Positions 1 to 64,000 of a stretch of 64,000 nucleotides of DNA are shown one piece after another; position 1 is the stretch's first letter, and every line of letters begins with the position of its first letter. Location: positions 62,001-126,000 of the forward strand of contig NZ_KB892868.1 in assembly GCF_000373965.1 (NCBI RefSeq). The letters are read 5' to 3'. This stretch comes from Uliginosibacterium gangwonense DSM 18521. Its GTDB lineage: Bacteria; Pseudomonadota; Gammaproteobacteria; Burkholderiales; Rhodocyclaceae. A program made the translations under genes and the position numbers. A model generated the notes under the pieces. The model did no database searches. It was not told where the DNA came from and was given only the letters and a program-made list of their open reading frames with translations.

Positions 1-1166
1 ATCATCATGGTGAAAGTCACCGCAATGCCATAGGCAGAGGCCAGATTGCTTGACGAGCGAAAGCCCAGCACCAGGGCAACCACCGCCAGCAACAAGGCCC
101 AGTTGATCCCCGGCACATAGATCTGGCCGATTTCCTTGGCCGAAGTATGAATGTAGGCAATCCGTGGGCAGTAACCCAACTGGGTGGCCTGCCGGGTCAA
201 CGAGAAAGCACCGGAGATCACCGCCTGCGAAGCAATGATGGTTGCCATCGTCGACAAACCCACCATAGGGTACAAGGCCCAATCCGGCGCCATCAGGTAG
301 AAGGGATTGCGGATCGCTTCCGGCTCGGCCAGCACCAGCGCCCCCTGCCCCAAATAATTCAGAAAGATACAAGGCAAGACGAGACCAAACCACGCAAGTT
401 TGATCGGGCGACGCCCGAAGTGCCCCATATCGGCATACAGCGCTTCACCCCCTGTAACCGCCAGCACCACTGAACCCAGGGCGAGAAAGCCATGTAACCG
501 GTACGTTACAAAAAATTCCAGGCCGTACCACGGATTGACCGCTGCCAACACGCTGGGGTAATTGACCACATGGGCCACCCCGAGCACGCCCAGCGTCAGG
601 AACCACAGCACCATCACCGGCCCGAACAGCGCCCCCACACTGGCAGTCCCCTTGCTCTGCATCCAGAACAAGCCCACCAGCACCACAATCGTGATGGGGA
701 CAACAAAGGGCTTAAGCGTCGGGGTCGCCACCTCCAACCCCTCCACGGCAGAGAGAACCGACATCGCTGGCGTAATGACGCCATCCCCATAAAACAGGGC
801 CGCGCCAAACATACCCAGCATCGTCAGCGCGATCATCAAGCGGGGGGAGTCGTGCGCAGCGCGCTGGGCCTGGGCTGTGAGCGCCATGATGCCGCCTTCG
901 CCACGGTTGTCGGCACGCATGATGAAGACGACATACTTGAGCGAAACAATCAGCATCAACGACCAGAACACCAGCGACAGAATGCCCAGCACGTTGTCGT
1001 GGCTGGGCACCACGCCGTGCACGCCAAACACTTCCTTCATTGTATACAGCGGACTGGTGCCAATATCCCCATACACCACCCCAACCGCTGCCAGCGTCAA
1101 CGCGGCCAGGCGCGACCCCGAGGCTTGGCCTGCATGTCCGCCAGACTGCAAATCATGTTGCGACAT
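1..1166 (-). CDS. kup: Kup potassium uptake permease (N-terminal part, cut by window edge)
   Basis: The minus-strand frame encodes about 388 residues of a polytopic membrane protein and runs off the left edge without a stop. Near the N-terminus it shows the Kup/HAK signature [14 protein letters not shown], followed by alternating hydrophobic segments and a conserved [15 protein letters not shown] stretch. Kup is a K+/H+ symporter of the inner membrane. The start is the ATG at 1166 ([10 protein letters not shown]). cobA is divergent, with 256 bp between the two starts that must hold both promoters. The C-terminal cytoplasmic tail lies outside the window, so completeness cannot be judged. Confidence 0.95.
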
Positions 1167-1422
1167 CTATATCCTCAAATGCTTGAGCAAGGCAGATCAA
1201 GGCTCCGCCAACAAACAGCGCAAAGAAATGCCTTTTTGCGATGCAGAATCGCGCGACGCTACCACCGCTGCAGCGCGGACACAACAAAACCCTATTGGCA
1301 AAATACCCGGAATGCAGTTTTCAAAGGCATTCTTACAACACCCCAAGCACCACAACCGATTCGGCATTTGCGCCAGACCCGGTTACACTCACGAGGCCTT
1401 TTGTTACGGTTTGACATGCATC

Positions 1423-2202
1423 ATGACTGCTTCCCTCTCCCCTGATTCCCATTGCGTCGGTAAGGTCTTTCTTGTCGGCGGTGGCCCTGGCGACCCCGAA
1501 CTGCTGACCCTCAAGGCGGCACGGCTGCTGGCACAGGCCGATACCGTGGTGTATGACAATCTGGTCAGCGCCGCCGTCCTTGCACACGCTCACGAGCAGG
1601 CCGAACGCATCTATGTCGGCAAAAAAGCGGGCAACCACAGCCTGCCACAAATTGATATCAACAGCCTGCTGATTGAACTGGCCCGCAAGGGCAAATGCGT
1701 GGTGCGCCTCAAAGGGGGCGACCCCTACATTTTCGGGCGCGGCGGTGAAGAAGCCGAAGCGCTCTGGGAGGCGGGCATCCCCTTTGAGGTTGTACCCGGC
1801 GTCACCGCCGCAGCGGGTGCCGCTGCCTATGCGGGCATCCCCCTGACGCATCGAGATCATGCCCAATCCTGCTTTCTGGTCACCGGCCACCTCAAGGATG
1901 AAAGCTGCGATCTGGACTGGCCCACCCTGGCCCGCCCCGGCCAGACCCTGGTGATCTACATGGGCCTGACCTCGCTGCCAGAGATCAGCCGCCAGCTCAT
2001 TGCACATGGCATGGCCGCAGATACCCCGGCCGCCTGCGTGCGGCGCGCCTCGCTACCTGAACAAAAAACGGTGATCGGCACCATTGCCGACTTGCCCAGA
2101 ATCGTGCACGAGCAAGGCATCAAGCCGCCAGCGCTGCTGATTATCGGCAGCGTAGTCAGCCTGCATGAAAAACTGGCTTGGCACGAATTGCCATCGGCAT
2201 AA
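1423..2202 (+). CDS. cobA: Uroporphyrinogen-III C-methyltransferase (SUMT)
   Basis: This 259-aa SAM-dependent methyltransferase converts uroporphyrinogen III to precorrin-2, the branch point to sirohaem and cobalamin. Visible family motifs are the N-terminal glycine-rich loop VGGGPGDPELLTLKA, the GGDPYIFGRGGEE block and VVPGVTAA. The reading frame is open far upstream of 1423, but that extension is antisense to kup and has no family similarity, so the ATG at 1423 (MTASLSPDSH) is taken as the start. The length matches stand-alone SUMT rather than the CysG fusion. It stands alone and converges on the next gene with a 5-bp gap. Confidence 0.95.
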   Translation: MTASLSPDSHCVGKVFLVGGGPGDPELLTLKAARLLAQADTVVYDNLVSAAVLAHAHEQAERIYVGKKAGNHSLPQIDINSLLIELARKGKCVVRLKGGDPYIFGRGGEEAEALWEAGIPFEVVPGVTAAAGAAAYAGIPLTHRDHAQSCFLVTGHLKDESCDLDWPTLARPGQTLVIYMGLTSLPEISRQLIAHGMAADTPAACVRRASLPEQKTVIGTIADLPRIVHEQGIKPPALLIIGSVVSLHEKLAWHELPSA

Positions 2203-2207
2203 CAAAC

Positions 2208-2678
2208 TCAAAGCCCGAGCATGGTGGTGACCACCTGCAGATGGGCATCGGCCTCTGCGCGCCCACTGCGGGATTCGCGCAAGGCCATATGCCAACGTGC
2301 CACGGCGCTTTTGGCCGCCGCCGAATCACACACCTTTTCCAACAACAAAATGATGGAATGCGCCATGACGCCCAGACTTTCCGTCGCCCTGTGCTTCATG
2401 AATTGCATGGCATCTGCCCACCCCGTTGGCAGCGTATCCGCCGCCACAGCAGGCGCCATTGTTTTCACAGGTGCGGCAAGCAGCCCCGCAGCCATTAACG
2501 CAATCAACTCAGCCCGTAAATCACGCCCCGGCAACATGGCTCCGATCTGCACAAGACTGCGAGAGCCATCCACCAGCCGCAACAATTGACGCTGTCGGCC
2601 ATTCACGCGGGCGTCCCCCAGACTCAAACCATCGTCGCCCTGCGACGTTCTTTTTGGCACAAAATCATCAGCAAGCAT
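2208..2678 (-). CDS. Hypothetical protein, 156 aa
   Basis: A soluble protein with no signal peptide or membrane segment and no family that I recognise. Residues about 25-45 (VNGRQRQLLRLVDGSRSLVQI) followed by LRAELIALMAAGLL resemble the compact helical repeats found in betaproteobacterial regulators of unknown function, but no clear helix-turn-helix can be claimed. The C-terminal half is predicted to be all helix. The start is the ATG at 2678. It converges with cobA and lies about 30 bp downstream of a short gap after queF on the same strand. Coding is supported by clean codon use and the tight fit between its neighbours. Confidence 0.7.
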   Translation of the reverse strand: MLADDFVPKRTSQGDDGLSLGDARVNGRQRQLLRLVDGSRSLVQIGAMLPGRDLRAELIALMAAGLLAAPVKTMAPAVAADTLPTGWADAMQFMKHRATESLGVMAHSIILLLEKVCDSAAAKSAVARWHMALRESRSGRAEADAHLQVVTTMLGL

Positions 2679-2780
2679 GGCACATCACCATAAGGGAAAA
2701 GCCCCTACAGGATGCCCTGCCCCTCAGACATGCTCATGAAAGTTTTGTGACCGCTCTGTGACGATAGACAGACGGGCCAG

Positions 2781-3620
2781 TTACTGGCGCACTTCAAACA
2801 CATTATCCGGCCCCCACCCCGCCTCGCTGGCACGAAAGGGGTTGATATCCAGCCCACCACGCCGTGTATAGCGTGCCCACACTGCAAGTTTGCGCGGCGC
2901 ACACTGCGCCATGATATCGGTATAAATCCGCTCCACGCACTGCTCGTGAAACTCGTTATGCTCACGGAATGACACCACATAACGCAACAAGGCTTCCCGA
3001 TCCAGTGCGGCCCCACTGTAACGGATCATCACCGTTCCCCAATCGGGCTGGCCGGTTACCAGACAGTTCGATTTGAGCAGATGGGAGTACAGCAACTCAT
3101 CTTCCACCTCATGCCCCGACACGGTCCGCAGCAAGGCAGGCGTTGGTTGATAGCAGTTGATCTCTACATCCAGCCCATCCACACACGCCCCATTCGGATA
3201 GGCATAATGCCGGATGGGTTGTTCGTCCAAGCTATGGATCTCCACCGCAACAGACGCCCCCGCAGCCGCCGACAGATCACGGCGCACACACTCACGCACT
3301 GCGACCACATCGGCAAAACCCGTCTGATTGAAAGAATTGAGATAGAGCTTGAGCGACTTGGATTCAATCAGGTAGGGTGAGGTAGCGGGGATGCGGAAGA
3401 CCCCCAGCGCAACCTGGGGTTTGCCACGCAGGTTGAGCCAGGAAATCTCGTAGGCATTCCACAAATCCTCGCCTACAAAGGGTAAGGCACCAGACGCGAT
3501 TCCCAACTCGTCACGCTTTTGCTGGCGCAGAATAGGGAACAACAGTTCTGGGGCATAGTTGCTACGGTACTCGGTTGCCCGCCCCAGCAAGGACTGCTCC
3601 GGCGTAAATTCCTTCGTCAT
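2781..3620 (-). CDS. queF: NADPH-dependent 7-cyano-7-deazaguanine reductase QueF
   Basis: QueF reduces preQ0 to preQ1 in queuosine biosynthesis. The 279-aa product has the long two-domain architecture of the E. coli type. The QueF substrate motif ESKSLKLYLNSF lies in the N-terminal half. The catalytic cysteine block SNCLVTGQPDWGT lies in the C-terminal half, with the downstream acid in PDWG. The ATG at 3620 is chosen because an ideal GGAGGAGGT ribosome-binding site sits just upstream. An in-frame start 36 bp further upstream adds residues with no family counterpart. The start overlaps the stop of the esterase gene in an ATGA, so translation is probably coupled. queG, acting later in the same pathway, is at 18.1 kb. 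Confidence 0.96.
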   Translation of the reverse strand: MTKEFTPEQSLLGRATEYRSNYAPELLFPILRQQKRDELGIASGALPFVGEDLWNAYEISWLNLRGKPQVALGVFRIPATSPYLIESKSLKLYLNSFNQTGFADVVAVRECVRRDLSAAAGASVAVEIHSLDEQPIRHYAYPNGACVDGLDVEINCYQPTPALLRTVSGHEVEDELLYSHLLKSNCLVTGQPDWGTVMIRYSGAALDREALLRYVVSFREHNEFHEQCVERIYTDIMAQCAPRKLAVWARYTRRGGLDINPFRASEAGWGPDNVFEVRQ

Positions 3621-4576
3621 TTTACCTCCTCCAACCCGAAATCTTCGCGCAAACAACGCCCGATCAGCGACACTGCATCGTCGGCCGCCAAAAATATACG
3701 GGGAAAAGTCAAAAAACCATGAATTGCCCCAGCATAATCATGGTAGCGTACCGGCACCCCGGCAGCCCGCATTTGCTGGGCATAGGCTGCCACACCGGGA
3801 GTAAGCGGATCACACTCGGCACTCAGGATAAGCGCAGGCGCCAGCCCGACATGGCTCTTTGCCAACGCGGGAGAAGCCCGCCAATCCAACCGGTCTGCCT
3901 CAGTATCCAGATAGTTATACATAAACCAACGCATGCCTTCGGCATCCAGGAAATGGCCCGCCTGATACGGCGCATCAGCCTTCCAATCCGAAGCCAGATT
4001 CACCACCGGATAAATCAACAACTGCTGCGCCAGCACCATACCCGCATCCCTTGCCAGCAAGGCCAGCACCGCTGCAAGATTGCCTCCGGCAGAATCCCCG
4101 CCAACGGCCAACTTCGCAGTATCCAGACCATACCCACCGCCGTGGCGCTGCAACCAGCATAACGTCTGCCAAGCGTCATCCAACGCGGCGGGGAAACGGT
4201 TCTCTGGCGCAAGCCGATAATCCAGCGTGAACACAGCAATGCCAGAGGCATTGGCAATGGCTCGACACAATGGGTCATAACCCGCCAGATCCCCCAGGGT
4301 CCAGCCCCCGCCATGCAACCACAATAGCACAGGCAACGCGGCATCACCTGCCCGCATCGGGCGATAAAGTCGGGCGGAAAGCGGCCCCCCTTCATGCTCA
4401 CGACGCGCAATGTGGCAGTCCTGTACCAGAACTTCCGCGCAAGGCTCGGTGCGGTACAGATACAGCATCTTGGCATAATTGCGGCGCGCGACATCGATTG
4501 GCAGCTCGCTCAGGCGAGGCGCATCGATGCGATGAAGCATCTGGAGAAAACTGCGGGCACGATCATCAAGCGGCAT
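3617..4576 (-). CDS. Alpha/beta hydrolase, hormone-sensitive-lipase (family IV) esterase
   Basis: A 319-aa cytoplasmic esterase. The oxyanion-hole motif HGGGW, the nucleophile elbow GDSAGG, the catalytic acid in the ECDPL segment and the histidine in AIHGF are all present and in order, so the triad is complete. Family IV enzymes hydrolyse short-chain acyl esters; the natural substrate here is unknown. The N-terminal cap (about 60 residues) is typical. The stop codon overlaps the queF start, making a two-gene transcriptional unit with no obvious metabolic link. Alternative names are acetyl esterase or Aes-like. Confidence 0.92.
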   Translation of the reverse strand: MPLDDRARSFLQMLHRIDAPRLSELPIDVARRNYAKMLYLYRTEPCAEVLVQDCHIARREHEGGPLSARLYRPMRAGDAALPVLLWLHGGGWTLGDLAGYDPLCRAIANASGIAVFTLDYRLAPENRFPAALDDAWQTLCWLQRHGGGYGLDTAKLAVGGDSAGGNLAAVLALLARDAGMVLAQQLLIYPVVNLASDWKADAPYQAGHFLDAEGMRWFMYNYLDTEADRLDWRASPALAKSHVGLAPALILSAECDPLTPGVAAYAQQMRAAGVPVRYHDYAGAIHGFLTFPRIFLAADDAVSLIGRCLREDFGLEEVK

Positions 4577-4642
4577 GGCAGATTATCAGGCAATAACAGG
4601 CAGGTGACAGACAAGCACAATTCTAGTGCAATCCGGCCTGCT

Positions 4643-5839
4643 TCATGCAGCATTGAGCACCACCCGGTTGCGGCCAGACTGCTTGGCCTCGTACATGGCA
4701 AGATCGGCCCGATGGATCAAGGTATCGATGCCTTCGCTGAAATTACACCGTTCGGTCACCCCGATACTCAAGGTCAACGGCAAGCACCGCCCTTCCCAGA
4801 GAATTTCCAGTTGCCGCACCTCCTGACACAAACGTTCGGCAGCCTGACGCGCACCCTCTGCATCGATGGTTGGCATCAACACACAAAACTCTTCTCCGCC
4901 AAAGCGGGCGATCACATCGCTTTGGCGGCACTGCTGACACAAAAACGCCGCAAACTGGCGCAACATGTGATCCCCTGCCGCATGGCCATAGCTATCGTTG
5001 ATGCACTTGAAATGGTCGATATCAATGAAGAGCAAAGAAGAAGTCACCCCGCGCCGCAGATCCATCGCCAGTTCGCGCTCCACCAGCTCGTAGAACATGT
5101 GGCGGTTATACAGCCCGGTGAGCGCATCATGATGCGCCTGCTGGGTCAGCGCCACATTCAGGCGCATGGCCACAAATAAAATGACAGAAAAATACAGCCC
5201 CAGCGATGACAAAATCGCCAGCATGCCCATGGAAAAGTGCACCATGCTGAATTCGTAGATGGCCGCCCCCGGATAGGCTTCGACAACGATTCGGCCCGAC
5301 AGATAATCCGCCAACCCGGTGGCGCCCGCGATCACTCCGCATAGCCCCTGCACAACCAGTGGAATAAGGATCCCGACCACCACCCGTAGGCTATCGGACC
5401 TGCGCAGATAGCACCACGCAATCCACGCGCCCCACAACAGCAACGCGCCGTTGACCCCTGCGCCAAAAGCAAAACGCACACTCGTGCTGTGTTCTACATA
5501 AAACCCCCAGAGCATCCCCCCCATCGATACTACCAATGCCAGGCACAATGGAAGGAAGGGAACGGGGTGCTCAAAATCACGTGACAAGGCCTTCACCTTG
5601 ATCGTAATCGCCAGGCTCATCAGCAGATTAGCAAGCAGGATGCTGCTTTCAGCCGAAACATACCCTCGTGCGGCCAGCAGTATGGAGCCAACCCCCATCA
5701 ACATGCTGGAAAGGCTCCAGTACGGCAATGCTGAAAAACGTTGCAAATAACGGGTCGCTATCACGAACCCTACCGAGGCCGACAGCAGCAGCACTCCGTG
5801 GGCAAACACCAAGGTACGCAAATCCAGAACGTGAAGCAT
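4643..5839 (-). CDS. Membrane-bound diguanylate cyclase (GGDEF)
   Basis: About 398 aa. The first roughly 230 residues contain several hydrophobic helices (a 7TM-like or MHYT-like sensor module of no named family). The C-terminal 165 residues are a GGDEF domain with the intact active-site signature GGEEF near residue 315. An RQSD allosteric I-site motif lies five residues before it, so product inhibition is expected. It synthesises c-di-GMP from GTP. A TTG two codons upstream is possible, but the ATG at 5839 is preferred. No phosphodiesterase EAL domain is attached. It is divergent from the ABC exporter operon. Confidence 0.93.
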   Translation of the reverse strand: MLHVLDLRTLVFAHGVLLLSASVGFVIATRYLQRFSALPYWSLSSMLMGVGSILLAARGYVSAESSILLANLLMSLAITIKVKALSRDFEHPVPFLPLCLALVVSMGGMLWGFYVEHSTSVRFAFGAGVNGALLLWGAWIAWCYLRRSDSLRVVVGILIPLVVQGLCGVIAGATGLADYLSGRIVVEAYPGAAIYEFSMVHFSMGMLAILSSLGLYFSVILFVAMRLNVALTQQAHHDALTGLYNRHMFYELVERELAMDLRRGVTSSLLFIDIDHFKCINDSYGHAAGDHMLRQFAAFLCQQCRQSDVIARFGGEEFCVLMPTIDAEGARQAAERLCQEVRQLEILWEGRCLPLTLSIGVTERCNFSEGIDTLIHRADLAMYEAKQSGRNRVVLNAA

Positions 5840-5996
5840 ATGCAATCACTCAGTAAAAAGGCCTTGCGGTACACAAAACGCCGCAAGAGCCGTGCCAACC
5901 AACGGTCAACCAACCGTGATATACACCACTCAAATTACGTGGATAACACAGCAGCGATCACAACAAGCACCACATCCACCCACCAAAGAGCCAATT

Positions 5997-6037
5997 TTGC
6001 CCTTAGGGGCAATCAAAACCTACTCCCATACTATGGG
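5997..6037. promoter_or_regulatory. Two adjacent palindromes upstream of the ABC exporter operon
   Basis: TTGCCC-TTAG-GGGCAA occupies 5997-6012 and CCCATA-C-TATGGG occupies 6025-6037. Both are perfect inverted repeats lying 70-110 bp upstream of the adaptor start, in the divergent spacer with the diguanylate cyclase. This is the expected place for operators, but no regulator gene is adjacent and no family consensus is matched. Confidence 0.35.
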
Positions 6038-6107
6038 CATAGGGCCATTTCGCGCAGAGAGCGCCACAATCCTTTACAATTCCAGCATCATGATCGGAGT
6101 CCCTGCC

Positions 6108-7310
6108 ATGTCGCAAGATACGCTCGCCGCGTTAAAGATCGACCGCAACAGTCTCCCGCCACCACGCAAGCCCTGGGTGTCAGCACGCATCTGGATTTTC
6201 GGCCTGGCCATCCTGGTGCTACTGGGCGCTGGCTTCGTCCTGCAACGCAACCGGCCACAGGAAGTCAGCACCACCCTGGCCGCGCGCGCGTGGCCCGCCC
6301 AGGGGCTCACCCAGGTCAATGCCAGCGGCTACGTGGTCGCGGCAACCAAGGCATCGGTTGCCTCCAAGGCCACCGGGCGGCTGGAATGGTTGGGAGTCAG
6401 CGAGGGCTCATCGGTCAAGGCGGGCCAAATCATCGCGCGGATCGAGAATTCCGACATCCGCGCCCAGCTTGCCCAGGCTGCGGCCAATGTGGAAGCCGCA
6501 CGCGCACGCGTCCAGCAGGCACAGGCAGAGGTCGTCGATGCCGATTTCAACCTCAAGCGCCAGCAAGACCTCAAGGCACAAGGCTTTGTCGCCCAGGCTT
6601 CCGTTGACTCCGCACAGAACAGAGCCCGTCAAGCCCGCGCTGCCCAGGCTGCACAAGAAGCCGCCGTGCGTGCCGCCCAGGCGGCGGTCACCGAACTCAA
6701 AGTCAGCTACGACAACACCTTGATCCGCGCCCCCTTCAGTGGCGTAGTCCTCACCAAGCAGGCCGACGTGGGCGACGTGGTCACCCCACTGAACGCAGCC
6801 GCCAACTCCAAGGGCGCCGTGGTCACCATGGCAGACCTGGATACACTGGAAATCGAGGCGGATGTATCCGAAACCAGCCTCGCCAAAGCCCACCTCAAAC
6901 AAGCCGTGGAAATCCAGTTCGACGCCCTGCCCGACCTGCGCTTGGTAGGGCACGTCGCCCGTATCGTCCCCACCGTGGATCGGAGCAAGGCCAGCGTCAA
7001 ATTCAAGATCCAGTTCGACGAACACGACGAGCGTGCCCTGCCGGACATGAGCGTCAAAATCGCCTTCCTGGAGCGCGCCCTCAAACCAGATGAACGCAGC
7101 CCGCGCATCGGCATCAATCCACAAGCTGTGCGCGACGGCCAAGTCTTCGTTCTTGCCGATGGCATTACGCATCAACGCCCTGTGAAACTGGGCGCAAAAC
7201 TTGGGGACCTGATTGAAGTGATATCCGGCGTTGCGGTAGGCGATGTCCTTGTCCTCAAACCCGACGCCCATCTCAAAGATGGCGCCAAGGCGGTGGAGAA
7301 GAAACAGTGA
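6108..7310 (+). CDS. HlyD/MacA-type efflux periplasmic adaptor subunit
   Basis: A 400-aa membrane-fusion protein. After a cytoplasmic N-terminus of about 27 residues comes one transmembrane helix, then a lipoyl-like half (VAATKASVASKATGRL), a coiled-coil hairpin rich in Ala/Gln (residues about 100-190), the second lipoyl half (IRAPFSGVVLTKQADVGD) and a beta-barrel region. It would link an inner-membrane ABC exporter to the periplasm or an outer-membrane channel. The ATG at 6108 is chosen because GGAG lies 8 nt upstream; another ATG sits at 6090. Its stop overlaps the GTG start of the ATPase gene, so they are translationally coupled. No TolC-type gene is in the window. Confidence 0.92.
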   Translation: MSQDTLAALKIDRNSLPPPRKPWVSARIWIFGLAILVLLGAGFVLQRNRPQEVSTTLAARAWPAQGLTQVNASGYVVAATKASVASKATGRLEWLGVSEGSSVKAGQIIARIENSDIRAQLAQAAANVEAARARVQQAQAEVVDADFNLKRQQDLKAQGFVAQASVDSAQNRARQARAAQAAQEAAVRAAQAAVTELKVSYDNTLIRAPFSGVVLTKQADVGDVVTPLNAAANSKGAVVTMADLDTLEIEADVSETSLAKAHLKQAVEIQFDALPDLRLVGHVARIVPTVDRSKASVKFKIQFDEHDERALPDMSVKIAFLERALKPDERSPRIGINPQAVRDGQVFVLADGITHQRPVKLGAKLGDLIEVISGVAVGDVLVLKPDAHLKDGAKAVEKKQ

Positions 7311-8023
7311 GCACGCCTCTGATTTGCATCGAGCATGTGAGCAAATCCTACCGCCGTGGGCGCGAAGAAGTGCCGGTGCTATATGACATTCACTTCGACA
7401 TCGCCCAGGGCGAATACCTCGCACTGATGGGCCCCTCCGGTTCCGGCAAATCCACCCTGCTCAACCTCATCGCCGGGCTGGACCAACCCAATGCCGGGAG
7501 CATCATCATTGATCAAGTCGACATCAGCCAGCTGGGGGATGCCGCACTGGCCGACTGGCGCGCCGCCAACATCGGCTTCATCTTCCAGTTCTACAACCTT
7601 ATGCCGGTGCTCACAGCACTGGAAAACGTGGAACTCCCGCTCCAACTCACGCACCTGTCGCGCCGGGAACGCCGGGAACGGGCCTTGGCCGCACTCGCAC
7701 TGGTCAATCTCTCGGATCGCGTCAAACACTACCCCGCCGAACTCTCCGGCGGCCAACTCCAGCGGGTAGCCATTGCGCGCGCCATCGTCAGCGACCCCAC
7801 CGTCATCGTAGCCGACGAACCCACTGGCGACCTCGACCGCAAATCCGGCGAAGAAGTCCTAAGTCTGCTCGATCGCCTGAACCGCGAACTCGGCAAGACC
7901 ATCGTCATGGTCACCCACGACCAACACGCCGCCAACGCAGCGCGCGCCGTTCGGCACTTGGAGAAAGGCGAACTCTCCGGATTGGTAGAAAATCGGACCT
8001 GGAACACCGCAACAAACGTTTAA
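7307..8023 (+). CDS. ABC transporter ATP-binding protein (MacB/LolD family)
   Basis: A 238-aa nucleotide-binding subunit with Walker [10 protein letters not shown], the Q-loop in [18 protein letters not shown], signature [14 protein letters not shown], Walker [13 protein letters not shown] and the H-loop VTHD. The FxFQxYNLMP segment is characteristic of the MacB/LolD/FtsE group that pairs with FtsX-type permeases. The start is GTG, overlapping the preceding stop by four bases. The cognate permeases are not adjacent. They follow three genes later (11.9 and 13.1 kb), an unusual interruption of this kind of operon. Confidence 0.96.
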
Positions 8024-8034
8024 ACCACCTCATC

Positions 8035-10644
8035 ATGACAAAAGAATCGCCCATCCTCATCAACCTGCAACGCAGCCAGACCGGCATTACGGTCTGGCTC
8101 AGCCACATGGCAGAGGATGGCACCCTGACACTGAGCACCTGCCCCCTGTCTGAGCTGTCATCACGCACCTATCCGCACAGCACAAGGCTTTTGCATGACT
8201 GGCACAGCCTAGCCGACGCACGCGATATGCAATCTGTACAGAGCGCATTCTGGCGGGTGTTCTGGGCGAGCCTTGCTGAGAATCCAGAAAACTCCCCCAC
8301 CCCCATTCCGGCCAAACTCAACCCCACCCCGGTCCCGAAGCCTACCGCTGCACATCCGCGCGCATTCAAGGGCACCAAGTACCAGCCGCCCAAGCCGGGC
8401 ATCCAAAAACTCATGCTTCAGGCATGGCTAGCCGATGATCGCCTGCTGGATGGATTCCTCGCACAAATCGATCTTGCCCAACACCCCATCATTGGCCCGG
8501 ATGAAAAGCCAATGGATCTGGGGCTGTCCTCAGCCTCACCAAGCTCGCAAATGTTGATGGTCCGTGTCGGCAGCCACACTGCAATCACGCCCCCGAAACT
8601 GCCTGAAACATTCCGCAGACATTTCCTGTGGAGCCTTCGCCTGCGCCCGGTTACAGAATGGATCGCATGGCTCAGGATCTGGCAAGGGCTGAACAGCCCC
8701 GAACATGGGCAGACATTGATGCTGCTGGCCCGCCTGTGTGCACTGCAAACATCAGCTCATGCATGGAGTAAATTGGCCCTGTGCGTGGCCCCCAGCCGCC
8801 AGGAAGACATCTTGCGGGCCATCCTCAAATACAAAGCGTTCAGCCTGCCTTGTGATGCCTTGCAGGCAGAAGCAATCACCGCGCTTTCTGCTGAAACGGA
8901 GAATGACGAACGGTTTCTCCACTACTTCGAGGCCATTCTGAGCAATCTGACGCGCGGGGTCAGTGAAGAATACACACTATGTGGATGCCATCTTGCCAAC
9001 CACCCCTTTCTGCGCAGCAGAGACGCACCAAGCCTGCTGGCAGAAAAAGATTGCGAAGATGTGCCAGTCGCTGACATTCTGCGCATGGTCAGCGCTGTCG
9101 GGCCCGACAATGCGTTCTGGATCAAGCTGAGCTGGATTTTTTGTAGCCAGTATCCGGGGTTTTCTGATGTGCTACGAGACACGAAATGGGAACAACTCTC
9201 CGCCCAGACAGCCTATGACTGGATAGACATTTTTGCCCGCATGGATTGGGAAGAACACCCCAAACAGACCGCAGCCAGATGGCAGGTCATACAGCGTTGC
9301 TATCGTGCCTGGCATGACTCGATACTCACCACGCCCGGTCCTTGGCAAGAAAAGCACATTATATTGGTTCGCTGGGTATATCTCAGTTGGGAAGCGCTCG
9401 ACACGATGGTGGACAGCCTCAGCCATCTGCTTGCGCTGATGCGAAGGCTTTGCAGCACACCGTATTTACAGGATTATCACTGTGGCCCCGCATTGGGAAA
9501 CCTCGCGCAGCCCCAAAGTGAATCTGGCTGGCTCGCGTTGCTTGAGGCAGATGACAAGGTATGGCTGACACTGGAGCGGGCCTGCCGACGCGATAATGAC
9601 GAAAGCCTGATCACCAGAGGACTTTACGCACTGGCCCAAGCCAAACCGGAACTCACCGTTCAAGCCTTGCTAGCCGCCCCCAAACGCCTGATTGAGACAG
9701 CGCATCTGCTGGGTTGCCTGGGCTACGACCAGCGACGTCAAGTAGTGAACAGCTTTTTCAGCACATCTGCATGGTTCAGCGAAAACTGGCAGGCACTCGA
9801 ACCGCTAGAAGCGTGTCGTCGCATTCTGCAGCGATGCCAACAAAGCCATCTTGACAGCCCCCTTCCCCGCCGCCTGCGCGAGCATATTGAAGGCAAGATC
9901 ACCTTGCGCGAGCAGCAGATCGACCGCCATAGCAGGCTCACCCTGCAAAGGCTGCTGCCAACCCAGTTACTGGGCTTGGAAGAGGAAGTCTGGCGGTTGA
10001 TTGACGCACCATTTTCCTTGCGCCACCACTCCCGACAGGCCAATCATGCCGTTCGCTTCCATGCCTCGGTACGCGACAACCGCAAAGTATTCCGGCGTTT
10101 TATGCAAGCCTATAGCCGGAGTGGTGATCGATTTGCACATCTGGAACACCCACTCAATCAAGCATGGTTCAAGGCACATCCCAAGCTGGATGTTCACTTG
10201 TGGGCGCGCCAAGGCATACGCCACCAGCACGGGGAGATCTGCCTTGCGTTGGAAACAGATCCGCTCGAAGTCCTGATGCTGGGTTCCTACACGGGCACAT
10301 GCCTGGGCCTGGGCGGATTATGTGATGATTCTGCGATAGCCTGCCTGCTCGATGGCAACAAACAGGTGGTCTATGCCAGAGACCAGAATGGAAAGGTTAT
10401 TGCCCGACAGTTGCTGGCAATTGACGAACAGGATCGCCTGATATGCTTTTATGTTTACCCCTTGAACACCAGCCCTGAATTGCTCGAACATTTCAGAGCA
10501 TACGACGAAGCATTTTCACAGGCACTACATATACCAATTTTCGAGGAATCTAGTGGCGACTATCATGTCAAGACGATTCTTGCCAACTACTGGTGGGATG
10601 ATGGTGCCTGGACACCCGACAAGCAAGAACAGCTCTTGACATAG
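8035..10644 (+). CDS. Large hypothetical protein, 869 aa, embedded in ABC exporter operon
   Basis: I do not recognise the family of this long soluble protein. It has no signal peptide and no membrane helix. Residues about 90-120 are rich in Pro and Lys, a likely linker. The middle (about 130-650) is rich in Trp, Leu and Ala and looks alpha-helical, perhaps a solenoid. The last 200 residues contain the most conserved-looking block: GTCLGLGGLCDDSAIACLLD, then KQVVYARDQNGKVIARQLLA and a closing YWWDDGAW. The beta-strand pattern and Cys/His/Asp content of that block suggest a small enzymatic or binding domain. It starts 11 bp after the ATPase stop with no strong ribosome-binding site and is 12 bp from the next gene, so it is part of the operon. 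Confidence 0.8.
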   Translation: MTKESPILINLQRSQTGITVWLSHMAEDGTLTLSTCPLSELSSRTYPHSTRLLHDWHSLADARDMQSVQSAFWRVFWASLAENPENSPTPIPAKLNPTPVPKPTAAHPRAFKGTKYQPPKPGIQKLMLQAWLADDRLLDGFLAQIDLAQHPIIGPDEKPMDLGLSSASPSSQMLMVRVGSHTAITPPKLPETFRRHFLWSLRLRPVTEWIAWLRIWQGLNSPEHGQTLMLLARLCALQTSAHAWSKLALCVAPSRQEDILRAILKYKAFSLPCDALQAEAITALSAETENDERFLHYFEAILSNLTRGVSEEYTLCGCHLANHPFLRSRDAPSLLAEKDCEDVPVADILRMVSAVGPDNAFWIKLSWIFCSQYPGFSDVLRDTKWEQLSAQTAYDWIDIFARMDWEEHPKQTAARWQVIQRCYRAWHDSILTTPGPWQEKHIILVRWVYLSWEALDTMVDSLSHLLALMRRLCSTPYLQDYHCGPALGNLAQPQSESGWLALLEADDKVWLTLERACRRDNDESLITRGLYALAQAKPELTVQALLAAPKRLIETAHLLGCLGYDQRRQVVNSFFSTSAWFSENWQALEPLEACRRILQRCQQSHLDSPLPRRLREHIEGKITLREQQIDRHSRLTLQRLLPTQLLGLEEEVWRLIDAPFSLRHHSRQANHAVRFHASVRDNRKVFRRFMQAYSRSGDRFAHLEHPLNQAWFKAHPKLDVHLWARQGIRHQHGEICLALETDPLEVLMLGSYTGTCLGLGGLCDDSAIACLLDGNKQVVYARDQNGKVIARQLLAIDEQDRLICFYVYPLNTSPELLEHFRAYDEAFSQALHIPIFEESSGDYHVKTILANYWWDDGAWTPDKQEQLLT

Positions 10645-10656
10645 CGAAAGAGAAAA

Positions 10657-11334
10657 ATGAAATCACATACCCTCACGCACATATTATCGCTTGCACTCTT
10701 TGCCATCAGTGCGAATCAAGCCTTGGCTGCACCACAGGATGCTGCACTGCCCTTCCTGTTTCAGGTCATCAAGACTGCCCCGGCGAACACCGAAGGTTTC
10801 ACACGCACCTCCATCATCTACCATGACGGGGATGGAGAAGGCGAGGAATTGCCACCCTCGGTAATGTATTACAGAGGCAAAGATGACGACTGGGAATACA
10901 TGGCAATCAGCAATCGCAGGCTCTGCAAAAGGGCATCTGAACGCAAAGTATGCAGGGCATTCGAGAAGTTTTTTGAGCGACAACCGCATTTAGGCAAGGA
11001 AATCACCAACACCCGCATTGCACAGACCGGATTTGTAAGCACTTTTCTTGTCCATGTACCAAGTGTTGAAATCCCTAGTGCGGATCGCTCCATCGCCTTC
11101 ATCGGCGCAGACTCGCAAGATCCACCAGCGTCCCATCTGACGCTATACATTTATGCACGCAAGGGGACTGACCTGATTCAGCTTGCCAAGCATTTTGGCA
11201 CATGTGTGCATCAAGACCAGGAGCAATTAAGCGACGTGGCCTATTACCGCAAATATTGCATCTCCGACAAGATTCGTGCAGAAGCTGAAGCTGCAGGAAA
11301 AACCCTGCTTGAACACTTTTACCAGAGACAATAA
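10657..11334 (+). CDS. Secreted hypothetical protein, 225 aa
   Basis: It begins with a classical signal peptide (MKSHTLTHILSLALFAISANQALAA, cleavage expected after the AxA-like LAA), so the mature protein of about 200 residues is periplasmic. Four or five cysteines (CKRASERKVCRAF, FGTCVHQ, YRKYCIS) could form disulfides. No known domain is recognised. It starts 12 bp after the 869-aa gene and is followed by a 38-bp gap, consistent with the same transcript. A role as substrate or periplasmic partner of the surrounding ABC exporter is possible from position only. Confidence 0.8.
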   Translation: MKSHTLTHILSLALFAISANQALAAPQDAALPFLFQVIKTAPANTEGFTRTSIIYHDGDGEGEELPPSVMYYRGKDDDWEYMAISNRRLCKRASERKVCRAFEKFFERQPHLGKEITNTRIAQTGFVSTFLVHVPSVEIPSADRSIAFIGADSQDPPASHLTLYIYARKGTDLIQLAKHFGTCVHQDQEQLSDVAYYRKYCISDKIRAEAEAAGKTLLEHFYQRQ

Positions 11335-11372
11335 AGACTGTTGGCGCCAAGGAACCACACACTACTCCAGCC

Positions 11373-11924
11373 ATGAATTCGCTTCCTCAAACCCTTCGCG
11401 TACTAGTGATCGGGGCCTCCGGCTCAGGTACCAGCACGCTGGGACGGGCAATGGCGGCGCATCTGGGCTGCCCGTTTTATGATCTGGACGATTTTTACTG
11501 GCTCTGCTCCACCCCTGCATTTACCAGCAAACGCCCCCACCTGGAACGCCTGTGCATGGCATTGGCCGCCTTACATTCGAATCGCTGCTGCATCATGGCG
11601 GGATCGCCAGACACCTGGGGAGATGCATTGGAGAATGGCTATACGCATATCATTTTCCTCAGCCTGGACGCCAAGATTCGCGTTGAGCGCCTTGCCCAGC
11701 GGGAAACCCAAGGTTTTGGCTACGCAGACCCCGCGTTCCTAGATTGGGCGGCTCAATATGACGAGGGGCGCTTGCGCGGCCGCAGCCGGGCGATACACGA
11801 GCGCTGGCTGGCGGCGCGGCAATGCCCGGTACTGAGACTGGAGGGCGATCAGAGTACAGAGGAGAGGCGCAACAGCGCGCTGGATTTCCTTCAGCATACA
11901 AGCACTACGGCACAATCATGCTAA
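11373..11924 (+). CDS. P-loop NTPase, adenylate/shikimate-kinase-like
   Basis: A 183-aa protein with an N-terminal Walker A GASGSGTSTLG directly followed by a helix and the segment FYDLDDFYW, as in small-molecule kinases and topology-modulation (FlaR-like) proteins. Later FLSLDAKIRVERLAQRE resembles the kinase LID/base-binding region. The phosphate acceptor is unknown. Its last seven bases overlap the first permease ORF, so it is translationally coupled to the exporter even though kinases of this kind are not standard exporter parts. Confidence 0.85.
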   Translation: MNSLPQTLRVLVIGASGSGTSTLGRAMAAHLGCPFYDLDDFYWLCSTPAFTSKRPHLERLCMALAALHSNRCCIMAGSPDTWGDALENGYTHIIFLSLDAKIRVERLAQRETQGFGYADPAFLDWAAQYDEGRLRGRSRAIHERWLAARQCPVLRLEGDQSTEERRNSALDFLQHTSTTAQSC

Positions 11925-13081
11925 CCCTGATCCTCCGCATTGCCTTGCGCAACCCCTGGCGGCACAAGCTGCGGAGCAGCCTGACGGTAGCCGGGATCGT
12001 GGTGGCGATTCTGTCGTTCGGGCTGCTCAGCACGGTGGTCACGGCGTGGTATGCGGGGGCAGATGCGGCGTCCGACAAGCGTCTGGTTGTGCGCAACTCG
12101 ATATCCATGACATTTTCAATGCCTCTGGCCTATGCAGAAAGAGTTCGCGCGGTAGAGGGGGTGAATGACATCACCTGGTCGAATTGGTTTGGCGGGGTCT
12201 ATATCGATCAGCGCAATTTCTTCCCGCAGTTTGCAGTGGATGCCCCCAGCTATTTCCGCCTGTACCCGGAATTCGTGATTCCGCCGGATCAGTACCTGGA
12301 ATTCCTGCGTGACAGGCGTGGCGCGGTGGCCGGGCACAAGCTCGCGCAGCGCTTTGGTTGGAAGGTGGGCGATGTGATCCCGCTCAAGGGCACGATTTTC
12401 CCCGGTGATTATCAATTGGTGTTGCGGGCCATCTACAGCGGTGCACGCAGCAGTACCGATGAGAATCAGTTCATGCTGCACTGGGATTTTCTCAATGAGC
12501 GGATCAAGCAGATCTACCCAGGCGCTGAGAATCAGGCGGGCATCTATATCGTTGGTATCCGTGATGGACGGGAGGCGGCAGCCGTCTCGCAGCGCATTGA
12601 TACCTTGTTTCACAATTCGATTGCAGAAACACTCACTGAAACAGAAAAGGCCTTTCAACTCAGCTTCGTGGCCATGACAGGAACTATCGTGCAGGCGATC
12701 CAGATCGTCTCCTGGGTGATCATCGTGATCATCATGGCCGTGATGGCCAATACGATGGCGATGGCTTCGCGCGAACGCACTGCCGAATATGCCACGCTCA
12801 AGGCGCTGGGGTTCCGCCCCTGGGTGGGGGCCGCATTGGTTTATGCCGAATCACTAACGCTGGCGCTTGTGGGCGCTGCCATCGGCATCTGGGCCACCGG
12901 CCCGGCGGCCCATGCCATTGGCACACAACTGGATAACATCTTCCCGACTTTTCAGGTTGCAGCACAGACCGTGCGCCTGCAATGGCTGGCGGCCATTGTG
13001 GTGGCTTGCGTGGCGGCGGCTTTTCCGGCGCGGCGGGCCATGCAGGTGAAGATTATTGAAGGCTTGAGGAGCCTGGCATGA
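11918..13081 (+). CDS. ABC transporter permease, FtsX/MacB type (first)
   Basis: 387 aa. It has an N-terminal transmembrane helix after the positively charged RNPWRHKLRSS, a large periplasmic MacB-like domain (about 60-260), then three C-terminal helices separated by the typical ERTAEYATLKALGFRP segment. The topology matches FtsX-fold permeases working with the ATPase at 7.3 kb. The reading frame is open 96 bp upstream, but the ATG at 11918 begins the family-like sequence MLTLILRIALRN. The stop overlaps the next permease start in an ATGA. Confidence 0.93.
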   Translation: MLTLILRIALRNPWRHKLRSSLTVAGIVVAILSFGLLSTVVTAWYAGADAASDKRLVVRNSISMTFSMPLAYAERVRAVEGVNDITWSNWFGGVYIDQRNFFPQFAVDAPSYFRLYPEFVIPPDQYLEFLRDRRGAVAGHKLAQRFGWKVGDVIPLKGTIFPGDYQLVLRAIYSGARSSTDENQFMLHWDFLNERIKQIYPGAENQAGIYIVGIRDGREAAAVSQRIDTLFHNSIAETLTETEKAFQLSFVAMTGTIVQAIQIVSWVIIVIIMAVMANTMAMASRERTAEYATLKALGFRPWVGAALVYAESLTLALVGAAIGIWATGPAAHAIGTQLDNIFPTFQVAAQTVRLQWLAAIVVACVAAAFPARRAMQVKIIEGLRSLA

Positions 13082-14250
13082 TCCAGCGCATCCCATTCAA
13101 CTATATCTGGCGCAACCTTGTCACCCGGCGGCTGACGACGGTATTAACCGCTGGCGGCATGGGGCTGGTGGTGTTTGTGTTTGCCACCGTGTTGATGCTG
13201 GAGGCGGGCCTGAAGGCCACCCTCGTGGATACAGGCCGCTCTGATAATGTGGTGGTGATCCGGGCCGGGTCGGAAACCGAAATCCAGAGTGCATTGGAGC
13301 AGGATCAGGTGGCCGCACTTGAAACCCTGCCCCATATTGCTACCGACAACGCCGGGCGCGCAATGATAGCCAAGGAATGCGTGGTACTGTATTCACTGGT
13401 CAAGAAATCAACGGGGATACCCAGCAATGTCACCATCCGTGGCAGCTCTGCGCAAGGTATCGCACTGCGCCCACAGATCAAATTGATAGCAGGACGTATA
13501 TTCCGCCCGGATAGCAATGAGATCGTTGTAGGTGCGGGGTTGGCCAAGAATTTTGCGGGGGTGGAGTTGGGGCAGACCTTGAGCTTTGCCCGGCGGGACT
13601 GGCTGGTGGTGGGCATCTTTGACGCTGGCAAGACCGCATTCAGCTCTGAGATCTGGGGCGACGTGGCGCAGATGAAGCAGGCCTTTCGCCGCCCGATCTA
13701 TTCCTCGCTGGCCTTTCGCCTTGATAGCGGTGCGAACTTCGATGCCGTGCATACCCTGATCATGGCCGACAAGCGCCTGACCGTAGAAGCCAAACGCGAA
13801 AACCAGTTTTATGCGGATCAATCAAAATTCCTGGCTACCTTTATCCGCATTCTTGGGATGACCCTGTCCATCATTTTTTCGATCGGTGCCATCATCGGTG
13901 CCATGATTACCATGTACGCAGCGGTTGCCAGCCGCACGGCGGAAATCGGCACCCTGCGCGCCATCGGTTTTCACCGGCGGAATATACTGATCGCCTTTCT
14001 GGCAGAATCCATGCTGTTGGCTTTATTGGGTGGGCTAGCCGGGCTGGGTTGCGCCTCGTTGATGCAAACCTTGTCGGTATCCACGATGAACTGGCAGACC
14101 TTTGCCGAGTTGGCTTTCAGTTTCCGCCTCACGCCACAGATTGCTGTAAGTAGCTTGGCATTCTCGCTTGGCATGGGATTTCTGGGCGGCGTGCTCCCCG
14201 CATGGCGGGCGGCGCGTCTGAATATTGTCGAGGCCGTACGTTCGGCCTGA
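13078..14250 (+). CDS. ABC transporter permease, FtsX/MacB type (second)
   Basis: 390 aa with the same four-helix FtsX topology: an N-terminal helix after RNLVTRRLTT, a periplasmic domain, then three helices with the diagnostic SRTAEIGTLRAIGFHRRNIL loop. With the preceding gene it forms a heterodimeric permease pair. Such exporters move lipids, lipoproteins, peptides or macrolides, or act mechanically on periplasmic enzymes; the substrate cannot be read from sequence. It is translationally coupled to the first permease and 12 bp ahead of the peptidase gene. Confidence 0.93.
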   Translation: MIQRIPFNYIWRNLVTRRLTTVLTAGGMGLVVFVFATVLMLEAGLKATLVDTGRSDNVVVIRAGSETEIQSALEQDQVAALETLPHIATDNAGRAMIAKECVVLYSLVKKSTGIPSNVTIRGSSAQGIALRPQIKLIAGRIFRPDSNEIVVGAGLAKNFAGVELGQTLSFARRDWLVVGIFDAGKTAFSSEIWGDVAQMKQAFRRPIYSSLAFRLDSGANFDAVHTLIMADKRLTVEAKRENQFYADQSKFLATFIRILGMTLSIIFSIGAIIGAMITMYAAVASRTAEIGTLRAIGFHRRNILIAFLAESMLLALLGGLAGLGCASLMQTLSVSTMNWQTFAELAFSFRLTPQIAVSSLAFSLGMGFLGGVLPAWRAARLNIVEAVRSA

Positions 14251-14262
14251 GTAAAGATTGTC

Positions 14263-16218
14263 ATGTGCAACGAACACGAAGAAAAAAACTGGCTGGAAGT
14301 CGAGATCACAGACGCGGAGTGGCTTGCCGCCAGCGCGGCCTACCGTTCTCGCCCCCGCGCCGGGCACACACAGAAACGGAGTGCATGGCTCAAGATATTT
14401 GGCATCTGGCTGGTTTTGAGTATCTTGGGTGGAGTGGTGTTGCCCTACACACCTTTGGCAGATATCAACGGGCTCTCTTTTCTTGCTGGTTTTGTCTTCA
14501 CAATAACGGTGGGTTGGTTATCCACGCGAAAACACCTACTCAGGGTTGTACAGAGCTTTTCGCATCAATACCGTCTGCGGATCCAAACCCAGGGGCTTGA
14601 GGATGACTCCGAAATCACCCATGCCATTTACCCTTGGTCTGCAGTTGAGGCGATTGAACTACGCCCTGAAGCCATTCTGATCTACCTGAAGGGCTATCGT
14701 ATTTTGTGGGTTCCCACGCGATGTTTCGCTGATACTGCAGCCAAAGACGAATGGATCTCACAACTGGAACAATTCAGCGGTCAGCAGGCAGTGGCGGCGC
14801 GCCCTGTTGCTCATGAGGTGCCAGAGCACAGAGGCCGGAAAATATGGGCGGATTTTGGCAACAACCTCTACGCCGGTTTGCTCTTTGCGCTGTTCTACCC
14901 TGCTGGGGCACAGCGCCTGCGCGTCTCAGTCCTTCAAATTGTCCTGTTTGCTTTTGCCAGTGCCCTGCTTGGTATTGGCTTTATGCTCATTACGGTGGGC
15001 TTGAAGGGGCAGTTTTATTGGCCTGCCTTGCCTGGGCTATTCGTATGCCTGCTGTGTTCCTTGCTCAGTGCCTGGGCGATCACGCGCCAGACTTCGCAGC
15101 CAGAGCGAATTCCCACTGCCATGTTGGCTATCCAGACCCCGTTGTTGATCACCCAGGCGGTAGGCCTGCTGCTGAGTCTGTGCATGACCAAGGGGATAGC
15201 CCCGACATTGTCCTATCAGTTGATCTGGCTCACATATGCTTGGGCGTGGCTTGCCATTATCGTATCCCTGGTACGCAGTCTGCATCTACTGATGGGGCAG
15301 CGGCTCATTGCTGTGCTGGGGGTGAGCTTTCTATTGGCCGTGCCCGCTTGGCTGCATGATGAGGACTCGTCAGGCGTGTGGATACCCAACTATGATGACG
15401 AAACCGCCGCAGGTACCCAACACACATGGGAACAGGCCACGCAAGAAGCCGTGCTGTATGCGCAGCCCGCCTTGCTGGACCAGGCCATCAATGCCGTGCA
15501 AAAAGGCAAGCCCGGGGTGCCGGAACTCTATCTGCTCGCCTTGGGGGGCTATGGCGGGCAGGATGTATTCCTGCGTGAAGCGCGCAGCGTCACCCAGCTT
15601 TTCAAGGAACGTTTCGACACGGAAGGCCACAGCATCACGCTGATCAACAACCCTGCCACAACGCAGGAATATCCGCTTGCCAGCACCATCGCGTTGCGCA
15701 AGTCACTTGCCGCCATTGGCAGCAAGATGAACAAGGAAGAGGATGTGCTGTTCCTGTTCATGACTTCGCATGGCGCGGAGGACTTCCACTTCTCGCTGGA
15801 CTTGTGGCCGTACAAATTTGGTGAGCTGACGCCCCAAACGCTACGCGGCATGCTCGATGACGCGGGCATCAAAAACCGGGTCATCCTGGTTTCTGCCTGC
15901 TATTCAGGCGGTTTCGTCAAGCTGCTGGCCAACGACAACACGCTTGTCATGTCCGCCTCACGCGAGGATCGCAATTCCCACGGTTGCAGTCATGAGGCGG
16001 AATGGACCTTCTTTGGCAACGCCTACTTCAACGAGGCGCTACGCCAGACGCATTCTTTTGAACAGGCTTTTGCCATGGCTAACAAGGCCGTGACCCAACG
16101 CGAGGCCAAGGAAGACCTGAAGCACTCTGAACCGCAGATGGCGGAGGGCCAGGCAATCCGCCCTGTGCTGGAGAAGCTGGAGACATATCAGGCAGAAAAC
16201 AACGCTGCCACGCATTAA
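14263..16218 (+). CDS. YcxB-like / multi-helix membrane / peptidase C13 (legumain-fold) fusion
   Basis: A 651-aa protein in three parts. Residues about 5-170 look like a YcxB domain: two hydrophobic helices, then beta-rich YPWSAVEAIELRPEAILIYL and an IPxRxF-like WVPTRCF. Residues about 185-365 carry roughly six transmembrane helices. Residues about 400-650 are a caspase-fold peptidase C13 domain with the catalytic pair His503 in MTSHGAED and Cys546 in VSACYSGGF, preceded by LLALGGYGGQDVF. Legumain-type enzymes cleave after Asn or Asp or act as transamidases (GPI8). The domain probably faces the periplasm, but orientation is inferred. It is the last gene of the exporter run, before a hairpin. 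Confidence 0.88.
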   Translation: MCNEHEEKNWLEVEITDAEWLAASAAYRSRPRAGHTQKRSAWLKIFGIWLVLSILGGVVLPYTPLADINGLSFLAGFVFTITVGWLSTRKHLLRVVQSFSHQYRLRIQTQGLEDDSEITHAIYPWSAVEAIELRPEAILIYLKGYRILWVPTRCFADTAAKDEWISQLEQFSGQQAVAARPVAHEVPEHRGRKIWADFGNNLYAGLLFALFYPAGAQRLRVSVLQIVLFAFASALLGIGFMLITVGLKGQFYWPALPGLFVCLLCSLLSAWAITRQTSQPERIPTAMLAIQTPLLITQAVGLLLSLCMTKGIAPTLSYQLIWLTYAWAWLAIIVSLVRSLHLLMGQRLIAVLGVSFLLAVPAWLHDEDSSGVWIPNYDDETAAGTQHTWEQATQEAVLYAQPALLDQAINAVQKGKPGVPELYLLALGGYGGQDVFLREARSVTQLFKERFDTEGHSITLINNPATTQEYPLASTIALRKSLAAIGSKMNKEEDVLFLFMTSHGAEDFHFSLDLWPYKFGELTPQTLRGMLDDAGIKNRVILVSACYSGGFVKLLANDNTLVMSASREDRNSHGCSHEAEWTFFGNAYFNEALRQTHSFEQAFAMANKAVTQREAKEDLKHSEPQMAEGQAIRPVLEKLETYQAENNAATH

Positions 16219-16231
16219 GCCTCAACAAGAG

Positions 16232-16249
16232 GGAGGGCGCGTGCCCTCC
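16232..16249. terminator. Bidirectional hairpin between convergent operons
   Basis: GGAGGGC-GCGT-GCCCTCC forms a perfect 7-bp GC-rich stem between the C13 peptidase gene and the convergent amiC. There is no long T-run on either side, so termination strength is uncertain. Confidence 0.6.
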
Positions 16250-16259
16250 ATTCTTGCCA

Positions 16260-17669
16260 TCAATCCAGCAATGCGATCTTGTTGGTCTTGGCCAGCGGGG
16301 GATTCTTGGCAAAGTAGCGCTTGATGCCACGTAACATCGCTTCTGCCAGTTTCTCCTGATAGGCCTCGGTGATAAGGCGTTTTTCTTCATCCGGATTGGA
16401 GATGAAAGCCGTCTCGACCAGCATCGAGGGGATATCGGGCGCCTTGAGCACCGCGAAGCCCGCCTGTTCCACCTCGCCCTTGTGGAGCTGATTGATGCCA
16501 CCCAACTCCCCGAGCACCGCCTTGGCGACTTTCAGGCTGTCGTTCAGCGTGGCGGTTTGCGAGAGGTCCAGCAAGGTCTTGGCCAAATGGCTGTCTTTGA
16601 CGCCGATGTTGACCCCACCGATCAAGTCAGCCGCGTTTTCCTTCTGCGCCAACCAGCGTGCAGCGGTAGAACTGGCGCTACGATCCGAGAGGATAAACAC
16701 CGAGCTGCCGCGAGCATCCGGGCGGATGAAGGCATCCGCATGAATCGAGACGAACAGGTCGGCCTGCACACGGCGGGCCTTTTCCACCCGCTGCCCGAGC
16801 GGAACAAAGAAGTCCGCATCCCGCGTAAGCATGGCACGCATGTTCGGCTCTGCATTGATACGTTCCCGAAGCAGCTTGCCCACAGCCAGCGTCACCGTCT
16901 TCTCGAAAGTGCCATTGTGACCTACTGCGCCGGGGTCTTCGCCCCCATGCCCAGGGTCGATGGCAATCGTGATGAGGCGATTGATTTCCGACTTCGCGCC
17001 GCGCCCAGGCTTGGCAGGTTTGTCGGCTCCGCGCGCGGCGTCGTTCCGGGCGGTACGTACAGGCTCTTCGGCCGCCGGCTTCTTCTCTGCGCTGGCGGGG
17101 CTGCTGATCTGCGGCAATTCCTGGGGATTGCTGGCAATGGCGGTCTGGCTACCGGTTGAGGCAGCGCCTTCCTCCGGCGTCCTCTTTTCCAGGAGCGCCA
17201 TCAGGGGGTCGACCGGCTCGGTCGGGTAGAGGTCCAGCACCAAACGATGGCCGTAGTTGCCTACCGGCGCCAGGGTGAAAATCTGTGGGGCGACTTCACT
17301 TTTGAGTTCCACCACCAGCCGCACCACGCCGGGGCGGTTGCGCCCGGCACGGATGAGCTTGATATAAGGGTCGGTCTCGGAAATCTTGTCCGGCAGGCTC
17401 TGCAGCACACTATTGAATTCAACCCCTTCGAGGTCAACCACCAGCCGCTCCGGATTCTTCACGATCTGGTGGGAGAACTTCAGGCTCTCTGCCCCTTCAA
17501 GGGTGATCCGGGTGTAGTCCTTGGCGGGCCATACGCGCACCGCCAGAATACGGGCCTGGCTTTGGGCCATGCCAACGGGTGTGACCAGCAGCGTCATCAA
17601 GGCGCCCCCGGCTTGCAGCAGGCGGCGGCGTGAGAGATTCACCGTGGCTTTTGAATGCGCGTCAGACAT
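16260..17669 (-). CDS. amiC: N-acetylmuramoyl-L-alanine amidase AmiC-type (AMIN + Amidase_3)
   Basis: 469 aa. The N-terminus carries a twin-arginine signal (LSRRRLLQAGG followed by a hydrophobic stretch ending MAQSQA), so export by Tat is expected, as for AmiC. An AMIN domain follows (about 40-150), then a linker rich in Ala/Pro/Lys and the zinc amidase_3 domain. In the latter AIDPGHGGEDPGA, FEKTVTLAV, VSIHADAF and VETAFISNPDEE supply the zinc ligands and catalytic Glu. It splits septal peptidoglycan during daughter-cell separation. The start overlaps the end of tsaE by 31 bp, the usual tsaE-amiC arrangement in proteobacteria. Confidence 0.95.
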   Translation of the reverse strand: MSDAHSKATVNLSRRRLLQAGGALMTLLVTPVGMAQSQARILAVRVWPAKDYTRITLEGAESLKFSHQIVKNPERLVVDLEGVEFNSVLQSLPDKISETDPYIKLIRAGRNRPGVVRLVVELKSEVAPQIFTLAPVGNYGHRLVLDLYPTEPVDPLMALLEKRTPEEGAASTGSQTAIASNPQELPQISSPASAEKKPAAEEPVRTARNDAARGADKPAKPGRGAKSEINRLITIAIDPGHGGEDPGAVGHNGTFEKTVTLAVGKLLRERINAEPNMRAMLTRDADFFVPLGQRVEKARRVQADLFVSIHADAFIRPDARGSSVFILSDRSASSTAARWLAQKENAADLIGGVNIGVKDSHLAKTLLDLSQTATLNDSLKVAKAVLGELGGINQLHKGEVEQAGFAVLKAPDIPSMLVETAFISNPDEEKRLITEAYQEKLAEAMLRGIKRYFAKNPPLAKTNKIALLD

Positions 17670-18139
17670 GCAGCCCCCCTCTCGTTATGCGGCTGGCAGC
17701 GCAGCATGCGCCCAGCGCCTGAAACTTCCAGGCGCACTTCAAGATCGGGTTGTGGGACGTAAGGCGCGGCTTTCTCAGCCCACTCAACCAAGCAGACGCC
17801 TGTTGTGCCGAAATACTCTTCCAAACCTGCATCGAGAAACTCTTCTGAAGAGTTGAACCTATAAAAATCAAAATGATACAGCGAAAATCTAGAAATAGCA
17901 TAAGGTTCAACAAGAGTATAGGTCGGACTCTTCACATTGCCCTCATGCCCTAGCGCGCGCAGCAATCCCCGGGTCAGGGTGGTCTTGCCCGCCCCCAGCT
18001 CGCCGGTGAGCCAGATCACCAGCCCGGCTTCGAGTGCGCCAGCCAAGGCGGCACCGAATGCTTCGGTGGCGGTTTCATCCGCTAGGTACACCTCTGGAGC
18101 AAAAGCACTATCATCTGCATCGTGATTCAAGACAGACAT
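17639..18139 (-). CDS. tsaE: tRNA threonylcarbamoyladenosine biosynthesis ATPase TsaE
   Basis: A 166-aa P-loop protein with Walker A GELGAGKTTLTRGLL, switch segment VKSPTYTLVEPY and the conserved HFDFYR and LVEWAEKA motifs of the YjeE/TsaE family. It supports TsaB-TsaD in making the t6A modification on ANN-decoding tRNAs. It overlaps amiC at its 3' end and is divergent from queG, whose proposed GTG start lies within the first codons of tsaE. Confidence 0.95.
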   Translation of the reverse strand: MSVLNHDADDSAFAPEVYLADETATEAFGAALAGALEAGLVIWLTGELGAGKTTLTRGLLRALGHEGNVKSPTYTLVEPYAISRFSLYHFDFYRFNSSEEFLDAGLEEYFGTTGVCLVEWAEKAAPYVPQPDLEVRLEVSGAGRMLRCQPHNERGAACLTRIQKPR

Positions 18140-19204
18140 TCAATTCCTTCGATTTCCGAGCCCCGGCAGCTTGTGCAGGACCTGCGCGAACGCAGCCGGG
18201 AGCTGGGTTTTGCCGCCCTAGCCATCGCTGGCGTCGACTTGGCGGATGCCGAGCAAGGCCTGCTCGACTGGCTGGCCGCCGGCTTCCACGGCGGCATGGA
18301 TTATATGGCGCGCCACGGCCTGAAACGCGCCCGTCCGGCAGAACTTGTGCCGGGCACGGTCAGCGTGATTTGCGTGCGCATGGATTATCTGACGCAAGCC
18401 CCGCTTTGGGAAGAGGACCCAGCGCGTGCCGCCATTGCCCGATACGCGCATGGGCGCGATTATCACAAGGTGATGCGCAACCACCTGCAACGTCTGGCGG
18501 ACTACCTGCAGGAGCAGACTGGCGCCCTTGGCGCACGCGTTTTCGTTGATTCCGCCCCGGTGCTAGAGGTGGAACTGGCCACACGTGCCGGACTGGGCTG
18601 GCGCGGCAAGCATACCCTGCTACTCAATCGGGACGCTGGCTCGTTCTTCTTTCTGGGTGAAATCTACGTGGATATCGCCTTGCCGCCCGATGCGCCACAG
18701 CAAGCGCACTGCGGGCGTTGCACGCGCTGCATCGAGGTGTGCCCCACCCGCGCCATCGTAGCCCCTTACCGGTTGGATGCACGGCGCTGCATCTCTTACC
18801 TCACCATCGAACATGCAGGCAGCATCCCGGAAGAATTGCGCCCCCTGATCGGCAACCGTGTGTATGGCTGTGACGACTGCCAGCTTGCCTGCCCGTGGAA
18901 CCGCTTCGCCCAACTGTCCACCGAAGCAGACTTTGCCGTGCGCAACGGACTGGATCGCGCAAGGCTGGTGGAACTCTTCGCCTGGGATGAAGCCACCTTC
19001 AACGCCCGCATGGCAGGCTCGCCCATCTACCGCATCGGCCATGAGCGCTGGTTACGCAACATCGCCGTGGGGCTGGGCAATGCACCGGGCAGCCCGGAAG
19101 TGCTGGCCGCCCTGGAGTCCCGCCGGGAGGATACCTCCGCCCTGGTGCGCGAACACGTGGCTTGGGCACTGGCTCAACATGGCCAATGCGGCAGAGTCGA
19201 TTAG
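18122..19204 (+). CDS. queG: Epoxyqueuosine reductase QueG
   Basis: About 360 aa. QueG uses cobalamin and two 4Fe-4S clusters to reduce epoxyqueuosine in tRNA to queuosine. The ferredoxin-type motifs CGRCTRCIEVCPTRAI and CDDCQLACPWN are complete, preceded by the DUF1730-like catalytic region (RYAHGRDYHKVMRN, FVDSAPVLEVELA). A C-terminal HEAT-like repeat (VREHVAWAL) binds tRNA in this family. The listed start is a GTG overlapping the divergent tsaE start. An in-frame GTG at 18173 is an equally plausible start, since the first 17 residues are poorly conserved in appearance. Confidence 0.94.
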   Translation: MIQDRHSIPSISEPRQLVQDLRERSRELGFAALAIAGVDLADAEQGLLDWLAAGFHGGMDYMARHGLKRARPAELVPGTVSVICVRMDYLTQAPLWEEDPARAAIARYAHGRDYHKVMRNHLQRLADYLQEQTGALGARVFVDSAPVLEVELATRAGLGWRGKHTLLLNRDAGSFFFLGEIYVDIALPPDAPQQAHCGRCTRCIEVCPTRAIVAPYRLDARRCISYLTIEHAGSIPEELRPLIGNRVYGCDDCQLACPWNRFAQLSTEADFAVRNGLDRARLVELFAWDEATFNARMAGSPIYRIGHERWLRNIAVGLGNAPGSPEVLAALESRREDTSALVREHVAWALAQHGQCGRVD

Positions 19205-19243
19205 AATAAGCGGATCACAACCGTTTTACGCAGGTATTTTGAC

Positions 19244-19564
19244 ATGGCATTTGCAGACAACCTCAAGCAGCTTCCCGGGGTTTCCCACCTTGCAGCATTG
19301 CAGCTTTTTGATGCCGAAGGCACTCAAGTTGCATGCATCGAACACAAACAAGGGCAGATTGGCTCACTCACCCTTTACAATCACCTCGCCCAGTTCTACG
19401 GTGCAATCACACCCGAGGCAGCCACCAAGGGGCTAGAACTGTATGCCGAACATACCGAGGACGCTCGCGCCAACCCTGGCAAGCATCCGAATATTGATCG
19501 CCTGCTCCAAATCAACGACGCAGGTGGCACACTGACGATCAAACAGATTTTCGCCATTGAATAA
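19244..19564 (+). CDS. DUF2322-like small protein, 106 aa
   Basis: A soluble acidic protein that resembles the DUF2322 family from memory, notably the tail segment LYAEHTEDARANPGKHPNIDRLL. Function unknown. It begins 39 bp after queG on the same strand with an ATG at 19244 and may share its transcript. No signal peptide, membrane helix or metal motif is visible. Confidence 0.8.
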   Translation: MAFADNLKQLPGVSHLAALQLFDAEGTQVACIEHKQGQIGSLTLYNHLAQFYGAITPEAATKGLELYAEHTEDARANPGKHPNIDRLLQINDAGGTLTIKQIFAIE

Positions 19565-19625
19565 ACGGGGCACAGACCCTGCCTGTAGCACAGTGCATTT
19601 CAACTTTTCTACCGCAGAGGGAACC

Positions 19626-20078
19626 ATGAAAGCCTATCGAATCGCCGCACTTGCCGTTGCCGCCTCCCTGATGTCGGCACTCGCCTACGCACAAGCCAAA
19701 CCAGAACAGCAGATCGAATACCGCCAGTCAGCCATGACGGTGACGGCGCGCAGCGTCGGCGTCCTGTCCGCCATGGCCAAGGGGGACATTCCCTTCAACA
19801 AGGATGTCGCCCAACAGCACGCTGCACTGATCGCCTCCATCAGCGATCTGCCACTTACGGCTGGCGCCTTTGGCCCCGGCACCGACAAGGGCGCCCCCAC
19901 CAAGGCAGACCCGAAGGTCTGGAGCGAGGCCGACAAGTTCAAGGCTGGCTATGACAAGTTCATTCAGGCAGCCAAGGCCATGCCCGCCGCCGCAGTCGAC
20001 CAGAAAAGCCTGCAAGCTGCGCTGGGCAACCTGGGCAAAACCTGCAAGGGCTGCCACGACGACTATCGCCAGAAGTAA
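19626..20078 (+). CDS. Cytochrome c-prime (periplasmic, class II)
   Basis: 150 aa. It has a signal peptide (MKAYRIAALAVAASLMSALAYAQA) and a mature four-helix protein ending in the haem-binding motif CKGCHDDYRQK at the extreme C-terminus, the hallmark of cytochrome c-prime. These proteins bind NO or CO and protect against nitrosative stress in denitrifiers; the NO role is from family knowledge. The ATG at 19626 follows an AGAGGGA ribosome-binding site. The frame is open 69 bp further upstream, but that part overlaps the preceding stop and has no signal character. A strong palindromic terminator follows. Confidence 0.94.
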   Translation: MKAYRIAALAVAASLMSALAYAQAKPEQQIEYRQSAMTVTARSVGVLSAMAKGDIPFNKDVAQQHAALIASISDLPLTAGAFGPGTDKGAPTKADPKVWSEADKFKAGYDKFIQAAKAMPAAAVDQKSLQAALGNLGKTCKGCHDDYRQK

Positions 20079-20109
20079 TTAATCGGGGACAAGTGCCTCA
20101 CCGCCCAGC

Positions 20110-20139
20110 AAAAAGCCCACGGCATGCCGTGGGCTTTTT
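20110..20139. terminator. Perfect 15-bp palindromic bidirectional terminator
   Basis: AAAAAGCCCACGGCA is followed directly by its reverse complement, giving a GC-rich stem flanked by A and T runs. It serves the cytochrome c-prime gene on the plus strand and the DUF3079 gene on the minus strand; the DUF3079 stop codon lies at its right edge. Confidence 0.92.
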
Positions 20140-20330
20140 CATTTCGCGGGCTCTGGCACCTCAATGCCCCAGTCGCCATACTGGTACCAATCTTCACCCA
20201 ACATTTCGCTGGGGTGCAGGGTTCGCTCGGCACCGTTGCCGCAGCCCATGTCATCTGTCGGGCAGTATTTGTCACAACCCCAGCAGATACGCTCGGGGTG
20301 GGCGGGATGAAGTGGAAATTTTTTGGCCAT
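20139..20330 (-). CDS. DUF3079-type small cysteine-rich protein, 63 aa
   Basis: A 63-residue soluble protein. MAKKFPLHPAHPERICWGCDKYC begins it, and CGNG follows in the middle. The four cysteines (CWGC, YC, GC) are placed as in DUF3079 proteins known from betaproteobacteria, which suggests metal or Fe-S binding. The C-terminal half is rich in Trp, Tyr, Glu and Asp. Function unknown. The short length would let annotation pipelines miss it, but the HPERICWGCDKYCP block is family-like. Confidence 0.85.
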   Translation of the reverse strand: MAKKFPLHPAHPERICWGCDKYCPTDDMGCGNGAERTLHPSEMLGEDWYQYGDWGIEVPEPAK

Positions 20331-20675
20331 ATCAGAACAACCCTCTGTGGGGCGGGGGATTTTTTACCTGCAAGATACTTCAGACAACAAGCTACACTTT
20401 ATACAAATCCTGCGTTTTGGCACTAGCTCTTTGGAACTAGTTTCCACCTTAATCCAATGCATACGCCGATAACGCAAAGGCATACATTGCCACAACGATC
20501 GCCACAATGCCTTGCTGCATCCGCCATCTGGATGGAGTGGCGCCGATACAGATCAAGATCACGCACGACTCTGCCAATGAGGCCATCAGCGGATTCCCCC
20601 AGCCGCTGTGCGTGCGTGGGCAGTCAGCCTTGATCGTGGCATGATCACTCTTTCACTGCTATCGCCATATTTCGC
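20331..20675. other. Gap between DUF3079 gene and pnuC (345 bp)
   Basis: Holds the divergent promoters for the DUF3079 gene and pnuC and one doubtful 45-codon minus-strand ORF (20449-20586). I looked for a known NAD- or thiamine-type riboswitch core upstream of pnuC and saw none. The segment at 20405-20460 is AT-richer than its surroundings. Confidence 0.5.
20449..20586 (-). CDS. Possible small membrane protein, 45 aa (doubtful)
   Basis: The ORF begins MASLAESCVILICIGATPSR and ends with a hydrophobic segment IVAIVVAMYAFALSAYALD. It reads like a short membrane peptide or the tail of a lost gene, because the frame stays open 20 codons upstream of the ATG. No convincing ribosome-binding site is present. 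Listed so that it can be tested, not as an established gene. Confidence 0.22.
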   Translation of the reverse strand: MASLAESCVILICIGATPSRWRMQQGIVAIVVAMYAFALSAYALD

Positions 20676-21305
20676 ATGGAAGTTCTCGCGCCGCTAACTG
20701 CCCCCTTGTTCGTTGTTGCCAGCATGCCGATGTCAGCAGGCGACATTCTTGGCTTCCTAACCGGTGTGATCTGCGTCTGGCTCACAGCGCGGGCCAATGT
20801 CTGGAATTTCCCGACCGGGATTCTCAACAGCCTGATCCTCGGGCTGGTGTTCCTGCAGCAAAGGCTGTTTGCCGATGCCTCGCTACAGATCGTGTTCATC
20901 GTGCTCTCCGCAATGGGCTGGTGGGAGTGGTTATCCCGCCACCATGCGCAGGAATCCTCGCCGGTCTTTGCCACTTCGCAAAGGGAACAAGTCACCCTGA
21001 TCGCCATTGCAGCCCTCACCACGCTGCTCCTGTGGCAAGTGCTGGTCTGGCTCAAGGGCGCCTGCCCGCCTGTTGATGCCCTGATCACGGCACTGAGCCT
21101 GTGCGCGCAATGGCAGCTCAATACCCGCAAGCTCTCGAACTGGGCATGGTGGATTGCGGTTGATCTGATTTCCGTGCCCCTGTACTGGTATCGTGGTTTG
21201 CCCCTGATTGCCGGGCTCTACGTGGCATTCCTGCTCATCTGCCTGAAAGGCTGGTGGCATTGGCGCAGCCTCACGCAGACGCGTCTGGCGGAGGTCCGCG
21301 CATGA
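20676..21305 (+). CDS. pnuC: Nicotinamide riboside/NMN transporter PnuC
   Basis: A 209-aa inner-membrane protein with about seven hydrophobic helices and the PnuC hallmarks WNFPTGILNSLILG, MGWWEWL, QWQLNTRKLSNWAWWIAVD and VPLYWYRG. It imports nicotinamide riboside by facilitated diffusion, trapped by phosphorylation by NadR. Its stop overlaps the nadR start in an ATGA, supporting a joint salvage unit. The start could also be one of two internal ATGs about 16-18 codons downstream. Confidence 0.95.
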   Translation: MEVLAPLTAPLFVVASMPMSAGDILGFLTGVICVWLTARANVWNFPTGILNSLILGLVFLQQRLFADASLQIVFIVLSAMGWWEWLSRHHAQESSPVFATSQREQVTLIAIAALTTLLLWQVLVWLKGACPPVDALITALSLCAQWQLNTRKLSNWAWWIAVDLISVPLYWYRGLPLIAGLYVAFLLICLKGWWHWRSLTQTRLAEVRA

Positions 21306-22429
21306 GCCGGATTCTGTATGAGCATGGCCTTGTCATCGGCAAGTTCTACCCGCCGCATCTGGGCCACGAATACCTGATCCGCACCGCAGCGGCGCACTGC
21401 CGCCGGGTCACGGTAGGGGTGCTCGGTTCCAGCGTGGAGACGATTCCGATGCAGCATCGCGCCGACTGGTTACGCGAATCCTTCGCGGCCCTGCCCCATG
21501 TACGCATCGTGGTCGAGCTGGATGACGTTCCCATCGATTACGAAGACCCGGCGATCTGGGAGGCGCATGTGGATGTGATGCGTCAGGCCGTGGCACGGGC
21601 CAATCGTGACTACGGCCCAGCCCCGGCCATTGACGCGGTATTCACCTCTGAAGCCTATGGCGAGGAGCTGGCGCGCCGCTTTGCTGCCGAGCATGTCTGC
21701 CTGGGCCAGAGCCGCAGCCTCTACCCGGTCTCCGGCACGGCGGTGCGTTTCAACCCGTGCGATCAGTGGGATTTGCTCTCCCCGGCGGTTCAGGCCGGGC
21801 TGGCGCTGCGCGTGGTACTGGTGGGAGCGGAATCAACCGGCACCACCACCTTGTCACGTGATCTCGCACTGGCTTTGCGCCAGCGTGGTGGCATCTGGGC
21901 ACGCACAGGCTGGGTCGCCGAATATGGCCGCGAATACAGCGCCAACCTGCTTGCCCTAGCGCGCGCCAAATCGCCCACGGCACGGGCGGAAGACATCGTC
22001 TGGCACAGTGAGGATTTCACCATGGTGGCCACCGAGCAATGCCGCCAGGAGGATCTGGCCGCCCGCCACGGCAGCCCGGTGCTGATCTGCGATACCGACG
22101 CCATGGCAACCCGCATCTGGCATGAGCGCTACATGAACCGCCCCAGCCCGGAAGTAGCCAGGATCGCCGCCAACATGCCGCCTCGCGCCCTGTATCTGTT
22201 GACCCGCCATGAGGGCGTACCCTTCGAGGACGATGGTCTGCGTGATGGCGAGCATCTGCGTGAATGGATGACCGGACGCTTCCGCGAAGAGCTGACCGCA
22301 CAACCCATCCCCTGGCTGGAGCTGCACGGCACCCGCGAGGCGCGCTGCCGGGCGGCCCTGGTGGCCGTCGATGATCTGCTGCGTGGCGCATGGCAATTTG
22401 CGCCGCCCCTTGAACAACAACCCGCCTGA
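21302..22429 (+). CDS. nadR: NadR-type bifunctional NMN adenylyltransferase / ribosylnicotinamide kinase
   Basis: 375 aa. The N-terminal nucleotidyltransferase domain has GKFYPPHLGHEYLIRTA (the HxGH active site). The C-terminal kinase domain starts near residue 174 with Walker A VGAESTGTTTLS and contains WVAEYGREYS. Together they convert nicotinamide riboside to NMN and then NAD+. The DNA-binding HTH that makes enterobacterial NadR a repressor is absent, so this version is purely enzymatic. It is coupled to pnuC upstream, and only 11 bp separate it from the MoxR-type gene, so the NAD salvage pair probably leads the following operon. Confidence 0.94.
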   Translation: MSRILYEHGLVIGKFYPPHLGHEYLIRTAAAHCRRVTVGVLGSSVETIPMQHRADWLRESFAALPHVRIVVELDDVPIDYEDPAIWEAHVDVMRQAVARANRDYGPAPAIDAVFTSEAYGEELARRFAAEHVCLGQSRSLYPVSGTAVRFNPCDQWDLLSPAVQAGLALRVVLVGAESTGTTTLSRDLALALRQRGGIWARTGWVAEYGREYSANLLALARAKSPTARAEDIVWHSEDFTMVATEQCRQEDLAARHGSPVLICDTDAMATRIWHERYMNRPSPEVARIAANMPPRALYLLTRHEGVPFEDDGLRDGEHLREWMTGRFREELTAQPIPWLELHGTREARCRAALVAVDDLLRGAWQFAPPLEQQPA

Positions 22430-22440
22430 CGGAATCAGAC

Positions 22441-24024
22441 ATGCCACCTCTGAACTTTTTCCAGCGCCTGTCCAAGTCCCCCACCAATCCCAAGCCGATT
22501 GTCCGCCCCCGCCAGTTCGACGTGGCCGACCTGTACGCAGGCCCCTTGCAGACAAGTGATGCAGCCTCCGGTGAAGCCGTGGCCCTGGACGAAAAGCTGC
22601 GGCAGGCCTATTTCTGGATCGTTAATACGGCAATCATCAGTCCGCATTACGACATCGAGTACAACGATGGCCCCACCCAGCGCTATCAGGTTGGCGACAG
22701 CAAACGCACGCTGACCCTGCCCTCGGCACAGAGTTATTCCAGCTTCGTCCTGCTGCCGCTGCTGACCTTTGCCACCCGGCGCAAGTGCCTGTTTGTGGGT
22801 GGCCCAGGCCGCGGCAAGACGGCCAGCGCAATCTTGATGGGGGTGCTGGCAGGCTATTCGATCAAGGAAGTGCGCCGGGCCATGCAGCATGGCCACCCGC
22901 AGATGACGATTGCCGACCTGCTCGGCAACCCCCTGCCCGCCGATCTGGTCGGCGCCCAGGACATGAAGGAAATCCGTATCGCATGGCGTAACTGGCTGGG
23001 CATGCGGGTCAAGATCGTCGATGAATACAACCGCATCCCCACGCGTACCCAGAGTGCATTGCTGACCGTGATGGGGGACAACTATGCGGAAATCCTCAAC
23101 CACATCTACGAATGCCCGGAATCGGCCTGGTACATGACGGCCAACGACGACCGGGGCGGTGGCACCTATGCGGTGGTGGAGGCCTTGCGCGACCGTATCG
23201 ATGTGGTGGTGCAGGCCCTGGCCTTCAACCCGCGTTTTCTCGATGACCTGCTCCTGCGCATCGAGGAAAACATGCGCCCGGAAGAATGCGTACCGGCGGA
23301 AATCATCTTCACGGAGCAAGAAGTCGACCGCATGGTCGAAGAAATCCGTGCGATTGCCGTGCCACGCGAAGTCCGCCGCCGCATTGAATTCTTCACCAGC
23401 CAGTTTGAATTGTTTGAAACGGCTGGCGCCCAGTTTGAGTACCTCACCAAAGACACTGCGCGCCTGGCCGGAGTCGAATGGCATGAACTAGTGGCCGCAG
23501 ACAACGGACGGGATCGCCTCAAGGATATTGGCTGCCAGACGCTCAATGGCGTCTCCGTGCGCAATCTAATGACCATTCTGCTGTATGCCAAAGCACTGGC
23601 CTATTTCCGTGGCAATGGCGAAGTGGAGCTGGAAGACCTGCGCCAGACCCTGCCATTCGTTTTGCATGACAAACTGCAACCCGATCTGGATTCCCCCTTC
23701 TTCAACCTGCCGGAGAACATCCCCTTCAAGGCAGACCGCATCAGTTGGCTGCGCCATCTCTTCGATCTGGCCTGCGATGAATACGAGCGCCTGAACCTTG
23801 ACCGCGAAGACCCACTTGCTGCACTTGAGGCCGATTTCGCCAAGGGACTGGATGGCATCAGCGAGCGCGACACCCGTACGCGCCTTGCCACCATCGAGCG
23901 ACTGATCAGCGAACGCGTCAAGGGCCGCAAACTCTACGGCCACCTGTATGACGATCTGCTCAAGCTCAAGTACCTGCATCAACGCTACACCAACTACCTC
24001 CATTGGTTGCGAGCGCAGGCATGA
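22441..24024 (+). CDS. MoxR-type AAA+ ATPase, 527 aa
   Basis: A AAA+ protein with Walker A GGPGRGKTAS (residues about 120-129), Walker B VKIVDEYNRIP (D194, E195), sensor-1 region YMTANDDRGGGTY and an arginine-containing ALRDRIDVVV segment. Unusually long for MoxR, it has about 100 extra N-terminal residues and a 150-residue C-terminal helical extension. MoxR ATPases act with VWA partners as chaperones for metal insertion or complex remodelling, and the VWA gene is two genes downstream. Its stop overlaps the next start in an ATGA. Core gene of the putative system at 22.4-28.7 kb. Confidence 0.93.
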   Translation: MPPLNFFQRLSKSPTNPKPIVRPRQFDVADLYAGPLQTSDAASGEAVALDEKLRQAYFWIVNTAIISPHYDIEYNDGPTQRYQVGDSKRTLTLPSAQSYSSFVLLPLLTFATRRKCLFVGGPGRGKTASAILMGVLAGYSIKEVRRAMQHGHPQMTIADLLGNPLPADLVGAQDMKEIRIAWRNWLGMRVKIVDEYNRIPTRTQSALLTVMGDNYAEILNHIYECPESAWYMTANDDRGGGTYAVVEALRDRIDVVVQALAFNPRFLDDLLLRIEENMRPEECVPAEIIFTEQEVDRMVEEIRAIAVPREVRRRIEFFTSQFELFETAGAQFEYLTKDTARLAGVEWHELVAADNGRDRLKDIGCQTLNGVSVRNLMTILLYAKALAYFRGNGEVELEDLRQTLPFVLHDKLQPDLDSPFFNLPENIPFKADRISWLRHLFDLACDEYERLNLDREDPLAALEADFAKGLDGISERDTRTRLATIERLISERVKGRKLYGHLYDDLLKLKYLHQRYTNYLHWLRAQA

Positions 24025-25016
24025 GTACCCACGCGCTGTCCCCCGCCCTGATCCGGGCACTGCAAGCCGGGCGCAGCCAATTCAATGCCCGCGTAGCCGA
24101 GGCCAGCCGGGCGCAACCCGGCTTCGACACCCAGGCGGTGCAAAACCTGTTGCACGGCACTTTGAACCCATTGGCCGAGTATGCCTGCAACATCGATGCA
24201 GACCGAACAAACAGCTTCATCCTGTGTGCTTTTGATATTGGCCTCACGCTGCAACTGCGCGGCAAGGCCGAGTTGCCACTCACCCGACTGATCTGGCAGC
24301 ATGTTCTGCCAGCATGCCTGCCACTGGCCCTGCTACAACCACGTGACACCCTGGGCAGCCTGTTCAACGCCGCACTCAATTTGCATACCTTGGACAGTAG
24401 CAGACAGGCACTTTGGGCACGAGAGATGGCCCGGCTGGTGGGCCGCTGTGCCAATCTTGCCAATCTGCGCAGCCTCGGGCAAGTGCTGGCCTGGCGTTGC
24501 GGGCTGGCCCACTTTCGCGCCAGTGCCTTGGGCATCGTACGCAGCCTGCCTGCGGAACTGGCGGCTGACGCCTTGGCGATTCCTCCGGGAAAAGACCTCA
24601 CCGCTACACTGGGCGAGATGGAGGCGAATATCTGGTTCAACCCCGCCCAACCGACGCAAACAGGTTTGCGCGTGGTTCATGAAGTCGGGGGGTTCAGCGG
24701 TTTTGGTGGGCCGTTTAGCTGCCCGCCGGAAGTCCGTGTATATGCCGATGGATTTGTTGTGCGCAGTGCAGAGCGCTACTGGTATCTGAGCGCAGACGCT
24801 TTTGGAACCGCCCTGCATGCAGGCTCTGCTGAAGAGTTTGCGGCCGGCTCTCCAGACAATGGCCGACTGACGATGCGCGGCAATCAACTTCAACTCGACG
24901 CGCAGCATTGCGATCTGGACCTGCCCGCCGAGGGCTTGCAGATGGTATGCGGCCCGACCACGGCGGCGATCTGCTCTCCCTATTCACATTTCATCCGCTT
25001 ATTGGCGCTGTCATGA
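24021..25016 (+). CDS. Unknown protein of the MoxR-VWA cluster, 331 aa
   Basis: I do not recognise a family. The first roughly 190 residues look alpha-helical (Leu/Ala-rich with regular charge spacing). The last 120 look like beta strands around GGFSGFGGPFSCPPEVRVYA, FVVRSAERYWYLSADAFG and CDLDLPAEGLQMVCG. No signal or membrane segment. It overlaps both neighbours by ATGA, so dosage is tied to the ATPase and the VWA protein. In published MoxR-VWA ternary systems a third beta-propeller protein completes the set. This protein occupies that position, but I cannot see propeller repeats in it. Confidence 0.82.
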   Translation: MSTHALSPALIRALQAGRSQFNARVAEASRAQPGFDTQAVQNLLHGTLNPLAEYACNIDADRTNSFILCAFDIGLTLQLRGKAELPLTRLIWQHVLPACLPLALLQPRDTLGSLFNAALNLHTLDSSRQALWAREMARLVGRCANLANLRSLGQVLAWRCGLAHFRASALGIVRSLPAELAADALAIPPGKDLTATLGEMEANIWFNPAQPTQTGLRVVHEVGGFSGFGGPFSCPPEVRVYADGFVVRSAERYWYLSADAFGTALHAGSAEEFAAGSPDNGRLTMRGNQLQLDAQHCDLDLPAEGLQMVCGPTTAAICSPYSHFIRLLALS

Positions 25017-26833
25017 GCAATGTACAAGCACAGCCGCTTCATGACAGATGGCAGGCGGCATGGACTGAGGCGCTGGCAACCTGGAGCCGCTTCACCCGCC
25101 TGCAACCAGCCCTGCTGTGTTCCACACTCGAAGCTGCCCAGGCGGAAGGGCTGGACGGCAGTTTTGCGATGATCCGCTTCGTGGACCAGCGGGTGGTCAT
25201 TGATCTGCAAACCATCACCCAACTTGGGCTGGAAGATTACGCACTGGAAGTCCTCGCCCATGAGATCGGCCACCATGTACTGGCCCCTGCCAATGCAACG
25301 GACAACCTGCGGCTCCTCGCCCGTATGCGTCAGGCATTACCTACGCTGACGCAACACGCGCCCATGCTGGCGAATCTGTACACCGATCTGCTCATCAACG
25401 ATCGGCTGCAACGCCAATCCGGTTTGCGGCTGGCAGACATCTACCGCAAACTGGCTACCCAGCCAGACACCCCAAAGGATGCCCCACCCAGCAAGGTATG
25501 GGCGCTATACATGCGTATCTACGAGCAGCTCTGGCAGCTTGAAAAAGGCAGCCTGGGCGCAGGCTCGCTGGATGTGCGAGGGGAGACGGATGCCTGGCTG
25601 GGTGCACGCGTCATCCGCGTCTATGCACGCGACTGGCTGGATGGCGCGGGGCGCTTTGCGGCCCTGATGCTGCCCTATATCGTGGATGATGATGAAGCCT
25701 ACAAACACCACCTCCGCTGGTTGCATGACACAGCATCGGCTGGGCGCGATTGTGTGACGGGTGGCATCGGTGAGATTGAAGCAGGCGAGCTGGAAGGTGC
25801 CATCCACCCGGCAGAAGACCCTTTGATCACAGGCGAAGATGACAAACAGGTTGCCCGCACCGCTGGCAACAACGCCATTCCGCTCGATGCCCAAAGCACG
25901 GAACGTAGCGCTGGACAAACGCGCGAGCCTTTCGAGTATGGCGAAATCCTGCGCGCTTCCGGTGTGCAATTGAGTGAGCATGACATCGCCATTCGTTACT
26001 ATCAGGAACGGGCACTCCCCCACCTGATTCCCTACCCGCGCAAAAAAGCGCCTTCCGGCACAGAACCCTTGCTGGAAGGGCTGGAGCCTTGGGACTGCGG
26101 TGATCCGCTTGATGAACTGGATTGGTTGCAGAGCGTGCTGCAATCCCCGCGTGTTGCCCCTGGCATGACAACCGTCAAACGCCTGTACGGCGAGCAGCCC
26201 GGCGAAATGCCGGTACATGAGCCGATTGATCTGGACATCTATGTCGACAGTTCCGGCTCCATGCCCAATCCGCAATACTCTACATCCTGGCTCACGCTGG
26301 CTGGAGCCATCATCGCGCTCTCGGCACTGCGGGCGGGTGCCAAGGTGCAGGTCACGCTCTGGAGTGGCACGCAGGAGGTGCGGCAGACGCCAGGATTCAT
26401 TCGTCAGCCCCAACAGATTCTTGCTGTGCTGACAGACTTTTTTGGCGGCGGCACAGCATTCCCGATTCATTGTCTGCGCGAGACCTATGCGGAACCGGCG
26501 GGCCGCGAGCGGCCCACGCATATCCTGATGATCTCGGACGATGGGATCGACACCATGTTCGCCGACGACGAAAAGGGCAATTCCGGTTGGGATATTGCCG
26601 CTCAGGCACTCCGGCGCGCAGGCGCGGGGGGCACCTTGGCCCTGAACCTGCCAAACTATACTTCCAGTTATATGACAAGCTCGATGAATGCGATCAACAA
26701 GGCCGTGCAGACACAAGGCTGGGCCTTGCACAAGATTACGGATTGGGAGCAGCTCATGGCCTTTGCGCATGATTTCAGCCGTCGCCACCGGGACGGACAT
26801 ATCGCGGCATCCACTCAGAGGCAGACCCGATGA
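25013..26833 (+). CDS. VWA-domain protein with N-terminal HExxH metallopeptidase-like motif
   Basis: 606 aa. The N-terminal 200 residues contain HEIGHH (residues 83-88; HExxH with an extra His) and a downstream NLYTDLLINDRL segment that could supply further ligands, as in zincin-like domains sometimes fused to VWA. A charged linker follows, then a VWA domain beginning near residue 405. It has a complete MIDAS: DSSGS, the Thr in FGGGTAF and the Asp in ISDDGID. It is the natural partner of the MoxR ATPase two genes upstream. Whether the HExxH is catalytic is inference. ATGA overlaps on both sides. Confidence 0.92.
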   Translation: MSNVQAQPLHDRWQAAWTEALATWSRFTRLQPALLCSTLEAAQAEGLDGSFAMIRFVDQRVVIDLQTITQLGLEDYALEVLAHEIGHHVLAPANATDNLRLLARMRQALPTLTQHAPMLANLYTDLLINDRLQRQSGLRLADIYRKLATQPDTPKDAPPSKVWALYMRIYEQLWQLEKGSLGAGSLDVRGETDAWLGARVIRVYARDWLDGAGRFAALMLPYIVDDDEAYKHHLRWLHDTASAGRDCVTGGIGEIEAGELEGAIHPAEDPLITGEDDKQVARTAGNNAIPLDAQSTERSAGQTREPFEYGEILRASGVQLSEHDIAIRYYQERALPHLIPYPRKKAPSGTEPLLEGLEPWDCGDPLDELDWLQSVLQSPRVAPGMTTVKRLYGEQPGEMPVHEPIDLDIYVDSSGSMPNPQYSTSWLTLAGAIIALSALRAGAKVQVTLWSGTQEVRQTPGFIRQPQQILAVLTDFFGGGTAFPIHCLRETYAEPAGRERPTHILMISDDGIDTMFADDEKGNSGWDIAAQALRRAGAGGTLALNLPNYTSSYMTSSMNAINKAVQTQGWALHKITDWEQLMAFAHDFSRRHRDGHIAASTQRQTR

Positions 26834-27399
26834 CTCACGCAGGCCCATCGCTCGAAATCCTGTTGCGGCGCCTGGCGGAAACGCCCCAGGATTTTCTTGA
26901 CGCGCCACGCACCGGCAAGTCAGGACAATTGCATGTCAGTGCGTTGATATTCGACCTCAGCCACCAGATCGGCCAGCCCTTCACGGAAGCTGAATTGCGG
27001 ACGCTCTCCGGTACAGATGCCAACGGGATGACGCTTTGTGCAATCGCCTGTTGGCTATTGAGCGACGATACACTGCAGGGGCGCATCAGCAAACCCCGCC
27101 TATTGCCGTTTCTCGGGCAGACCTTGCAGGCATTGGCGGCGGAATACAAGGCGGAGCGCTACCTTCTCGACCCCGAGCGGCGCGAGGAACTGGTACGCAT
27201 CACCTTGGCCGATCTGGGCCTACTACCGGCAGGTGAGACCGCGGCGCAGGCGCAGGATCGCCTGCAGGCGTTGAGCAGCACGGAACGGCGGCGGATCATT
27301 GCAGCGGCACGCGAGGCGGAAAAACGCGCCCGCGAAATCCGTGAAGCGCTCATCAAGAAGGCTGCCGCCGAGGCCGCCGACAAATACACCCGGGAATAA
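26830..27399 (+). CDS. Small helical/coiled-coil protein of the MoxR-VWA cluster, 189 aa
   Basis: No recognised family. The first 110 residues look helical and globular. The last 60 are an uninterrupted charged helix (TERRRIIAAAREAEKRAREIREALIK pattern) that should form a coiled coil. No signal peptide. Start overlaps the VWA gene stop by ATGA, and the adenylate-forming gene follows after only 3 bp, so it belongs to the same transcript. It could be an adaptor tethering components of the complex. Confidence 0.8.
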   Translation: MTHAGPSLEILLRRLAETPQDFLDAPRTGKSGQLHVSALIFDLSHQIGQPFTEAELRTLSGTDANGMTLCAIACWLLSDDTLQGRISKPRLLPFLGQTLQALAAEYKAERYLLDPERREELVRITLADLGLLPAGETAAQAQDRLQALSSTERRRIIAAAREAEKRAREIREALIKKAAAEAADKYTRE

Positions 27400-27402
27400 A
27401 CC

Positions 27403-28749
27403 ATGAGCCGGGATGGCATCCGCCCCGATGAGCGTCTGTTCCCCTTGCTCAGTGAAGCTGGGCGGGCCATGCTGGCCCGCCTCTGTGAGCACCCTGCTGC
27501 GCCAATCTACCGCAACCGCAGTGGCCACCGCCTTGTCGCTGAGGATATCCCCCTCCTGCGCGATTTCACGGCCGAAGTGCTGGCTGCGCGCCTGGGCTGG
27601 CACAATGCGCCCGACTGGCTAGCCGACTTTGTGACGGATGCCTACCAGCGTGTGCCGGGCTACCGGGCACGCGGCCCGGTGCCTGCGCGCTTCACGGACA
27701 TTCCGACCATTTCGCGGGCAGACCTGAGCCGCAACATCACGCGCTTTGTACCCGATGATCTTCCACTGGACCGCCTGATCGAATACTCCACCAGCGCGAC
27801 CACCGGGCACCCCCTCAAGCTGCCCTCACACCCGCGCATTGCCGCCAGCTATCTGGCATTCCATCGGCGTGCGCTGGCCCACTTCGGCATTGAGTTGAAA
27901 GCGAGCAAAGGGGATGTCAGCGTCGTACTCGCCGGATTCCAGCGCCGCTGTTTCACCTATGTCTCAGTCACCCCTTTGCTGGATGAAGCAGGTCTGGCAA
28001 AAATCAATCTGCATCCCGCCGACTGGCATCACCCCGACGACCGGGCGCGTTACCTTGATGCGCTGGCGCCTGAGTTGATAACCGGCGATCCGCTCTCTCT
28101 GTCCGAGTTGGCACAGCTACCCATGCAGCATATCCCGCGTGCCCTACTGTCGACATCCATGGCCATGAGCGACGGGATGCGCGCGCAATTACAGGCCCGC
28201 TTCGGCTGCCCGGTGCTGGATATCTATTCGATGAACGAGGCCGGGCCGATTGCGGTCTACCTACCCGAAGCGGGCGGACATCTGCTGCTGCAAAATCGCC
28301 TGTATGTCGAGACACTTTTGCCAGACGGGTGCCCTGCTGCCCCTGGCGAACGTGGCGAAATCACCCTCAGCGGCGGCTTCAATTTCTACCTGCCGCTGCT
28401 GCGCTATCGTACAGGAGACTGGGCGGAACTGGCGATGACTCCGCAAGGCCCCTTGCTGCGCGATTTTCATGGCCGCCCGCCAGTGCGCTTCCAAACACTT
28501 GCGGGGCAATGGCTCAACAATGTCGATGTCAGCCACTGCCTTGCCCCCTTCGCCTTGCCGCAATACACACTGCATCAGCATGCCGACCTGGGGCTGACGC
28601 TTAGGCTGCGCAGCACAGAACAGGCCACCGCTGCGAGAGAGGCTTTGCTGAAATTATTCGGCACGGGCCTCCGCATAGAAGTCGCCCCGCTGGAGGCCCA
28701 GGACAAGGTGATCCAGTACACAAGCGAACTCGCGCCACCCCTCGCCTAA
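27403..28749 (+). CDS. PaaK-like adenylate-forming enzyme of the MoxR-VWA cluster
   Basis: 448 aa, similar in plan to phenylacetate-CoA ligase. The phosphate-binding loop is YSTSATTGHPLKLPS (about 129-142). YSMNEAGPIA is the A5-like acyl/adenine motif, and LRYRTGDWAEL is the A7/A8 region with the ribose-binding Asp. The C-terminal domain is short and the catalytic lysine typical of ligases is not obvious, so it may only adenylate or use a different second half-reaction. Its substrate is unknown. No aromatic-degradation genes are nearby; instead it closes the MoxR-VWA operon, 3 bp after the coiled-coil gene, which argues for a modifying role there. Confidence 0.86.
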   Translation: MSRDGIRPDERLFPLLSEAGRAMLARLCEHPAAPIYRNRSGHRLVAEDIPLLRDFTAEVLAARLGWHNAPDWLADFVTDAYQRVPGYRARGPVPARFTDIPTISRADLSRNITRFVPDDLPLDRLIEYSTSATTGHPLKLPSHPRIAASYLAFHRRALAHFGIELKASKGDVSVVLAGFQRRCFTYVSVTPLLDEAGLAKINLHPADWHHPDDRARYLDALAPELITGDPLSLSELAQLPMQHIPRALLSTSMAMSDGMRAQLQARFGCPVLDIYSMNEAGPIAVYLPEAGGHLLLQNRLYVETLLPDGCPAAPGERGEITLSGGFNFYLPLLRYRTGDWAELAMTPQGPLLRDFHGRPPVRFQTLAGQWLNNVDVSHCLAPFALPQYTLHQHADLGLTLRLRSTEQATAAREALLKLFGTGLRIEVAPLEAQDKVIQYTSELAPPLA

Positions 28750-28810
28750 CACCGAGACTCTGCATGCAGCTTCCACGCCCCTCTCAGGGTTCCTACCTAT
28801 ACGCGGCAGC

Positions 28811-28828
28811 AAACTAACATGTTAGTTT
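28811..28828. promoter_or_regulatory. Perfect 18-bp palindrome, candidate FCD-regulator operator
   Basis: AAACTAACATGTTAGTTT is its own reverse complement. It lies about 245 bp upstream of the GntR/FCD regulator gene, and its core ACTAACATGT recurs at 29033-29042. Regulators of this family bind short palindromes near their own genes, so this is the likeliest operator. No binding data. Confidence 0.6.
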
Positions 28829-28900
28829 GTAAACACTGATTGATTAGATGCAGGCAATCCGTTTCTGGATGGCTGCACGGCTTCATTGAAGGGGATCGAG

Positions 28901-28993
28901 ATGAGCGAATTGGCCAATCAAATGCACACCGGACACCGCCACACAGCACGCTCCTTGGTGATGGCAGACCTTCCCCACGGCTCAGAGTTGTAA
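28901..28993 (+). CDS. Possible 30-aa leader or remnant ORF (doubtful)
   Basis: An ATG with a good GGGGATCGAG ribosome-binding site directly upstream opens a 30-codon frame (MSELANQMHTGHRHTARSLV...). It sits between the two copies of the operator core. It could be a leader peptide or the remnant of a longer gene. The short length prevents a firm call. Confidence 0.3.
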   Translation: MSELANQMHTGHRHTARSLVMADLPHGSEL

Positions 28994-29032
28994 TCCCCTG
29001 ATTTGCACCCATTACCAAATCCGTGCGAACCC

Positions 29033-29042
29033 ACTAACATGT
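29033..29042. promoter_or_regulatory. Second copy of operator core ACTAACATGT
   Basis: Repeats ten bases of the 28811-28828 palindrome, 32 bp before the regulator start. Together the two sites could allow looping or autorepression. Confidence 0.45.
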
Positions 29043-29073
29043 CACCTTCATGTTAAACAAGGGAACACGCTCC

Positions 29074-29787
29074 ATGGCGCATATCAAACTCCGCGATCAG
29101 GCCTACGATGCCTTCGCCCAACACCTTCTGAACCGGCAACTGGTGCCCGGCCAGTTTGTCAGCCAACGTGAGCTGGCAGAGCTGACTTCGATGTCGCTCG
29201 GAGCCATCCGCGAGATGATCCCCCGGCTGGAAGCCGAAGGGCTGATCAAGGCCATCAGCCAGCGTGGCTTACAGATCGTGCATATTGATCTGAAGATGGT
29301 GGTTGAAGCCTTCCAGTTGCGCGAAATGCTTGAACTCACTGGCTTGGCGGAATTCTCCCGCCGCACTTCGGATGGAGAAATCCAGGCCCTCTACGACCGT
29401 TTGCAGCGCATCAAGCAGCAGGCCGAAACAGGGGCGATCACCGAGAGTTTCCTCAAGGAAGCCCAGGACGCAGACTGGCAGATGCACGACACCTTTGTCG
29501 CCGCACTCAATAACCAGCTGATTGCCGATCTGCACCGGGTCAATTCCATCCGCATCCGCATGATTCTGGGTGAGCGCATCGGCCTGCCCGCCGAGCGCCT
29601 CCCCGTGGCCATCCGCGAGCACGATGCGGTGCTCTCTGCCCTGCTGCGCCGTGACCACGCCGCCGCGGCCCTGGCGCTACGCACCCACCTGCATAGCTCG
29701 CGCCGCCGCTCGCTGAGCGTTGGCCACTTTGACGAAAGCCAGACATTAGATCCCACCAGCATTTCAGAAGAGCAAGGGGATCAATGA
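29074..29787 (+). CDS. GntR-family transcriptional regulator (FCD subfamily)
   Basis: About 237 aa. The N-terminal winged helix contains QRELAELTSMSLGAIREMIPRLEAEGLI, and the C-terminal all-helical FCD ligand domain has the metal-site residues in ALNNQLIADLHRVN and a final AIREHDAVLSALLRRDHAAAALALRTHL. FCD regulators sense sugar acids or amino acids and repress catabolic operons. The ATG at 29074 begins the family-like MAHIKLRDQAYDAF; an ATG 24 bp upstream is possible. It heads the operon of carrier, aldolase and YhcH, and likely controls it and itself through the palindrome upstream. Confidence 0.92.
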   Translation: MAHIKLRDQAYDAFAQHLLNRQLVPGQFVSQRELAELTSMSLGAIREMIPRLEAEGLIKAISQRGLQIVHIDLKMVVEAFQLREMLELTGLAEFSRRTSDGEIQALYDRLQRIKQQAETGAITESFLKEAQDADWQMHDTFVAALNNQLIADLHRVNSIRIRMILGERIGLPAERLPVAIREHDAVLSALLRRDHAAAALALRTHLHSSRRRSLSVGHFDESQTLDPTSISEEQGDQ

Positions 29788-29847
29788 GATGAAACATTGC
29801 AAAACCAATAACGATGTTCACACACGTCACAACAAGGAGGAGCACCC

Positions 29848-31182
29848 ATGGCTGACATGTCCCTATCCAAGGCGGAAACGCCCCCGCCCACATTCGCAGC
29901 ACCCCTAGATGCCGCAGTTCCCCCACGGGTGCGTCGTGCCCAGATCACTTCATTGGCTCTGTTGATTCTCACCGGAGTCATCAACTACATGGACCGTGGC
30001 ACGCTGGCCGTGGCCAATCAGAGCATCGCCAAGGAACTTGGCCTGTCACTCGGGCAAATGGGCCTGCTGCTCTCTGCCTTCTCTTGGAGTTACGCCCTGG
30101 CGCAGTTGCCCACCGGTGGTCTGGTCGACCGCGTGGGGCCACGCCGCCTCCTTGGCGTCGGGCTTGTCGCCTGGTCGCTTGCGCAGGCGGCAGGCGGGCT
30201 GGTCAGCAATTTCTTCCAATTCATCACTGCACGGATCTGCCTGGGGATTGGCGAAGCGCCACAATTCCCCTCTGCCGCACGCGTCGTCAGCAACTGGTTC
30301 CCGGTGAGCAAGCGCGGCACGCCGACAGGGATCTTCAATTCCGCCTCGCCCCTGGGCACCGCCCTGGCGCCGCTGATCCTAACCCAACTGATCCTGATTC
30401 TGGACTGGCGCTGGATGTTCATCCTCACCGGCGCCCTCGGGATTCTGGCCGCTGTTATCTGGTTCGCGCTGTATCGTGATCCTGTCGACCTCAAACTCTC
30501 TGCCGAGGAAACCACCTATCTGACAGGAGAGGCAGAAGACAAACCCAAGGTCAAAGTCACCTTTCAGGACTGGGTCGGCCTGTTCTCGTTCCGCTCCACC
30601 TGGGGCATGATTCTGGGCTACTTCGGCTCGGTTTATCTGAACTGGGTCTATCTGAGCTGGCTGCCTGCCTATCTGGTCAACGAGCGCCACATGAGCCTTG
30701 CTCGCACCGGCGTAATGGCCTCCGTTCCCTTCTTCTGCGGCTTCCTGGGCTGCCTGCTGGCAGGCTGGTTCTCCGATCAGGTGACCAAACGCACCATCGG
30801 CTCCCCCGTCAAAGGGCGTCGCATCCCGGTCGTGATCGCCATGCTGGGCATGGCGATCTTCACCGTTCCCGCTGCACTGGCCGAGAGCAACACGGTTGCC
30901 ATCGCCTGCATCTCGGTGGTGATCTTCCTTGCCAATGCCGCGTCGGCCTGCTCCTGGGCGCTGGCTACAGCCGTGGCGCCTTCAAACCGGATTGCCTCGC
31001 TGGGCTCGCTGCAGAACTTTGGCGGCTTCATCGGCGGCGCACTGGCTCCGATTGCCACCGGCTTCATCGCCCAATCGTTTTCCTTCGTACCGGCCCTGCT
31101 GACCGGGGCAGCCATCGCCTTCTGTGGCGCGATGAGCTACCTGTTCCTGGTCACTCGCGCCATTCCAGATAATTCTAAATAG
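29848..31182 (+). CDS. MFS transporter, anion:cation symporter (ACS) family
   Basis: 444 aa with twelve predicted helices. The ACS features are the first helix VINYMDRGTLAVANQSIAKELGLS, the loop 2-3 motif GGLVDRVGPRRLLG, and RICLGIGEAPQFPSAARVVSNWFP. Members import hexuronates, glucarate, galactonate or sialic-acid-like compounds with H+ or Na+. A very strong AAGGAGGAG ribosome-binding site precedes the ATG. The aldolase and YhcH genes downstream suggest that the substrate is an acidic sugar feeding a 2-keto-3-deoxy or neuraminate-type cleavage. Confidence 0.93.
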   Translation: MADMSLSKAETPPPTFAAPLDAAVPPRVRRAQITSLALLILTGVINYMDRGTLAVANQSIAKELGLSLGQMGLLLSAFSWSYALAQLPTGGLVDRVGPRRLLGVGLVAWSLAQAAGGLVSNFFQFITARICLGIGEAPQFPSAARVVSNWFPVSKRGTPTGIFNSASPLGTALAPLILTQLILILDWRWMFILTGALGILAAVIWFALYRDPVDLKLSAEETTYLTGEAEDKPKVKVTFQDWVGLFSFRSTWGMILGYFGSVYLNWVYLSWLPAYLVNERHMSLARTGVMASVPFFCGFLGCLLAGWFSDQVTKRTIGSPVKGRRIPVVIAMLGMAIFTVPAALAESNTVAIACISVVIFLANAASACSWALATAVAPSNRIASLGSLQNFGGFIGGALAPIATGFIAQSFSFVPALLTGAAIAFCGAMSYLFLVTRAIPDNSK

Positions 31183-31194
31183 ATAGAGAATATT

Positions 31195-32139
31195 ATGACA
31201 AAGTCTGCTTCACCCATCCAAGGCATCATTCCGGTCATGCTCACGCCGTTCAAGGACGACGGCCAGATCGACTATCCCGGGCTGGAGAACCTGATCGAGT
31301 GGTATCTCGCCCACGGTGCAGATGCCCTGTTCGCAGTATGCCAATCAAGTGAGATGATGTTCCTCTCGCTGGAAGAACGCCTCCAGCTTGGCCGCTTTGT
31401 CGTCGGCAAGGTCAAGGGGCGTGTGCCGGTGGTGGTCTCCGGCCACATCAGCGATGACGTGGACAAACAGGTTGAGGAGCTCGCCGCGATGAGCGAGGTA
31501 GGCGCTGATGCGCTCATCCTGGTCACCAATCACCTGGATCCGAAGAACACCGGCACCGAGACCTTCATGGCAACACTCAAGGTGCTGCTAGAGCGCTTGC
31601 CCAAAGACATGCCTCTTGGCCTCTACGAATGCCCAGCCCCCTATCGCCGCCTGATTACCGACGAGGAACTCAAGTGGTGTGCCGAATCTGGCCGCTTCAT
31701 CATGCTCAAAGATGTCAGCTGCGATCTGCCCACCGTCAAGCGGCGTCTGGCACTGACAGCCAACACCCCGTTGCGCATTCTCAATGCCAACGCGGCCATC
31801 GCCTGGGATGCCATGCAAGCAGGTGCGCCCGGCTTCAACGGCGTTTTCGCCAACATCCACCCCGATCTTTACAAGTGGCTGCTGGTGGCGGGTGCCAAAC
31901 ACCCTGATCTGGCCCGCGAACTGGCAAATTTCCTGGTGCTGGCCGCCGTGGCCGAAACTCAGGGCTACCCGGCATTCGCCAAGCTCTACCACCAGCGCAT
32001 CGGCACCTTCGGCTCAATCCGCTGCCGGGTCATCAACTATGATATCCGCGAGAAATTCTGGGCGCTGGACGTGATCCTCGACAAGCTGATCGACGGCACC
32101 GAGCATTATCGCGCCAAGATCGCCAAGCTTCCTGCATAA
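31195..32139 (+). CDS. DapA/NanA-family class I aldolase or lyase
   Basis: 314 aa, TIM-barrel dihydrodipicolinate synthase superfamily. The Schiff-base lysine is in FIMLKDVSCD and the catalytic tyrosine in LGLYECPAPY. The N-terminal start IQGIIPVMLTPFKDDGQIDYPGLENLI is typical. The family includes DapA, N-acetylneuraminate lyase, 2-keto-3-deoxy-gluconate aldolase and 5-dehydro-4-deoxyglucarate dehydratase. The operon context (FCD regulator, ACS carrier, YhcH) argues for a catabolic sugar-acid lyase rather than lysine biosynthesis. Twelve bp separate it from the MFS gene. Confidence 0.9.
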   Translation: MTKSASPIQGIIPVMLTPFKDDGQIDYPGLENLIEWYLAHGADALFAVCQSSEMMFLSLEERLQLGRFVVGKVKGRVPVVVSGHISDDVDKQVEELAAMSEVGADALILVTNHLDPKNTGTETFMATLKVLLERLPKDMPLGLYECPAPYRRLITDEELKWCAESGRFIMLKDVSCDLPTVKRRLALTANTPLRILNANAAIAWDAMQAGAPGFNGVFANIHPDLYKWLLVAGAKHPDLARELANFLVLAAVAETQGYPAFAKLYHQRIGTFGSIRCRVINYDIREKFWALDVILDKLIDGTEHYRAKIAKLPA

Positions 32140-32208
32140 TCCCCGCTTTGCGGAGCGCTGCATCAAATGTGCAGTGCTCCGCCATTCGTGATCCAGAAGG
32201 GAAAACTC

Positions 32209-32685
32209 ATGTTTATCGGTACCCTGGCCCACTGGGCCGAACACAAGAAGGTGTTGCCTGCCGCCATCGTCACGGCGGTCGACGCGGTACGCAGCCAAGA
32301 CCTCGCCAAGCTGGCCGCCGGGCGTTATGAAATCGACGGCAGTCAGATGTTTTTCATGATTCAGGAAATGAACAGCAAGAAGCTGGAGGACACCCGCTCC
32401 GAGGCCCACCGGCAATATGCCGATGTGCAGATCGTGCTCAACGGCCCCGAGCGCTACGGCGTGGCCCCACCGGATGGAACGCTCGCCCCCACCGAAGACC
32501 GCCTGGAAGAGAAGGACATCGCCTTCTATCCCGACCCGGCGAATGAATCCTTTGTCGATCTTGCTTCAGGCATGTTCACCATCTTCTACCCTGGTGAATT
32601 CCACCGCCCCTGCTGCAACGTAAGCCAGACCACCGCGCTGCGTAAAATCGTGATCAAGGTACATCGCTCGCTACTGGGCTTGTGA
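32209..32685 (+). CDS. YhcH/YjgK/YiaL family protein (cupin-like)
   Basis: 158 aa. YhcH family proteins are double-stranded beta-helix folds linked to sialic-acid and other sugar catabolism (anomerase activity reported for NanQ). Typical segments are FIGTLAHW at the start, RYEIDGSQMFFMIQEM, EAHRQYADVQIVLNG and the C-terminal PGEFHRPCC metal site. The ATG at 32209 follows AGAAGGGAAA; upstream codons in the same frame lie in the gap and lack similarity. It is last in the operon, before a strong terminator. Assigning it to neuraminate use is an inference, since nanK and nanE are absent here. Confidence 0.93.
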   Translation: MFIGTLAHWAEHKKVLPAAIVTAVDAVRSQDLAKLAAGRYEIDGSQMFFMIQEMNSKKLEDTRSEAHRQYADVQIVLNGPERYGVAPPDGTLAPTEDRLEEKDIAFYPDPANESFVDLASGMFTIFYPGEFHRPCCNVSQTTALRKIVIKVHRSLLGL

Positions 32686-32727
32686 GCCAGGAGCAGGGGC
32701 TGGCGGTTATTGCGCCCCCCTACCCAT

Positions 32728-32759
32728 AAAAAAGGCCACGAAAATGTCGTGGCCTTTTT
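32728..32759. terminator. Bidirectional rho-independent terminator
   Basis: AAAAAAGGCCACGA, a short loop, then TCGTGGCCTTTTT. It lies between the YhcH gene and the convergent MtrB-type gene and has A and T tracts for both directions. Confidence 0.93.
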
Positions 32760-32805
32760 ACTGCGTCGCTCCTTGGTCACCCGGATATCAGGCCCCAAAG
32801 AGAAA

Positions 32806-35031
32806 TCAAAACTCCTGCTTGTAGGTCAGGATGACTGCATTTTGCGCGTAACTTCCGGGTTGCTGGTTGGTTGCCAACAAAGCATTCGGCGTATAACCGT
32901 ATTGAAGCGCATTGTAATAATAGTCAATCACACTGAGGCGGCTGTGAATGTATTGCATACCCAAAATAGATTGCTTGGCAAGCTTATAATTTGCGCCCAA
33001 CTTGAACAACATGCTTCTGTTATTGATCTTGGGTAGATCTCCACACGTATAGGTTGCCGTCGCACCGCAGGTACTCAGATACGGGACCTGCGTGCTGTAG
33101 GATGTCTTGCCAAATACATAGCTCAGATCGGCAGTCAGATCCAGTTTATCCCCAAGCAAATTGCTGTGCTTGACATTCATCCCGATGGTGAAATCCCGGT
33201 CTTCCAACTCGTTGGTCCAAATCGAATTGGTCGCCAGACTGTTCACGCTCTTCAGATCGCGCTTCTTGCGCTGCTCGGTGACATACAAGCCAACCGCGCC
33301 GTTGTCGCTATACGCGTAAGCGACATCCAGATTCAGGCTCCAGTTGCGCCCATTCTGTACCCCGTAAGTGGAATCATCATAGCTGTCGTAGCTATGTTTG
33401 CCACCCAGGCCGAGCGAAACCTTTTCCGTAATCTGCCAATTCGCATTGGCCTTGACTTGCTGCTGGCGGCGCGAAGCATCAAAGAAGGGGTAATAGCCCA
33501 GGAAGTCCCCCCCATTGATCCCGGCCCCAAGACCACTGTTGTTGCCGGAAAAAGCCGCCTTGGCGTATTGATCGGAGTCGGTGCGGCGATGGCCATAAAC
33601 ATAGCCCACACGCATGTCTATATCATCTGTTGCCTGGAGCCGATAGCTTGTTTCCAACTTATCTTCACGGCTGCTGGTCGCCACCACGCAATTGGTGCCA
33701 TCCGGATAGGTGGCACTGGTCGCATAGTGATTGCACCAACGGTTGATGCCTTCGTGGGTGGCAGCCAAATGCAGGGCTTGCGCATGGGTGATGCGATAAT
33801 CCCCCGATACATCATAGAGAATCTTTTCAAAGCTCAGGGGCGTATTCGGATAAGCCGCGTTATTCGTGGTATCCAGGGCATTGAAACGATAGATGTCCGA
33901 GCTTGTACGATTGTCGCGCAGGCTGTATTTGAAGCTTGTCGCCAAGGTCAGATTCTTGATGCTCTGGTTGGTGAGCTTCAGATTGGCATTTTCAGATACG
34001 ACTTTGCCATGTAGAGAATTACTGGGCAAGGCCGCATTCATCATGCCCGCGTCAACCACATAAGCATCATTTTGCGTATTCAAGCCATAGGACAGATCAC
34101 CTATGACACGTGTCTTGGGCGTGATCGCATAGTTGCCATCAAGATTCAACTGATGGAACTGGTTGCTCGGTGCCGTGACCATGGTCTGCATGACATTGCC
34201 GCCCGCAAAGGTCTGGAATTTCACGCTGTTAAAACGATCATTGAAGAACGAGCCGTAGTAAGAGGTGGCCAGATGCCCTTTTTCTCCCGACCAATTCAGC
34301 GCCACATTGAAAGTCTCGGTCTGGTAATAGGTTGGCATGGGGAGAATCGAAATCGCCTCACCCGTTACGGAACCAGCCTTGGCGGCAGAGCCAAAGGCCA
34401 TCAGCTTGCCTCCGCTTTGATCGAGGTGATTGAACTCAAAATTCAGGGCAAGCGCAGGCGAGAATTTGTAGCCTGCCGTAAAGGCCGTATTCTGGCGGGT
34501 ATTGTAAATATCCTGGTCGTGATAAGCGGCTTGTTGTGCTGCCGTGAGCGTATTGGTATTGGACGCAGTACCAAACCCGGTGGGCAGCACAAACTGGTTG
34601 CCCCCCATGGCCCCGGAGTAAACAGTTCGATAGGTGTCACTCGTGGTGTGGCGCAACTCATCGTAACTGACACCCAGATTCCATACGCCCTGATCACTGA
34701 CGGAGGCCTGAGCCGAACGGGAAGTCAGGCCCAGATCCGTCCCGGAGATCGACCAGCGCAACGTCTTCCCATTGGCATTGTCGGTGTAGCCGCTGCCGCC
34801 ACGGACACTGAAATTAAGGTTAAGGTAGCCCCCCTGCTTGGTCAGCCCGCTATATTCACCGAATTTGGCGGAATCCCGCGAAGTCGCAATCAGGCCCAGG
34901 GATACAAAGTTGGTGGGCTGCTTCAAAGCGGTCTCTTCGTCATTGTCGGCATGAGCCTGCATGCTAAAGAGGGCACCCACAACAGCCATGGCAAGAGTGC
35001 TGAGCTTCATCGCATCTTGACGATTCATCAT
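32806..35031 (-). CDS. MtrB/PioB family outer-membrane beta-barrel
   Basis: 741 aa. A signal peptide (TLAMAVVGALFSMQAHA) precedes a long series of amphipathic strands ending in the outer-membrane sorting sequence VILTYKQEF with terminal Phe. Alternating aromatic and polar residues (YGSFFNDRFNSVKFQTF and similar) match MtrB/PioB barrels that insert a multihaem cytochrome through the outer membrane. Only a few cysteines are present, near the C-terminus (CGATATYTCGD), and the N-terminal CxxC seen in Shewanella MtrB is absent. It lies 20 bp behind the decahaem gene and a good AGGAG site precedes its ATG. Confidence 0.92.
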   Translation of the reverse strand: MMNRQDAMKLSTLAMAVVGALFSMQAHADNDEETALKQPTNFVSLGLIATSRDSAKFGEYSGLTKQGGYLNLNFSVRGGSGYTDNANGKTLRWSISGTDLGLTSRSAQASVSDQGVWNLGVSYDELRHTTSDTYRTVYSGAMGGNQFVLPTGFGTASNTNTLTAAQQAAYHDQDIYNTRQNTAFTAGYKFSPALALNFEFNHLDQSGGKLMAFGSAAKAGSVTGEAISILPMPTYYQTETFNVALNWSGEKGHLATSYYGSFFNDRFNSVKFQTFAGGNVMQTMVTAPSNQFHQLNLDGNYAITPKTRVIGDLSYGLNTQNDAYVVDAGMMNAALPSNSLHGKVVSENANLKLTNQSIKNLTLATSFKYSLRDNRTSSDIYRFNALDTTNNAAYPNTPLSFEKILYDVSGDYRITHAQALHLAATHEGINRWCNHYATSATYPDGTNCVVATSSREDKLETSYRLQATDDIDMRVGYVYGHRRTDSDQYAKAAFSGNNSGLGAGINGGDFLGYYPFFDASRRQQQVKANANWQITEKVSLGLGGKHSYDSYDDSTYGVQNGRNWSLNLDVAYAYSDNGAVGLYVTEQRKKRDLKSVNSLATNSIWTNELEDRDFTIGMNVKHSNLLGDKLDLTADLSYVFGKTSYSTQVPYLSTCGATATYTCGDLPKINNRSMLFKLGANYKLAKQSILGMQYIHSRLSVIDYYYNALQYGYTPNALLATNQQPGSYAQNAVILTYKQEF

Positions 35032-35051
35032 AACAGTTCTCCTTCCACGTA

Positions 35052-36047
35052 TCAGCGCAGGAAATAACCGCCTGCGGGGCTATTCGAACCATGCACCTGA
35101 CTATGACAGTTTGTGCATGCGCGACCGGTATAGCTTGCACTGACAGACGCACCTGTAAAGCCGCCTTGTTTGCCAGCCGAATTCGGGCCTGCAGGACTAC
35201 GACTTGCGTGCGGGGCATCGTGGCACTCGTCGCAGAGGAAGGGCGGGCGGGACTTCAGCAAGGAGGCGATATTCGAGCCGTGTGCCGTATGGCAGTTCGA
35301 ACAATCTTCCACCACCGGCTGATGTTCAAACAGCACGGGACCACGCTTATCCGCATGGCATTGATAGCAGGTTTCATTCAAGGTGTTCTTCTTCAGCAGC
35401 TTGATGCCAACCGAACCGTGCGCGTTATGGCAATCCGAACATGCAACCTTGCCAGCAGCAATCGGGTGGGTTGAAATCTTGTGCGTATCCGCACGCTGTT
35501 CCTTGTGGCAAGCGAAGCAGACCTCGGCCTGGGTCGGTTTGCTCAACACCTTGTCATGCGGCGTGTGTGTAACGTGGCAATCGTTGCACGCCACACCATT
35601 CACCTGGTGTTGGCTGCCATCCCAATTATTATGCTTGACGCTGTTTTTATGGCAGCTCAGGCACTGGGCGGTACGTGTGTCGTCCCCCGAGCGGGCATAG
35701 CTGCCTTTCTTGAAGACGACGTCGGGAGCAGGCCGACCTTTGACGTTCGCCTCTCCTTTGACGTGTTTGTCGCTGTCTCCATGGCAGGATTGGCAGCTTG
35801 GGGAGCGCGCGTCTCCACGCATGCCATGCTTGGTCTGATAGATGGAGAGCACAGGGGCGGGCTCGGTTTCATCGTGGCAGCGCGTACAGATCGCGTCTTT
35901 CTTCAGCGTATCTTGCGCAAGCTCGGCTTTGGATTTTGCCGGACTCAGATCTGGCAATTGGATATTGTCAGCCGCCCACACTAACGGCGCACCACTGACA
36001 CCAGCCACCAACATGCAGGCCACGAGCAATTTTCGGATTATGCTCAT
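35052..36047 (-). CDS. DmsE/MtrA-type decahaem c-type cytochrome
   Basis: 331 aa with a signal peptide (MSIIRKLLVACMLVAGVSGAP) and exactly ten CxxCH motifs: CTRCH, CQSCH, CLSCH, CNDCH, CFACH, CSDCH, CYQCH, CSNCH, CDECH and CTNCH. Size, haem number and adjacency to an MtrB-type barrel identify the periplasmic part of an MtrAB/DmsEF/PioAB conduit that passes electrons across the outer membrane. The start at 36047 follows GGGAGA. Codons further upstream in frame lack signal character. No outer-surface MtrC/OmcA cytochrome or terminal reductase is encoded in the window, so the extracellular partner is unknown. Confidence 0.96.
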   Translation of the reverse strand: MSIIRKLLVACMLVAGVSGAPLVWAADNIQLPDLSPAKSKAELAQDTLKKDAICTRCHDETEPAPVLSIYQTKHGMRGDARSPSCQSCHGDSDKHVKGEANVKGRPAPDVVFKKGSYARSGDDTRTAQCLSCHKNSVKHNNWDGSQHQVNGVACNDCHVTHTPHDKVLSKPTQAEVCFACHKEQRADTHKISTHPIAAGKVACSDCHNAHGSVGIKLLKKNTLNETCYQCHADKRGPVLFEHQPVVEDCSNCHTAHGSNIASLLKSRPPFLCDECHDAPHASRSPAGPNSAGKQGGFTGASVSASYTGRACTNCHSQVHGSNSPAGGYFLR

Positions 36048-36302
36048 ACAGTCTCCCATCCCCAAATAACGCATCACAACCTGCCATCAGGCTGCGGCAG
36101 GCAAGCAAAAGCATCCAAGTATAGATATACAACAACCAGGATGCTTCATAACAAACACTGCACTATGGTCTATATGCCATCGTTCAGGCAGCGAATGCGG
36201 ATATGTCTCTGTTTGGGATTGGGGCGCTTCTTGATGTTCGCCCCTCATAGGGGGCTTATATAGCGCAACGATTTGATTATCTGTTGTACAGGCCTTTTGC
36301 GC

Positions 36303-36332
36303 TGTAGGACGATGATGAAAAAGGCCATAGGA
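36303..36332. repeat. 30-bp element, copy 1 (upstream of decahaem operon)
   Basis: Starts TGTAGGACGATGATGAAAA and ends GCCATAGGA. It matches 41330-41359 at 28 of 30 positions, in the same orientation. Here its right end is also the left arm of the hairpin at 36321-36348. Confidence 0.8.
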
Positions 36333-36348
36333 TTTTTCCTATGGCCTT
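36321..36348. terminator. 12-bp-stem hairpin downstream of the response regulator
   Basis: AAGGCCATAGGA-TTTT-TCCTATGGCCTT. On the minus strand it is preceded by a run of A/T and stands 46 bp after the regulator stop, so it probably separates the regulator from the decahaem operon. Confidence 0.75.
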
Positions 36349-36393
36349 CCTATCCATCAAGCCGGGGCTCAGTTCTGGCTCTGCATTGAGCGG

Positions 36394-37041
36394 CTAATTC
36401 CTGGAGACTTCCAGCAGATGATGTTCAATGGCATAACGAACCAAGTCCACGTGGTTCGACATCCCCATCTTGCCCAGGATATGCGATTTATGCGTACTCA
36501 CTGTCTTGATACTCAAAGAAAGCTCTGCGGCAATCTCGGTCAGACTCGTCCCTTGCACAATGCGGGTAAAGATTTCATATTCCCGGTCAGACAAGGTCAG
36601 ATGCGGAGGGCGGTTAACATCGCGTGAAGCTTCCAATAACAGCAACTCCGCCACCTTGTTGCTGAAATAGGTTCCGCCCCCTGCCACCTTGCGCATGACG
36701 GGCAGGAGCAGATCACCATCCGCCTCCTTGGAGAGATAACCCGATGCCCCACAGCGCAGGGCTCTTAAGGCATATTGTTCCTCGGGGTGCATGCTGAAAA
36801 TCAGAATCGGCAGCTTCGGGCGCTCAACCCTGATCCGTTTGATCAAATCCAGGCCGTTGCGCCCCTGCATCGACAAATCCAGAATCAGCAGGCCCCACTC
36901 TCGTTCCCGGACCTTGTCCAAAGTCTGATTGCCATCGCTGGCCTCACCCGCAACAACCAGATCATCCGTGTCATCAAGGATTTTTTTCAAGCCATCCCGG
37001 ATAATGGCATGATCATCTGCGACCAACACTTCGATTTTCAT
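36394..37041 (-). CDS. NarL/FixJ-family response regulator
   Basis: 215 aa. The receiver domain has the acidic pair ADD, phosphoacceptor Asp55 in LLILDLSMQG, and Lys in YLSKEAD. The C-terminal LuxR-type HTH has LTLSDREYEIFTRIVQG and IKTVSTHKSHILGKMG. The ATG at 37041 (MKIEVLVADDH) overlaps the histidine-kinase stop in an ATGA, so the two are a coupled two-component pair. Lying between two multihaem operons on the same strand, it is the obvious candidate to control them. Confidence 0.95.
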   Translation of the reverse strand: MKIEVLVADDHAIIRDGLKKILDDTDDLVVAGEASDGNQTLDKVREREWGLLILDLSMQGRNGLDLIKRIRVERPKLPILIFSMHPEEQYALRALRCGASGYLSKEADGDLLLPVMRKVAGGGTYFSNKVAELLLLEASRDVNRPPHLTLSDREYEIFTRIVQGTSLTEIAAELSLSIKTVSTHKSHILGKMGMSNHVDLVRYAIEHHLLEVSRN

Positions 37042-39059
37042 ACTGCCTCTTCCTGAATACATGTGCTGTCCAGTGGGAGTGTCACCTCCACGCGCGTCCC
37101 ATCACCTGGCTGGCTCGTGATGCAAAATTGCCCCCCCAGCGCATTCGCCCTCTCCCGCATGCTGACCAAGCCGAAACCATGCGACGGCTGTTCCAGATTC
37201 ACGCCTTTGCCATCGTCATGAATGCAGAGCACCAATTGCCCATCCTCCGCAGTCAGGCGAATAACCACCCGGCTCGCTTGCGCATGGCGCATGATGTTGG
37301 TCAGAGATTCCTGCACAATCCGGTAAAGAGCGGTCGCCGTAGCTTCATCCGTAACCTGTCTGGCGGCCTCCAGCTCCAGCTCAATCGCCAGATCGCTACG
37401 CTTGGCAAACTCCCTGGCTTGCCAAGCCACCGCATCGCCAAAGCCCAGATCATCCAATACAGGGGGGCGCAGCTCTGTAGATATCCGACGTACGGAGGCA
37501 ATCGCAACATCCAGCATCCCCCGCATTTCATCCACTTTGGTAGCTGAAACAGGGCGGTCTTCCTTGGTGCGACGACTCAGCCAAGACAAATCCAGTTTGA
37601 GCCCGGTCAGCTGCTGCCCCAACTCGTCATGCAATTCATGTGCAATGCGCGTTCTTTCCTGCTCGCGCACCTCCTGCAATGAAACGGACAAACCACGCAA
37701 CTGTTGATTCACCTCGCGCAGCTGATACTCGGTGCGCCGTTGCTCGGTCACGTCCCGCAACACCGCCGTCAGTTGCGGGCGGCCACCAATCAAAGCATAG
37801 GACACCGTTGACTCAATCGGAAACTCTGTCCCATCTGCCCGATGCCCGATGATTTGTGGCTGCAAATCCAATTCCGATTCGGCATTTTGCGCCAGTTGCC
37901 GAAAAATCTCGTGCAACTGCGCAGGCAGACTCGCAGGCAAAGCGTGCCCAAGCACATCCTGGGCTTTCAGGCCCAGCATCTGTTCAGCCGCAGGGTTAAA
38001 CAACAGCACGCGAAAAGATTCATCCACCGCAATAATTGCATCCATCATGGATACAACGGTCTGATGGTAGCGCTCGTTTGCTTCGTTCAAGGCCCGAGCC
38101 AAACCTTCCTCACGCACCAGTTCCTTCATCAGAAACGTGGCCACAGCCGCAATGAACAGGATGATCAGACTGGCGCCCAGGGCAATCGGGATAGCCGTCT
38201 CGCGCCACGAAGCCAACGCCTCGCCCTGCTCGTTGGTCACGCTGATCAGGAACGGAAAGCCATACACCCGCCCCAGCGCAAACGATTCCTCCAACCCCTT
38301 CTCATTGCGATGGCGTCCGAACACAACCTCATTGCGCTGCACGGGCAATTTCATCGAAACGATTTCAGGCGCGCGCTGCCCCAGCACAGTATCACGCCTG
38401 GGCTGGCTGGCGACCAGCGTTCCATCGATCAGATACAGCGCGACTGGCCGAACGTAATCCAGCTTGAGCAGCGCGTAGAGATCCTCAATATAAGGCGTGT
38501 TCATTCCCGCCACGATCGCCCCTTTGAAATTTCCGTCTGGATCACTGAAGCGCCGTGCAATATGTAACGTCCACTCCTGGCTTTTGCGGCTCATCACGGG
38601 CTTGTCGATATAAAGCGTATCGTCTTTCTGATGTGCCAGTGCTTTGAAATAGTCACGATCCGCAACAGAAAGTTTTGTCTGGGGGATTTCCCGGGATGAA
38701 TTTACAACGATCCCATTCGCATCAACAATAAACAAGGAATTGAGGTGACGGACCCCGAATACGCGGGTATTGAGCAAAAGATGGATGGGGGCACTATCCA
38801 AAGCCAGCTGCCGCCCATAGGGGTGTTGCAGGCGCTCCTGAACGCTTTTCAGCAAAACGTCCGTGCTGTCCAGGCTCTGTTCGGTCGCCTCCATAAACAT
38901 GCGGGTCACGCTGACCGCCTCCAGGCTGGCATGCGCCAGCTCCCGCTTGCGCAAGTCCCACAGCCAGAAGGCCGTCGAGATCACGATCGCCGAAATAGTC
39001 AGCGTCGCCAAAACGCCCACGGCATAGGCAGGACGGGTCTTCCACCGAATAATATCCAT
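37038..39059 (-). CDS. Membrane sensor histidine kinase (Cache-PAS-HisKA_3)
   Basis: About 673 aa. A first helix (residues about 15-37) is followed by a large periplasmic double-Cache domain with the YFKAL and LHIARRFSDPDGNFKG segments, then a second helix near 290-315 and a PAS domain (MMDAIIAVDESFRVLLFNPAAEQMLG). The HisKA_3 dimerisation helix carries phosphoacceptor His474 in RIAHELHDELGQQL, and the HATPase has NIMRHAQAS and DDGKGV. It senses an extracytoplasmic ligand and phosphorylates the coupled regulator. The start is the ATG at 39059; a TTG or GTG slightly upstream is possible. Confidence 0.94.
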   Translation of the reverse strand: MDIIRWKTRPAYAVGVLATLTISAIVISTAFWLWDLRKRELAHASLEAVSVTRMFMEATEQSLDSTDVLLKSVQERLQHPYGRQLALDSAPIHLLLNTRVFGVRHLNSLFIVDANGIVVNSSREIPQTKLSVADRDYFKALAHQKDDTLYIDKPVMSRKSQEWTLHIARRFSDPDGNFKGAIVAGMNTPYIEDLYALLKLDYVRPVALYLIDGTLVASQPRRDTVLGQRAPEIVSMKLPVQRNEVVFGRHRNEKGLEESFALGRVYGFPFLISVTNEQGEALASWRETAIPIALGASLIILFIAAVATFLMKELVREEGLARALNEANERYHQTVVSMMDAIIAVDESFRVLLFNPAAEQMLGLKAQDVLGHALPASLPAQLHEIFRQLAQNAESELDLQPQIIGHRADGTEFPIESTVSYALIGGRPQLTAVLRDVTEQRRTEYQLREVNQQLRGLSVSLQEVREQERTRIAHELHDELGQQLTGLKLDLSWLSRRTKEDRPVSATKVDEMRGMLDVAIASVRRISTELRPPVLDDLGFGDAVAWQAREFAKRSDLAIELELEAARQVTDEATATALYRIVQESLTNIMRHAQASRVVIRLTAEDGQLVLCIHDDGKGVNLEQPSHGFGLVSMRERANALGGQFCITSQPGDGTRVEVTLPLDSTCIQEEAV

Positions 39060-39174
39060 CTTCACGGCAGCCAAGCCTTATCCGACATGTTCAAACGCTG
39101 TGAGCTTGCCCGGTTTACGCCTCGGCGTACAGTCCTCAGAGCGGATAATCGATGTGCCACGACGTCAACGCACA

Positions 39175-39197
39175 AAGCCGGGCACATGGCCCGGCTT
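39175..39197. terminator. Terminator hairpin after the monohaem cytochrome gene
   Basis: AAGCCGGG-loop-CCCGGCTT, 20 bp beyond the stop of the cytochrome gene on the minus strand. It separates the three-gene cytochrome operon from the sensor kinase. Confidence 0.75.
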
Positions 39198-39216
39198 CAT
39201 ACGGCTCCCAGCAAAA

Positions 39217-39579
39217 TCATTTGGCCTGTGCGCGCAACCAGGCAATCAGATTGTCAATTTCGGCCTTGTCCTTGGTTTTCAGGATCTTGTGGTCTTCTTC
39301 AGTGCCATCTTCCAGCTTGACCTTGGGGCCGGTGGTCAAGTGGGTAAGGATTTTGGCATTTGTTTCAGCATCCGGCTTGCCCTTGAACTTTGTGGCAATT
39401 TCCTTAAAGGACTTGGCTTCCTTCGCCTTATCAATGCCATGGCACTTCAAACACCCTTCTTTTTTAGCCAAAGCCTCTGCAGCGGATGCGTCGACAGCGG
39501 CCGATGCACACTGCGAATACGCCAGGGCCGCCATACACAGTGCGGCGGCGATATGGGTAGTGGCTTTCATTTTCATCAT
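39217..39579 (-). CDS. Monohaem class I-type cytochrome c
   Basis: About 120 aa. It has a signal peptide ending CASAA, then one haem site GCLKCHGID and a Lys-rich acidic body with a C-terminal helix EIDNLIAWLRAQAK as in small soluble cytochromes c. The start is chosen at 39579 (MMKMKATTHIAA) because GGAG lies five bases upstream; the next ATG at 39576 is equally possible. It is a periplasmic electron shuttle, cotranscribed with the cytochrome b and heptahaem genes. Confidence 0.92.
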   Translation of the reverse strand: MMKMKATTHIAAALCMAALAYSQCASAAVDASAAEALAKKEGCLKCHGIDKAKEAKSFKEIATKFKGKPDAETNAKILTHLTTGPKVKLEDGTEEDHKILKTKDKAEIDNLIAWLRAQAK

Positions 39580-39619
39580 GTTGCTCCGAAAAATACTTGA
39601 TCGTATGAGAAATACCGGC

Positions 39620-40234
39620 TCAATGTTCATGCCAACCTGTAATCATCGTTTTAAACAAGCTGGTCACGGTCTTCCCCATTGTGCCTAGATAGATATGGGC
39701 CACCGCAAAAAGCAGAATGCATGCTGCAGACAAATAGTGCAGCACCGCCACCGGGAGCAGGCCATCCACCCCGAAAATGCGGCTTGGCGCAAACTGCGGA
39801 TAGAGAAAGATCAGGCCGGTGAGCACCGTAACAGGTAACACCATATAAATAATGAACCAGTAGGTGAGCGCCTGCAACGCATTGAAGTTGGCTTCCTTGG
39901 TTACCGGGAAGGGTTCAGGCTCACCTTTGAAAACACCCCAGCAATAATACTGAATCTGTACCCAGCATCGCGCCAAAATGCCCGGTGGCTTGGGTACAAA
40001 TTGCCACCAATTCCCGCTGATGGCATTGGCCACCACGAAGAACGCATACAAGGCGACAAGGAGGGTCCCGGCAATGCTATGGATACGCACCGCCAGCGAG
40101 AATTCAACCAGAACAGTACTGGGGCTTGCAAAATGAATACTGATGCCTGTAATGCCCAGCGTAATGATCAAGGCTGCGTTCGTCCAATGCCAGAGGCGCA
40201 ACCATAGCGGCAACAGATAAATGCGTTCAGTCAT
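39620..40234 (-). CDS. Cytochrome b561/thiosulfate-reductase-type b subunit
   Basis: 204 aa with four or five transmembrane helices. Histidines suitable for two b-haems are in LWHWTNAALI, VRIHSIAG, VLHYLSAA and AHIYLGTMG. Such di-haem b proteins connect the quinone pool to periplasmic cytochromes, or anchor dehydrogenases. The start MTERIYLLPLW at 40234 has GGAGAAAG upstream and lies 1 bp after the heptahaem stop. It likely acts as quinol oxidase/reductase for the multihaem partner. Confidence 0.92.
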   Translation of the reverse strand: MTERIYLLPLWLRLWHWTNAALIITLGITGISIHFASPSTVLVEFSLAVRIHSIAGTLLVALYAFFVVANAISGNWWQFVPKPPGILARCWVQIQYYCWGVFKGEPEPFPVTKEANFNALQALTYWFIIYMVLPVTVLTGLIFLYPQFAPSRIFGVDGLLPVAVLHYLSAACILLFAVAHIYLGTMGKTVTSLFKTMITGWHEH

Positions 40235-40235
40235 G

Positions 40236-41195
40236 CTACTTTCTCCGCCGCAAGGCTGCAGCCACAATGCGCAACAGGCCGTGAATGGCTACCCCTAACA
40301 CAGTCAATGCGGCCAAGCCGATCAGGATGGAATCTAATATCGGATTCCGCGTTGCGCCAATCACGTAAGACTTGCCCAAAATCACGCTATTGACGAAGCC
40401 ATACTTTTGATGCTCGTCCTTGGCAAGATAGCGGTACAGCCGCAGGTTCAACTGTGTGTTCACACTATGGCAGGTCACGCATTTACGTTCGGCCTTATCC
40501 TTGTTCACAATCTCGTGCGAGAGCATGTCCGAACTCAGCGGCGTATGGCATTCCACACAGCGTACCGACTGCCAGTGCAAGCGGGTATTGGGCAGCCAGG
40601 AGTGGATGTCGTCAATCGGCGGACGGGTTTTCTTCTCCGGCGCGAATTTGGCAAAGGTTTGATCCGAATCGTGACACCCCAGGCAAATCCGATTGTCCTG
40701 CGCCACCAGCTTACCCGCATCGGTCTGCTTGGCAGCGTTACGCATCACGTGCGGGTTATGACATGTGGTGCAGGTGAATTTGTCGGCCATGTGCTTGGCA
40801 TGCACCGAACGATTGAATTCAGGCTCGATCTTTGCCACTTTCTTGGAGTGGCAATCCTCGCAGGTGCCGGTGGAGTCTTTCGCATCCGGCGCATGAGGGA
40901 AATCGTCATAGCCCTCGTTGTGGCACTTTGTGCAGGCCAGACGACCGTGATCGGCATTCTTGAAAACATCTGGGTCCACGATCACCTGGCGCAGCTTGGC
41001 CAGATCCAGACCTGCTTGGGGCGGATGTTGCAGCGCTTCGGGCGCATGACAGGCAAAGCACTGCTCGTTGATTTTGCGTGCCTTCTCTAATGCCTCGGGG
41101 GTAGGGCCAGAATTTTCGGCATGCGCAAATGCTCCCCCTCCTATGAACCACAGGCAGACCAGCAGACGGAGCAATACCGCAATAAACGATTTCAT
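40236..41195 (-). CDS. Heptahaem c-type cytochrome with C-terminal membrane anchor
   Basis: 319 aa. A signal peptide (VLLRLLVCLWFIGGGAFAHA) precedes seven CxxCH sites: CFACH, CTKCH, CEDCH, CTTCH, CLGCH, CVECH and CVTCH. The last 45 residues contain one hydrophobic helix (DSILIGLAALTVLGVAIHGLL) followed by basic RIVAAALRRRK, so the protein is anchored in the inner membrane facing the periplasm. It leads an operon with the b-type and monohaem cytochromes. The layout resembles a quinol-to-multihaem module different from CymA, which has an N-terminal anchor and four haems. Confidence 0.94.
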   Translation of the reverse strand: MKSFIAVLLRLLVCLWFIGGGAFAHAENSGPTPEALEKARKINEQCFACHAPEALQHPPQAGLDLAKLRQVIVDPDVFKNADHGRLACTKCHNEGYDDFPHAPDAKDSTGTCEDCHSKKVAKIEPEFNRSVHAKHMADKFTCTTCHNPHVMRNAAKQTDAGKLVAQDNRICLGCHDSDQTFAKFAPEKKTRPPIDDIHSWLPNTRLHWQSVRCVECHTPLSSDMLSHEIVNKDKAERKCVTCHSVNTQLNLRLYRYLAKDEHQKYGFVNSVILGKSYVIGATRNPILDSILIGLAALTVLGVAIHGLLRIVAAALRRRK

Positions 41196-41329
41196 GGATA
41201 GCCAGTTCTGTAACCGAATGACGGACCCACACAGGCAGACAGCCTATATAAAGACATGACTGGCGTGTTTGGTTTTAAGGCAGACTTCCCGTATGGACAA
41301 ACATTATCCTCACCAACAATATGGTTAGA

Positions 41330-41359
41330 TGTAGGACGATGATGAAAATAGCCATAGGA
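41330..41359. repeat. 30-bp element, copy 2 (upstream of heptahaem operon)
   Basis: Begins TGTAGGACGATGATGAAAA and ends GCCATAGGA; 28 of 30 bases match copy 1 at 36303-36332. It is 135 bp upstream of the heptahaem start. Unlike copy 1 it is not part of a hairpin. Confidence 0.8.
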
Positions 41360-41419
41360 ATAATCTGAGTACCGCCTTCAGACAGAAACGTGACAATCAT
41401 TTTCAAACCTGAAAACCTG

Positions 41420-41514
41420 TTCAGAATCTGTCGCGGAAAAACGTCAGCGGTATGGAGAACAACGCATGAGCCCCGATCACGGCCTCCCAGTAAGAATTAT
41501 GCACAGGTTCTGAA
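41420..41514. repeat. Inverted repeats about 95 bp apart end to end
   Basis: TTCAGAATCTGTCG at 41420-41433 faces GCACAGGTTCTGAA at 41501-41514, matching at 12 of 14 positions. This could be a miniature element or a decayed insertion. A loosely related segment (AGAACCTGTTTCTGATCTGT) lies near 46256. Confidence 0.4.
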
Positions 41515-41783
41515 TACGGTACTGTAGGCTGCGGCCCCGCCTGATCAATACAGATCACTGGGTAGCTTGAGATGGCGCGGAAGTTTGGAAGCACAGGCTG
41601 GGCTGGAGCGGCCCTTGTGCGAATCCGACCCGATGCGGATCGAACGTAAGGGGTGACTCGGCTGGGACGCTACTGGATAACTCCGCCAATTAGCACCGCT
41701 AATCAACGCCCCCCAATAGGCGATTGCGGAAAATCCAATCCGCATTATTGTCGCAGCAACTCACAAGATTGACTGACGGACGC

Positions 41784-42455
41784 CTATCGGGCCAATGAAT
41801 GCGGAGCGGGCGACGACTGCTCAGCCCGCTTGGCCTTGCGTTCGGCCACCTCACGAGCGCGTACCTCGTATTTGGCCGCATCTGCTTTTGCCTTGTCGGC
41901 TCGGATCTTGGCTTGCTCCGCCTCCTTGGCGTGGCGAGCGTCGGCCTCCTGCCTGCGCTGCTGCTTTTGGGCTTCAAATTTGGCCGTTTTTTCGGCAGAC
42001 AGCGCCGGCGGGGCGATCCGCACGGGCTCAGAGGCGGCAGCGGCAGCCTCAGACGCCGCGGGCTTCGGTGCCGATCTGGGGGAATTCATGTGGATGGATG
42101 CCTGGTTGGCCCGCTTGGCCTTCAGCTCTGACTCATGCAACCGGTTCAAGCCGGTTTTGGCCTCCGTATCGATACGGTTGGCTTCGATCTCTTTCTTGCG
42201 GGCCTGGGCGATATCCTTCAGATAGTGTTCCCGCGCACTGTCCCGGCAGGCATTCACCAGAATCTTGCGCATGCATCCCGCGTCCTCCTGCACGTAGGCC
42301 GTCTCGGCGCGATGGCGGATCTCCCCAGCTTCATTGCGCAACTGCTCGGCATGCTCCCGCTGTGCCAACAAACCCACTTCCATTGCCTGCGTATCTGCAG
42401 CCCATACAGCCGGGCTTAAAGCAGCCAAAAGGAGGGCAAAGATCATCGATTTCAT
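41784..42455 (-). CDS. Exported coiled-coil protein of unknown function, 223 aa
   Basis: It has a signal peptide (MKSMIFALLLAALSPAVWAA), then a long helical region with two cysteines (AGCMRKILVNACRD) that could be disulfide-linked. A Pro/Ala/Ser linker and a very charged C-terminal helix rich in Ala, Lys, Glu and Arg complete it. No enzyme motif. It resembles generic periplasmic DUF proteins of betaproteobacteria. Divergent from yheS with only 75 bp between the starts. Confidence 0.8.
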   Translation of the reverse strand: MKSMIFALLLAALSPAVWAADTQAMEVGLLAQREHAEQLRNEAGEIRHRAETAYVQEDAGCMRKILVNACRDSAREHYLKDIAQARKKEIEANRIDTEAKTGLNRLHESELKAKRANQASIHMNSPRSAPKPAASEAAAAASEPVRIAPPALSAEKTAKFEAQKQQRRQEADARHAKEAEQAKIRADKAKADAAKYEVRAREVAERKAKRAEQSSPAPHSLAR

Positions 42456-42530
42456 GTGCTATCCAGCCAAGGTTGTTCAAGATGCGTAGAATACGCACCG
42501 GATTTTCCCACTTTTCTGACTTCTTTTGCC

Positions 42531-44441
42531 TTGATTCAGTTCCGCTCCCTCAGCCTTGCGCGTGGCGCCCGTCGCCTGATCGACAATCTTTCCCTGCAAA
42601 TCCACCCCGGCTGGCGCCTCGGCGTCGTGGGGGCGAACGGCACAGGCAAGTCCAGCCTGTTTGCCCTGCTGCGTGGAGAACTCCATCAGGATACGGGGGA
42701 TTTGGACATTCCGTCCACCTGGAGCATCGCCCACGTTGCCCAGGAAACCCCCGCGCTGCCCTGCTCGGCACTAGATTACGTGCTGGATGGAGACGTTGAA
42801 CTGCGCACCATCCAGCGCCGTCTGGACGAGGCCGAAACCGCACACGATGGGCATCTGATCGGCGATTTGCACACCCGGCTGCAGGAAATCGATGGCTACT
42901 CGGCCACCGCCCGGGCGAGCACCCTGCTGCACGGCCTGGGGTTTGGGGATGCGGACTTCAACCGCCCGGTATCGGATTTTTCCGGCGGCTGGCGCATGCG
43001 CCTGAATCTGGCCCAGGCGCTGATGTGCCGCTCTGACCTGCTGTTGCTGGATGAGCCCACCAACCACCTCGATCTGGATGCCGTGGTGTGGCTGGAAAAA
43101 TGGCTGGCGGCCTATCGTGGCACGCTACTGCTGATTTCGCATGACCGCGATTTTCTGGATGCCTGCGTCACCCACATCGCCCACCTGGATCAGCAAAAGC
43201 TCACGCTCTACACCGGCAACTACGACGCCTTCGAGGATCAGCACGCCGCCCAATTGGCGCAGCAGCAGGCGCTGTTTGACAAGCAGCAGCGCGAAGTGGC
43301 CCACCTGCAAAAATATATCGACCGCTTCCGCGCCAAAGCCACCAAGGCCCGGCAGGCACAAAGCCGCATCAAGGCACTGGATCGCATGGAGCGGATCGCT
43401 GCCGCTCACGTTGATACCCCCTTCGATTTCTCCTTCCCGGAGCCAGATCGCGCCCCTGATCCGCTGGTCACACTCAAAGACCTACAACTGGGTTACGAAG
43501 ACAAGACCATCCTGCGCAATGTGAAGCTCGAACTGCGCCCTGGCGCGCGTCTGGGCTTGCTTGGGCCGAACGGGGCCGGGAAGTCCACCCTGATCAAACA
43601 TCTGGCCGGTGATCTGGCGCCCCAGCAAGGCAGCTCCCTGCTCGGCAAAGGCGTGGTGCTGGGCTACTTTGCACAGCATCAGCTTGAACAGCTGCGCCCG
43701 GACGAGTCTCCGCTACAGCATTTGGTTCGCCAGGAGCCGCTGACCCGTGAGCAGGACTTGCGCGATTACCTGGGTGGTTTCGACTTCCGGGGCAACATGG
43801 TCGATACCCCTGTCGGCCCCTTCTCCGGTGGGGAAAAATCCCGACTGGCTCTGGCGCTCTTGATCCGTCACAAACCCAATCTGCTTTTGCTCGACGAGCC
43901 GACCAACCACCTTGATCTGGAAATGCGCCATGCATTGACCAAGGCGCTCTCGGAATACGACGGCAGTATGGTACTGGTGAGTCACGACCGGGCGCTACTC
44001 CGCACCGTCTGCGATGACTTCCTGCTGGTGGCCGATGGGGTCGCCATGCCTTTTGATGGCGATGTGGACGATTACCTGCTCTGGCTGGAAGCACGCCGCA
44101 GCCGCGAGGCCGACGCCCGCCAGGATACCCAGGCACTGGACGACAAGGCTGCCCGTATAGCTGCCCGCGAAGCCGATAAGGCAGAGCGGCAAGCCAAGCT
44201 TACCCGCCGCCGCCCCTTGCTCAAGGAACTGGAGCAACTGGAGGGTCGGCTGGCTACTTGGCAGAAGGATAAAAAACAGATCGACGACGAAGTCGCTGAT
44301 CCGGATCTTTATGCCAGTGGTGATAGTACCCGCGTGCAGGCGCTGCTCAAACGCCAGGGGGAACTGGCGCAACAGATCGATACCGCAGAGGAACGCTGGC
44401 TGGAAATCCAGAGCGAACTGGAAGAAATCGGCGAGGTTTAG
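42531..44441 (+). CDS. yheS: ABC-F family ATPase YheS
   Basis: 636 aa with two nucleotide-binding domains: Walker A GANGTGKSS and GPNGAGKST, signatures DFSGGWRMRL and PFSGGEKSRLA, and two copies of LLLLDEPTNHLDL. The linker contains the DRFRAKATKARQAQSRIKALDRME helix of ABC-F proteins, and a C-terminal coiled coil follows. It is colinear with E. coli YheS, a ribosome-associated factor acting at the E site. The TTG at 42531 is chosen because it begins (M)IQFRSLSLARG like YheS and gives the same length. An ATG 75 bp upstream would add unrelated residues. Confidence 0.95.
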   Translation: MIQFRSLSLARGARRLIDNLSLQIHPGWRLGVVGANGTGKSSLFALLRGELHQDTGDLDIPSTWSIAHVAQETPALPCSALDYVLDGDVELRTIQRRLDEAETAHDGHLIGDLHTRLQEIDGYSATARASTLLHGLGFGDADFNRPVSDFSGGWRMRLNLAQALMCRSDLLLLDEPTNHLDLDAVVWLEKWLAAYRGTLLLISHDRDFLDACVTHIAHLDQQKLTLYTGNYDAFEDQHAAQLAQQQALFDKQQREVAHLQKYIDRFRAKATKARQAQSRIKALDRMERIAAAHVDTPFDFSFPEPDRAPDPLVTLKDLQLGYEDKTILRNVKLELRPGARLGLLGPNGAGKSTLIKHLAGDLAPQQGSSLLGKGVVLGYFAQHQLEQLRPDESPLQHLVRQEPLTREQDLRDYLGGFDFRGNMVDTPVGPFSGGEKSRLALALLIRHKPNLLLLDEPTNHLDLEMRHALTKALSEYDGSMVLVSHDRALLRTVCDDFLLVADGVAMPFDGDVDDYLLWLEARRSREADARQDTQALDDKAARIAAREADKAERQAKLTRRRPLLKELEQLEGRLATWQKDKKQIDDEVADPDLYASGDSTRVQALLKRQGELAQQIDTAEERWLEIQSELEEIGEV

Positions 44442-44480
44442 ACGCCACGTCCCTGTGATGACCCTGCCCGATTTGGCCTG

Positions 44481-44500
44481 ACAGACAAAAGTCTGTTTTT
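44481..44500 (+). terminator. Rho-independent terminator after yheS
   Basis: ACAGAC-AAAA-GTCTGT followed by TTTT, 40 bp after the yheS stop. Confidence 0.75.
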
Positions 44501-44559
44501 GATGCCTGTGCCTGCCCGGTATACCAACATGCAGAGTTGGGATATCCAAAGAGCAGACC

Positions 44560-46182
44560 ATGGCTACAACCGTCAAAAGCAGGATCTATCTTCTGATCGG
44601 GCTGATGATGCTTTCCATCATTGGCATCACCGGCTACTTTCTAGCCAATATGCGCAGCCAGATGCTGGTGGATCGGCAGCACGCCACGCGTGTCGCCATC
44701 GATAACGCCTACTCGGTCATCGAGTATTACGGCAAGCAAGCTGCATCAGGCGCCATGAGCGTGGCCGACGCACAAAAAGCCGCCAAAACGGGGGTGGGTG
44801 CGATGCGCTACGACGAGGGGACCAACTACTTCTCGCTCTACGACACCCGCGCCTATATGGTCCAGCATCCAATCAAGGCTGAAATGAACGGAAAGGATCA
44901 GTCCCAGCTCCAGGACCCCAATGGCGTCTTCATGGTCAAGGAATTGGTTGCAGCCGCACAGCGGGGCAAGGGCGAATTTGTGGAATACCTGTGGCCCAAA
45001 CCCAACGGCAAGGAAGCGCTGCCCAAGATCGCCTATTCCAAACTGTACGCCCCCTGGGGCTGGGTGGTTGGCAGCGGCCTGTATGTGGATGACGTAGATA
45101 CGGCCTACCGCAAGAATGTTGGCCAAGCTGCGATCATGATCGTGATCGCCTGCGTCATCCTGACAGTGGCGACGCTGTTTATTGCCCGCGTCATCACCGG
45201 ACCGCTGGAGCGGCTGCGCAGCATCATGGCCGGAGTCTCCACGACAGGCAATCTGCGGGTCGCCGTCCCAATGGAAGGCAGCAGGGAGATTCAAGACATC
45301 AGCCACGCCTTCCAGCAGATGCTGACCAATCTGTCCGCAGTTGTCGAAGGGGTGGTGCATGAGTCAGGCGTGGTCAATCATGCCGTTGTGACACTTGCCG
45401 ATCATGTGCGTGATATCGAATCCTCGTCGCATGCGCAAAGCTCGCAGTCGCAGTCGGTAGCGGCGACAATTGAGGAGATCAGCGTATCGATCGATTCGAT
45501 CGCGTCTAACGTGCAGGAGGTGGATGCGCGCTCAAAATCCACTCAAAGTCTGGTGCTGGAAGGCTGCACCAAGGTCGATGAAGCCGTGAGTGCCATGAAT
45601 GACATGGCAGACCGTATCACCGCCGCCACCACTGCCGTGCAGGCATTGGGCGAGCAGTCGCAACGGATTTCTGAAATCCTGAATGTGATCCGTGAGATTG
45701 CCGATCAGACCAACCTGCTGGCATTGAATGCCGCCATTGAAGCGGCCCGTGCCGGAGAACAGGGGCGTGGCTTTGCGGTGGTGGCCGATGAGGTGCGCAA
45801 ACTGGCTGAACGCACCACGCAAAGCATTTTGCAGATCGGCGAGATGATTGGCACGGTGCAAAGGCAGACGCAGGAAACCGTGGAGACCATTGCCGTAGTC
45901 AGCGCTGAAGCCCAGGCAGGCGTGGCACACGCACGTCTGGCGGGTGAGGCGGTCGCGCGTATCGACGAATCATCCGCCGAGGTCGCAGGCTTTATCAGCG
46001 GCATTCATGCTGCCATCAAGGAGCAAAGCACCGCCAGCCAGCAGATTGCCCAGATCATTGATGACATGAGTAGCCGCATCGAACAAGCCAGCCAACGCGT
46101 TACAGCCGTGAGCGAACAGATCAAGGAACTCGAATCCATGTCCGCCCGTCTGCAAAACGAAGTCAGCGTATTCAAGACTTGA
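44560..46182 (+). CDS. Methyl-accepting chemotaxis protein with single Cache sensor
   Basis: 540 aa. The first helix spans residues 8-30. The periplasmic sCache domain has [52 protein letters not shown] and other typical segments of sCache_2. A second helix lies near 190-212, followed by HAMP and a signalling domain with the hairpin tip [21 protein letters not shown]. Cache_2 receptors often sense small organic acids; the ligand is unknown here. No che genes are nearby. It is monocistronic, flanked by terminators. Confidence 0.95.
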
Positions 46183-46206
46183 ACAATGATCGGCCGGGTT
46201 AACGAA

Positions 46207-46228
46207 AAAGACGCCCGAAGGCGCCTTT
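46207..46228. terminator. Hairpin between the chemoreceptor and gltD
   Basis: AAAG-A-CGCC-CGAA-GGCG-C-CTTT with a single internal mismatch. A second hairpin (CTGATCT/AGATCAG, 46266-46287) lies next to the gltD stop. Confidence 0.6.
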
Positions 46229-46296
46229 CCCGTCAGACACAACACACACCTTTTAGAACCTGTTTCTGATCTGTAGCGTAAGATCAGGACAGATTA

Positions 46297-47781
46297 TTAG
46301 CGCGGCAGCACACTTGCCCCCATCAGGAACGCATCCACCTCACGTGCGGCCTGACGCCCTTCGCGGATCGCCCATACCACCAGCGATTGGCCACGACGGG
46401 TATCGCCTGCGACAAAAACCTTTGCCACGTTGGAGGCATAGCAGCCCACGCCATCGGTCGTTGCCTTGGCGTTGCCACGCGCATCCTTCTCGACGCCGAA
46501 GCTCTCCAACAAGCTTGCCACCGGATTGACAAAGCCCATCGCCAAGAACACGGCTTCTGCGGGGACTTCGCGCTCGGAGCCCGCAACTTCGCTCATCTTC
46601 ATCTGGCCGGTTTTCTCGTCGCGCTTCCACTCGACTTGCGCCGTCACCATCGACTTGAGCTTGCCGTTCTCACCCCGGAATTCCTTGGTGGTCACCGACC
46701 ATTCGCGGCTGCAACCTTCGTCATGCGACGAGGAGGTACGCAGCTTATTAGGCCAGTACGGCCAAGTCACCGACTTGTTTTCCTGCACCGGGGGCTTGGA
46801 GAGCAATTCGATTTGCAGGATGCTCTTCGCACCCTGGCGGTTGGAGGTGCCCACGCAGTCAGAACCCGTATCGCCGCCACCGATGACAACAACATTCTTA
46901 CCACTTACCTTGATCTGGTCACGCAGCTTGTCACCGGCATTGACCTTGTTCTGCTGGGGCAGGAACTCCATGGCGAAATACACGCCTTCCAGTTCCCGGC
47001 CGGGGATCGGCAGATCACGCGGGGTTTCGGAACCTGCACAGATGACGACCGCATCAAAATCCTTGAGCAGCTTCTTCGGCGTGATCTTTTCCTTGGCATC
47101 CGTCCCCACGCCCTTGGGCAGATCAGCCTCACCGATATAGACGCTGGTCTTGAAGACCACGCCTTCGGCTTCCATCTGCTTGACGCGACGGTCGATCAAA
47201 CCCTTGTCGAGCTTGAAGTCGGGGATGCCATAACGCAGCAAGCCACCAAGGCGGTCACGCTTTTCAAAAACCGTTACGTCATGACCCGCGCGGGCCAGCT
47301 GCTGGGCAGCGGCCAGACCGGAGGGGCCCGAGCCGACCACAGCAATCTTCTTACCCGTTTTCTGGGCAGCGGGCTTGGGGATCACCCAGCCACTTTCCCA
47401 GGCCTTGTCGATGATGGCGTGCTCGATGGACTTGATGCCCACTGGCGGCGCATTGATACCCAAGGTGCATGCAGCCTCACACGGAGCCGGACAAATACGC
47501 CCGGTAAACTCCGGGAAGTTATTGGTCGAATGCAGCACATCAATGGCTTCACGCCACCTGTTTTTGTAGACCAGATCGTTCCAGTCCGGAATGATGTTGT
47601 TGACCGGGCAGCCGTTGTTGCAGAACGGAATGCCGCAATCCATGCAGCGTGCGCCCTGAATCTTGGCCTGCTCGTCCGTCAGATGCATGACGAACTCTTT
47701 GTAGTGCTTCTTGCGCGATTCGGGCGCTTCGTAGCCCTCTTCCTGACGCTCAAACTCAAGAAAGCCTGTTACTTTTCCCAT
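46297..47781 (-). CDS. gltD: Glutamate synthase (NADPH) small subunit
   Basis: 494 aa. The N-terminal region supplies cysteines for 4Fe-4S clusters ([34 protein letters not shown]). FAD- and NADPH-binding Rossmann folds follow ([35 protein letters not shown]). It passes electrons from NADPH to GltB for glutamate synthesis from glutamine and 2-oxoglutarate. It follows gltB by 30 bp. A long ORF on the opposite strand is antisense shadow. Confidence 0.97.
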
Positions 47782-47811
47782 TTCAGTAATTCCTCGCTCA
47801 GTTCCGCAGGC

Positions 47812-52491
<4,680 letters not shown>

Positions 52492-52590
52492 TCTTTCCAC
52501 TCCTGAATCGGGTAAACCGAGGTCGAACCGGATGCATTTATATATACGAGGTTTGAAATATAGGCCGCATCCCCTGCTTGGCACAAGACA

Positions 52591-52610
52591 TTTAAATTGG
52601 GGTCAGAGTG
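52591..52610. repeat. TTAAATTGGGGTCAGAGT repeat, copy 1
   Basis: Matches copy 2 at 52641-52660 over TTAAATT(G/A)GGGTCAGAGT. This sequence class is commonly seen beside IS200-like REP-associated tyrosine transposases. Confidence 0.65.
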
Positions 52611-52640
52611 TATTTATACCGTAAAGCAAGTTTATTTGAA

Positions 52641-52660
52641 ATTAAATTAGGGTCAGAGTA
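52641..52660. repeat. TTAAATTAGGGTCAGAGT repeat, copy 2
   Basis: Same orientation as copy 1 and offset by exactly 50 bp; one mismatch in the shared core. Confidence 0.65.
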
Positions 52661-52855
52661 ATTATTGAGCACCAATTCAGCCCTTCGGCCTATGCCCACA
52701 TAGACAGCAAGGACGAGCGCACGCTTTCAAGTCAGGCTCACCACCTAGGCGGCTGGCGCGGCGGCGACGCAATCATCTGCCGAAATGCCCAACACAGTGG
52801 TGGGCGCGATCCGCTTCAGGCAAAATAGACGCCTATATTTAGTAGCCTCCCCTTT

Positions 52856-53374
52856 ATGAATCGTTTAGTAGCAGCCCTCGCCTTTGCCGCCCAAAAGCAC
52901 CGGGACCAGCGGCGCAAAGATCTCGCCGCATCGCCTTACATCAACCACCCCATCGCCCTGGCCAATGTGCTCGCCAACGAAGTCGGGATTGATGATGAGC
53001 GCGTGTTGATTGCCGCCGTCCTACACGACACCATTGAAGACACCAATACGACAGAACAGGAGCTTGTCCGGGAGTTCGGCAAGGAAATTTCCGACATCGT
53101 CATGGAAGTCACCGACGACAAGTCCTTGCCCAAGGCAGAACGCAAGCGGCGCCAGATTGAACACGCCAGCACGATCAGCCGCCGCGCCAAGCTCGTGAAG
53201 CTGGCCGACAAAATCTGTAATCTGCGGGATATCCACAACAGCCCGCCTGCGGACTGGTCGCTTGAGCGCAAGCAGGAATACTATGAATGGGCCAAAGCCG
53301 TCGTCAACGGCTTGCGAGGCGTACACCCGGCGTTGGAACACCTGTTTGACGAAGCCTGCAAAACGCGTCCCTAA
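52856..53374 (+). CDS. HD-domain hydrolase, MESH1/SpoT-hydrolase-like
   Basis: 172 aa. HD motifs are visible: the first His in FAAQKHRDQRRK, the metal pair VLHDTIED, and the downstream Asp in KLADKICNLRDI. YINHPIALANVLANEVG is characteristic of the (p)ppGpp-hydrolase group and its stand-alone MESH1-type members. It probably cleaves (p)ppGpp or a related nucleotide. No synthetase domain is attached. Confidence 0.9.
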   Translation: MNRLVAALAFAAQKHRDQRRKDLAASPYINHPIALANVLANEVGIDDERVLIAAVLHDTIEDTNTTEQELVREFGKEISDIVMEVTDDKSLPKAERKRRQIEHASTISRRAKLVKLADKICNLRDIHNSPPADWSLERKQEYYEWAKAVVNGLRGVHPALEHLFDEACKTRP

Positions 53375-53498
53375 ACCTGCTTGCCGGGCACTTGCACAAA
53401 AAGCTTTGTGCATTAACAAAGCACAAAACCGTCTTTGGATGCCTTGGCAAAACGATCTAGACTGGCCTCCTGGTTAACGTTCCCACGCAGGAGCCCTT

Positions 53499-54482
53499 AT
53501 GGATCGCAGCCCCCTTCTCACCCGCCGCCACTTTCTAGCCGGACTCTCTGCCCTGGCGGCGTCCGCCCCCTTGGGCCGTGTGCTGGCAGCGGAAACGACG
53601 AAAGAAATCGGGAAAGGCGCGGGGCAGGACAAGGGCAAAACTTCACGGCTGATCCTGCTTGGAACCGGTGGCGGCCCCACGCCCAAGCCGAATCGCTCGG
53701 CGCCTGCGCAGGTCATTGTCATCAACGGTCAATCCTACGTCATCGATTGTGGTAACGGAGTGGCCCGCCAACTGGTGCTGGCCGGGCTGAAACTGGGCTC
53801 GATCCGCAATGTGTTTCTCACCCATCACCATTCGGATCACAACGCGGATTACGGCAACCTGCTCCTACTTGCGTGGGGCTCAGACCTGGCTCATCGCGTA
53901 GACACCTACGGCCCACCGCCCCTGGTGAAGATGACGGAGCAATTCCTTGCGCTCAATGACTACGACATTCTCACCCGCATTGCAGACGAAGGGCGTCCGC
54001 CGCTCAAAGACCTGATTGTCCCGCACGAATTCTCCACGCCCGACGTGATATTTGAGGACGAGAACGTCAAGGTCACGGCCACCCTGGTCGAACATCCGCC
54101 CGTCACACCCGCGTTTGCCTACCGTTTTGATTGCCCGGATCGCTCCATCGTGATTTCTGGCGACACGCGCCCAACACCCAATCTCGTCAAGCTCGCCAAG
54201 GATGCCGATGTACTGGTGCACGAAGTCATGTACCTCCCCGCGCTCGAAGCGCTACTGGCCCGCGAGAGCAACGCCAAAACGCTGAAGGAACACCTGCTCG
54301 CCAGCCACACCACTACCGAGCAATTAGGCCAGCTTGCAAGCGAGGCGGGGGTCAAAACCCTGGTACTCTCCCATTTCGTCCCGGGGGGCTATCCCTTCAT
54401 TGAAGATGCGATCTGGGAAGCGGCTGTCCGCAAAAATTTCGCGGGCCGCGTCATCGTTGGGCGTGATTTGTTGGAAATATGA
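53499..54482 (+). CDS. Tat-exported metallo-beta-lactamase-fold hydrolase
   Basis: 327 aa. The N-terminus TRRHFLAGLSALAASAPLGRVLA is a twin-arginine signal, so a periplasmic location is expected. The MBL fold has THHHSDHNADYGN (first metal site), GDTRPTPNL and VLSHFVPG at the C-terminal metal-binding positions. RNase Z- or PqsE/AtsA-like hydrolases have this HxHxDH pattern; substrate unknown. It converges on hypA. No cotranscribed partner. Confidence 0.92.
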   Translation: MDRSPLLTRRHFLAGLSALAASAPLGRVLAAETTKEIGKGAGQDKGKTSRLILLGTGGGPTPKPNRSAPAQVIVINGQSYVIDCGNGVARQLVLAGLKLGSIRNVFLTHHHSDHNADYGNLLLLAWGSDLAHRVDTYGPPPLVKMTEQFLALNDYDILTRIADEGRPPLKDLIVPHEFSTPDVIFEDENVKVTATLVEHPPVTPAFAYRFDCPDRSIVISGDTRPTPNLVKLAKDADVLVHEVMYLPALEALLARESNAKTLKEHLLASHTTTEQLGQLASEAGVKTLVLSHFVPGGYPFIEDAIWEAAVRKNFAGRVIVGRDLLEI

Positions 54483-54585
54483 GAACGCGCTGCGCAAACA
54501 GCGCTTGGGCCTTTATACAAAAACCCAATAGCATGACAAAACCGCGCAGCACTTGGCCATGCCAGTCGTCCGTATCAGGCAGTAT

Positions 54586-54930
54586 TCAAGCTTCAACTTC
54601 AATGGATTTGACCCGCATTTCCGCGCCGCCGGTAACTTGCAGGGTATATCCACCGCATTCGGGGCAACTTGCATTACGGCTGGGAATCTCAACGCTGCGC
54701 TGGCAGCTCATACACCAGGCCAAACCGGGGCTAGCTAACATTTCCAAGATCGCACCTTCTGCGATACTGCCTCGTGTGACTGCTTCGAAGCAGAAGCTCA
54801 TTGCCTCGGGTTCGACATTGGCAAGCTGGCCGATTTCAAGTACGACTTTTTTGACTCGCGTAACACCATTGCTGCGTGCGCTATCTTCAATCAACTCCAG
54901 CACACTTTCTACCAGTGAGACTTCGTGCAC
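54586..54930 (-). CDS. hypA: Hydrogenase nickel-incorporation protein HypA
   Basis: 114 aa. The N-terminal MHE nickel-binding motif is read from a GTG start with AAGGAG upstream. A zinc site follows with the spacing Cx2Cx12Cx2C (CMSC...CPEC). HypA with HypB loads nickel into hydrogenase. It closes the hydrogenase operon 109 bp after the large subunit. HypB-F are not in the window and must be encoded elsewhere. Confidence 0.96.
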   Translation of the reverse strand: MHEVSLVESVLELIEDSARSNGVTRVKKVVLEIGQLANVEPEAMSFCFEAVTRGSIAEGAILEMLASPGLAWCMSCQRSVEIPSRNASCPECGGYTLQVTGGAEMRVKSIEVEA

Positions 54931-55039
54931 TGCAGCACTCTCCTTAGCGATCCACCCACTACCATGTTATCCAAAATGCATCCGAGCGAGGTGGATCACA
55001 CCTCGCTCGGACACAAACCCGCTGATACAGAAAACAGCT

Positions 55040-56854
55040 TCAGGCAAAGTCGTTAAAGTCGACCGTTACCGAGGCTTGTCCATCTGGATCGGTCAGGTGG
55101 ACTGCGCAGCCGATGCAGGGGTCAAAGCTGTGAATCGTGCGCAGCACTTCAATCGGCTGATCAAAGTTTGCAATGGGATGCCCCTGAAGCCCCGCTTCAT
55201 ATGGACCTGCAACCCCCGCCGCATCACGTGGCCCGGCATTCCACTGACTAGCCACGACACACTGGTAGTTGGAGATCTTCTGATTGTCGATCACCACCCA
55301 GTGACCCAAGGCACCACGCGGCGCTTCGGTAAAGCCAAAACCTTTGGCTGAAGCAGGCCATGTGGTTGGTGCCCATTTGGCATTGTTGAATACCGACACA
55401 TCCCCACCGTTGATGTTGGACATCAGCTTGTTGTACCACCCCACCATGCCATCGCCAATCAGCTTGGTTTCAATGGCACGGGCCAGGGTACGGCCCAATG
55501 TGGAGTGGAAACGCGTCAGATTGGCATCAACCGTCCAGCCAATCTTGCCAAAGCACTGCTGCACCAGCGTCTTGGCCGTGGTATTGCCCTTGGCATACAT
55601 CATCAAGACGTGGGCCAGGGGGCCGACTTCCATCGCACGCCCTCTCCAACGCGGTGACTTGATCCAGGAATAACTTTCGGCGTTATCCGGCAGCGTCGTG
55701 TAGCCTGGCGCAGGGCCGGTGTAGTTGAATGTCGTTTCCCCAGACCACGGGTGCAGCCCGGCATTCTTGCTGGCAGTCTTGTAGTCATACCAAGAGTGCG
55801 CAACGAATTCCTGGAATTCAGAGGTATTGGTGACATCAATCGGATAGATCTTGCTCAGATCCCGACCAATAATCACGCCACGCGGAATCAGGAAGCTGGC
55901 AGGATCATTGATGTTGGTGCTCGGGAATTCACCATAGCACAGATAGTTACCGACGCTTTCCCCGATGGTCGACCAGTCGGTTCCACCAGATTTGGCCGCA
56001 TCCGTGTAAGCCTTGCACATCATGATCGCATCAGGCAGATAGACCTGGTCGACAAAGTTGCGCATGGTGGTGATGAGATCGCTGACCATTTTGAGCGAGG
56101 CGCTGTTGACTGCTGTGCCAGTGCTGATCTTGCCCGTGCCGCCGCCGCTTGAGCTGATGGCGCAGGGCATACCGCCGACCACCACGCTGGGGTGCGGGTC
56201 TTTGCCACCGAAGATGGTGTGCAGCTTGACGATGCTCCGGGACCACGAGAGGCACTCCAGATAGTGCGCCATCAAAACCAGGTTTTGCTCGGGTGAAAGC
56301 TTGTATGCCGAATGCCCCCAATACCCTTTGGCAAAAATACCCAACTGGCCGGAATTGATGAACGTGGTGAGCTTGCTTTTCACACCGGTAAAATAGCTGG
56401 CGGTGTTATTGGCGTAGGTGCTCATGGAGGCCTGAAGGGTTGCGGCCTTTGCGGGATCAGCTTTAATCGCAGAGGTCACATCAACCCAGTCGAGCATGTG
56501 CAGCAGATAGAAATGCATAACGTGGTCATGCATATACTGCGATGCAATCATCAGGTTACGGATCATTTCCGCATTGGATGGCACAGTGATGCCTAATGCA
56601 TTTTCCACCGCACGTGCCGAGGTTACACCATGTACCACGGTACAGACGCCGCAAATGCGCTGGGCGAAAGCCCAGGCTTCACGCGGATCGCGTCCTTTCA
56701 TGATCAGTTCAATACCACGCACCATGGTACTGCTGCTGGATGCGCGGGAAATCGTGTATGTGCCATCCGCATTGGCTGTTGTGTTTGCCTGGATGCGCAG
56801 GTGGCCTTCGATCCGTGTTACGGGGTCAATGACCAGTGTTCGAGAAGCGGCCAT
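55040..56854 (-). CDS. hupL: NiFe hydrogenase large subunit
   Basis: 604 aa, catalytic subunit. The N-terminal nickel-binding L1 motif RICGVCTVVHGVTSARAVE and the C-terminal L2 motif HSFDPCIGCAVH coordinate the NiFe site. The last 15 or so residues (LTDPDGQASVTVDFNDFA) are the assembly peptide expected to be removed after His by the HupD-type protease in the same operon. The motifs fit group 1 (periplasmic, uptake-type); the subgroup is not assigned. The symbol is by homology only. Confidence 0.95.
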   Translation of the reverse strand: MAASRTLVIDPVTRIEGHLRIQANTTANADGTYTISRASSSSTMVRGIELIMKGRDPREAWAFAQRICGVCTVVHGVTSARAVENALGITVPSNAEMIRNLMIASQYMHDHVMHFYLLHMLDWVDVTSAIKADPAKAATLQASMSTYANNTASYFTGVKSKLTTFINSGQLGIFAKGYWGHSAYKLSPEQNLVLMAHYLECLSWSRSIVKLHTIFGGKDPHPSVVVGGMPCAISSSGGGTGKISTGTAVNSASLKMVSDLITTMRNFVDQVYLPDAIMMCKAYTDAAKSGGTDWSTIGESVGNYLCYGEFPSTNINDPASFLIPRGVIIGRDLSKIYPIDVTNTSEFQEFVAHSWYDYKTASKNAGLHPWSGETTFNYTGPAPGYTTLPDNAESYSWIKSPRWRGRAMEVGPLAHVLMMYAKGNTTAKTLVQQCFGKIGWTVDANLTRFHSTLGRTLARAIETKLIGDGMVGWYNKLMSNINGGDVSVFNNAKWAPTTWPASAKGFGFTEAPRGALGHWVVIDNQKISNYQCVVASQWNAGPRDAAGVAGPYEAGLQGHPIANFDQPIEVLRTIHSFDPCIGCAVHLTDPDGQASVTVDFNDFA

Positions 56855-56897
56855 GTAATTCTCCTAGCTGTTTCTGCTGTATCGGTTTGAAATGTGA

Positions 56898-57902
56898 TTA
56901 ATCGCCGCCAGAGGTTTTGGTGTAGAGACCACCAAAATCCCAGAAACCAGGCTCTGTACAACCAATACAACCGTGCCCGGACTGGATGGGGAAACTCAAG
57001 CCCTGATTCCAACGCATCGTTGCGCATGCCGCATGGGTACGCGGCCCTTTGCAACCGAGAGGGCGCAGGCAACCACCCGCCCGAGCCGCTGCGTCACCAA
57101 AATTGGCCACATGCCCTGCCCGCTCGTTTTCCTCACGATAGCAGCTGCTATGGACCGTCTTGCCGTAATACATCGTTGGCCGCTTATTCGCGTCAAGCGC
57201 AGGAAGTGCATTATTGGTGAGGTAATATGCCAACACACCCGTAATGACTTCGGCAATCGGCGGGCAACCGGAGACATTGACCACGGTTTTGTTTTTGATG
57301 ATGCTGGAAACTGGTACAGCCCCCGTGGGATTCGGACTCGCCCCCGGTAGACCACCAAACGCAGCGCAGCTTCCCACTGCAACAACAAATGCAGCGTTGG
57401 CGGCGGCCTTGTTCAAGCGATCCACCCCACTTTCACCAGCGGAGACAAAGTATCCACTCTTGGCGTTGGCCGGAATCGAGCCATCTACCACCAAAATATA
57501 CTTGCCGGCATTTTTGGTCATGGCCTCGTTGCGCGCCGCTTCAGCAGCGGTGCCTGCTGCAGCCTGCAGGGTTTCCTGGTAGTCCAGCGAGAATGAGGTG
57601 AGGATCAAATTCTCAATGGTTGTGCCATAGGAATTGACTAGCGACTCCAGACATCCCGTACACTCCTGGAATGACATATAAATGATACAGGGGCGCGACG
57701 TGGTAAGCGCATAGGCCAGCTTGGGTGCCATGCTCGCTTCAAGCGCCATCGTAGATGTCAGCGCCGTGCAAAACTTTAAAAAACCACGGCGGCTGACACC
57801 AAGGTTCACAAGTCTTTCTCCTACCGTTCCCGGTTCAGCCGGGAACTCGAAATCAGGACTGTCTATTGAATCCGTCTTTTCGAGGTCAGTCATCGTACTC
57901 AT
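56898..57902 (-). CDS. hupS: NiFe hydrogenase small subunit (Tat precursor)
   Basis: 334 aa. The twin-arginine signal VSRRGFLKFCTALTS exports the folded complex with the large subunit. Fe-S ligands are in ECTGCLES, VGSCAAFGG, SGCPP (proximal), HSSCYREENER, GGCLRPLGCKGP, and C-terminal GHGCIGC. The protein ends soon after the last cluster and lacks the C-terminal hydrophobic anchor that HyaA/HoxK types use to bind cytochrome b. The enzyme is thus probably soluble in the periplasm or held by another partner. A 43-bp gap precedes the large subunit gene. Confidence 0.94.
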   Translation of the reverse strand: MSTMTDLEKTDSIDSPDFEFPAEPGTVGERLVNLGVSRRGFLKFCTALTSTMALEASMAPKLAYALTTSRPCIIYMSFQECTGCLESLVNSYGTTIENLILTSFSLDYQETLQAAAGTAAEAARNEAMTKNAGKYILVVDGSIPANAKSGYFVSAGESGVDRLNKAAANAAFVVAVGSCAAFGGLPGASPNPTGAVPVSSIIKNKTVVNVSGCPPIAEVITGVLAYYLTNNALPALDANKRPTMYYGKTVHSSCYREENERAGHVANFGDAAARAGGCLRPLGCKGPRTHAACATMRWNQGLSFPIQSGHGCIGCTEPGFWDFGGLYTKTSGGD

Positions 57903-57932
57903 CCTTTCTTGGGTTACCCCAAAGGTTTGTGC

Positions 57933-58382
57933 TCAATGAGTCTCTACTGCAGGCGAGGCATCGCTTCCCAGCAATTCTGCAGCCAGCCGCGCGGCCCCCT
58001 GTCGTATGTCAGGAGCTTGCGCCTTCAGAAGGTTGGGAAACCAAGCCACTTCGATTTGCTGGGTTTCCAACTGTTCTTCTGCGTCAAAATAGCTCAGCCA
58101 CCATATGCCCGGATAAGATGTTTCTTCTATATCAACGTGACCAAAGCCCTCAAACTTGGCGCTGACCTCACCCTTGCCCAAACGTTCTCTGAGTGGTTGC
58201 ATCTCATCGGCAAGAAAATCTTGCGCCCGAATGCGTAGGTCAATAACGCCTTTCTCGCCAGTAGAGAGAAAACGAGAAACCAGTTGTGCCAATTCTTCTA
58301 AAATGTCGTGATGCAACTGCTCAACACGCTGTGCACGGTTGGGTTTTTGCACTGCAATCGGGATGGTGATGGCCTTGTTCAT
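57933..58382 (-). CDS. HupH/HyaF-like hydrogenase assembly protein
   Basis: 149 aa with the C-terminal HupH-type region: GKGEVSAKFEGFGHVDIEE, YPGIWWLSYFD and IEVAWFPNLLKAQAPDI. Family members act as chaperones in Fe-S/small-subunit maturation. Shorter than full-length HyaF, it corresponds to one HupH_C repeat. The start MNKAITIPIAVQ at 58382 overlaps the protease stop in an ATGA. Confidence 0.88.
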   Translation of the reverse strand: MNKAITIPIAVQKPNRAQRVEQLHHDILEELAQLVSRFLSTGEKGVIDLRIRAQDFLADEMQPLRERLGKGEVSAKFEGFGHVDIEETSYPGIWWLSYFDAEEQLETQQIEVAWFPNLLKAQAPDIRQGAARLAAELLGSDASPAVETH

Positions 58383-58870
58383 TGCAACCACTCCTTGGCC
58401 AACGCGAGGGCTGCGTTGCATGCTTCTGGAATAGACTTGGCCACCTGCTCGGTAGGCGCTTCCCCCCACTCCAGGCTGGCGGGCTGAATGCCGATAATTG
58501 CCCGTTTGCTCGGCAAGCGGTCTTCCAGCAACACGACTGAAAGCACATCAAGCAAGGATACTTCGTGTACAGCCAGGCTTTGGCGCTGCCCTAAAAAATG
58601 ATCCATCCCCTCACCTGTGAAGACCTGGATAGCACCCGGCTCACTATGCAATTCGGCTGCGTCGATAATGATGATTTGATCAGCATCTCCGATGAGCCCG
58701 GACAGCGCAAAGCCAATCGTTCCACCATCGACAAAATCGAGATTGAGTAAGCGCTTTTGATTTGCGTCAACATTGCTATCCAGCCATCGAATTGCGTGAA
58801 CGCCAACTCCCTCATCCGACAGTAAGGGATTTCCAATGCCTAATATGACCGTACTAATTGAACTTGGCAT
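58379..58870 (-). CDS. hupD: Hydrogenase maturation protease (HyaD/HupD family)
   Basis: 163 aa. STVILGIGNPLLSDEGVGVHAI holds the first nickel-sensing acid, FVDGGTIGF carries the second, and VHEVSLLDVL supplies the histidine. It removes the large-subunit C-terminal peptide once nickel is inserted. The start MPSSISTVILGIGN at 58870 gives the usual family length; in-frame codons upstream do not fit the family. Here the protease leads the operon, an order opposite to most hupSLC-D clusters. Confidence 0.93.
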   Translation of the reverse strand: MPSSISTVILGIGNPLLSDEGVGVHAIRWLDSNVDANQKRLLNLDFVDGGTIGFALSGLIGDADQIIIIDAAELHSEPGAIQVFTGEGMDHFLGQRQSLAVHEVSLLDVLSVVLLEDRLPSKRAIIGIQPASLEWGEAPTEQVAKSIPEACNAALALAKEWLQ

Positions 58871-59536
58871 ATGACTCTTTGGCTGCACGGGCAATCCTTT
58901 CAACAAGGGTGTAGTCAGTTTCGCAAGGAAAGCAATATCAAAAATCCATTCGCATAGTAGTGGCTTGTTAATTATTGTCAAACCATTCATGACGAGCGGT
59001 TTTATTTTTTAAGTTGTTGCAAATAAGAATTTATTTCAACAAAACTGCAAAAAATTTCAGCCATTTATAAAGAACAACATACTCAGTGGTCTACTGCTGG
59101 AAGTTTCTACAATAGGCCACAGAAAATAAATTCCATATATCGTGCTGTATGCAAGTCGCAGCGCAGATGTGCTTGCCGGTTGCCGCCTGAGAATCGAAAT
59201 AAAAATCACTCTGGAATAAAATTTTAAAGCATGTTTTTAATTCACTTTTTAGTTTTCGGCATACCCATTTTGGGCACTGCAGGAGATTGTCACAGCACCC
59301 CCAATACGTATTGCAAATCATTCACATTGGGTGCGATACGTCTCCAAATGTACTGAAGGCATTCATGGCTGCCTGAGAAAAAGTAATAGATTTGAAACGC
59401 TCCTCAAAAGCGCTTTGGAGAAACGATCTTCGTAACGCACCGCTGCCACCGTCCTCCGATACGGCGTCGTGCTTCTTCTGCCAACGTGCAGTATGATTCG
59501 CGGATAGTGCTTCCCAAACATTCTGCAGGGTTTGCC
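58871..59536. other. AT-rich gap between hydrogenase operon and YbjQ-repeat gene (666 bp)
   Basis: Divergent promoters for hupD and the gene at 59537. Notable inverted repeat at 59014-59042. A 76-codon minus-strand ORF at 59091-59321 has an improbable Cys/Trp-rich composition and is not believed. No sigma-54 type -24/-12 site with correct spacing was found. Confidence 0.5.
59014..59042. promoter_or_regulatory. Long AT-rich inverted repeat upstream of hydrogenase operon
   Basis: TTGTTG-c-AAATAA-gaat-TTATTT-CAACAA has two perfectly paired 6-bp blocks per arm with one unpaired base. It lies 144 bp upstream of hupD. Candidate operator or IHF-like bent site. Confidence 0.45.
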
Positions 59537-60760
59537 ATGACCACAATTTCAGGGCTGTCCGGTAACGAGGTTTTCTGTCTGCATCGCCAGGGGCTTACAC
59601 CGGGTGAGCTGGTGATTGGCAATAGCGTGGTGTCCCTCGGCCTGATTGGTAGCATTGGTGCGGGCCTGAAGACGCTTGCGGGCGGTGAGGTACGCGGGGT
59701 CACCGAGGTTATCCACGATGGGCGCAAACGCGCCATCGACCGGCTACACGAGGAAGCCCGCCATAATGGCGGCTATGGTGTAACAGGCGTGAGCAGTGAG
59801 TTGGTGTTTCACGGCACAAATATAGAATTCCTGGCTATCGGCTCCTGCGTGCGCGAAGCCGGGAAACCTGCCCGCACCCCTACGTTTTCCAGCGCCTGTG
59901 ATGGGCAGGGTTTGTATTGCCTGCAAGACGCGGGCTTCACCCCAAAACATTTCGTCTTTGGGAATGTCGCCTATTCCGTAGGGGTTGGAGGCGGCATGAT
60001 GGGGGTTTTGCGCAGCCTGGGGCGCGGCGAGGTCATCGAGTTCTCACAGGTTTTCAACCATACCCGCCATCTGGCCTTGGAACGGATTCGCGCAGAAGCC
60101 CGCCTGGTTGGCGCCAACGCAGTCACTGGCATCCGCACCGCCATTCTGCCCCTTGCAGGCATGCAGGAAATGGTGATGACCGGCACAGCAGGCATCCACC
60201 CTACCCTGCCTCCTTCCACCGAGGCCATGCCGATCACCAGTGACCTGACCCAAGAGGAAATGTGGAGCCTCATCAATCAAGGCTACATGCCGGTCCAGTT
60301 GGTGTTGAGCGTTTCGGTCTATTCCTTGGGCTTGGTGGGAGGAATCACCTCATTCCTGAAGTCTTTCGCCCGTGGAGAGATCAACGAGCTGACAAGCCTG
60401 ATCTACGACGCACGCGAAAACGCCCTGCTACGCCTGGGCGACGATGCCCGAGACTTGGGCGCAGATGAGGTGTTGGGCGTGAAAACCTATGTCTATAATC
60501 TAGGCGGCGGCATCATCGAATTCCTCGCCATCGGCACGGCGGTACGCAGAATCGAAGGACTGAGCACCCGTAGCGAAGTGCTGATTCCCCAAGCCATCAT
60601 CCGCGATCAAGACACATTCATCAACACCGCAGACACTTCCACCGCGTATTCACTTGGCAATCCAGCCAATGCTCAAGGTTCCATCAAATTGTTCTTTGGC
60701 TTGGGGATCGGGGTGTTCGTGTTTTTGTTTTTTATTCTCCGAGTCATTCTGGCACATTGA
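59537..60760 (+). CDS. Triple YbjQ/DUF74-like repeat protein with C-terminal membrane anchor
   Basis: 407 aa. Three tandem copies of a roughly 105-residue unit start near residues 8, 115 and 240. Each has G(x)TPxxxVxGN, then VxSLGxxGG-like glycines, L(x)RGEV and an ARxxGAxxVxGV core, as in heavy-metal-binding YbjQ proteins, which normally carry one unit and form pentamers. The C-terminus is a helix LFFGLGIGVFVFLFFILRVIL. The ATG at 59537 follows AGGG by 7 nt. Function unknown; a trimeric fusion may mimic part of the YbjQ ring. Confidence 0.9.
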   Translation: MTTISGLSGNEVFCLHRQGLTPGELVIGNSVVSLGLIGSIGAGLKTLAGGEVRGVTEVIHDGRKRAIDRLHEEARHNGGYGVTGVSSELVFHGTNIEFLAIGSCVREAGKPARTPTFSSACDGQGLYCLQDAGFTPKHFVFGNVAYSVGVGGGMMGVLRSLGRGEVIEFSQVFNHTRHLALERIRAEARLVGANAVTGIRTAILPLAGMQEMVMTGTAGIHPTLPPSTEAMPITSDLTQEEMWSLINQGYMPVQLVLSVSVYSLGLVGGITSFLKSFARGEINELTSLIYDARENALLRLGDDARDLGADEVLGVKTYVYNLGGGIIEFLAIGTAVRRIEGLSTRSEVLIPQAIIRDQDTFINTADTSTAYSLGNPANAQGSIKLFFGLGIGVFVFLFFILRVILAH

Positions 60761-60773
60761 TCCTACGTAGCGA

Positions 60774-61244
60774 TCAGAAACTCATGGGCTTTGTCACCAT
60801 CAGGAAATACACAGCCACCATCGCCGTAAAGGCGGGGTATCCGAGGATTTCCCAGCGGCGGGCATACACCCAATACAAGGGAGGCAGCTGTGTTTTACCC
60901 TGGTGCGCCGCCAGCGCCATCTTCCCCATCCGGATCTGGAGCCAAACCACCGGTAGCCAGCAAACCCCGGCCAGAGCATACAGGCCAAGCGAAGCAACAA
61001 TCCAGAATGAATTCAGCGGCCAGCCGGACAGGTAAAGCAGATACGCGCCGGATAAGGGCTGCACAATAACCGCAGGCGTGGTGAAGCACCAATCGGCACG
61101 CACCACGAGCCGGGATACCACTGCGATGGCCTCCACCGAGCCAGAACGATTGGCAAAGAAGAGATAGAACGCAGTGCCGAATCCAGTACCCACCATGAGT
61201 ACGGATGAGATGATATGGATGGTCTTGATGACAAGGTATTCCAT
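60774..61244 (-). CDS. DUF2269-family membrane protein
   Basis: 156 aa with four hydrophobic helices and the DUF2269 pattern KTIHIISSVLMVGTGFGTAF, PLSGAYLLYLSGW and a basic loop before the last helix. Function unknown. It lies 1 bp downstream of the SDR-DoxX gene, so it is translationally close-coupled with it. Confidence 0.9.
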   Translation of the reverse strand: MEYLVIKTIHIISSVLMVGTGFGTAFYLFFANRSGSVEAIAVVSRLVVRADWCFTTPAVIVQPLSGAYLLYLSGWPLNSFWIVASLGLYALAGVCWLPVVWLQIRMGKMALAAHQGKTQLPPLYWVYARRWEILGYPAFTAMVAVYFLMVTKPMSF

Positions 61245-61245
61245 A

Positions 61246-62496
61246 TTAAGACTCCTCTGTATACAGGATCAAAAGCAGCGCCAGAATCGGCAGGTTTTTA
61301 AGCACAGGGCCGAAAGGATGGGCGAGAAACGCTGGCTCAAACACGGCAATCAGCAGGGAATAGGCGATCACTAGCCCGGCCTGAATGAGCCAGACCCCCT
61401 TTTGGGGATAGGCCACGCATGCAACCCCCATAATCAGATCCAGCACTGACGCACCGAATAGCGCCACCTGAGCAGGCGCGCCACTCAACCCCAGTGGTGC
61501 GAGCAACTCCAGACTGGCTTGAAGCGGATAGACACATGCACTCACATATGCCGATGCAATCCAGACGAATGCCATCACATAGCGCAACAAGGGGATGCGC
61601 CACAAAACCAATGCCCGCGAACGTGCCACTTCAGCGCATTGTGGTGCAATGAAATCATCAATCCCCCTGGGCACATGCCCCACCAGACGCGTATATCCAC
61701 CAATATCCCCTGTATTGCCAGCCTGCAACATTTTCCAGTTATCCGTATTCAATACAGCACCGGGAATCATGCCCGCAAACCTTGCGGCTATCGCCATGAC
61801 AGGCGCCAGAATGGTGGCGTGCCATGCTTCGGGAAAACCCATTTGGCGCCGATAACTATCGAGCATCTCACGATAAGAAATGCGAGAGGCTCCCACTACA
61901 TCAATACACTTTCCACGTGCTGTCACCTGAGTAATACTTGCAACAATCGCATCAACCAAGTCATCTACATGAATGGGCTGAAACCTTGCGTCTCCAAGAT
62001 CAGGAACGAGCATCAGAGGCAGGCTTGCGCTCATCCTGAACATTGCGGCGGATGTGCCATTCTGTCCATACACCAGTGAAGGGCACAGAATGCACCATTC
62101 AATTGGCAACTTCATCACACACTGATCTGCCGCATATTTACTCCTGAAATACGGAGTAGTACCCTGCTCCGCACCCAAGGCAGAAATCTGTACAACCCGC
62201 TTAACTCCAGCCAACACACAACCGGCAAACAATGCCGCAGGTGAGCGGTAATGAACGTCAGCAAATCGGGAACTGGTATTTTCTGTGATAATACCCACGG
62301 CATTTACCACAACATCTATACCACGCAGGCGCTCCGCCCACATTTCTGGCGCCAGGGGATGGCTGAAATCAATCTGCACATCCGTAATGCGGGAACATCG
62401 TCGGACACCCCGCAGCACATCGTATCCACCAAGTGCCAGCCGTTCGCAAAGGGCCTGACCGATAAAGCCTGAAGCTCCACATATAAGAATTCTCAT
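61246..62496 (-). CDS. SDR-type NAD(P)-binding protein fused to DoxX-like membrane domain
   Basis: About 416 aa. The N-terminal Rossmann fold starts MRILICGASGFIGQALCERL, with the atypical-SDR segments VVNAVGIITEN and YFRSKYAADQCV (YxxxK-like). The C-terminal roughly 130 residues contain four helices (LLRYVMAFVWIASAYVSACVYP and following) of DoxX type. It probably makes or reduces a membrane-associated substrate. Either ATG (62496 or 62499) is possible; AGGAG is 7 nt from 62496. It shares its operon with the DUF2269 gene and an operator upstream. Confidence 0.9.
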   Translation of the reverse strand: MRILICGASGFIGQALCERLALGGYDVLRGVRRCSRITDVQIDFSHPLAPEMWAERLRGIDVVVNAVGIITENTSSRFADVHYRSPAALFAGCVLAGVKRVVQISALGAEQGTTPYFRSKYAADQCVMKLPIEWCILCPSLVYGQNGTSAAMFRMSASLPLMLVPDLGDARFQPIHVDDLVDAIVASITQVTARGKCIDVVGASRISYREMLDSYRRQMGFPEAWHATILAPVMAIAARFAGMIPGAVLNTDNWKMLQAGNTGDIGGYTRLVGHVPRGIDDFIAPQCAEVARSRALVLWRIPLLRYVMAFVWIASAYVSACVYPLQASLELLAPLGLSGAPAQVALFGASVLDLIMGVACVAYPQKGVWLIQAGLVIAYSLLIAVFEPAFLAHPFGPVLKNLPILALLLILYTEES

Positions 62497-62553
62497 CATG
62501 AAACTCCTACTGGGATGAAATGGCGCCAAATAGAATTTAGATTTAGTCAGTCA

Positions 62554-62571
62554 TTTCTGTAAGAACAGAAA
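62554..62571. promoter_or_regulatory. Operator TTTCTGT-N4-ACAGAAA ahead of the SDR operon
   Basis: A perfect 7-bp inverted repeat with 4-bp spacer, 58 bp upstream of the SDR-DoxX start. The same arms recur at 63179-63196 ahead of the MarR/GbsR-type regulator gene. Confidence 0.75.
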
Positions 62572-62631
62572 TTTATATTTCATAAAAACGGACCGAAGTC
62601 CGTTTGCGTGTTGGTACAAGGTACTGATGAT

Positions 62632-63153
62632 TTATCTACGGATAGCCCGACTGATTTTGGCGCCTGTACCCAACATTTTCATCAGTGTTTCAGGCTTATA
62701 CCGTAGCATTTCATCGGCCAGCGCACTCATAGTATCGATGAACTCCAGCGTCTCCCCGATGCGCTGCTGCACGCCCTGGTCTTCCTCTGCAATGGCAGGA
62801 TTCGCTAGGCATTCCCGCAGGGTTGTCACCGTAGGATCAATCTCACGCTGGCGCCGCCCGGCGACAATCAGCTTGAACAATTCCCACACGTCTGTCGAGG
62901 TTTCAAAGTAATCCCGACGGTCGCCCATGATGTGCACCACGCGCACAAGATTCCAGGCTTGCAATTCCTTGAGACTGTTGCTGACGTTGGAACGCGCAAC
63001 CCCCAGCGTTTCAGTGATCTCTTCGGCATCCATCGGGCGCGCGGCAAGATAGAGCAAAGCGTGAATCTGTGCCACGGTGCGGTTAACGCCCCAGCGCGAG
63101 CCCATTTCCCCCCAGTGGAGGACAAAACGTTCTGCAATCGGTTTGAGTTCCAT
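62632..63153 (-). CDS. GbsR/MarR-type transcriptional regulator
   Basis: 173 aa. The winged helix contains RTVAQIHALLYLAARPMDAEEITETLGVARSNVSNSLKELQAWNLVRVV, followed by a wing with MGDRRDYFET and a C-terminal dimerisation helix region. GbsR-like regulators sense small molecules and repress nearby genes. Operator pairs in its own promoter and in front of the SDR operon point to autorepression and control of that operon. Confidence 0.93.
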   Translation of the reverse strand: MELKPIAERFVLHWGEMGSRWGVNRTVAQIHALLYLAARPMDAEEITETLGVARSNVSNSLKELQAWNLVRVVHIMGDRRDYFETSTDVWELFKLIVAGRRQREIDPTVTTLRECLANPAIAEEDQGVQQRIGETLEFIDTMSALADEMLRYKPETLMKMLGTGAKISRAIRR

Positions 63154-63178
63154 ACAATACAGTGTAGCTGTTCATATA

Positions 63179-63196
63179 TTTCTGTCAATACAGAAA
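63179..63196. promoter_or_regulatory. Operator TTTCTGT-N4-ACAGAAA ahead of the regulator gene
   Basis: The same arms as 62554-62571 with different spacer bases, 26 bp upstream of the regulator start, so probably overlapping its promoter. Confidence 0.75.
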
Positions 63197-63210
63197 CAAA
63201 GGAAATTGCA

Positions 63211-63756
63211 TCACACGTCCAATATGCGTAAGCCCGGCCAGCGCCGGACCCACCCTTTGGCATGCAGGCGCTTGTGCAACAGGGCGGAGGAACCAGGCAC
63301 ACGTGGATTTGGGCGCACGATGCCGCTCCAAGCATCCTCCAGCCCTTCTTGATTGGGCATGTACAAACCCAGCACAGGATTGATGCAGATGGAAAGGCAG
63401 GTTGCAAGCTCTGGATACCGGCTCACGGCATCCGCCGACGATGCATACGGCATCACGCCGTTGTGCTGATGCATGCGCGCCTGATTACGAACCTGCCAGC
63501 ATGCACCCCTTGCAGCAAGCATGCGTTCATATGCCCGTTCCTGCTCAGCTGACAGATTCTGCGAACAATGGTAGGCAAGGTCAATATCAGCCAACGTCGT
63601 TCGGACGCCGAAAATCTCATCCCAGATGGCGTTGCGCACAAATCCGGCTACGATCGCCCATTGCGGCAAATGCAAACCAGCAGCCAGACGCAAACACTCC
63701 ATCCGCCATGGGTCAGACGCGATCAAGGCCAGCGTTCTGGCATATAGCCCGCTCAT
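63211..63756 (-). CDS. Nucleotidyltransferase-family (NTP_transf_6-like) protein
   Basis: 181 aa. The motifs IVAGFVRNAIWDEIFG and LADIDLAYHC match the bacterial nucleotidyltransferase-like family (DUF925/NTP_transf_6), where the DxD acids lie after the LADIDLA segment. Substrate unknown. It ends with an operator-containing gap before the regulator gene and begins 6 bp from the transposase fragment. Confidence 0.9.
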   Translation of the reverse strand: MSGLYARTLALIASDPWRMECLRLAAGLHLPQWAIVAGFVRNAIWDEIFGVRTTLADIDLAYHCSQNLSAEQERAYERMLAARGACWQVRNQARMHQHNGVMPYASSADAVSRYPELATCLSICINPVLGLYMPNQEGLEDAWSGIVRPNPRVPGSSALLHKRLHAKGWVRRWPGLRILDV

Positions 63757-63761
63757 GTCTG

Positions 63762-64000
63762 TTACGCCGGGTTGCGTCGTGGGCGGCCCTTTGGCAAGGG
63801 CTGAAACCGTCTGATGTCTTCACTATTGGCAAGGTCTGCAGGCGCTTGGCCCAGCAACCAGCCTTTATATCCAGCATGGCGGATCGCTTCCAGCTCTTTG
63901 CTAGGCGACCCCGCTTCAAGCAGGCTGCGGTAGCGGGCTTGGCGTTCGAATGGCGTATTCCCCAAAGCCCAGTACAGTGGGTGATCGCTGATCAGCGGGT
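63762..64000 (-). CDS. REP-associated tyrosine transposase, C-terminal part (cut by window edge)
   Basis: The frame is open to the right edge and codes for about 78 residues. LYWALGNTPFERQARYRSLLE, KGWLLGQ and the basic tail LPKGRPRRNPA are typical of the Y1-type transposase family linked to REP and GGGGTCAGAGT repeats. The catalytic HUH region is outside the window, so completeness is unknown. Related repeat scars lie at 52.6 kb. Confidence 0.85.
   Translation of the reverse strand, partial: PLISDHPLYWALGNTPFERQARYRSLLEAGSPSKELEAIRHAGYKGWLLGQAPADLANSEDIRRFQPLPKGRPRRNPA

Follow-up and report, generated by a model that had tools for sequence, protein, structure and literature searches.

Organisation of the gene cluster

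Seven closely packed reading frames, all of them recovered, run in one direction on the plus strand between positions 20676 and 28749 of the window, by which we mean the whole 64,000-nucleotide stretch of the Uliginosibacterium gangwonense DSM 18521 genome that was analysed.

20676..21305, plus strand: pnuC, overlapping nadR by 4 bases
21302..22429, plus strand: nadR, followed by an 11-base gap before moxR
22441..24024, plus strand: moxR, overlapping u331 by 4 bases
24021..25016, plus strand: u331, overlapping vwa by 4 bases
25013..26833, plus strand: vwa, overlapping u189 by 4 bases
26830..27399, plus strand: u189, followed by a 3-base gap before the PaaK-like gene
27403..28749, plus strand: the PaaK-like gene, last of the seven

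The first-pass annotation had described seven co-directional genes with short overlaps or gaps, and the coordinates, with overlaps of 4 bases and gaps of 3 and 11 bases, bear this out. Judged by this spacing, a single transcript shared by the seven genes is likely. A terminator scan found no plus-strand terminator-like site within the intergenic gaps of the set. Two weak plus-strand sites lie inside genes (21754 and 28201) and another lies upstream at 20342; on both strands together, 10 such sites were observed against 6.7 expected. The sole match in a scan for sigma-70-like promoters is on the minus strand.

The encoded proteins

PnuC, a nicotinamide riboside (NR) transporter, matches PF04973 at 8.1e-48, above the Pfam cut-off, and passes NCBIfam TIGR01528 with 83.4 bits (cut-off 42.45). 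It is the only PnuC match in its genome. The NadR-like NMN adenylyltransferase / NR kinase matches AAA_28 above cut-off (1.1e-26) and passes a cytidylyltransferase domain model. It falls short of two NadR equivalog cut-offs (TIGR01526, 143 of 341 bits; NF005988, 79 of 201 bits) and by profile is a distant relative of NadR. In the clade of the window the lysine of the kinase P-loop is replaced by threonine (GTTT in the window, L037 and L038). The other 33 cluster sequences in which the motif was found have GK followed by S or T, and in four the motif was not found.

The third gene encodes a MoxR-type AAA+ ATPase of 527 aa, assigned to the MoxR family by matches to AAA_3 and AAA_lid_2 above cut-off. 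Its Walker A motif (about 22798-22821) is present in 56 of 57 relatives. The u331 protein consists of a helical N-terminal part of 200 aa and a C-terminal beta domain (about 24633-25013), and its AlphaFold2 model has a mean pLDDT of 97. It has no match in Pfam or PADLOC and no fold match in the PDB at E <= 0.001. Foldseek returned weak matches only for the model (best E 0.084), with the beta domain weakly matching some propellers. For u331 and u189 alike, nothing usable came from profile searches of Pfam, NCBIfam, PADLOC and PHROGs, or from comparing their alignments with PDB sequences.

In the protein encoded by vwa, a metallopeptidase-like domain is joined to a von Willebrand factor A (VWA) domain.

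25259-25273, plus strand: HExxH motif of the metallopeptidase-like domain, which is fused to the VWA domain
26246-26260, plus strand: DxSxS motif of the VWA MIDAS

Searches of Pfam and NCBIfam gave sub-threshold matches only, and structure comparison recovered the VWA fold, with NorD among the top matches (E 9.9e-4). The HExxH motif noted at first pass is conserved: together with a downstream D..IN and the DxSxS motif, it is kept in 64/64 complete relatives.

For the PaaK-like protein, the best model is DVU1553_fam_AMP of NCBIfam (5.5e-20, below cut-off), and profile comparison gives a match to PaaK in the PDB (2.5e-19). The protein is also below cut-off for Pfam AMP-binding and scores 27 of the 646 bits set for the PaaK equivalog. 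The A3, A5 and A7 motifs of the ANL superfamily are present in most PaaK-like proteins: RTGD and Y..E each occur in 48/49, and the A3 regular expression matches 36/49, the others among the 12 commonest forms being S-for-T variants. The C-terminal lysine is found in 43/45, with E in the remaining 2/45. The catalytic motifs of the set proteins are largely kept.

A widespread set built from two modules

Scanning genomes for the HExxH-VWA protein yielded 65 loci, assigned by record title to seven phyla. Including losses at contig ends, vwa is present at 65 of these loci, u331 at 62, moxR and u189 at 57 each, the PaaK-like gene at 52, nadR at 39, pnuC at 31 and a radical SAM gene at 28. The usual order is moxR, u331, vwa, (radical SAM), u189, PaaK-like gene, (pnuC-nadR). 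Two modules can be told apart. Module A comprises a protein with a conserved free C-terminus (u189 in the window) and the PaaK-like ANL enzyme, in most cases accompanied by PnuC-NadR and in some by a radical SAM enzyme. Module B comprises the MoxR ATPase, u331 and the HExxH-VWA protein. Most loci hold both, and each module also occurs without the other.

NAD salvage, an AAA+ machine, an HExxH protein and an adenylate-forming enzyme had been proposed to form a coherent, undescribed system. Coherence is upheld by the recurrence across phyla, which, on these gene counts, is more than chance. Novelty also stands as far as a full-text search of open-licence papers reaches, where no description of the gene set was found; it may have been described elsewhere. 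Compared across genomes, the seven genes are a real, widespread and conserved modular system that lacks a name.

The distribution is patchy (2/61 genomes; 3/398 genomes of the phylum). No relative of the VWA protein was found on plasmids, among which 13 records have weak MoxR matches (under 33% identity) and 4 have weak PaaK-like matches. One phage record has a weak PaaK-like match; viral contigs gave two distant PaaK-like matches (24% and 23%) and no MoxR relative. Clustering of neighbours revealed no additional family recurring like the core, and family scans of ten genes within or adjoining single loci revealed no recurring client. Ten genes sampled from small neighbour clusters are short-chain dehydrogenases, chemotaxis receptors and histidine kinases; annotation covered a minority of the neighbours.

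NAD salvage follows the PaaK-like gene

The PaaK-like gene is present at 39/39 nadR loci, and nadR at 0/5 long-flank moxR loci that lack the PaaK-like gene. NadR hence tracks the PaaK-like gene and not MoxR-VWA. The earlier link between NAD salvage and the MoxR machine is not supported: the salvage genes accompany the PaaK-like gene and the protein that bears the tail, even at loci in which neither MoxR nor VWA was found. Relative to the set, nadR lies in front at 2 of the 39 loci, at the rear at 34 and on the opposite strand at 3. The claim that pnuC-nadR leads the operon therefore holds in the window's own clade, to which the front position is restricted, and fails elsewhere. Within the window's family, PnuC above cut-off, NadR and the VWA protein co-occur in the identical 2/37 genomes.

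Among the 41 loci that carry the five core genes with flanks of 2.5 kb or more on either side, 33 have nadR. NAD salvage is not obligatory for the set, because the other 8 lack it. The first-pass annotation had held that a set widespread without pnuC-nadR would make the link accidental; these 8 loci are of that kind and the 33 are not, and the mapping of neighbourhoods that it proposed shows a link that is not accidental. Chance adjacency of the salvage pair and the MoxR operon might have been read from those 8 loci and from pnuC-nadR pairs without the core in the retrieved stretch (L163-L167, L169). It is refuted by the neighbourhood counts, in which nadR recurs at the 33 loci in front, rear and opposite-strand arrangements, and it also sits poorly with the NadR lineages of the clusters, for which a single clade was rejected (p-AU 7e-83). 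As the cluster NadRs are not one clade, the pairing probably arose, or was formed anew, on more than one occasion.

The conserved C-terminus of u189

The u189 family has 57 relatives within the 65 loci and no Pfam match. Its earlier description as a coiled-coil protein did not include the conserved C-terminus.

27376..27399, plus strand: the u189 tail ADKYTRE and the stop codon; the segment in common with membrane proteins begins at about 27313

The consensus of the free C-terminus is ADK(W/Y)TRE-COOH. The final residue is E in 56/58 tails, W in one and D in one, and 11/58 tails miss the strict motif. Agreement over the last eight positions ranges from 0.61 to 0.96; in the other seven families no such position exceeds 0.63. 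In 398 genomes of the phylum the tail pattern occurs in 3, the identical 3 that have a moxR orthologue (backwards control 2/398).

All 49 complete PaaK-like genes lie directly 3' of a u189 gene, with gaps of -16 to 65 bases, and a tail-bearing gene precedes the PaaK-clade gene at 12/12 places with upstream sequence. Five loci have u189 and no PaaK-like match. L087 and L090 end at a contig edge, where L090 retains a PaaK-like fragment; in L085 an ArsA-like gene adjoins instead; L091 and L100 have long flanks, and L100 still carries the strict tail. At three further loci (L168, L185 and L190) a hydrophobic multi-segment protein, followed by the PaaK-like gene, matches the u189 profile only in its last 28-43 residues, at 14-18 bits in a search of these three chosen sequences. 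PnuC-NadR follow the PaaK-like gene in L168 and L190, and L185 carries the tail protein and the PaaK-like enzyme. No MoxR or VWA gene was found in the retrieved stretches of the three loci.

Comparison with known systems

MoxR-VWA pairs are found in several described systems. NorQ-NorD is such a pair that acts in metal insertion into nitric oxide reductase and differs in having no u331, tail or PaaK-like partner; NorD is also not known to have an HExxH domain. The E. coli yehLMPQ and ravA-viaA clusters likewise place a MoxR gene beside a VWA gene, but YehP and ViaA have no HExxH, unlike the window VWA protein. Here, profile scores are low (MoxR, 6.3 bits for RavA and 5.8 for YehL; u331, 1.2 bits for YehM). 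A likeness to module B is described in group 2.2 jumbo phages, where a MoxR AAA+ protein stands beside a VWA protein with an N-terminal metallopeptidase domain; the passage on this set mentions no adenylating enzyme, tail protein or NAD salvage (PMC7824862). The MoxR-vWA ternary conflict systems, as outlined by Kaur et al. 2020 (PMC7159879), share the MoxR-vWA core and a third protein, there VMAP, iSTAND, FtsH or a beta-propeller partner; u331 matches no family searched, and its beta domain gives weak hits, some of them to propellers.

Proteins of DUF2201 (PF13203 plus VWA) have a similar arrangement of N-terminal HExxH ... D..(I/V)N and C-terminal VWA, with HQxxH in 1/5. A first full-length hhalign run gave no useful alignment. 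The trimmed profile-profile comparison, made with five sequences and leaving aside L102, L104 and L106 (of eight loci with PF13203 over cut-off) and three weak loci, was weak (E 0.051 for the N-terminal part, 0.001 for the VWA part). PF13203 itself has no match on the VWA protein up to E 1, and we do not assign the protein to DUF2201.

The model for AMP-dependent CoA ligases of the DVU_1553 family (NF045666) is matched by 45/45 members scanned, but the window protein, at 71.7 bits against a cut-off of 300, falls short of its cut-off. An analogy, with no sequence link claimed, is offered by pupylation, in which the ligase PafA activates the C-terminal glutamate of the protein Pup with ATP for conjugation to lysine; PafA is not known to be an ANL enzyme, and u189 is longer than Pup.

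A proposed role for the tail

We propose, with a probability of roughly 0.4, that the cluster encodes a module of tail protein, adenylating enzyme and NR salvage, usually joined to a MoxR/u331/zincin-VWA remodeller, in which the enzyme acts on the tail; this gives a more specific form to the post-translational modification raised at first pass. Recognition of the u189 tail by the PaaK-like enzyme is well supported, because the tail alone persists where the protein that bears it and the accompanying genes otherwise differ. It is less certain that the tail would reach into the active site, where the carboxylate of its last glutamate would be activated with ATP and handed to a nucleophile. Module B may then bind the product via the VWA metal site and u331, and unfold, extract or trim it at the expense of ATP. 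PnuC-NadR would provide NR-derived NMN/NAD, consumed by the modification or its turnover. In its most specific and rather doubtful form, the PaaK-like enzyme would be an ANL-fold counterpart of ubiquitin-type activation, which adenylates the tail glutamate and couples it to a nucleotide derived from NR or NAD, or else to a different amine, with the MoxR/zincin-VWA machine handling or cleaving the product. Activation of a protein C-terminus is not known to us from any ANL enzyme.

The tail may instead be a docking motif. The substrate of the enzyme would then be a small acid, aryl or acyl, as it is for PaaK, with the tail serving only to tether the enzyme to u189 or the membrane protein, while MoxR-VWA remodels the complex. 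C-terminal docking peptides are common, structurally characterised PaaK relatives carry the names of small-acid ligases, and at three loci the tail sits on a hydrophobic protein. We regard this as a serious possibility, tempered by the conserved exact chain end, which a docking helix would not need, although a pocket that binds the C-terminus would.

A conflict system akin to those of Kaur et al. 2020, in which the NAD genes safeguard against NAD loss or supply an NAD-using effector, appears unlikely. MoxR-vWA pairs are presented as the core of described conflict systems (PMC7159879), and the patchy distribution fits such a role. Several accessory genes match PADLOC models: a TIR effector in L087 between moxR and u331 (7.8e-11), viperin for the radical SAM protein of L035 (1.1e-15), a kinase in L098, a Fic-type gene in L078, PDC-S01 in L065 and a subtilase after vwa in L083. 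Apart from radical SAM, each comes from a single locus, however, and the models for kinase, Fic and radical SAM proteins are broad. The seven window proteins have no match in PADLOC 2.0.0, the identified recurring neighbours are of the dehydrogenase, receptor and kinase types named above, no VWA relative is on plasmids, and module A exists without MoxR-VWA. The defence role raised at first pass is thus weakly hinted at by accessory genes of single loci and not by the window's own proteins. Still less probable is metalloenzyme maturation, in which MoxR-VWA would insert a metal while the other genes make a cofactor. NorQD is described as driving metal insertion (PMC13036017), the VWA protein has NorD among its best matches by fold, radical SAM genes are frequent (28/65 loci) and L076, which lacks module A, has a B12-dependent methionine synthase downstream. 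Against this, neighbour clustering gave no further family recurring like the core, and the sampled small clusters include no known metalloenzyme client, with annotation covering a minority of the neighbours.

Taken together, MoxR-VWA machines are common and their clients mostly obscure, and one type is here found with a defined partner set. On the reading that the enzyme acts on the tail, the conserved chain end offers a testable candidate substrate, and the minimal module of tail protein and PaaK-like enzyme is separable. If the enzyme does activate a protein C-terminus, the ANL superfamily would gain a new kind of chemistry and protein modification a new pathway. The connection with NR salvage would account for the retention of pnuC-nadR in some bacteria, compared with relatives that lack it.

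The gene set and its protein families

The seven closely packed genes of the first-pass annotation are borne out by the reading frames of the window, both in their positions and in the tightness of their spacing.

20676-28749, + strand: pnuC, nadR, moxR, u331 (a 331-aa protein), vwa (an HExxH-VWA protein of 606 aa), u189 (a 189-aa protein with a conserved C-terminal tail) and a gene for a PaaK-like adenylate-forming enzyme
29050-32685: genes resembling a separate sugar-acid operon, whose products we take to be a GntR-like regulator, an MFS-like transporter, and DapA-like and YhcH-like proteins

In Pfam and NCBIfam profile searches the PnuC assignment is clear, MoxR scores above the cut-off, and the NadR-like protein is a distant relative of NadR. 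The VWA protein has a weak Pfam match, the PaaK-like protein falls below the cut-off, and u331 and u189 have no Pfam match. None of the seven proteins matched a PADLOC model, and PHROGs returned nothing useful for the five that were searched.

u331 is predicted (mean pLDDT 97) to be helical in its N-terminal region, with a beta domain at the C-terminus, and no PDB match to this model reached E 0.001. The model of the VWA protein (pLDDT 88) matches VWA structures, among them Rpn10 and NorD, and the HExxH motif, a downstream D..IN and the MIDAS motif DxSxS are each present in 64/64 complete relatives. The best PDB profile match of the PaaK-like protein is a phenylacetate-CoA ligase (2.5e-19). 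Among its relatives, RTGD and Y..E are each found in 48/49 and the C-terminal lysine in 43/45; a regular expression for A3 matched 36/49. Motif labels follow the A3-A10 naming.

A modular and scattered cluster

The VWA protein occurs in 2 of 61 genomes (the source genome and 60 relatives). A close moxR orthologue (at least 77% identity) is found in 3 of 398 genomes sampled from the phylum, the source genome included, and a MoxR match of any strength in 246. The VWA alignment, run against 84,980 species genomes in a single scan, picked up 65 loci, a lower bound because the scan relied on two short peptide patterns. By record title, these loci belong to Pseudomonadota, Verrucomicrobiota, Acidobacteriota, Planctomycetota, Myxococcota, Chloroflexota and Actinomycetota.

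Since genes drop off short contigs, the counts over these loci are minima: vwa 65, u331 62, moxR 57, u189 57, PaaK-like 52, nadR 39, pnuC 31 and radical SAM 28. Contig ends do not account for every loss, as no moxR was detected at four loci (L039, L086, L095 and L100) where some 9 kb or more free of N runs lies upstream; the gene may have been lost or relocated there, or the sequence misassembled. All five core genes (moxR, u331, vwa, u189 and PaaK-like) are present in 47 loci, 41 of which are flanked on each side by 2.5 kb or more; nadR accompanies 33 of these, pnuC 29 and radical SAM 21. In locus L184 (11472-13303), two consecutive, Pfam-confirmed radical SAM genes follow PaaK-like in place of the usual one, and a similar radical SAM-like pair is seen in L186 (1253-3012).

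Clustering of neighbours beyond the core, where annotation covers a minority of genes, gave clusters spanning 23, 7 and 5 loci; the members listed for these are frames on the minus strand overlying core genes. Ten genes sampled from three small clusters (6, 6 and 4 loci) encode short-chain dehydrogenases, chemotaxis receptors and histidine kinases. Accessory genes were found at individual loci:

L087, 1723-2832: gene between moxR and u331, matching a PADLOC TIR effector model (7.8e-11); its C-terminal end weakly matches the nucleoside deoxyribosyltransferase family
L078, 9071-9973: Fic-domain gene between u331 and vwa, matching a PADLOC Fic-type model
L098 (Myxococcales), 9157-13003: vwa and u189 are separated by inserted genes for a 736-aa protein that has no Pfam match and for a Ser/Thr kinase; the kinase matches a PADLOC model
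L065, 11852-13177: AAA_14/DUF4143 gene (PADLOC PDC-S01) flanked by vwa and a radical SAM match, at a locus where neither u189 nor PaaK-like was detected
L035, 11144-12109: radical SAM protein whose N-terminal part matches prokaryotic viperin models (1.1e-15)
L083: subtilase matching a PADLOC model

Several of these PADLOC models are broad, and each match comes from a single locus; that of L035 could reflect a generic radical SAM core. TIR domains often cut NAD, which makes L087 the most interesting case; the product of its gene is a possible NAD-using partner.

A conserved tail paired in most loci with the PaaK-like gene

The free C-terminus of u189 follows the consensus ADK(W/Y)TRE. Of 58 proteins, 56 end in E, one in D and one in W; 53 finish in RE and 47 match the strict pattern. 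Over the eight C-terminal positions, agreement among 57 proteins is 0.61-0.96, while the other seven families reach at most 0.63 at the same end positions, and this at one radical SAM position only. A DNA pattern for the tail, which would miss divergent tails, has u189 itself as its single match in the source genome; it occurs in 3 of the 398 phylum genomes, the same three that carry the moxR orthologue (backwards control 2/398).

Searched at E <= 1e-60, the PaaK-like clade was found in 7 of 379 genomes of the order (8 places), 2 of 43 genomes from the family to which G040 belongs and 4 of 227 from that of G091. Together these make 13 places in 12 distinct genomes, some of which are probably the same as genomes of the 65 loci. 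At 12 places the gene directly upstream encodes a protein whose tail finishes in RE; the remaining one, in G547, begins at a contig edge. Some of these loci are minimal. In G040 (L168) and G800 (L190), a hydrophobic tailed protein (7 and 3 segments by hydropathy count) is followed by PaaK-like, PnuC and NadR, and in G456 (L185) a 145-aa tailed protein with 2 such segments precedes PaaK-like. The L168 and L190 proteins share 39% identity and resemble that of L185 weakly; all three match the u189 profile over their last 28-43 residues only (14-18 bits). No moxR or vwa match was found within the fetched 18-20 kb at these loci, nor any VWA match in the whole G040 genome. G670 carries both arrangements. 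One locus is radical SAM-u189-PaaK-like, with neither moxR nor vwa within the 18 kb fetched; at the other, two different radical SAM genes come after a full set. Three loci (L085, L091 and L100) have u189 without an adjoining PaaK-like gene, with the strict tail kept in L100, which argues against tail and enzyme being strictly paired. The gene set is modular, the tail is conserved, and tail and PaaK-like gene are paired in most loci.

Association with NAD salvage genes

Among the 39 nadR loci, nadR leads in two (L037 and L038), trails in 34 and lies on the opposite strand in three (L079, L088 and L099). The pnuC-nadR pair leads in the window and in the congener UBA1310 (L034, taken as the same record as L037). 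PaaK-like is present in 39/39 nadR loci, nadR in 31/31 pnuC loci and in 0/5 moxR loci with ample flanks and no PaaK-like gene, counts that carry no p-value as the loci share descent. Across 37 genomes of the window's family, the VWA protein, PnuC over the cut-off and the window-type NadR all fall in the same two genomes; a further PnuC match, in G025, is below threshold. A pnuC-nadR pair with 51-57% identity to the cluster type was also seen in G205 (L163, 13083-14701), where the sequence fetched contained none of the core genes.

Window-type NadR proteins share 72-78% identity within their own clade and 28-35% with other types. In a tree of 58 NadR sequences, L099 sits beside NadR from a genome without a close moxR (support 100/99), and L079 and L088 beside NadR from a genome without VWA (100/100). 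The AU test rejects (p-AU 7e-83) a single clade for the 42 cluster and minimal-locus NadRs against the 16 others. This leaves repeated recruitment of NadR or movement of copies, and both readings suggest selection for the pairing. In all three window-clade members (window 21302-22429, L037 and L038), the kinase P-loop reads GAESTGTTT, with threonine replacing the usual lysine, and the nicotinamide riboside (NR) kinase step may be altered.

Proposed mechanism

Jumbo phages are already known to carry a pair of MoxR and metallopeptidase-VWA (PMC7824862), and conflict systems with MoxR-vWA have been described (PMC7159879). Among the papers listed by full-text searches, none describes this gene set, as judged by title or abstract start.

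We propose that the PaaK-like enzyme recognises the tail, with a probability of about 0.75. The enzyme might further activate the terminal carboxylate of the tail, with pupylation as an analogy, a step we advance more tentatively and consider somewhat doubtful. MoxR, u331 and the VWA protein would then remodel or trim, by analogy with NorQD (PMC13036017). The reason for NR salvage could lie in an NAD-derived nucleophile, in NAD consumption, or in the release and recycling of NMN, all of which are possible.
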